From the NCBI GenBank assembly GCA_021927905.1, contig BLLK01000004.1, forward strand, positions 1 through 30,766: a DNA stretch of 30,766 bases, given 5' to 3'. The first letter of the stretch is position 1, and the number at the start of each line of letters is the position of its first letter. The position numbers and the translations under genes were made by a program. Source of the stretch: Chaetoceros tenuissimus (Eukaryota > Bacillariophyta > Thalassiosirophyceae > Chaetocerotales > Chaetocerotaceae). The notes below the pieces were generated by a model, which made no database searches, was not told the DNA's origin, and saw only the letters and a program-made list of their open reading frames with translations. Shown one piece after another: positions 1 to 30,766 of this stretch.

Positions 1-830
1 ATCAACCTAGTACCACTCCGTCATCGATGCCATCAGATATTCCGTCAGACGTACCATCTGATCAGCCAAGTGTGCTTCCGTCATCGATGCCATCAGATAT
101 TCCGTCGGACGTACCATCTGATCAACCAAGTTCACTTCCGTCATCGATGCCATCAGATATTCCGTCAGACGTACCATCTGATCAACCAAGTGTGCTTCCG
201 TCATCGATGCCATCAGATATTCCGTCAGACGTACCATCTGATCAGCCAAGTGTGCTTCCGTCATCGATGCCATCAGATATTCCGTCAGACGTACCATCTG
301 ATCAACCAAGTGTGCTTCCGTCATCGATGCCATCAGATATTCCGTCGGACGTACCATCTGATCAACCAAGTGTGCTTCCGTCATCGATGCCATCAGATAT
401 TCCTTCAGACATACCTTCTGATCAACCAAGTGTGCTTCCGTCATCGATGCCATCAGATATTCCGTCAGACGTACCATCTGATCAACCATCTTCACTTCCG
501 TCATTGATGCCATCAGATATTCCGTCAGACGTACCATCTGATCAACCAAGTGTGCTTCCGTCATCGATGCCATCAGATATTCCGTCAGACGTACCATCTG
601 ATCAGCCAAGTGTGCTTCCGTCATCAATGCCGAGCGATGTACCATCTGATCAACCAAGTGTGCTTCCGTCATCGATGCCATCCGACATACCTTCAGATAT
701 TCCATCGGATATTCCTTCTGACGTACCTTCAGACCAGCCAAGTGTGCTTCCGTCATCGATGCCTTCAGATCTTCCATCGGATATTCCTTCTGATATTCCA
801 TCTGACGTACCTTCAGACCAGCCTTCTTTG
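1..830 (+). repeat. 60-bp tandem array (PSXX coding), gene A
   Basis: Near-identical 60-bp units recur in exact register from the window start to about 620, each encoding five PSXX tetrapeptides. Variation is mainly at a few sites (ccaagtgtgc versus ccatcttcac; gacgta versus gacata). From about 625 units change length by whole 12-bp tetrapeptide steps: one is short (no PSDI) and two are long (extra PSDI). This indicates in-frame 12-bp slippage nested within the 60-bp repeat. Every unit carries ATCGAT or a one-base variant, plus TGATCA. Confidence 0.95.
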
Positions 831-1403
831 CTTCCGTCGTCTATTCCAAGCTCTATCCCATCATCTGAGCCTAGTAGTCTTCCATCTTCGGAGCCTAGTC
901 TGGTTCCGTCGAGCGAACCGTCACTGCTTCCGTCGAATGCACCGTCGGTTCAGCCAAGCCGTTTTCCATCTTCAGTGCCTTCCTTGCTTCCTTCGAGCGA
1001 ACCGTCACTACTTCCGAGCTCTGAGCCTTCTTTGCTTCCGTCATCCGAACCTTCTAGTGACCCGAGCTCTGAGCCTTCCAAATTACCAAGCCTATTGCCT
1101 TCTTTAGATCCTTCTTCTGAACCCTCTTTTCTACCTAGCTGCTCTGTTATGCCTACGGCACAACCTACTAAATATCCAAAGTCAGGATCTCAGAAGAAAG
1201 CAAAGTCTCAGAAAATATCTCTGTGTGGTTCGGAATCACCTTCTCTTTCTCCTACGGCTGAAAAAGATGCTCCAAGTGACCAAATGGACGATTCGGGTAA
1301 TGGCGTGGCGGCCTCTAGCAAAGAAAGTAGTGGTAGTATTTCTCCGAAAACCTTTTTCTGCCTTGTAACTACAATCGTGGGAAGTATAATACTCCTCGTG
1401 TAA
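3..1403 (+). CDS. Gene A 3' part: PSXX-repeat surface protein with C-terminal GPI-anchor-like signal
   Basis: The frame is open to the window edge, so the 5' end lies outside; the ATG at 27 is only an internal repeat Met. The protein is a run of Pro-Ser-X-X tetrapeptides. The first ~260 residues follow a 20-residue higher-order unit, [20 protein letters not shown]; then come less regular PSSE/PSLL tetrapeptides to about base 1138. A ~70-residue non-repetitive tail (two Cys, several Lys, acidic stretch) follows. It ends in small residues (SSGSIS), a PKT spacer and a hydrophobic stretch (FFCLVTTIVGSIILLV) that reaches the stop. That order is the classical GPI-attachment signal, though a plain C-terminal membrane anchor is possible. 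Inference: an extended, Ser/Pro-rich and probably O-glycosylated cell-surface or frustule-associated protein. No enzymatic domain is seen. The 3' half is duplicated at 4970-5605. Confidence 0.75.
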   Translation, partial: QPSTTPSSMPSDIPSDVPSDQPSVLPSSMPSDIPSDVPSDQPSSLPSSMPSDIPSDVPSDQPSVLPSSMPSDIPSDVPSDQPSVLPSSMPSDIPSDVPSDQPSVLPSSMPSDIPSDVPSDQPSVLPSSMPSDIPSDIPSDQPSVLPSSMPSDIPSDVPSDQPSSLPSLMPSDIPSDVPSDQPSVLPSSMPSDIPSDVPSDQPSVLPSSMPSDVPSDQPSVLPSSMPSDIPSDIPSDIPSDVPSDQPSVLPSSMPSDLPSDIPSDIPSDVPSDQPSLLPSSIPSSIPSSEPSSLPSSEPSLVPSSEPSLLPSNAPSVQPSRFPSSVPSLLPSSEPSLLPSSEPSLLPSSEPSSDPSSEPSKLPSLLPSLDPSSEPSFLPSCSVMPTAQPTKYPKSGSQKKAKSQKISLCGSESPSLSPTAEKDAPSDQMDDSGNGVAASSKESSGSISPKTFFCLVTTIVGSIILLV

Positions 1404-1745
1404 AGGTCCACAAGCAGTCCAATGTGTACGTAGACCTAATGTCTATAAGTCTATTATCTCAATAATTTCATTCAGTATTCCTATTTCCTTACTTACTTCA
1501 GTGGAAATGACAACATCTTTCAAATCTTTATGAAGGCAGATTCAGTTCAAAATAGCTATTTTACATTTGCTTTTTTGATGAAAAAACAATCTTTCGAAAC
1601 ATTATAATAGTAAAGTAGTATTACTTGGCTCTTGTTTTGCTGCATAATCTTAAATAAGGAATCCACAAAAGGAGAAATTCCCCCCCCCCCCCCTCCCAAT
1701 ATACTTGTTGTATCGTAAAGAATTGACCTGCAACAAAGGAAATAC

Positions 1746-1759
1746 AGGACCCATGGGGC
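1746..1759. repeat. Inverted repeat arm, left (partner 2393-2406)
   Basis: AGGACCCATGGGGC here is the exact reverse complement of 2393-2406. Similarity extends weakly on both sides, and CAAAACTTTCCA/TGGAAAA motifs recur near both arms (1805-1875 and 2315-2370). It could be the remnant of a small non-autonomous element. The same pair recurs at +4201/4202 in the duplicate. Confidence 0.5.
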
Positions 1760-2068
1760 TCCGTACAAACTTGCAGTATGGTAAAAAAAGTAGGTGTGGC
1801 GGTGCAAAACTTTCCAGGGGGGTGGAAAACTGCTTATTAACCGCTACAAAACTTTCTACCCACATGGAAAATTCCTTTACAAGTCGAGAAATTACATAGA
1901 TTAACAAAATACAACTTTCTAAAACCCCTAACTTATCATTTTATATATTTAATATTCTACTTCAAAATGTAATGATGTGATTGCTGTAATTGATTTGATC
2001 ATATAACATTTTCTTACGTTCACCCCGTCAACTACTTCATTGTTGTATGATTTCATTCTGATCAGGAA

Positions 2069-2120
2069 TTTTCCATCCCTTTTTTAAAGCGGACTTTTCC
2101 ATCCCTTTTTTAAAGCGGAC
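2069..2120. repeat. 26-bp perfect tandem duplication
   Basis: Two adjacent identical 26-bp copies (2069-2094 and 2095-2120), each containing CCATCCC, six T and AAAGCGGAC. Present again at 6270-6321 in the duplicated block. Confidence 0.9.
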
Positions 2121-2392
2121 ATGATTCTTCTAGGTATTATCCACTGAACTCAGTGGATTTGAGTATGAATAATAGAGCTACATATGCAAAGGCGATGACT
2201 TCAGTTTCTGTACTTCTGACTCAACTCTGATGCAGACGTGATGCTCTGATACCCTTCAGGATCAAATACTATGTAAACATATAATAGTAATTATAGAGGT
2301 TATGAAGCTCAATACTGACCCCCCTGGAAAATTGGGAAAATTGGTGGTCCGCAGAGGCAAAACTTTCCACCGGAACCACTTTTTACGTAGGT

Positions 2393-2406
2393 GCCCCATG
2401 GGTCCT
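2393..2406. repeat. Inverted repeat arm, right (partner 1746-1759)
   Basis: Exact reverse complement of 1746-1759, 630 bp away. See the left arm. Confidence 0.5.
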
Positions 2407-3080
2407 GGAAATACTCCAAATTTTCATGAGTATGTTCAATTTATGGACTCGGTTTCTTCGCTGCTGCCTCCTTCTCAAGTTGGGGGGCTTTTTGAAATGC
2501 TAGCTACTCCAAAAGATAATCGAGGTAAAAGGAATTATCCATGCATCTCCTCTTAGACGGTTTAGAAGAATATGCGCATGAACTAATGAAGTGAAGATTA
2601 TTTCGAAAATGTCGTAACTTTAACGTGACCAAATTCTTAAGGGAAACAATTACATGTCTATCTTCCCCAACAATTGTATTCTATTTCGAGGTTAGGGACG
2701 ATAACTGAAAATACTATCAACTCAAATAGAAGTCAGGAGATACAGCGTAAATGAAGTCTTGCTTCAGGATGAAGTTGTAAAAATGAGGTCAGCACAGTCG
2801 ATTGACCAAATTAATAAATCTAGAAGAAGTGAGAAATCTACAGTACTATTCTATAGTATAAATATGACAGACCTACAAAGAAAGAAGTCACTCAGTAGAA
2901 GCAACAACTTGAGAAGCCAATCATGCTTATAGATGTGCCAACCTCAGATATGTTATCGGATTGAGCAATTAACAGTGACTTCACGACGTAAAGATCATGT
3001 CGAATATTGACTCTCCCTCGAGAATGCAAATATTAGTTTGTGCAATATGCAAGAGTGACATTGAATAATAGTCAGTACAC

Positions 3081-3085
<5 letters not shown>

Positions 3086-3112
<27 letters not shown>
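3086..3112. repeat. AT dinucleotide microsatellite
   Basis: About 13 AT units. The second copy of the block carries the same tract, of the same length, at 7287-7313, which argues that the two copies separated very recently, since such tracts mutate fast. Confidence 0.9.
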
Positions 3113-4086
3113 ACTCATTGATTATAGTTATTACCATTATAATATAAATGGGGAAAAGAAATGACCAGTACAAAGTACTTTTATAGTCGTTCTTATATGA
3201 AGGGCACAACCTTCTTCGAAAACCGTAGCCGTTGTTTAAAAGGCGACATGAAGCTAAAGAATCAATTTTTAGTTTCGCTGCCCATTCCCTAGATTTTACC
3301 TTTAATTTTTCTAATTGAAATTTTCTACTACCTGATGGAGACGTCCATATTCCTAGCATTTCCTTGTATTGAGAGTTGAGTCTTTGTAGTCAGTACACAT
3401 TTCAACGCAACCAAACCATAGCATCAAATGGTTTCAGAAAATTGAAAGCTACTTATCCTTCAAGTGCAAGAATGCCGAATTTCCTCTCCACTATTTGGGA
3501 GAGCATGATGTTGTACCACAGAACAAGAAACGTTGTGTAGCCTCAATTCATAAAACAATAGAAATAATACTCTTGTTTAGATATGTTTCAAAGTAAAAGC
3601 AAGTAGACAAGACCAAGAAAGGCCTAGACGAAGAATTATCAATACCACAACAAATGAAATCATACACTCCCTCCTTTCTTGTCTTCAAGTTTCCCATACA
3701 ATAAAATGAAAAAGAAACTTCGTTCATTAGTTAATATATCTGCAAGTCAAGATCAGACATTACAGGTTGCTGAGTAAGACCAAACCAGTCTTTGCCTCGA
3801 TGAGATCATTCTGTATTATGCTCTGGTCTAAACTAATTTGCTTGGATAATGAAGAAGGTTACATCTTTCATTGTGCTATTAGCCTCCAGACTGAATTTTA
3901 ATCGTGCATAGAACAATATCTCGGAGTTCGAGGTATTTCCATCGTTATTTCTGGCATCAATCTGAAACGTTCGAGAAATCACTGAAGTCGAGCCTAGAAT
4001 GACTAGAAAGCAAGTGGATGACACGTTTCCTACCTATTTCTACCTCTATGACCAGCCATTCAAATGAAATTTTGATGAAGGGTGCT

Positions 4087-4770
4087 CCATCGGATATTCC
4101 ATCTGATCAACCATCTTCACTTCCGTCATCGATGCCATCAGATATTCCGTCAGACGTACCTTCTGATCAACCAAGTTCACTTCCATCATCTATACCATCA
4201 GATATTCCGTCAGACGTACCATCTGATCAACCAAGTGTGCTTCCGTCATCGATGCCATCAGATATTCCGTCAGACGTACCTTCTGATCAACCTAGTACCA
4301 CTCAGTCATCGATGCCATCAGATATTCCGTCAGACGTACCTTCTGATCAACCAAGCGTGCTTCCGTCATCGATGCCATCAGATATTCCGTCAGACATACC
4401 TTCTGATCAGCCATCTTCACTTCCGTCATCGATGCCATCAGATATTCCGTCGGACGTACCATCTGATCAACCAAGTGTGTTTCCGTCATCGATGCCATCA
4501 GATATTCCGTCGGACGTACCATCTGATCAGCCAAGTTCTGTTCCGTCATCTATACCATCAGATATTCCGTCAGACGTACCATCTGATCAACCAAGTTCAC
4601 TTCCGTCATCGATGCCATCAGATATTCCGTCAGACGTACCTTCTGATCAACCTAGTACCACTCCGTCATCGATGCCATCAGATATTCCGTCAGACGTACC
4701 ATCTGATCAGCCAAGTGTGCTTCCGTCATCGATGCCATCAGATATTCCGTCAGACGTACCATCTGATCAA
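4087..4770 (+). repeat. 60-bp tandem array, second gene A copy
   Basis: Eleven to twelve regular 60-bp units in register with no indels until about 4773. Variants such as AGTACCACT (PSTT) match the unit at the very start of the window, so this array and the one at 1-620 are close relatives or the same array seen twice. Confidence 0.95.
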
Positions 4771-5605
4771 CCAAATTGTGCTTCCGTCATCGATGCCATC
4801 AGATATTCCGTCCGGACGTACCATCCTGGTAACCAAGTGTGCTTCCGTCATCGATGCCATCAGATATTCCTTCAGACATACCTTCTGATCAACCAGAATT
4901 ATTAGCTTCCGTCATCGATGCCATCGAATATTCCGTCAGACGTACCATCTGATCAATATCGGATAGCTGGATCTTCCATCGGATATTCCTTCTGATATTC
5001 CATCTGACGTACCTTCAGACCAGCCTTCTTTGCTTCCGTCGTCTATTCCAAGCTCTATCCCATCATCTGAGCCTAGTAGTCTTCCATCTTCGGAGCCTAG
5101 TCTGGTTCCGTCGAGCGAACCGTCACTGCTTCCGTCGAATGCACCGTCGGTTCAGCCAAGCCGTTTTCCATCTTCAGTGCCTTCCTTGCTTCCTTCGAGC
5201 GAACCGTCACTACTTCCGAGCTCTGAGCCTTCTTTGCTTCCGTCATCCGAACCTTCTAGTGACCCGAGCTCTGAGCCTTCCAAATTACCAAGCCTATTGC
5301 CTTCTTTAGATCCTTCTTCTGAACCCTCTTTTCTACCTAGCTGCTCTGTTATGCCTACGGCACAACCTACTAAATATCCAAAGTCAGGATCTCAGAAGAA
5401 AGCAAAGTCTCAGAAAATATCTCTGTGTGGTTCGGAATCACCTTCTCTTTCTCCTACGGCTGAAAAAGATGCTCCAAGTGACCAAATGGACGATTCGGGT
5501 AATGGCGTGGCGGCCTCTAGCAAAGAAAGTAGTGGTAGTATTTCTCCGAAAACCTTTTTCTGCCTTGTAACTACAATCGTGGGAAGTATAATACTCCTCG
5601 TGTAA
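4087..5605 (+). pseudogene. Gene A 3' part, second copy, frame broken in the array
   Basis: From 4087 about eleven 60-bp units read [12 protein letters not shown] in one frame. Near 4773 a +1 insertion (ccaaattgtgc for ccaagtgtgc) starts a 200-bp stretch of indels (to about 4969). The PSXX frame resumes in another phase from about 4985 and runs through a C-terminus identical to gene A, with the same hydrophobic tail and stop at 5605. An ATG-started ORF exists from 4018, but its first ~23 codons come from duplicated 3' flank, so this is a junction product and not a real N-terminus. Either a broken tandem gene or an assembly join through the array. Confidence 0.75.
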
Positions 5606-7281
5606 AGGTCCACAAGCAGTCCAATGTGTACGTAGACCTAATGTCTATAAGTCTATTATCTCAATAATTTCATTCAGTATTCCTATTTCCTTACTTACTT
5701 CAGTGGAAATGACAACATCTTTCAAATCTTTATGAAGGCAGATTCAGTTCAAAATAGCTATTTTACATTTGCTTTTTTGATGAAAAAACAATCTTTCGAA
5801 ACATTATAATAGTAAAGTAGTATTACTTGGCTCTTGTTTTGCTGCATAATCTTAAATAAGGAACCCACAAAAGGGGAAATTCCCCCCCCCCCCCTCCCAA
5901 TATACTTGTTGTATCGTAAAGAATTGACCTGCAACAAAGGAAATACAGGACCCATGGGGCTCCGTACAAACTTGCAGTATGGTAAAAAAAGTAGGTGTGG
6001 CGGTGCAAAACTTTCCAGGGGGGTGGAAAACTGCTTATTAACCGCTACAAAACTTTCTACCCACATGGAAAATTCCTTTACAAGTCGAGAAATTACATAG
6101 ATTAACAAAATACAACTTTCTAAAACCCCTAACTTATCATTTTATATATTTAATATTCTACTTCAAAATGTAATGATGTGATTGCTGTAATTGATTTGAT
6201 CATATAACATTTTCTTACGTTCACCCCGTCAACTACTTCATTGTTGTATGATTTCATTCTGATCAGGAATTTTCCATCCCTTTTTTAAAGCGGACTTTTC
6301 CATCCCTTTTTTAAAGCGGACATGATTCTTCTAGGTATTATCCACTGAACTCAGTGGATTTGAGTATGAATAATAGAGCTACATATGCAAAGGCGATGAC
6401 TTCAGTTTCTGTACTTCTGACTCAACTCTGATGCAGACGTGATGCTCTGATACCCTTCAGGATCAAATACTATGTAAACATATAATAGTAATTATAGAGG
6501 TTATGAAGCTCAATACTGACCCCCCTGGAAAATTGGGAAAATTGGTGGTCCGCAGAGGCAAAACTTTCCACCGGAACCACTTTTTACGTAGGTGCCCCAT
6601 GGGTCCTGGAAATACTCCAAATTTTCATGAGTATGTTCAATTTATGGACTCGGTTTCTTCGCTGCTGCCTCCTTCTCAAGTTGGGGGGCTTTTTGAAATG
6701 CTAGCTACTCCAAAAGATAATCGAGGTAAAAGGAATTATCCATGCATCTCCTCTTAGACGGTTTAGAAGAATATGCGCATGAACTAATGAAGTGAAGATT
6801 ATTTCGAAAATGTCGTAACTTTAACGTGACCAAATTCTTAAGGGAAACAATTACATGTCTATCTTCCCCAACAATTGTATTCTATTTCGAGGTTAGGGAC
6901 GATAACTGAAAATACTATCAACTCAAATAGAAGTCAGGAGATACAGCGTAAATGAAGTCTTGCTTCAGGATGAAGTTGTAAAAATGAGGTCAGCACAGTC
7001 GATTGACCAAATTAATAAATCTAGAAGAAGTGAGAAATCTACAGTACTATTCTATAGTATAAATATGACAGACCTACAAAGAAAGAAGTCACTCAGTAGA
7101 AGCAACAACTTGAGAAGCCAATCATGCTTATAGATGTGCCAACCTCAGATATGTTATCGGATTGAGCAATTAACAGTGACTTCACGACGTAAAGATCATG
7201 TCGAATATTGACTCTCCCTCGAGAATGCAAATATTAGTTTGTGCAATATGCAAGAGTGACATTGAATAATAGTCAGTACAC

Positions 7282-7313
<32 letters not shown>

Positions 7314-8287
7314 ACTCATTGATTATAGTTATTACCATTATAATATAAATGGGGAAAAGAAATGACCAGTACAAAGTACTTTTATAGTCGTTCTTATATG
7401 AAGGGCACAACCTTCTTCGAAAACCGTAGCCGTTGTTTAAAAGGCGACATGAAGCTAAAGAATCAATTTTTAGTTTCGCTGCCCATTCCCTAGATTTTAC
7501 CTTTAATTTTTCTAATTGAAATTTTCTACTACCTGATGGAGACGTCCATATTCCTAGCATTTCCTTGTATTGAGAGTTGAGTCTTTGTAGTCAGTACACA
7601 TTTCAACGCAACCAAACCATAGCATCAAATGGTTTCAGAAAATTGAAAGCTACTTATCCTTCAAGTGCAAGAATGCCGAATTTCCTCTCCACTATTTGGG
7701 AGAGCATGATGTTGTACCACAGAACAAGAAACGTTGTGTAGCCTCAATTCATAAAACAATAGAAATAATACTCTTGTTTAGATATGTTTCAAAGTAAAAG
7801 CAAGTAGACAAGACCAAGAAAGGCCTAGACGAAGAATTATCAATACCACAACAAATGAAATCATACACTCCCTCCTTTCTTGTCTTCAAGTTTCCCATAC
7901 AATAAAATGAAAAAGAAACTTCGTTCATTAGTTAATATATCTGCAAGTCAAGATCAGACATTACAGGTTGCTGAGTAAGACCAAACCAGTCTTTGCCTCG
8001 ATGAGATCATTCTGTATTATGCTCTGGTCTAAACTAATTTGCTTGGATAATGAAGAAGGTTACATCTTTCATTGTGCTATTAGCCTCCAGACTGAATTTT
8101 AATCGTGCATAGAACAATATCTCGGAGTTCGAGGTATTTCCATCGTTATTTCTGGCATCAATCTGAAACGTTCGAGAAATCACTGAAGTCGAGCCTAGAA
8201 TGACTAGAAAGCAAGTGGATGACACGTTTCCTACCTATTTCTACCTCCATGACCAGCCATTCAAATGAAATTTTGATGAAGGGTGCT
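4970..8287. repeat. Segmental duplication, copy 2 (3.3 kb)
   Basis: Partner of 768-4086. Homology starts inside the array (gatcttccatcgg) and stops at 8287 after gggtgct, where this copy continues into unique DNA (ggtcctgcagg). The poly-C tract has 13 C (5882-5894). Confidence 0.93.
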
Positions 8288-8700
8288 GGTCCTGCAGGAG
8301 AAGTTGACCTACTCATTTCGTACGAAGAGAAATACAGAAAATAAAAGTGCAAAATGGATGCATCTTTAATGCAAAACTTGATGGTTTCCACTTTTTCTTA
8401 GCATTTCAAACCAAAATATTCGCAGCTTGGACAAGTCATGAGGTTCCAATCTTTTTCGTGCTCGTATAAAGGGGCAAACTTGACATGTATTCATCAATTA
8501 GCTAAGATATTTTTCAGCTTTCAAGAGCATCAGTCGTAACATCTGAACATACCACATTCAATTCGTCGGATTCTTTCAATTTCATTACTATATTTGGTTC
8601 GTTAATAAAGCCCCAACAGTGTGCCTTGACATCACCGAGACTTCTTGTTACTGCAAATCCAACCGACTTCACAGTTTCCCATCTTTAATTCTCTCCATAT
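5606..8700. other. Intergenic region, duplicated flank plus unique DNA
   Basis: Up to 8287 this repeats 1404-4086. No gene is supported. The last ~590 bp of the block (7700-8287) has an older, diverged relative at about 10475-11195. 8288-8700 is unique AT-rich DNA in which I see no feature. Confidence 0.65.
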
Positions 8701-8739
8701 CCTCAGAGGATGAGTATCTGCTGCTTTTCTACAGCAAAC

Positions 8740-9376
8740 ACTATGTCTCCATTTTACTTTGATACAGTATTCGAGAATTGCAATAATAGTCGAGCCTAAA
8801 ACATCTAGGAAGAAACTGAATGCAACATTTCTTCTTGAGTATTGTCTCAAAGTGGTCAAATTTCGTATGAAAATTGAGAAAGTGATCTATTTACAATCTA
8901 TCGAAGAGGACTATTTGGGACAAGGCTTTGTAAAATGAGTGATTTTCGAGGAGACAAAACTGCGTTTTATTTATCATAGCTAACAAATCAACCAAGCAAC
9001 CAATAGTTGCTAAGTACATGCCTCGTCGAAAAGAAAGAATTCAACCTAGTCTTTAGAATTAGATTATGAAACTATTCTTTGCCTAAGTCTAAAACAATTT
9101 TCATCAACTTCCAAGAATGACGAAATGGAGAAAAGAAAAGAGTGTAAATGCGCCCGTATTTTTGTCTAAACCTGATAATACAGCCATTTGCTGCATCAAA
9201 AGCTATGCTCCTATCTGAGATAGAAAAAGAAGCTGCTCCGCTCCCATTTTCAACATAAAGAAAAAAGAGCATTACTATCTCAAGATGAACATCAATTAGT
9301 GCTCCCACCTTTTCTCTCAAATTATAGATATTGACGCCTCGACTGTCTGACTTGAAGAATAAGTCACGTAGTCCTC
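8740..9376. repeat. Diverged duplicate of 14865-15450
   Basis: Collinear similarity with 14865-15450: shared stretches include gtcgagc near 8790/14864, ctaacaaa...accaagcaacca near 8980/15060 and gaagctgc...ctcccatt near 9230/15300. On the minus strand both preserve a peptide-like stretch with NGSGAASFS and SDRS, so this may be the remnant of a minus-strand host gene, broken by stops and frameshifts in at least the second copy. No domain recognised. The match ends where the retroelement fragment begins (about 9377). Confidence 0.6.
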
Positions 9377-10260
9377 CCAATAGAGCACATTCCAATGCAG
9401 ATCTATGCCGCTGCTGTAAAATGTTTGCAGAATCAACAGTATACCTCCTTATTCTCCCTGTCTTTAAAACTATCAGAGAGATACTGTTACAGGAAGTTGA
9501 TACATTTATCATATCCATTAATAATACAGAGTCCACGCTACAGCAATTTCTCATGGCAGGTATAAGAAGTTGGATGGACGACCCTGAAGAAGGGGTGATA
9601 ACTATCAATATACTAACCTCCTTTCTTCCTGTGGTGAAAAAACAGAATGATATTGGGTGGTATTCGACATTCCCTGGGTTTCATACATAAAACATTATCC
9701 TGTGTCAACACAATCACCATCTCGCAATCAACTTTAAACGAACCGGCACAGCTTGGGCCAAACATATTATCACAAAATTTTGGATATAACTTGTTAGTTT
9801 TGGGCTGCGCAAACTGCAACTAGAGAGGAATTCCAGGGACTTGTAGCTCGGATAGAGGCTAGTTCTACTATTTAAAACATTTCTGACTCAATCCATACGA
9901 GATCGAAGCTTGACAACTGAAAATAAAAAGGCCTGGCTCTTATTAGAGTAGCAAGTGAAGCACATATGGACACACTGATTGATGAATTCTCCCATAATGA
10001 TATGAGTCAAGAACAGATCGCCCTCGATCCGGTCGGTAGAGCATCATCTTCATAGCAGGATCAGAATCCTTTTCTTTAGTGGCCTGGGCTACTGAGGGAG
10101 CGGGGCTCTACTCTCTTCTCGAGGTATTCACGCACTAGACGCTTGATCGTCTCGTCTGTGTATGCATTCCAACAGTGAGATTCTGAAAGAATACTTTTGA
10201 CAGTAAGACGAGGTCTTTTTCTAATGGTACTCATAATTTTATTAATCTTGTGTTATATAT
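9377..10260 (+). pseudogene. Retroelement fragment 1 (zinc-knuckle and C-terminal part), decayed
   Basis: Conceptual translation matches residues ~443 to the end of the protein encoded at 12619-14664: SNADLCRCCK versus SNTSLCPCCK, then GIRSWMDDPEEG, NDIGWYST, RTGTAWAKH, DEFSHNDM and LDP. The frame is broken by stops and shifts from about 9690 on, and the last zinc-ligand Cys is lost. A 3' non-coding tail (10050-10260) matches that of fragment 2 and, inverted, that of the intact insertion, ending in GTGTTATATAT. The RNase H domain is absent. Orientation is opposite to the young insertion. Confidence 0.85.
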
Positions 10261-10465
10261 TGGGAATCTTTCACAATGCATTCATCTTGGTTATCCATAC
10301 AGAGTTCTTTGGTTTGTAGTCTGTAGCCAATTGGAGAAATTGCGGCATATGATGCTTCTCCTCCTTTGGAAGAGGCTTTAATTTTGCCGTGCTATTGATG
10401 CAAAGCAATTGAACATTTTATTAGTGAGTACAATCTGATCTACGTAGCACGAACGTTTTGTTTAC
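10261..10465. repeat. Empty-site paralog of 14640-14837
   Basis: Directly after the 3' end of retroelement fragment 1, this sequence matches 14640-14837 for about 200 bp (ttatccatacagag, agaaattgcggcatat, gatctacgtagcacgaacg). It shows what the region at 12393/14640 looked like before the 2.2-kb element inserted there. Confidence 0.85.
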
Positions 10466-10474
10466 TTTCGATGT

Positions 10475-11574
10475 GTACCATAGAACAAAAAACGCTGTGT
10501 ATAGCCTCAACATTTATAAAACGACAGAAAAAATGTATAAGAATCTACTCACACTCGCTTTCATTCTGGACAGTGACTTTAGACATTGCTTCAAATTAAA
10601 AATAGAGAGGACAAGAGAGTAAAGCAACGACGGAGAATGGCTAGTACCACAATTAATGAGGAAATAATGTAGTCCCTATTTTCTTCTTTTCAAGTTTCAG
10701 AATGTAATGAATGGAAGAAGAAACGTGGTTCAAGTTTCTAATGCCATTAACGGAAGAAGAAACTTAGTTCATAGCTTAATTATATCTGCAAAGCCAAGAA
10801 CGGCCTTTACAAGCTAGGCTTTTGCCTCGATGAAACCATTCTGCAGTATACAACAGTCTAAAGAACTTTGCTTGAATGCTGAATTTTTAGTTAGAGAGGG
10901 GATAATGAAAAATGCTACATGTTTCATTGTTCTACCTACAATGAAATAGCTGGTTCAGTTGAGGCAAAAGCAGAAGATATTCTAGTCTGATTTGTAATCG
11001 TGCATAAAAGTATATCTCAGAGGCCACGGTATTTCCATCGTATTATTTCTGGCATCACTCTGAAAAACTCGAGAAAACACTGATAGTCGAGCCTAGAACA
11101 ACAGTAGATGCCACGTTTCGTCTCGAATTTCACTGTCTTTCCCACCTACTTAAAAACCTGTATCGCTAGCCAGTCAAATAAAATTTGGATAAGGGGGCGA
11201 GTCATGGTTAGTAAATACTCCAACCACTTTGCACATTCACTATGTCTTCATTTGCTTTGATACTGTTAGCTTCTGAAGATACTATTGAGACATGATCAAA
11301 AGCGAGTGAATTTTTAGTTCAGGTTTAGCGCTTTCTCCATTTTCCCACAAATGTATGTTGGCGAATCATTGAACAAATATAGAAATTGTGCTGGAAATGT
11401 AAGAGTCAATAGTTTCATTTCCTTCCACGCTCTTTTGCATCTATCGAGAGGTATCTTCTCTAGCTAGTCTCACCTTCGTCCACTTTTGCTGAAAGTTGTT
11501 CAGATAATTAGGTAGTTATTGACACCATGATCATCGCAAACAACTGTCATGGTGAAGTTTTCGTTTCCTCTTTT
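10475..11574. other. Non-coding stretch, partly a diverged copy of 7700-8287
   Basis: 10475-11195 aligns loosely with 7700-8287: tgtaccayagaacaa, ttccatcg...tatttctggcatca, and gtcgagcctagaa followed by ccagtcaaat. Similarity is patchy with many indels. 11196-11574 shows only a short resemblance near 11235 to about 8735. No intact gene. Confidence 0.55.
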
Positions 11575-12393
11575 GGACTCTTTCACAAAGAGCTATGACC
11601 TCGGTCCTTGATAAAAGAATTATATGTAATTAGTGGGCAAAAATAAAAGGAGTCGACTAGCATCTTCTTCAACAGGAGATAGGGTGGGCTAGTATCAGAA
11701 GAGCTCGAAAAAGAAGGTCATTCGAGCAAAATAGATTTATCACAAAAACAAATAGCTAATACTCGTCCCACCGGTACCAACCTTTTCAATAGAGCACGTT
11801 CCAATACAGACCTATGTCCCTGTTGTAAGAGGTTTTCAGAAACAATAGTACACCTCCTCATTACCTCTGTCTCTAAAACTATCAGAGAGATACTGCTACA
11901 GAAAGTTGATGCGAGACATTTATGATATCCGTTAATCATACACAGCCCACGCTACATCAATTTCTCATAGCAGGTATAAGAAGTTGGATGGACGACCCTA
12001 AAGAAGGGGTGATACAGTCAATATGCCAACCTCCTTTCTACCTACAGCGACAAAACAGAATGATATGAGGTGGTATTCGACACTCCTAGGTGTCATACAT
12101 AAAACATTATCCTGTGTCAACACAATCAACATCTTGTAATCAGCTTGTCTCGAGAATAGATCGGCCTTTATCCGGTCGGTAGAGCATCATCTTCATAACA
12201 CGATCAGAATCCTCTTCTTCAGCGGCCTACACTACTGAAGGAGTAGGACTCTAGCTCTATTCTCGAGGTTTGCATGCACTAGACGCTTCATTGTCTCGTC
12301 TGTTTATGCATTCCAACAGTAAGATTCTGAAAGAATACTTTTGACTGTAAGACGAGGTCTTTTAAAGGTACTCATAATCTTACGTCTTATGTT
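11575..12393 (+). pseudogene. Retroelement fragment 2, decayed
   Basis: Translation matches residues ~375 to ~540 of the 12619-14664 product: TSVLDKR, LLQQEIGWASIRRARK, EQNRFITK, NTDLCPCCKR, GIRSWMDDP. In-frame stops appear near 11625 and 11657 and shifts later. It shares lineage-specific changes with fragment 1 (HLLI, SKTIREILLQ), and its 3' flank is homologous too, so the two arose from one insertion by later segmental duplication. The 3' tail 12180-12393 matches 10050-10259. The young element sits exactly at its 3' end. Confidence 0.82.
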
Positions 12394-12412
12394 ATATATT
12401 GGAAAACTTTCA
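12393..12412. repeat. Target-site duplication, left copy
   Basis: The 20-mer tatatattggaaaactttca is repeated exactly at 14620-14639, flanking the inserted element. The matching unoccupied sequence, slightly diverged, is at 10253-10272. Confidence 0.85.
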
Positions 12413-14619
12413 TATATAACACAAGATTACTAAGATTATGAATACCTAAAAAGGTTTCGTCTTACAGCCAAATGGTATCTTTTAAAATCTCACTGTTGAA
12501 ATACGGCCCTAAGCGATCATGCGCTAAGTGTCCGCACTTCTAAAGAAGAGAGCTAGATTCCCGCTCCTTCAGCAACCTATGTTGCCGAACAAGAGGAGTC
12601 TGAGCATGCTATCAAAGCCTATGTCCTTTTGATTGGATCGAGACCGATCCATTCTCTGAGTATGTCATTATGTGAAAACTCATCGACAGGAGCATCCATG
12701 TGTGCTTCTCTAGCTGAGCGAATAAGTAAGAGCCATTCCTTTTTTGTTTCGGTAGAAAGATCTTGTATAGTGTTAGGGTCCAAACGAAAGTGATGTGAAT
12801 AAATAGAACGTGGTAGGGATCGTAAGCCCCTGCTTAATTCTATTTTGATTGACCGTTCCAGGGATTCTAGACCCCTAAATTCATCAATGGTGCTAGTATT
12901 GTGGAGCAGCCTATTACGTTCTGCCCACATTTGGTATGTCATGTTCCAAAGTTTGGTAATGACATGCTTAGCCCAAGCCGTACCCGTACGTCTGGACTGA
13001 AGCTGATTGTAATAAGTATGTTGATAACGGATTATATCCTTGTGTATGAATCCCAAAATGGTTGAATACCAACCAACATTGTTCTGTTTAGAAGCTATTG
13101 GAAGGAAATCTCTGGATAGGTTAACTGGTATAATGCCTCTATCGGGATTGTCCATCCAACTTCGAATGCCGGCAACTAAGAAATTTCTTAGCTGAGGTTC
13201 TGTGTCAATGGAAGCCATGAAAGTGTCGAATTCTGTGAGCAATGTCTCTCTGAAGCAGTTTGTATCGGGACAGGACATAAGGTGTACAGTAGTCTCTTCT
13301 GCTATCTTACAACAAGGGCAAAGGCTTGTGTTGGAATGTTGTCTCTTTTCAAGATTTGTTCCTGTAGGGAGATCATTTGCCATAAGTTTGGTAATAAAAC
13401 GATTTTGTTTGAAGGAGCGTTCCTTGCGCGCGCGTCGTATACTTGTCCAACCTATGTCTTGTTGAAGAATTGTGGAGGAGACTCCAGTCACTTCAGACCA
13501 GTAATCACAGACTGTGCGTTTATCCAAAACTGAAGTAATCGCTGGAGTCAAATTAGAGGTGATATTGACTGCATCGATTTTGATTGTGGAGATGCCGACC
13601 TCTCTGGAAAAATCTGTTGGTGGTAGGGCTGTAAAGTAATATGTTGCTATTTCTTTAGCATAATCATCTGCAATACAGTTCAGATGTTCCAAAAAGGTAA
13701 GGGGTCTATAAAGTTCATCAGCGTGTCCTTTGACCTTTGTAGGTTGTGGGGAGTATGGAACTTCTTCCCATAGTTCTATCAGTGATGAAATAAGATCCAC
13801 AGAAGTGGTAGAGGACTTCAGATGAAAGCGTTTAAGATGGAGACACTCGACTGCACTATCATTATCACTGGCTGAAATGATGGAAGCTTGTGTTGGCTGT
13901 AGTAGGGGAGTTAGAGCTTCTATGCAGTTGACAATACCCACTAAGGATCCTATTTCACCTCTGTAGGAGTTGAGATCTTTTTCTAATCCTGGAATGTAGC
14001 CACCCCCTTTAATCCACTGCATGCCATCCTGGGAGCAGATGATCCAACCGCTTGTACAGATATTCATATGTTCAAAGTATGAGCCATCACCTACACAAAG
14101 GGCAGTACCATCCGCTATGTCCCGTAGTAAAATATCTATATCATCACTCATCTTGATAAATTGAAACAAGTACGGAATACGTGGCAAGTAGATGGTGTAA
14201 CGTCCCAGCCTCATTGTTTCTCTGTTACTATTCAGGAGGGTGAACACGGAAGAGGTCTGAGTGACATGTGAGAATTCTCCATCGTATTCTACTGTCACTC
14301 TTTCAATTGTATTTGGGTCTGGGCGTTGTGCTGCATTGTGATCTGTAGTAAATCTCGTTCGGCTTTGGAGATGTTGACTATAAGAGAACCAAGTGTCATC
14401 TTCCCGGTATAAAAGGCGAGTACCATCCCTCGTGCGAAACCAATTCCATTGATCAATCCAATCGGAGGCTGATTCAAGTTGCCATTGATAAAGAGTATGA
14501 TACATGTTAATGCCTTGGGGAAAAATCATATGCATTGCTTTAATCCAGACTTTATAGTCTTTTGATCGAATATCATGTTTGTCAGGCCAATTGAAGTTAT
14601 TCCTGTCTCCTTCAAAGAC
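12413..14619 (-). mobile_element. LINE-like retroelement insertion, 5'-truncated, 2.2 kb
   Basis: The segment lies between 20-bp exact direct repeats, and the related locus at 10253-10465 lacks it while matching both flanks. Read on the minus strand, it carries an uninterrupted coding stretch (RNase H, zinc knuckle, C-terminal region), then a ~200-bp 3' non-coding tail (12413-12618) ending in cttgtgttatata. That is the same 3' end as the decayed plus-strand fragments; there is no poly-A. The fixed 3' end, variable 5' end and long target-site duplication fit target-primed non-LTR retrotransposition with 5' truncation. No terminal inverted or long repeats were seen. The open frame suggests a recent insertion. 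Confidence 0.82.
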
Positions 14620-14664
14620 TATATATTGGAAAACTTTCACAAAGAATTCGTCTTGGTTATCCAT
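12619..14664 (-). CDS. RNase H / zinc-knuckle C-terminal part of a non-LTR retrotransposon polyprotein
   Basis: 681 codons. A type 1 RNase H domain spans about residues 185-345 with the full acidic set: D193 (in GDGSY), E237, D269 (in NDSAVE), H314 (in VKGHADE) and D333 (in NCIADDYA). A zinc knuckle follows (C449-x2-C452-x8-H461-x3-C465), then the WAERN-type segment near 580 seen after such knuckles in LINE proteins. No reverse transcriptase motif or endonuclease is present. The RNase H-then-knuckle order resembles I/Tad-type LINEs more than plant L1. Residues 1-15, including the ATG, are encoded by target DNA and the target-site duplication; element sequence starts at residue 16. The ORF is therefore a truncated polyprotein tail given a start by chance. 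Expression and function are doubtful. Confidence 0.8.
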   Translation of the reverse strand: MDNQDEFFVKVFQYIVFEGDRNNFNWPDKHDIRSKDYKVWIKAMHMIFPQGINMYHTLYQWQLESASDWIDQWNWFRTRDGTRLLYREDDTWFSYSQHLQSRTRFTTDHNAAQRPDPNTIERVTVEYDGEFSHVTQTSSVFTLLNSNRETMRLGRYTIYLPRIPYLFQFIKMSDDIDILLRDIADGTALCVGDGSYFEHMNICTSGWIICSQDGMQWIKGGGYIPGLEKDLNSYRGEIGSLVGIVNCIEALTPLLQPTQASIISASDNDSAVECLHLKRFHLKSSTTSVDLISSLIELWEEVPYSPQPTKVKGHADELYRPLTFLEHLNCIADDYAKEIATYYFTALPPTDFSREVGISTIKIDAVNITSNLTPAITSVLDKRTVCDYWSEVTGVSSTILQQDIGWTSIRRARKERSFKQNRFITKLMANDLPTGTNLEKRQHSNTSLCPCCKIAEETTVHLMSCPDTNCFRETLLTEFDTFMASIDTEPQLRNFLVAGIRSWMDNPDRGIIPVNLSRDFLPIASKQNNVGWYSTILGFIHKDIIRYQHTYYNQLQSRRTGTAWAKHVITKLWNMTYQMWAERNRLLHNTSTIDEFRGLESLERSIKIELSRGLRSLPRSIYSHHFRLDPNTIQDLSTETKKEWLLLIRSAREAHMDAPVDEFSHNDILREWIGLDPIKRT
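14620..14639. repeat. Target-site duplication, right copy
   Basis: Exact partner of 12393-12412. The following bases (caaagaattcgtcttgg) continue the pre-insertion locus as seen at about 10273. Confidence 0.85.
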
Positions 14665-14864
14665 ACAGAGTTCTTTGGTTTGTAGCTTGTAGCCATCTGG
14701 AGAAATTGCGGCATATTATACTTATCTTCCTTTGGAAGAGGCTTTATTTTTGCCGTGCTATTGATGCAAAGCAATTGAACATTTATTACTCAGTACAATC
14801 TGATCTACGTAGCACGAACGTTTTGTTTACTTGCTGAAAGATATTTGAGAAGTACAAGTAGTCG

Positions 14865-15450
14865 AGCTTACAACATCTTAGAAGCAAGTGGATACAACAT
14901 TTCCTTTTGAGTATCGTCTCAAAATGGTCGAATTTCGTTTGAAAAATTGAGAAACTGATCTATCTACTTTCGTGTCTGAGAGGACTATGAGGGTCAAGGC
15001 TTTGTAAATGGGTGATTTTTGAGGAGATAAAACTGCGTCTTATTGTATCTATAATAGCTAACAAACAAACCAAGCAACCAAAAGTTGCTTTCATACCTGT
15101 CAAAAGGAAAGAAATTGACCTTGTGATAAAATAAGATATACATAGATTGTAAAACTATTCTTTATCTCAACTTCCGAGAATGACGGAATAGAGAAAAGAA
15201 GGGAGCAAATGTGCTGGTATTTTACCCCTCCTTGATAATACAGTCAGTCGTTGCATCGTAAGCTGCAATCCTTACTGATCTATCTGAGGTAGAAAAAGAA
15301 GCTGCCCCACTCCCATTCTACAACATAAACAAGAGATGGGCATTACTATCGAAGAATAGTAATGAGTATCAATAATTACTGCCGCCTTTTCTCAAAAGTT
15401 ATAGATGTCGCCGCCTCGACTTTCTGACTTGGAGAATGAGCCACGTAGTA
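14865..15450. repeat. Diverged duplicate of 8740-9376
   Basis: Same order of shared blocks as in 8740-9376, with many indels. Ends at cacgtagt (about 15443), the point where fragment 1 interrupts the other copy. Confidence 0.6.
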
Positions 15451-16047
15451 CTATCAATCTCTTTCGGGGGTGAAGATCATAGCACAATGATATTTGATTG
15501 CGAAGCCTCTTAGATTTGCTTTTCTGTATCAAATCTAATCAAAAGTGTAAGAAATATAAGTGGGGATCACTTCTCCTCTACCTGGTTGATACTATAGGCT
15601 TGAGAGACGACAGTACCTTAGTCCGAGAAGTTAGATATTGTTAGTTAAAAAGTTATTAAAAAGTTAAAAAAGATCTCGTGGAAAAAATCTTGGTAAAATG
15701 AGGGTCACTTGTGCAATTCATCTCCTGCTTCCTTCTCCATCTTACTTTCTGCTGTTTCCTTTTCCTTAGACTCGACTCATGCTTGCGGGTAGAAAAAGAA
15801 CTACGTTTGGATTGTATCTTTGAAGGATAAGTGTACAATCAAATCAACTTGTTCAAATACATTTTCAATTTTTCAAAGCATGTCTCTAGTAGAAGCAATC
15901 ATTTATCGTATTCAATCTAATTACCTTTTCCAGGCAAAGTAATCAAAAGTTTTGATTTCGTACGAGCTAGGAGGTATCAACTCGCGGGAACTTCAATCTA
16001 AATAGATTAATTTATGTAGAAACTATTATAACTTTGCTATTAACTCT
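15451..16047. other. Intergenic, AT-rich
   Basis: No gene or RNA recognised. The 60-codon minus-strand ORF at 15656-15838 is Lys/Ser-rich low-complexity and not supported. This is the 3' flank of the minus-strand gene that follows. Confidence 0.6.
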
Positions 16048-18219
16048 TCACCAATTCCGCCAGTCGCTAAATGGCCGCTTTGAGAAAGCCAATTCTTCTT
16101 CATTCTGAGAAGATTTAGCATCCTCATCAGTGAGGCTGTTCTCAGCAGGCTTAAAGACAATATAAGCTGTAGCTCCAATTGCACCAACACTAGCAATGGC
16201 CTCCATAGATGTGAGTCCAGCGAATACAAGGGTTGTAAAAGTGCCTACTTCAGCTCCTACTGCGCCCATAAGAGCACCTACACCGGCTAAGGCGAATGGC
16301 ATCGCTACGGTAGTTCCAACAGCAATTGAGGTCCCAAGTGCGAACGTCTTGATCTTATCTGAACTGACAGCACGAGGCATACAAGGATCTAGCTTCCAAA
16401 TTTCCTGCTTCGATAGTGCACTGGACCCATAGAGCTCTTCTTCTGTATCCTTTTCTTTTTTCATCAAATTCTTCAACTTTTCAGTAGTTTTCGTGCTTAC
16501 ATTATGATCACTATCCACTACTTTTGGTCTATAAGATAAATATTTGTTGTGCAACTTGGATTTGAAAGTAGTACCTCCTTCCTCATCTTTAGATCTATCC
16601 ATGATCCATTCAGTTGATGCATCATGGATATCGTCCAGTAAAGAGATACATCCATCACTCGCACAGCTAATGTACTGCACCTTTGTCTGTTTTGAGGAAT
16701 TCTTTGCCACACATAATTTTGTAATGTTATCATCAAAACGGAGCAGTTGTACTTTGGTATTCTTTCTCAGATTTGTAGTCACTTGCGGGAATGGACCTAT
16801 CGATTTTGGTTTGCTTTCTTCGGACTCTTGTAGGTCGATGGAAAGGAAAAAATAGGATTGTGAATGTCCAGCTTCCAATTGCCATACAATTGTGTCTTTC
16901 TCTTCTATAAAGTTTTGGCCTCCATCCTTCATTTTACTTTGCATGGCTTGTGTTCTTGATTGAATATTTTTCTTTGCACCATCCCAACTTTTACTCATGG
17001 AAGCGCGAAGGGATTTCCAATCTTTGGGAGTATTGGGTCTTTTTGTAACTGTTTTCTTCGTCGAGTCCAGTTCATTCTTGCATTGGTTTTCTTCGCCAGG
17101 AAGATACGTTCGAAGTTCACGATTATTCCGGATAGAGAGCAGTCTACCAAAAGTTTTGCTCCGAATGACTACTCCATCCCCATTTGAAGCTTTCTCAATT
17201 GCCCATTTGCAGCATCGATATTCAGAGCCTAAAATATTTTCTTCTTCTTGTGTCTTGTTGTCGTCTAGATTCTCCTTTCTATAGTCCAAAAAGGATTCTG
17301 CATGTGAACATGTGCCAACATTTCCATCTTTGGTAGAGTACAATAGCCACTGACTGTGCATCCAACTTGATATCTTTACATATCCATTTCCAGCTTCCAT
17401 AAATCGAAACAATTCCCATCCCTTCATGCTAGGAGTGGTTGCCAAAATCCCAGTCATATCACATCGAATCCTCAGATCTAAGGATGGACTAGACATGAAA
17501 CAAAGCTCTCCAGTGACACATTCAATGGTCCATAGGGTAAATGAAGGAGGACAATCATGGTCTTGATCATTTGCGAAAATAATTTTCCCCTCATTATTGA
17601 TTCCGAGGTTATAACCTGCACTCAATGATTTCAACAGTACTCTCTGATTATCAAGAGAATCACTAACTCCTTTGATAAAACACCACTTTCTATCATCTTC
17701 CTTGATGTCTTGATACTTTTGGTTCGGAGAACTCAAGATATCTTCTTGTAAAGAATCTGCATCGTCATCTTCTCCATCTTCTTTTGGCGCCATGGAATTA
17801 TCATCAAGTATCAAATCCTCTTCTTCTTCTTCATCTGTCTTGACACAGGAAACAAAGCATCGACTTGGGTCAGTTTCATCTGAAGACTCACTAGCATTCA
17901 TCATTTCTTTTCTCAATGTCAGTACTCCTCCAAATTTATGATGCCGAATCATGACACTACCAGTATCATCGTACTCTAGCCTGAATTCATCTTTATCATT
18001 ACGTTTCCTACGAGTAATGATTTTGCCATGACGCTTGCATCCCCATAGATAATATCCATTGCAGTGTAGTGTCACTCTTAGAGGATTCTCAATGATTGGA
18101 AATCTAGTTTTGCTGTTACTTGGAATACTTGTAAGGATATTACCCGTTTCTGTACTGGTGTTGGAAGTGATGCTGGAATCACTTGGACTTACAACTATGT
18201 CAGCTTCTTCTGTCGACAT
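16048..18219 (-). CDS. Beta-trefoil-like repeat protein with hydrophobic Gly/Ala-rich C-terminus
   Basis: Intact, intronless, 723 residues, non-repetitive DNA. The N-terminal ~40 residues are Ser/Thr-rich with no signal peptide. Then come scattered segments of the 'G-x-Y-L-x...G-x-I' type seen in fascin/actin-crosslinking beta-trefoil folds: NGYYLWGCKRHGKI (54-67), KFGGVLTLR (95-103), AGYNLGINNEGKI, TFGRLLSIRNN and LHNKYLSYRP. A very acidic linker lies at ~128-160. From about 626 to 690 the chain is hydrophobic, rich in Gly, Ala and Val, long enough for two or three membrane passes and vaguely like ISG12/IFI6 segments. It ends in an acidic stretch and a basic-aromatic tail, KRPFSDWRNW. Inference: a membrane-associated protein with a cytosolic trefoil region; the substrate is unknown. 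The start is the first ATG after an upstream AT-rich region. Fold assignment is by motif impression only. Confidence 0.8.
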   Translation of the reverse strand: MSTEEADIVVSPSDSSITSNTSTETGNILTSIPSNSKTRFPIIENPLRVTLHCNGYYLWGCKRHGKIITRRKRNDKDEFRLEYDDTGSVMIRHHKFGGVLTLRKEMMNASESSDETDPSRCFVSCVKTDEEEEEDLILDDNSMAPKEDGEDDDADSLQEDILSSPNQKYQDIKEDDRKWCFIKGVSDSLDNQRVLLKSLSAGYNLGINNEGKIIFANDQDHDCPPSFTLWTIECVTGELCFMSSPSLDLRIRCDMTGILATTPSMKGWELFRFMEAGNGYVKISSWMHSQWLLYSTKDGNVGTCSHAESFLDYRKENLDDNKTQEEENILGSEYRCCKWAIEKASNGDGVVIRSKTFGRLLSIRNNRELRTYLPGEENQCKNELDSTKKTVTKRPNTPKDWKSLRASMSKSWDGAKKNIQSRTQAMQSKMKDGGQNFIEEKDTIVWQLEAGHSQSYFFLSIDLQESEESKPKSIGPFPQVTTNLRKNTKVQLLRFDDNITKLCVAKNSSKQTKVQYISCASDGCISLLDDIHDASTEWIMDRSKDEEGGTTFKSKLHNKYLSYRPKVVDSDHNVSTKTTEKLKNLMKKEKDTEEELYGSSALSKQEIWKLDPCMPRAVSSDKIKTFALGTSIAVGTTVAMPFALAGVGALMGAVGAEVGTFTTLVFAGLTSMEAIASVGAIGATAYIVFKPAENSLTDEDAKSSQNEEELAFSKRPFSDWRNW

Positions 18220-18403
18220 TTTTTATGGAGTTGTAAAAAGATTCTCTATAGCTATAAATATCTTTAATATAAATGTTAAGCTTCATCCATAGATATAAAT
18301 ATGGACCATAAATATATCTACAACACATGGCGTAGCAGAGAAAAGAAAAAAAGATTTTGTTCTATTTTCATTTGTTCTTTGTTCTTTCAACGATGAATGA
18401 GTA

Positions 18404-18411
18404 TGACGTCA
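18404..18411. promoter_or_regulatory. CRE-like palindrome TGACGTCA
   Basis: A perfect 8-bp cAMP-response element about 185 bp upstream of the minus-strand ATG at 18219. In diatoms TGACGT elements bound by bZIP factors control CO2/cAMP-responsive genes such as the Phaeodactylum carbonic anhydrase ptca1. A second site is 25 bp away. Function here is inferred from position only. Confidence 0.5.
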
Positions 18412-18436
18412 TTGTAAATATCTTTGCACAAAAATC

Positions 18437-18444
18437 TTACGTCA
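18437..18444. promoter_or_regulatory. CRE-like site TTACGTCA
   Basis: Reads TGACGTAA on the minus strand, the strand of the downstream gene. It starts 33 bp (about three helical turns) from the TGACGTCA palindrome. Confidence 0.45.
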
Positions 18445-20336
18445 CAATGTGCCAACTGTGCCGTAGAGAAAGCACCGTCACTCTTTTCTTTGAAAAGTAG
18501 TCCCCGACGGGAAGGGAGAATGATTACTAGCCGTTGGCTGAGAGGCCATTTTGAATGTGCCATCGTGATCAATCCCATGAAGATTCTTAAAATTATGGTA
18601 CCGTCACTCTTTTTCTTTTTTCTTGCATGAGGAGTTCACGGTCGACCTCCGATGTGATTGGTTCTAAATAATGAAGAGAAGATAGCTACTATCATCATCA
18701 TCATCAAAGCTATTTAGGAATAGAACCTATGGAAGAACTAGTTTGATGAAATAAATACATATCAAACATTGAAATTCTCTTCGCTATGAGTCCTATCAAA
18801 TCTTGAGTAGAAGGACTTGGAGCTTCAAGAATATGGAACTACAAGCCAAATTGAAAGTTCGTGAGATTGCAAAGTAGTGATGATACCAGAATTTGCAAGC
18901 AAGAACAAAAAAAATATGCAAGCATGATTACCTCTGCGAAATCTAGTGCTGAAATGAACTGCCATCTGTAAAATTATTTGGCAAAAATTGGGGTTTTGGT
19001 AGAATTTTTTTTGACAAGACATGGGAAAAATAAGGAAAAATACAAAATATATGTGATGAAATGCTAATGAACTGAGTACAATGGCGAGATAAATCATGAC
19101 ACTAGGTATCCTTATACACAAATTGATGCTTTATTCATGCAATCAGAAATATAGTTTTGTATTCTACTGAATGAAGATAAAAAATGAGGAAGAACATTGT
19201 ACGTACTACCCAACACTGACTGTGCTTTTGAAATATAGAAGATGAGAAGAGGCGGAAAGTAAAATGGAATCAGTTTGGTACCCAATAATATTTTCTTGAA
19301 GTAAATGGATGCAAGTATCAAATCAAATTCATTGAAACAAAATTTGGAAAAGAATGTTACCTGAAGATACAGCTTAGTCCAACCTATTCCTCATCCCGAT
19401 GGACGACAATAAATACTCGCAAGAATGGATACATATAGAAAAGATTTATTTGCTTTCTATAATATTGATGCATTCTATTTCAAGAGATTACCAATATCCA
19501 TGGATGAATGTTTGTAGCTAGATTGATGATGGAAAAAAAGAAAAAATGCACTTCATCGTGTGCTAGTAATTTAGCCAAGAGACATGTCAATGTGTACCGT
19601 TAATTGTTTCCAAAAAAGATCCGTTGAAACTAATTTCATTATTTGGGTTCAACTCCACGAAGCTCATTATTTGGGTTCAACTCCAATTTCACACTTGGGT
19701 ACAAGAAAAACGATATCGCTAAATTACTTATGGCTGCAGTACAAACGGTAAAAGAACAATCTGCCAACTCCACAAACTCATAAAACAAAAAACACATAAC
19801 AGATAACGAAAAGGTGAGTCTCAGCCTGCTACATGAAGGAATTGTTGATGATTCATTCCAAGCAGGAATACTTTGATATGAACTGCACAGAAGCAAACTG
19901 TCGTTAGCATGAGAAGAATGGAAACGAAATTACTGTTGCTACACTTCTTTCTCTTGACTGAATATTAACGAACGACATGAACTGGAATGAAAGAATACAA
20001 ATCACAAAACCTGAAAGCACATAGCAACACCTTCCCTTCTTTAGATTGATTCATCTAACAACTCTTTCTTCACATCTAAAGGAAACTTTTGAGATATCTG
20101 TATTCATTGAGAAAAACTTTGTTTGTCGTTGAAACCTAAGTAAGTCTATTCTATGAGGATGATCACTCTGGAAACATATCCATCGCCCATCCTACAATCC
20201 TCAATTTCAAGTCTATATTTGAAAGAGGGAGTCCAAACACTTGCCTTTTTATCGACAATACTGCTAACTTTGTATATTAACCTCTGAAAACAGTTGATTT
20301 GATTTCGTCTCTTTATTTGGGTTTTAAACAGACAAG
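18445..20336. other. Intergenic region between divergent genes
   Basis: About 1.9 kb of AT-rich DNA separating the minus-strand gene from gene B. Short ORFs lack motifs. Visible features are a short ATC trinucleotide run near 18691 and a 22-bp direct repeat (19636-19657 and 19664-19685). It presumably holds the gene B promoter; no TATA element can be assigned with confidence. Confidence 0.6.
19636..19685. repeat. 22-bp direct repeat
   Basis: Two exact copies (19636-19657, 19664-19685) separated by 6 bp. Each contains GGGTTCAACTCC, which matches a tRNA B-box by chance; no tRNA can be folded around it. Confidence 0.8.
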
Positions 20337-23300
20337 ATGAAGTTTGCTTTAGCTCTCCAAACATTGAAACTGATGCTGATTGTATCAAAGGTGAAAGGAC
20401 AGGTAACTACTACCGCAAGTCCAACTACCAGTGCAATTCCAAGTATCAGTCCAAGTACCAGTGCAGTTCCAAGTGTCAGTGCTTCTCCCACTGCAGTTCC
20501 AAGCATCAGTGCAAGTCCAAGTACTAGTGCAGCCCCTACTTGTATTGATGAACCTGGCTGGGTTGATAATACTGGAAGGACCTGTGAGCAGGTTGAAGAA
20601 CGAGTAGCTTTTTACGCTACTAATTATAGTATCAATTACTGTGATCTACTACCTCCAGATTACAGAAATCTTGATAAGAGTATTTATGAAGCATGCTGTA
20701 TTTGCGGAGGATCTATTCATCAGACTCGTTTCCCAAGTTCAGTGCCTTCATCTATGCCGTCATTACTCCCGTCTTCGGAACCATCCTTAGCACCAAGTTC
20801 AATGCCGTCATCTGAACCAAGTCTTCTTCCATCTTCGGAACCAAGTCTTCTTCCTTCAAGTGAGCCATCATCTGTGCCTTCTGGTAAGTTATGCTTTAGA
20901 GGAGGAATAATCCGAATGTAGTATTATATAAATACAACCACTGACCTTTTATTTGTAAATGCTTTTTCAACAAAGATGTACCTAGCGATATCCCGTCGGA
21001 TGTACCTTCCTCGGCACCTTCCAGCCTACCAAGTCTTTTTCCATCTTCGGAGCCTTCCATGATTCCGTCAGATGAGCCAAGTCTTCTTCCTTCGGACGAA
21101 CCGTCTGAATCAACCAAACCATCCATCACTCCATCTGATGTACCTTCATCCGAGCCGAGTGATTTACCATCTTTCATCCCTTCCGCGATTCCATCTGGAC
21201 TCCCTTCTTCTATGCCTTCTGCGCTTCCGTCACTTGTTCCATCAGGAACACCATCTGACATTCCATCAGATATTCCATCGGATCAGCCATCTTCAACCCC
21301 ATCTGATATTCCATCTGCATCCTTGGTGCCATCCGTAGGACCGTCTTCCGAACCGTCCTCCGAACCGTCCATGGAACCTAGTGATGAACCATCGGATCAG
21401 CCATCTTCACTTCCGTCCTCGATGCCTTCTGATATTCCGTCAGACGTACCATCGGATCAGCCATCTTCACTTCCGTCCTCGATGCCTTCTGATATTCCGT
21501 CAGACGTACCTTCAGATCAGCCAAGTTTGCTTCCGTCCTCGATGCCTTCTGACGTTCCTTCAGATATTCCATCTGATCAACCATCTTCACTTCCGTCCTC
21601 GATGCCTTCTGATGTTCCTTCAGACGTACCATCTGATCAACCATCTTCACTTCCGTCCTCTATGCCTTCTGATGTTCCGTCAGACGTACCTTCAGATCAA
21701 CCAAGTTCAGCTCCGTCCTCGATGCCTTCTGATGTTCCGTCAGACGTACCTTCAGATCAACCATCTTCACTTCCGTCCTCGATGCCTTCTGACATTCCGT
21801 CCGACGTACCATCTGCTCAACCTTCATCTTTTCCGTCATCGATGCCATCAGACGTACCGTCAGACATACCAAGTGATCAGCCTTCATCTGCTCCGTCATC
21901 GATGCCATCAGATATTCCGTCAGACATACCATCTGATCAACCATCTTCACTTCCGTCCTCGATGCCATCAGATATTCCGTCAAACGTACCATCTGATCAA
22001 CCATCTTCACCTCCGTCATCGATGCCAAGTGACATTCCGTCAGACGTACCATCTGATCAACCTTCTGTGCTTCCGTCATCGATGCCAAGTGACATTCCGT
22101 CAGACGTACCATCTGATCAACCTTCTGTGCTTCCGTCATCTGAGCCAAGTTTTGTTCCATCTTTTGAGCCATCATCTCTTCCGTCAGACGTACCAAGTGA
22201 TTTTCCTTCTAGTAAGCCATCTGTCACTTCCCTCCCATCTTTGGAGCCTTCATCGTCTCCTTCGGTCTGTGTTGATGAACCGGGCTGGTTAGATAGATTC
22301 AATAGAAATTGTACTGTGGTGGCAGAGAAGGTAGCACTTTATGAGCCTTACTGTGGTTTAGGTGATCACATATATCTTGACAAGTCTATTTATCAAGCAT
22401 GTTGTGCATGTGAAGGCTCTATTCATCAGACCCGTTTTCCAAGTATGGTACCATCGGACGAACCATCTGCTCTTCCGTCTTTGGAACCTTCCGATAAACC
22501 AAGTTTGACACCGTCATCTGAACCGAGTAGATTTCCATCTTCAGAACCTTCATCAACACCATCATATGAACCATCTTCAATGCCGTCATTAGAGCCAAGT
22601 CTACTTCCTTCTTCAGAGCCTTCTCTCTCACTGAATCCTTCTGAGAGTCCATCAGGAACCCCTTCTTCTGAACCATCTCAAGTCCCTTCGAAGTTGCCAA
22701 GTATGCTACCGTCACTATTGCCTTCTTCTCAGCCAAGTGACCAACCTTCATTACTACCATCCAGTGCACCTTCTTTGACACCAAGTGATATACCTTCAGA
22801 TATTCCATCGGATCAACCAAGTTCAATTCCGTCATCTATGCCTTCTGATGTTCCGTCAGATGAACCATCGGATCAGCCTTCATCTGCTCCGTCTTCCGGG
22901 CCAAGTTCACTTCCTTCATCGATGCCATCAGATATTCCGTCAGACATACCATCTGATCAACCATCTTCACTTCCGTCATCTATGCCAAGTGACATTCCGT
23001 CAGACGTACCTTCAGATCAACCATCTTCACTTCCGTCCTCGATGCCTTCTGACATTCCGTCAGACTTACCTTCAGATCAACCAAGTGTGCTTCCGTCATC
23101 TATGCCATCAGATATGCCAAGTGACATTCCATCAGACATACCATCTGATCAACCATCTTCACTTCCGTCATCTATGCCAAGTGACATTCCGTCAGACGTA
23201 CCTTCAGATCAACCATCTTCACTTCCGTCATCGATGCCAAGTGACATTCCGTCAGACGTACCTTCAGACGTACCATCTGATCAACCATCAGTGCTTCCGT

Positions 23301-25017
23301 CATTTATGCCAAGTGATATTCCGTCAGACGTACCAAGTGATCAACCATCATGCTTCCGTCATCTATGCCAAGTGACATTCCGTCAAACGTACCTTCAGAT
23401 CAACCAAGTGTGCTTCCGTCATCTATGCCAAGTTCTGTTCCATCAGACATTCCTTCAGACGTACCTTCAGATCAACCAAGTTCACTTCCGTCATCTATGC
23501 CATCAGATATTCCGTCAGACGTACCATCTGATCAACCAAGTGTGCTTCCGTCATCTATGCCAAGTGACATTCCGTCAGACGTACCTTCAGATCAACCAAG
23601 TTTTTTCCCTTCTACTGTGCCTTCTCTTTCATCATATCCATCTTCTGAACCATCTTTGCAACCTACAGTTTGTGAAAATGATCCCAGTTGGTTCGGTCCA
23701 AACTTCAATTGCACTATAATCGATCTTCTTATTAAAGATGCGTCAGATGAAGCTTTATTTTGTAATTCATGGGAGGGACCATATGAAAATGAAAAAACGA
23801 TTTTTCAAGCATGTTGTTCTTGTGGAGGATCGATTCATCAGTCTCGGTTTCCTTCTTTTGTCCCCTCAGACCAACCTTCACTTAATCCAAGTGCAGAACC
23901 AAGTCTTTTGCCATCTTCATCACCATCCTCCCTTCCATCTTTGCAACCATCAACAACTCCTTCATTAGAACCAAGTAAAGAGCCATCGGATCAACCGTCA
24001 TCACTTCCGTCATCGATGCCAAGTTCACTTCCTTCAGACGTACCATCTGACCAACCATCTGCACTTCCATCATCGATGCCAAGTGATTTACCATCAGATA
24101 TTCCGTCAGACGTACCATCAGATCAACCAAGTTCTGTTCCGTCATCGATGCCATCAGATATTCCGTCAGACGTACCATCTGATCAACCAAGTTCTGCTCC
24201 GTCATCGATGCCATCAGATATTCCGTCAGACGTACCATCTGATCAACCAAGTTCTGTTCCGTCATCGATGCCATCAGATATTCCGTCAGACGTACCATCT
24301 GATCAACCAAGTTCTGTTCCGTCATCGATGCCATCAGATATCCCGTCAGACATTCCATCAGATATTCCTTCTGACCAGCCTAGTTCAAAGCCGTCATCTG
24401 AACCAAGCCTCTTACCATCGTCGATTCCTTCAGTGGTTCCATCAAGCGAGCCATCTTTTGAGCCAAGTCAATTTCCATCTTTTGAGCCCTCTCTATTACC
24501 TTCAAATGAACCATCTTTTTTGCCTTCCGATTTTCCTTCTGAATGCTTTAACGATCCTACATGGAATCTGACGGGATTTGACTGTGAGGAAGCAGAATAT
24601 GTAGTAAGCATAGGAGTTTTTACTCAAACTGAAGTCTGCGAAGGTTACAAACTTCCTAAAACAGCTGAGTTTTCCCACGACAAACAAATCGATAGAGCAT
24701 GTTGTATTTGTGGCGGATCAATCTACCAATCAAGATTTCCTTCTACTTTTCCATCTGCACAACCTTCGAGTCTACCAAGTTCTGAGCCATCATTGAATCC
24801 TTCTTCATTACCTAGCCTCATGCCTTCATCAGAACCAAGTACAATTCCATCATCAAAACCTTCTTTACTTCCTTCATCTATGCCAAGCTCGATGCCTTCA
24901 AGTGAACCAAGTCTTTTGCCAACACTTTCCATGATCCCATCCAATGAACCTTCTTCTAGACCATCTGATCAGCCAAGTCAAGTTCCGAGTAACATTCCTT
25001 CTGATCAACCAAGTGGC
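20337..25017 (+). CDS. Gene B: secreted PSXX-repeat protein with four six-cysteine modules (one frameshift)
   Basis: Start ATG at 20337; the N-terminus ([20 protein letters not shown]) looks like an ER signal peptide. A Ser/Thr/Pro linker and Cys module 1 follow in exon 1 (20337-20883). Exon 2 starts at 20976 in the matching phase. PSXX linkers alternate with modules at about residues 69, 614, 1082 and 1373, so about 1,530 residues are visible. At 23350 one G is missing (ccatcatgc for ccatcagtgc). Upstream the frame is codon phase 2 and downstream phase 1, and both sides read PSXX, so a single-base error or mutation is the simplest reading. The frame is lost in the damaged array after about 25017. 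General architecture (Pro/Ser-rich linkers, Cys modules) recalls diatom pleuralins and other girdle-band or adhesive proteins, though the Cys pattern differs. Probably a cell-wall or mucilage protein; inferred. Confidence 0.75.
20541..20738 (+). other. Six-Cys module 1
   Basis: Begins CIDEPGW and ends [16 protein letters not shown]. Cys spacing C-x13-C-x18-C-x17-CC-x-C. Confidence 0.9.
20884..20975 (+). other. Intron, 92 bp, phase 1
   Basis: 5' site G|GTAAGT and 3' site CAAAG|AT. Unspliced, the frame gives a short non-PSXX tail and a stop near 20921. Spliced, it reads [15 protein letters not shown], restoring the tetrapeptide period exactly. Confidence 0.9.
21390..22140 (+). repeat. 60-bp tandem array, gene B linker 1
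   Basis: About twelve regular 60-bp units encoding [20 protein letters not shown] variants, without frame damage. The nucleotide consensus is close to that of the gene A arrays, but units are more varied here (gatgttcc, gacattcc, cctcgatgc), suggesting an older, less homogenised array. Confidence 0.93.
22268..22444 (+). other. Six-Cys module 2
   Basis: Begins CVDEPGW and ends [17 protein letters not shown]-x13-C-x13-C-x15-CC-x-C. Most similar to module 1 (LDKSIYxACC in both). Confidence 0.9.
22790..23600 (+). repeat. 60-bp tandem array, gene B linker 2
   Basis: PSXX units with 12-bp length variation between modules 2 and 3. Contains the one-base deletion at 23350. Confidence 0.9.
23671..23856 (+). 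other. Six-Cys module 3
   Basis: Begins CENDPSW and ends [17 protein letters not shown]-x12-C-x16-C-x16-CC-x-C. Lies just after the frameshift but is intact. Confidence 0.9.
23990..24390 (+). repeat. 60-bp tandem array, gene B linker 3
   Basis: Between modules 3 and 4; four near-identical units from about 24110 to 24350, then irregular PSXX. Confidence 0.9.
24544..24744 (+). other. Six-Cys module 4
   Basis: Begins CFNDPTW and ends [17 protein letters not shown]-x12-C-x17-C-x20-CC-x-C. The most diverged module. Confidence 0.9.
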
Positions 25018-27480
25018 TTCGTCATCGATGCCATCAGATATTCCGTCAGACGTACCTTCAGATCAACCAAGTGTGCTTCCGTCATCGATGCCATCAGATA
25101 TTCCGTCAGACGTACCTTCAGATCAACCAGAAGCTTCCGTCATCGATGCCATCAGATATTCCGTCGACGTACCCTTCAGCATCAGTAAGCTTCTGTCATC
25201 GATATTCCGTCAGACGTACCTTCAGATCCAACCATCAGTGCTTCCCGTCATCGATGCCATCAGATATTCCGTCAGGACGTACCTTCAAATCAACCATCAG
25301 TGCTTCCGTCATCGATGCCATCAGATATTCCGTCAGACGTACCTTCCAGATCAACCAACCAAGTGCTTCCGTCATCTATGCCATCAGATATTCCCGTCAG
25401 ACGTACCTTCAGATCAACCATCAGTGCTTCCGTCATCGATGCCATCAGATATTCCGTCAGACGTACCTTCAGATCAATCCATCAGTGCTTCCGTCATCAA
25501 TGCCATCAGATATTCCGTCACGTACATTGCCTTCAGAGATCAACCATCAGTGCTTCCGTCATCTATGCCATCAGATATTCCGTCAGACGTACCCGTCAAA
25601 TTATTAGCTTCGTCATCTGTATGCATCAGATATTCAATCGGGCGTACCTTCAGATCAACCAATTATTAGCTTCCGTCATCTATGCCATCAGATATTCCGT
25701 CAGACGTACCTTCAGATCAACCAAGTGTGCTTCCGTCATCTATGCCATCAGATATTCCGTCAGACGTACCTTCAGATCAACCAAGTGTGCTTCCGTCATC
25801 GATGCCATCAGATATTCCGTCAGACGTACCTTCAGATCAACCATCAGTGCTTCCGTCATCGATGCCATCAGATATTCCGTCAGACGCACCTTCAGATCAA
25901 GCCATCAGTGCTTCCGTCATCTATGCCATCAGATATTCCGTCAGACGTACCTTCAGATGCAAGTGTGCTTCGTCATCTATGCCATCAGATATTCCGTCAG
26001 ACGTACCTTCAAGGATCAACCAAGTGTGCTTCCGTCATCGATGCCATCAGATATTCCGTCAGACGTACCTTCAGATCAATCCAAGTGTGCTTCCGTCATC
26101 TATGCCATCAGATATTCCGTCAGACGTACTTCAGATCAACAGAGTGACAGCTTCCGTCATCGATGCCATCAGATATTCCGTCAGAAGGCATTACCTTCAG
26201 ATCAGATATTCCGTCAGACGTACCTTCAGATCCGCGTGCTTCCGTCATCGATGCCACAGATATTCCGTCAGACGTACGCTTCAGATCAACCAAATTGCTT
26301 CCGTCGCCGATGCCATCAGATATTCCGTCAGACGTACCTTCCAGATCCATCAGTGTGCTTCCGTCATATGCCATCAGATGTTCCGTCAGACGTACCTTCA
26401 GATCAACTCATCAGTGCTTCCGTCATCTATGCCATCAGATATTCCGTCAGACGTACCTTCCAGATCAACCAAGTTGCTTGTCATCTATGCCATCAGATAT
26501 TCCGTCAGACGTACCTTCAGATCAACCAGAGTGTGCTTCCGTCATCTATGCCTCAGATATTCCGTCAGACGTACCTTCAGATCAACCAAGTGTGCTTCCG
26601 TCATCTATGCCATCAGATATTCCGTCAGACGTACCTTCAGATCAACCAAGTGTGCTTCCGTCATCTATGCCATCAGATATTCCGTCAGACATACCTTCAG
26701 ATCAACCAAGTGTGCTTTCCGTCATCTATGCCCCATGAATCGATATTCCGTCAGACGCAACTTCAGATCAACCAAGTAGGTATTGCTTCCGTCATCTATG
26801 CCATCAGATATTCCGTCAGACGTACCTTCAGATCAACTAAGTGTGCTTCCGTCATCGATGCCATCAGATATTCCGTCAGACGTACCTTCAGATCAACCAT
26901 CAGTGCTTCCGTCATCTATGCCATCAGATATTCCGTCAGACGTACCCTTCAGATCAACAAGTGGCTGCGTCTGTCTGATGCCATCAGATATTCCGTCAGA
27001 CGTACCTTCAGATCAACCATCAGTAGCTTCCGTCATCTGTGCCATCAGAGTTTCCGTCAGACGTACCAGATCAACCATTAAGTGTGCTTCCCGTCATCGA
27101 TGCCATCAGATGTTCAAAATCTGAACAATGCCTTCAGATCAACCATCATTGCTTCCGTCATCTATGCCATCAGATATTTCCGTCAGACGTACTTCAGATC
27201 AACCATCAGTGCTTCCGTCATCTATGCCATCTGTGGATATTCCGTCAGACGTACCTTCAGATCTTAAATTGTGCTTTAAATTCAGTCATCTATGCCATCA
27301 GATATTCCGTCAGACGTACCTTCAGATCAACCAAGTGTGCTTCCGTCATCGATGGCATCAGATATTCCCGTCAGACGTACCCTTCAGATCAACCAAGTGT
27401 GCTTCCGTCATCATCGATGCCATCAGATATTCCGTCAGACGTATCGATGTCATCGATGCTATCAGATATTCCGTCAGACG
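25018..27480 (+). pseudogene. Indel-ridden 60-bp array (gene B continuation)
   Basis: Every stretch is recognisably the 60-bp unit (ccatcagatattccgtcagacgtacc core), but most units carry small insertions or deletions: for example an extra C near 25229 and 25246, an extra G near 25276, a lost T near 26257. The PSXX frame therefore appears only in short patches in all three phases. Substitutions are comparatively rare. Adjacent arrays with the same unit are clean. Either an unpolished long-read stretch or a slipping, inactivated array. It should not be read as separate genes; long ORFs here are alternative-frame readings of the same repeat. Confidence 0.8.
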
Positions 27481-28670
27481 TACCATCTGATCAACTATCT
27501 TCACTTCCGTCATCGATGCCATCAGATATTCCGTCAGATGTACCATCAGATCAACCATCTTCACTTCCTCATCGATGCCATCAGATATTCCGTCAGATGT
27601 ACCATCTGATCAACCATCAGATATTCCGTCATCTATGCCATCAGATATTCCGTCAGACGTACCATCTGATCAGCCATCAGTGCTTCCGTCATCGATGCCA
27701 TCAGATATTCCGCGACGTACCATCTGATCAACCAAGTGTGCTTCGCGTCATCTATGCCATCAGATAATCCGTCAGACATTCCTTCAGATCAGCCAAGTCT
27801 GCTTCCGGTCAACGATGCCATCAGATATTCCATCTGATGTACCTTCACCAATAAGTTTGCTTCCGTCATCGATGCCTTCAGACATTCCATCCGACATACC
27901 TTCAGATATTCCATCTGATGTACCTTCAGACCAGCCAAGTTTGCTTCCCAGCAAACTTCCTTCCACACAACCTTCAAGTTTCCGTCTCTTACGCCATCAT
28001 CTCAACCTAGCAAACTTCCTTCCAAGCCAACCTTCATTAACTCCATCTACTTTACCAAGCTCTTTCCCATCATCTCAGCCTAGCAAATCTCAACTTCCCT
28101 CAGTAGTACCAAGCTTGTCTTTCGAGCCTAGTATGTCTGATCATCCCCTCACTGCAACCATCTACATCACCAAGTTCTACACCATCAACACATTAGAGCC
28201 TTCTTTGCAAACCATCTGTTTCTTTTAATGCCATCTGAGAATCCAACAGGACCAAAGTTAAGACCCAACAACAGTTGTTTGTACAGTATGTTCAAGCAAA
28301 TGTTTCAATTCAACTAATGGAGACTTGAAGAAGATGAGAAAAATGTTTTTAATAATCAATTGAAATATGTTGATTGAATGGAGAATTTACAGACAGCATT
28401 CTTGAATTATCAACAAGTGTCACAAACGATGATTGTTCTTCCTCCCAGAATACTCAAAGACGAATATTAGGAGATCAATTATTATTATCAAGTACACATA
28501 GTGATTGATGTCGTTGTTGACAATAATGAGACAGTGGCCTTACCTGATTCATTGACCGTAACAAAAAATATGGAAGATGCATTGAACGATCTTAATCAAA
28601 ACTTGGAACTGTATGGCATAACAGTGGTTGAAATTCAACATTTTTCAGAAGAACCTTCAACTTTGCAAGT
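27480..28670 (+). pseudogene. Damaged copy of the array plus CxxC domain (partner 28757-29950)
   Basis: Collinear with 28757-29950 at an offset close to 1280, but with frame-breaking changes, including in non-repetitive sequence: ggagacttgaag for ggagacttggcag near 28325, gttgattg for gttggattg near 28370, cttcctcccag for ctccatgccag near 28440, ttaggagatc for ttacagggagatc near 28469 and cacatagtg for caatagtg near 28496. 28501-28665 is clean and identical to 29781-29945; a C is then missing at about 28666. Confidence 0.85.
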
Positions 28671-30766
28671 TCTGTTCCATCAGATATTCCGTCAGACGTA
28701 CCATCTGATCAACCATCTTCACTTCCGTCATCGATGCCATCAGATATTCCGTCAGACGTACCATCTGATCAACCATCTTCACTTCCGTCATCGATGCCAT
28801 CAGATATTCCGTCAGATGTACCATCAGATCAACCATCTTCACTTCCGTCATCGATGCCATCAGATATTCCGTCAGATGTACCATCTGATCAACCATCAGA
28901 TATTCCGTCATCTATGCCATCAGATATTCCGTCAGACGTACCATCTGATCAACCATCAGTGCTTCCGTCATCGATGCCATCAGATATTCCGTCAGACGTA
29001 CCATCTGATCAACCAAGTGTGCTTCCGTCATCTATGCCATCAGATAATCCGTCAGACATTCCTTCAGATCAGCCAAGTCTGCTTCCGTCAACGATGCCAT
29101 CAGATATTCCATCTGATGTACCTTCAGACCAGCCAAGTTTGCTTCCGTCATCGATGCCTTCAGACATTCCATCCGACATACCTTCAGATATTCCATCTGA
29201 TGTACCTTCAGACCAGCCAAGTTTGCTTCCCAGCAAACTTCCTTCCACACAACCTTCAAGTTTTCCGTCTCTTACGCCATCATCTCAACCTAGCAAACTT
29301 CCTTCCACACAACCTTCATTAACTCCATCTACTTTACCAAGCTCTTTCCCATCATCTCAGCCTAGCAAATCTCAACTTCCCTCAGTAGTACCAAGCTTGT
29401 CTTTCGAGCCTAGTATGTCTGATCATCCCTCACTGCAACCATCTACATCACCAAGTTCTACACCATCAACCACATTAGAGCCTTCTTTGCAACCATCTGT
29501 TTCTTTAATGCCATCTGAGAATCCAACAGGACCAAAGTTAAGAGCAACAGTTGTTTGTACAGTATGTTCAAGCAAATGTTTCAATTCAACTAATGGAGAC
29601 TTGGCAGAAGATGAGAAAAATGTTTTTAATAATCAATTGAAATATGTTGGATTGAATGGAGAATTTACAGACAGCATTCTTGAATTATCAACAAGTGTCA
29701 CAAACGATGATTGTTCTCCATGCCAGAATACTCAAAGACGAATATTACAGGGAGATCAATTATTATTATCAAGTACAATAGTGATTGATGTCGTTGTTGA
29801 CAATAATGAGACAGTGGCCTTACCTGATTCATTGACCGTAACAAAAAATATGGAAGATGCATTGAACGATCTTAATCAAAACTTGGAACTGTATGGCATA
29901 ACAGTGGTTGAAATTCAACATTTTTCAGAAGAACCTTCAACTTTGCCAAGTTCTGTTCCATCAGATATTCCGTCAGACGTACCATCTGATCAACCATCTT
30001 CACTTCCGTCATCGATGCCATCAGATATTCCGTCAGACGGACCATCTGATCAACCATCTTCACTTCCGTCATCGATGCCATCAGATATTCCGTCAGACGT
30101 ACCATCTGATCAACCATCTTCACTTCCGTCATCGATGCCATCAGATATTCCGTCAGACGTACCATCTGATCAACCAAGTTCTGTTCCGTCATCGATGCCA
30201 TCAGATATTCCGTCAGAAATACCATCTGATCAACCAAGTTTGCTTCCGTCATCGATGCCATCAGATATTCCGTCAGACGTACCTTCAGATCAACCAAGTT
30301 TGCTTCCGTCATCGATGCCCTCAGACATTCCATCGGATATTCCATCAGATATTCCATCTGATGTACCTTCAGACCAGCCAAGTTTGCTTCCGTCATCGAT
30401 GCCCTCAGACATTCCATCGGATATTCCATCAGATATTCCATCTGATGTACCTTCAGACCAGCCAAGTTTGCTTCCGTCATCGATGCCTTCAGACATTCCA
30501 TCGGATATTCCATCAGATATTCCGTCGGATATTCCATCTGACCAACCAAGTTTGCTTCCGTCATCGATGCCTTCAGACATTCCGTCGGATATTCCATCAG
30601 ATATTCCGTCGGATATTCCATCTGACCAGCCAAGTTTGCTTCCGTCATCGATGCCTTCAGACATTCCGTCGGATATTCCATCTGATATTCCATCTGACCA
30701 GCCAAGTTTGCTTCCGTCATCGATGCCTTCAGACATTCCGTCGGATATTCCATCTGATATTCCATC
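28632..30766 (+). CDS. PSXX-repeat protein with CxxC globular domain, partial (probable gene B 3' part)
   Basis: One frame stays open from just after a TGA at 28629 to the window end; the first in-frame ATG (28734) is a repeat Met, so the true start is probably far upstream. The order is seven regular PSXX units, irregular PSXX with KLPSTQPS motifs, a ~130-residue non-repetitive domain (29541-29934), then a second regular PSXX array to the edge. The stop lies beyond the window. A missing C near 28666 breaks the frame to the preceding domain copy. Together with gene B it could be one protein of several thousand residues: signal peptide, Cys modules, then repeated CxxC domains spaced by arrays. 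An extracellular location is inferred. Confidence 0.75.
29541..29934 (+). other. Unrecognised globular domain with paired Cys motifs
   Basis: About 130 residues. CTVC-SSK-C near the start and CSPC in the middle, then QRRILQGDQ, then an alternating hydrophobic strand pattern (TIVIDVVVDNN), an Asn/Asp-rich helix-like stretch (MEDALNDLNQNLE) and a final strand (GITVVEIQ). Two strand/helix pairs suggest a small alpha/beta fold. I cannot name a family. An identical C-terminal half occurs at 28501-28665. Confidence 0.7.
29946..30766 (+). repeat. 60-bp tandem array to window end
   Basis: Regular PSXX units, clean in frame. From about 30320 the unit lengthens by whole 12-bp steps to [17 protein letters not shown]-type forms of 72 to 84 bp, repeated with few changes, showing recent expansion of a longer variant. 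Confidence 0.92.

Follow-up and report, generated by a model that had tools for sequence, protein, structure and literature searches.

A recent 5′-truncated LINE copy and its target site in the diatom Chaetoceros tenuissimus

The stretch of Chaetoceros tenuissimus DNA analysed here (contig BLLK01000004.1, positions 1 to 30,766, hereafter the window) contains a 2,207-bp insert that is almost certainly a recent 5′-truncated LINE copy, placed by target-primed reverse transcription. The edges of the insert, its target-site duplication, an insert-free paralog, a 3′ end common to the family, varied 5′ ends, a nearly identical sister copy and the domain order of longer relatives are all directly visible in the DNA; we infer the biochemical steps, RNase H function and, if it occurs at all, translation of the chimeric reading frame that the insertion created.

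The insertion and its target site

The insert lies on the minus strand at 12413-14619, between two exact copies of the 20-bp sequence TATATATTGGAAAACTTTCA, one at 12393-12412 adjoining the 3′ end of the element and the other at 14620-14639 adjoining its truncated 5′ end. The bases outside the repeat disagree at either end, so that the repeat ends sharply. The longest word common to the two 100-bp flanks is 20 bases, whereas none of 2,000 first-order Markov resamples gave more than 11, and among 20,000 resamples no repeat that was flush with both junctions was longer than 6 bases. The flanking direct repeats described in an earlier, sequence-only reading of this locus are thus exact, flush and beyond chance in the resamples. 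The span of 12393-14664 given there holds for the insertion, but not for its upper end, which marks only the ATG of an open reading frame, the insert proper being 12413-14619.

Comparison with other genome copies, referred to below by handles such as C14 and C29a, defines the two edges further. In nucleotide alignments, C14 and both C29 copies (C29a and C29b) have continuous coding sequence across the position of the insert's 5′ edge, while similarity to C14, C29a, C29b, C43 and C44 ceases no more than 2 bp from its 3′ edge; both are therefore real insertion edges. At the 3′ edge the element finishes without a poly-A tail in the terminus TAATCTTGTGTTATATA (12413-12429, minus strand), which recurs across the genome.

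The flanks of the insert, joined with a single copy of the repeat, match window positions 10196-10467 at 244 of 272 positions (90%), and the insert is absent there, which bears out the earlier proposal of an empty site near 10220-10465. This insert-free locus (10007-10467, plus strand), in which the 3′ end of an old LINE copy and its downstream flank are duplicated, is a diverged local duplicate and not an allele. The two window paralogs of the target are 88.3% identical over 462 bp, or about 12% different, against a single difference in 2,207 bp between the window and C14 inserts, which makes the duplication much the older event of the two. The old copy in the paralog extends over 9373-10259 on the plus strand, with a protein match at 9373-9831, a nucleotide match to the 3′ region of the element and the 3′ terminus at 10243-10259. 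A further stretch common to both paralogous blocks, at 8753-9316 and 14826-15393 (75%), stands in rearranged order.

The corresponding old copy at the target itself, a decayed and 5′-truncated plus-strand member of the same family with an internal deletion, occupies 11591-12398 (protein match at 11592-12155, together with nucleotide matches) and terminates in GTTATATA at 12398. Its own insertion can likewise be compared with an insert-free locus, on C38, which matches both sides of the older copy contiguously and shows no LINE match (1291-1695 of the extracted locus; 316/424 against the joined old flanks). The overlap with C38 defines the older target-site duplication as 18-19 bp, namely TTGGACTCTTTCACAAAG at 11573-11590 on the 5′ side and TTGGAAAACTTTCACAAAG at 14626-14644 on the 3′ side, and the young and older duplications overlap by 14 bp. 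The landing site of the young insertion is accordingly the 3′ duplication left by an older family member on the opposite strand, a relation not noted in the earlier reading, and the window keeps two insertions made one after the other, both of which can be compared with a paralog that lacks the insert.

Elsewhere the window contains a direct duplication (768-3112 and 4970-7313, spaced by approximately 4,201 bp) with blocks at 768-1067/4970-5269 (100%) and 1668-1967/5869-6168 (98%) and AT runs at 3086-3112/7287-7313. Tandem repeats of 60 bp that code for repetitive proteins fill 1-1400, 4000-4900 and 20300-30766, and between 24.9 and 27.8 kb the tandem repeats hold many overlapping broken frames, which reflect either decay or assembly error. 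Neither Rfam at the gathering threshold nor ARAGORN found anything on the window.

The chimeric reading frame and the enzyme of the family

The insert carries most of a 681-residue open reading frame (12619-14664, minus strand), of which residues 16-681 correspond to the C-terminal part of the LINE ORF2 protein. Residues 1-15 are encoded by target DNA: the 45 nucleotides from 14664 to 14620 lie outside the insert and supply the ATG and 14 more codons, in agreement with the earlier attribution of the start codon and first 15 codons to the target. Among the matches listed, the closest relatives (C14, 100%; C29, 99%) align from residue 15, and their frames stay open further upstream; two proteins of distant families, C32 and C21 (33% identity), match from residue 5, and their own frames also extend upstream. 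The DNA coding for the first eight residues, MDNQDEFF (14641-14664), was matched at three places in the genome, the window, C4:10274 and C38:997977, and the latter two are both without the window insert. Copies that share one 5′ boundary and the MDNQDEFF start, the pattern named beforehand as pointing to an independent gene family, are absent among the matches listed, so that the truncation reading stands. Relatives extending upstream of residue 16 were sought, and they were found to reach into the reverse transcriptase (RT) and the endonuclease. These longer copies run on upstream where the window copy stops, as the 5′ truncation suggested in the sequence-only reading implies.

The same reading had called the frame an RNase H/zinc-knuckle protein, and the zinc part stands. 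The zf-RVT motif (PF13966, CX2CX8HX3C; 13267-13425, minus strand) scores narrowly above the curated cut-off; the domain is above the cut-off in the window protein and C29a and below it in the C48, C32 and C54 proteins. The RNase H part is placed on motif residues without a profile match. Asp193, Glu237, Asp267, His314 and Asp333 (ORF numbering) are invariant in five of five aligned sequences, to which one family contributes two, and are probably RNase H residues, as judged from the alignment. The Pfam models RNase_H and RVT_3 had no match at the window locus, genome scans with PF00075 and PF13456 returned nothing there, and NCBIfam gave no match. PDB sequence searches for RNase H also gave no match, and a longer profile likewise retrieved nothing from the PDB; the best PDB row, Leo1 with an E-value of 0.009, was dismissed as not credible. 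A single-sequence fold model had a mean pLDDT of 36.6 and was unusable.

The longer relatives supply the upstream domains. An Exo_endo_phos domain is found in C29b (E-value 1.5e-8), and the endonuclease lies upstream of the RT. RVT_1 is matched in the related families C48 and C32 with E-values of 4.4e-7 and 1.7e-7, respectively, both above the curated cut-off. The Pfam RVT_1 model had no match on the family's own proteins, nor on C54; the family's own copies align across the RT region, including the FVDD motif. The ORF2 protein of the family would thus comprise an endonuclease, a reverse transcriptase, a probable RNase H and the zinc motif.

The LINE family across the genome

Relatives were sought in 41,027,912 bases (41.0 Mb) in 68 contigs, where the protein search gave at least 68 matches, with 65 of 152 candidates scored. 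The 3′ end of the family is constant. A 3′ UTR query found 30 places in the genome, 23 of which stop at its last base. A scan for the 17-base terminus that allowed one mismatch gave 24 places, including 17 exact ones, and the reversed control gave none. Five other copies read at the nucleotide level have the same 3′ terminus, each followed by different DNA. At three sites, C52:11396 (exact) and C11:59799 and C44:1162374 (one mismatch each), no recognisable LINE body adjoins the terminus; the surroundings of the last two are identical. Folding of the RNA 3′ end is no better than that of shuffled sequences (z-score 0.12).

The 5′ ends, on the other hand, vary within the family, truncation leaving 4,351 bp in C29a, 3,660 in C14, 2,207 in the window, 531 in C28:5k, 266 in C59 and as little as 55, 34 and 33 bp in the shortest copies, the last being C32. 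Target-site duplications, variable in length at 13-20 bp, accompany nine of the 14 copies tested, in addition to the full-length C29b, whose duplication, 13 bp long, is located some 8.4 kb upstream of the 3′ end. They measure 20 bp in the window, 16 in C14, 20 in C59, 16 in C29:165k and C29:36k, 18 in C32:2048k and, beyond an extra TATATA, 20 in C29a; those of C32:2943k (13 bp) and C17:678k (16 bp) contain one mismatch each. Extra bases stand between duplication and element in C32:2943k (5), C32:2048k (9) and C17:678k (11). The two 55-bp C29 copies have common flanks and represent one insertion, later duplicated, although both enter the nine of 14. No target-site duplication was found at the other five copies tested (C54, C17:929k, C28:154k, C28:5k and C43:506k). 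At 11 loci a random-position control scored 7-10 at best; its best score rose to 34 in the repeat-rich window and to 16 at either 55-bp copy, and because of these high control scores it is the flush position, not the score alone, that carries the duplication argument at the window and the 55-bp copies.

The insertion was earlier called young, and the comparison with C14 agrees: the two copies differ at one of 2,207 positions (one mismatch in 2,209 aligned), the odd base being that of the window copy. C29a is 99.2% identical to the window insert; C29a departs from the window copy at 17 positions and C29b at 19 of 2,206, and at 13 positions the window and C14 agree against both C29 copies. A full-length donor with the window/C14 variants was not seen in the assembly, where the sole full-length copy seen, C29b, is frame-broken; the donor may be polymorphic, collapsed in the assembly or lost. 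The full-length copy at C29:679993-688399 (about 8.4 kb) carries an upstream open frame (ORF1), of which the part scanned had no Pfam match, and a frame break in ORF2.

A second LINE family is present at C48:740300-746900 and C16:2258100-2264700, where two copies, each with an open frame of 1,905 residues and a similar 3′ terminus ending in CTTGTGATATATA, are 99.954% identical over 6,482 bp, and this family also looks recently active. Another of its copies, at C29:243600-248600, is apparently interrupted, the upstream part resuming past approximately 1.6 kb without a LINE match.

The C14 twin resembles the window copy in its surroundings as well. An older decayed relative hosts it in antisense orientation, with a duplication of 16 bp (926-5419 and beyond of the extracted C14 locus), and when one duplication copy is kept, a protein match to C29a residues 672-835 spans the join. 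Both of the youngest, near-identical copies have therefore landed antisense in or at the edge of older relatives. Nesting with a duplication is seen in two of 18 independent insertions, the window and C14. In this count C43:711k is included by short flanks only and C29b in two pieces, and C28:72k, C21:1096k, C53, C14:1931k and C28:120k, among others, stand outside it, as do the window's old copies. A third candidate for antisense nesting, C40, was rejected: it abuts an opposite-strand copy with no duplication, and the plus-strand copy ends about 45 bp before the terminus. A small LINE fragment on the opposite strand lies about 660 bp from C44:872k, C29b has one 75-bp inverted match within its own span, and near the remaining loci of the 18 no second LINE was found. 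The binomial chance of at least two nested insertions in 18 is 0.006 at a LINE share of 0.64% and 0.05 at 2%, in a test made post hoc. It is doubtful at present that the family prefers its own older copies, or their edges, as antisense landing places and reuses old duplications in doing so; insertions into repeats may also just survive better.

Mechanism and significance

Taken together, the common 3′ terminus, the varied truncation, the duplications, the longer relatives and the near-identical copy argue for a frame composed of 15 target-encoded residues and a 5′-truncated LINE. A fixed 3′ end together with varied 5′ ends and duplications is what target-primed reverse transcription leaves, according to the available passages of a published description (PMC2881922). 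In such a scheme, the family's ORF2 protein would have nicked the plus strand after position 12412, beside the 3′ end of the older, decayed family member; reverse transcription would have been primed at the conserved 3′ terminus of the element RNA and halted approximately 2.2 kb in, and a second cut 20 bp off would have given rise to the target-site duplication upon repair. By chance, the point at which it stopped would have put a target ATG into the reading frame of the remaining C-terminal part of ORF2.

Other explanations have been weighed against this one. The 681-residue frame has no interruption and an ATG at its start, as expected of an independent host gene with its own start, for instance a domesticated RNase H/zinc protein; the closest relatives listed, however, align from residue 15 and extend upstream into the RT, and only 17 codons separate the ATG from the nearest upstream stop. 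The sister copy also speaks against a host gene, and since it differs at a single base in 2,207, the open frame needs no selection; this alternative is highly improbable. Movement as a DNA transposon or by segmental duplication, without reverse transcription, would be compatible with the target-site duplication, which alone leaves the mechanism undecided, and with a window rich in duplications. It is nevertheless hard to reconcile with a single fixed 3′ terminus combined with many 5′ ends and with the LINE enzyme domains in the longer copies, nor does the repeat listing show any inverted repeat of at least 18 bp joining the insert ends, and such an origin is therefore given very little credence.

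The same junction logic at independent loci, with different duplicated sequences, makes an assembly error, or a mis-joining of haplotypes, a most unlikely source of the repeat and the empty site, even though the tandem arrays of the window are split into many short overlapping frames and errors are thus possible elsewhere in it. No LTR was found on the truncated window copy among the largest 20 of 45 direct-repeat families. A LINE copy placed by target-primed reverse transcription remains the preferred reading.

RTE elements are not known to carry RNase H. RTE-like elements have been described in the diatoms Thalassiosira pseudonana and Phaeodactylum tricornutum, in the passages available, and like the window family they are non-LTR elements (PMC2806351). 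The domain order of the window family, endonuclease, RT, probable RNase H and zinc motif, would be that given for I group and plant L1 LINEs in the corresponding passages (PMC4640811, PMC5348765, PMC2881922). The D-E-D-H-D signature of RNase H, as described in part of one of these sources (PMC4640811), can be placed on the invariant columns and is followed by the CCHC motif, also as in I group and plant L1 elements. In the open-licence literature, the titles and abstract openings found did not name the window family.

LINEs are already known in C. tenuissimus, and the process is an ordinary one; the case is unusually clean. In strain NIES-3715, LINEs make up 0.64% of the genome, the highest share among the compared species, and no single LINE family is described in the passages and Discussion of that source (PMC8613185). 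The same passages report a viral fragment in the C. tenuissimus genome with target duplications of TTTTATG and with a poly-(A)-like sequence, and propose that host LINEs pasted it in (PMC8613185). The window family, in contrast, ends in TTATATA and makes duplications of 13-20 bp, so that the poly-(A)-like sequence and short duplications reported for the fragment in those passages are unlike its product. Preferential landing in its own older copies, if true, would keep insertions away from genes where the genome is compact. As a diatom example of target-primed reverse transcription the locus is very clean and preserves two insertion layers; the 3′ terminus TTATATA, the 13-20 bp duplications and the subfamily variants are markers for scoring LINE activity between strains.

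What the first reader, a model, noticed from the sequence alone, without database searches (positions are those of the whole stretch)
20337..25017. Beads-on-a-string secreted protein: four six-Cys modules in PSXX linkers
Four modules share C-x-[DN]-[DE]-P-[GST]-W, spacing C-x12-13-C-x13-18-C-x15-20-CC-x-C, and a near-invariant end ACCxCxGSI[HY]Q[ST]RFPS that runs straight into PSXX linker. All six cysteines are kept in all four despite divergence elsewhere, which implies disulfide-stabilised folding under selection. The architecture recalls pleuralin-type diatom wall proteins, but this Cys pattern is not one I can name.
Basis: partly seen in the sequence, partly recalled or inferred. Interest (0 to 1): 0.75.

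Follow-up and report, generated by a model that had tools for sequence, protein, structure and literature searches.

The report
Diatom six-cysteine beads on PSXX strings
In DNA that very likely comes from the diatom Chaetoceros tenuissimus, four copies of a small six-cysteine unit sit between long proline-serine repeats in what is likely one secreted protein; similar units match at 202 places in the same genome, the domain libraries searched have no name for them, and the two that were modelled are predicted to fold into compact beads that would help hold the cell surface together.

Summary
Four modules (59-67 residues) at 20541-20738, 22268-22444, 23671-23856 and 24544-24744 carry six cysteines with the stated spacings, far above shuffled controls. 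They are not in one open frame: a predicted 92-base intron joins modules 1 and 2, a one-base frame change near 23,350 separates 2 and 3, and beyond 25,017 the contig is indel-rich. The genome matches the Illumina/MinION Chaetoceros tenuissimus assembly.

The module is widespread. Four single-module searches give 202 places in 78 clusters. Of 162 modules that include the first cysteine, 159 have six and three have seven. All 54 scored paralog pairs show dN/dS below 1, none from the window. Pfam, NCBIfam and PDB sequence searches gave no credible match. Two models are good (pLDDT 84.6 and 93.0), without a solved relative found. Some relatives add ricin-type lectin-like or ShK-like domains.

Best reading: a surface matrix protein whose disulfide-locked heads bind or cross-link along PSXX stalks. 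Pleuralin kinship is unsupported.

The parts
20337..20399 (+). Start codon and likely signal peptide ([21 protein letters not shown])
   Evidence: Sequence; hydropathy peak 1.84 over 9 residues; nearly unchanged in P0036 and P0037. No SignalP run.
20541..20738 (+). Six-Cys module W1
   Evidence: 96% and 83% identity over the searched region in P0036 and P0037
20739..20883 (+). PSXX linker, exon 1 part
   Evidence: 92% PSXX tetrads
20884..20975 (+). Predicted GT-AG intron of 92 bases, phase 1
   Evidence: GTAAGT donor; splicing keeps PSXX in frame over the 300 bases tested; the other AG tested gives a stop. No transcript.
20976..22267 (+). PSXX linker, exon 2 part, with a 60-base repeat unit
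   Evidence: 98% PSXX tetrads; TRF 21388-22137 period 60
22268..22444 (+). Six-Cys module W2
22445..23670 (+). PSXX linker; one-base frame change near 23,350
   Evidence: ORFs 20945-23716 and 23341-25185 overlap here in different frames; sequence
23671..23856 (+). Six-Cys module W3
23857..24543 (+). PSXX linker, 229 aa
   Evidence: 98% PSXX tetrads
24544..24744 (+). Six-Cys module W4
24745..25016 (+). PSXX linker up to the point where the readable frame is lost
   Evidence: 89% PSXX tetrads
25017..28660 (+). Indel-rich 60-base repeat array and a noisy copy of the downstream domain; probably unpolished long-read sequence or a misassembly
   Evidence: TRF 24997-27443: 78% matches, 11% indels, against 87% and 96% matches with 0% indels in arrays 21388-22137 and 24091-24363 (but 22906-23598, inside the gene, also shows 77% and 11%); 27449-29069 repeats 28727-30350 at 96.0%
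29523..29942 (+). 140-aa domain without Pfam name; membership of this gene uncertain
   Evidence: 14 match rows in the genome, some of them pieces of one copy; identical protein on contig C11; 0 Pfam families

Best explanation
Four six-cysteine modules joined by long PSXX linkers form what is likely one secreted diatom surface protein, in which the modules are predicted to be compact, likely disulfide-locked beads that would act as binding or cross-linking heads on extended, probably glycosylated stalks in the extracellular coat or cell wall. Shown here: the modules, their conserved cysteines, the PSXX linkers, the 202 matching places in the genome, and purifying selection between family paralogs. 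Predicted: the compact fold (AlphaFold models of W1 and of one canonical relative) and the intron between W1 and W2. Inferred: secretion (hydrophobic N-terminus only), disulfides (six conserved cysteines behind a likely signal peptide), linker glycosylation and extension (recalled behaviour of Pro/Ser-rich sequence), and binding by the heads (some relatives carry lectin-like domains). In this picture the PSXX stalk spaces the heads far apart (229 residues between W3 and W4, about 480 between W1 and W2), so one molecule could bridge several sites, whereas 21 of the 27 fetched own-genome ORFs with two or more modules keep them 13-30 residues apart.
For: Modules and linkers. Family size: 49 + 129 + 51 + 62 matches merge to 202 distinct places in 78 clusters (partial matches and a few with stops count). 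Cysteines: of 171 modules, 162 include the first cysteine; 159 of these have exactly six, 3 have seven (a profile search favours such hits, and the set has near-duplicates). Constraint: 97 paralog pairs were 60-97% identical, 54 had dS below 1.5, all 54 have dN/dS below 1, median 0.175 (25 of the 97 rows were printed; pairs share members). Window modules belong to the family: W1-W4 alone against 18 canonical modules gives probability 96.4%, E 1.3e-9 over 45 columns. Fold: pLDDT 84.6, pTM 0.65 for W1; 93.0, 0.74 for a canonical module. Partner domains, in sets that I picked because they looked promising: of 10 of 35 homologs scanned, ricin-type lectin over its cut-off in P0013 and below it in 3 more, B_lectin below cut-off in 2; of 10 own-genome ORFs scanned, ricin-type below cut-off in 5. 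Spacing of modules.
Against: The window modules match no lectin and no binding partner is known. No transcript joins the modules; the frame changes near 23,350 and the 3' part is unreadable. No localisation, proteome or expression data were reached; in the C. tenuissimus virus-infection transcriptome paper six cell-wall and lectin terms do not occur in the main text. Only one ricin-type match passes its curated cut-off. Purifying selection was not shown for the window's own modules. Disulfide geometry was not checked: no coordinates were at hand.
Confidence: 0.45

Rival explanations
1. A silica-bound wall protein that works like pleuralins: the protein is laid down in girdle or pleural bands and helps hold thecae together, the modules contacting silica or the organic matrix.
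For: Likely secreted, modular, Pro/Ser-rich plus Cys-rich repeats in a diatom-like genome; pleuralins are described as a proline-rich N-terminal domain followed by repeats of a roughly 90-aa PSCD domain (PMC4557024 passages).
Against: Module length 59-67 aa, not about 90; no PDB sequence match by profile; no silica, girdle or expression evidence was found.
Confidence: 0.22
2. A secreted recognition or defence protein: a large family of lectin-like and six-Cys heads binds bacteria, viruses or mating partners rather than building structure.
For: Large family with paired modules; lectin-like, PAN-like (below cut-off) and ShK-like partner domains in some relatives.
Against: Purifying rather than diversifying selection in all 54 scored pairs, a whole-module average that can hide single selected sites; no viral contig was confirmed to encode the module (65 pattern hits, none confirmed); no expression data.
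Confidence: 0.15
3. The gene copy in this contig is decayed or misassembled: modules are remnants and no full-length protein is made from it.
For: Frame change near 23,350; indel-rich array 25017-28660; contig ends inside repeats on both sides; right end 96.7% identical to contig C11, and a noisy domain copy with the same score and stop counts on C44. The published assembly is MaSuRCA from Illumina and MinION reads, merged by HaploMerger2, which makes sequence error in repeats likely.
Against: All four modules and every linker stretch measured up to 25,016 are free of stops in their own frame; exon 1 is kept in P0036 and P0037.
Confidence: 0.12
4. The module is a divergent ShK-type domain in which the C4-C5 and C5-C6 spacings have shrunk.
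For: Same six-Cys order, C-x-D start and C-x-W second cysteine in the canonical form; ShK-like domains occur in some of the same proteins; profile match of canonical modules to them, probability 33%, E 0.00045, over 17 columns.
Against: Window modules against the ShK-like set: probability 0.7%, E 0.077; module set A2: 12.9%, E 0.0022, first half only; 0 of 24 modules match Pfam ShK at E up to 1; no ShK structure among the fold matches shown (50 of 84, 1 of 1).
Confidence: 0.06

Closest known systems
Unnamed six-Cys module proteins (homologs P0001-P0037 and the paralogs in this genome)
   Same: C-x-D-x-x-x-W ... C ... C ... ACCxCGG core, six cysteines, modules flanked by PSXX or PT-like linkers
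   Different: Many have two to four modules 13-30 residues apart, and some add lectin-like, ShK-like or C-terminal Cys regions; the window gene has linkers of about 229-480 residues and the SI[HY]Q[ST]RFPS end
Pleuralins (PSCD domain), Cylindrotheca fusiformis
   Same: Modular, proline/serine-rich and cysteine-rich repeats in a diatom wall protein (PMC4557024 passages)
   Different: PSCD is about 90 aa; no sequence link found, none tested directly; wall attachment of the window protein unknown
ShK domain-like (PF01549)
   Same: Six cysteines with a C-x-D start in the diatom-type ShK-like domains found in some of the same proteins
   Different: Ends C-x3-C-x2-C rather than CC-x-C; no Pfam or profile match for the window modules
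Ricin-type beta-trefoil lectins (PF00652)
   Same: Found beside the module in relatives (P0013 over cut-off; others below)
   Different: A separate domain; not seen in the window modules
p130/p150 girdle proteins of Thalassiosira pseudonana
   Same: Diatom wall proteins of the girdle region (PMC4557024 passages)
   Different: Described by chitin-binding domains; no such Pfam match for 24 modules

Membership tests
Six-Cys ACCxCGG module family (defined here) | Six cysteines in order C..C..C..CC-x-C with tryptophan after the first | tested here: met
   All four window modules. Family: W in 164 of 166 and the CC-x-C cysteines in 171 of 171 aligned rows; the second-cysteine column holds C in only 122 of 153 because of alignment shifts, so cysteine counts per module are the better measure
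Six-Cys ACCxCGG module family (defined here) | Profile similarity to canonical members not in the window set | tested here: met
   A7 against A6: probability 96.4%, E 1.3e-9, 45 columns
Pleuralins / PSCD domain | PSCD domain of about 90 aa rich in P, S, C, D | tested here: not met
   Modules are 59-67 aa; definition from PMC4557024 passages
Pleuralins / PSCD domain | Sequence similarity to a pleuralin | tested here: inconclusive
   No pleuralin sequence was at hand; profile searches of all PDB chains found no relevant hit. That a PSCD structure is in the PDB is recalled.
Pleuralins / PSCD domain | Release from the wall only by HF | not testable with these tools
   Needs biochemistry
ShK (PF01549) | Pfam profile match | tested here: not met
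   0 of 24 modules at E up to 1; the four window modules 0 at E up to 10
ShK (PF01549) | C-x3-C-x2-C ending | tested here: not met
   Modules end CC-x-C
Ricin-type lectins (PF00652) | Beta-trefoil domain in the protein | tested here: not met
   Window modules: 0 families at E up to 10; between them lie PSXX linkers. The unreadable 3' part could not be tested. The lectin is seen only in relatives
Frustulin ACR domains | Acidic Cys-rich repeats of about 50 aa with calcium affinity | not tested
   Named from PMC4557024 passages; no frustulin sequence compared

The most novel reading that the evidence does not exclude
The module is a new small disulfide-rich fold, expanded to about 200 copies in one diatom genome, that serves as the standard extracellular head group of diatom surface proteins, as EGF or sushi modules do in animals; the window gene is its extreme form, with heads spaced hundreds of residues apart along a PSXX cable.
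Probability: 0.35. Interest if true: 0.75.

Novelty: new variant of a known kind. Interest (0 to 1): 0.52.

Why it matters
A six-Cys module that matches at 202 places in one genome, is under purifying selection between paralogs, folds confidently in prediction and is missing from Pfam and NCBIfam would give a name and a handle to dozens of likely surface proteins. It would make a concrete question testable: what do the repeated heads bind (glycans, silica matrix, each other), and does linker length set the spacing of contacts in the wall or between cells? It also warns that PSXX repeat genes can be broken in hybrid assemblies, so gene models for this family need checking.

Tried and rejected

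Data handling. One search kept modules with E below 1e-3 and more than 45 residues (171 of 172 hits below 1e-3, 173 in all); 9 of these lack the first cysteine, leaving 162. The set contains near-duplicates (for example three identical copies in L012). In one search partial matches and matches with stops count as places. The homologs and own ORFs scanned for partner domains were 10 of 35 and 10 of the 33 module ORFs, chosen because they looked as if they carried other domains.
Full report
WHERE IT IS. The window is a whole contig of 30,766 bases (C4) in a 41,027,912-base, 68-contig genome. Eleven silicon-transporter matches, all over the Pfam cut-off, mark it as diatom-like, although such transporters are also known in coccolithophores (PMC4742977, abstract start in a listing). 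The published Chaetoceros tenuissimus NIES-3715 assembly is 41 Mb with a largest scaffold of 4.46 Mb (PMC8613185; passages; sections 5 and 14); the longest contig met here is 4,456,483 bases. The paper counts 85 scaffolds against 68 contigs here, so identity is very likely, not proven. That assembly combines Illumina and MinION reads (MaSuRCA, then HaploMerger2), which suits the errors seen in the repeats.

THE OBSERVATION. The four modules are as described: C-x-[DN]-[DE]-P-[GST]-W, six cysteines, the stated gaps, and the end ACCxCxGSI[HY]Q[ST]RFPS. Leave-one-out profiles score the real modules at 74.1, 65.9, 54.7 and 47.1 bits against at most 10.7-13.1 for shuffles. Linker stretches from W1 to 25,016 are 89-98% PSXX tetrads, the stretch before W1 29%, with a 60-base unit.

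GENE STRUCTURE. The modules lie in three ORFs. A GTAAGT...AG intron of 92 bases at 20884-20975 would join exon 1 to the second ORF in frame; the alternative AG tested gives a stop. P0036 and P0037 match the window's exon 1 at 98% and 89% identity; P0036 reads into the same intron, so it comes from unspliced sequence and gives no splice evidence. Near 23,350 the frame changes by one base inside a repeat unit that is one base shorter than its neighbours. The array 24997-27443 has 11% indels (so has 22906-23598 inside the gene). The stretch 27449-29069 repeats 28727-30350 at 96.0%, and 28677-30766 is 96.7% identical to contig C11; a domain copy on C44 has the same score and the same stop counts as the noisy copy at 28243-28662. 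The 3' half of the gene is therefore unknown.

THE FAMILY. Searching the genome with W1 gave 49 matches. Three further single-module queries gave 129 (150 of 181 candidates scored), 51 and 62. Their union is 202 distinct places in 78 clusters; 108 were found only by the canonical query, and 15 by both W1 and the canonical query. An iterated profile over the fetched loci and homologs P0001-P0035 found 172 hits below 1e-3, 171 longer than 45 residues. Of the 162 that include the first cysteine, 159 have exactly six cysteines and three have seven; gaps range over 12-24, 7-23 and 14-20, then 0 and 1; W is kept in 164 of 166. The canonical form reads C-x-D-x-P-x-G-W-x-D-x-D-G-x-x-Y-N-C-x-W-Y...R-C...Y-G-D...N-F-G-x-T-A-N-E-A-C-C-x-C-G-G-G (18 sequences). 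A profile of the four window modules alone matches it with probability 96.4%. Among paralog module pairs 60-97% identical (97 pairs), 54 had dS below 1.5 and all 54 have dN/dS below 1, median 0.175. These pairs share members and none comes from the window, whose modules are at most 58% identical to any other fetched own-genome module.

ARCHITECTURE. In the fetched own-genome loci, window included, 33 ORFs carry 79 modules; 21 of the 27 ORFs with two or more modules keep them 13-30 residues apart. The window gene differs by its very long linkers: 229 residues between W3 and W4 and about 480 between W1 and W2. Partner domains, in sets picked for promise: of 10 of 35 homologs, ricin-type lectin over cut-off in P0013 and below it in P0021, P0024 and P0028, B_lectin below cut-off in P0024 and P0026; of 10 own ORFs, ricin-type lectin below cut-off in 5 and PAN below cut-off in 3; ShK-like domains in some relatives, 8 of 16 with weak Pfam ShK matches, best E 0.012. 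The window modules match none of these.

NAMES. No Pfam match for the four modules at E up to 10; for 24 family modules only five single-module chance hits each in Pfam and NCBIfam; none for seven canonical modules and two longer stretches; no PDB sequence for W1 or the 24-module profile, and five weak hits to unrelated enzymes for the canonical profile (best E 0.041). Other InterPro libraries were not available. I recall seeing canonical-type sequences among diatom hypothetical proteins, but no call supports that.

MECHANISM. I read the protein as a secreted surface or wall matrix protein: PSXX stalks, probably extended and glycosylated (recalled behaviour of Pro/Ser-rich sequence), present likely disulfide-locked heads that would bind matrix polymers or each other. 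The lectin-like partners of some relatives point to a sugar-rich setting. The pleuralin-like silica role, a recognition or defence role, and a decayed gene copy remain open, in that order.

LITERATURE. Ten searches (listings seen, most of them capped) showed no paper naming the module. Passages were seen in PMC4220933, PMC12618581, PMC7335047, PMC4557024, PMC7489238, PMC5525289 and PMC8027222; term searches in PMC12305248 and PMC11151724 found none of the terms. The Seminavis robusta genome paper reports ricin B-like lectins among tandem duplicates and a diatom-specific GDPH domain hypothesised to matter in adhesive proteins, a comparable case of surface-protein expansion.

On rereading I corrected wording that went beyond the calls (partner-domain sets were picked, not random; listings were capped; only two modules were modelled), dropped a remark on lysine content that no call tested, and ran to confirm that no window module entered the dN/dS pairs.

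Noticed in passing
1-4086 and 4166-8287: The first 4.1 kb, including a PSXX gene end and its downstream sequence, is repeated at 97.0% identity: a tandem duplication or two alleles left unmerged.
   Followed up: partly
1140-1400 and 5342-5602: A protein tail ending in a hydrophobic stretch (TFFCLVTTIVGSIILLV), like a GPI signal or membrane anchor, follows PSXX; a genome search matched it only at these two places.
   Followed up: partly
29523-29942: A 140-aa domain without a Pfam name has 14 match rows on C4, C11, C44, C48, C27, C32, C30 and C16, some of them pieces of one copy; the protein is identical on C11.
   Followed up: partly
16048-18222 (-): A 724-aa ORF has a ricin-type lectin-like match below its cut-off (E 0.0038), about 2 kb from the start of the module gene and on the other strand.
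   Followed up: no
12619-14715 (-): A 698-aa ORF matches the zinc-binding region of reverse transcriptases (zf-RVT, just over the cut-off): a retroelement copy or remnant.
   Followed up: no
L047 (G000:C8:104200-106800) and L056 (G000:C8:142500-144000): Tandem arrays of the canonical module with mostly short Ser/Pro-rich linkers, very similar to each other. Clusters on C14 and C27 have short open frames, some with stops: split by introns or decayed.
   Followed up: no
L045 (G000:C44:450500-459500): PSXX arrays next to ORFs of another kind, and a domain copy with the same score and stop counts as the noisy copy in the window, which suggests shared unpolished reads or a misassembly.
   Followed up: partly
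L017, L020, L036 and homologs such as P0016, P0020, P0024: A number of relatives have a short Cys region (DGxxCxYDxECxSGxC type) after the module pair, near the end of the ORF; the one piece sent to Pfam had mistyped first residues and gave no credible match.
   Followed up: no
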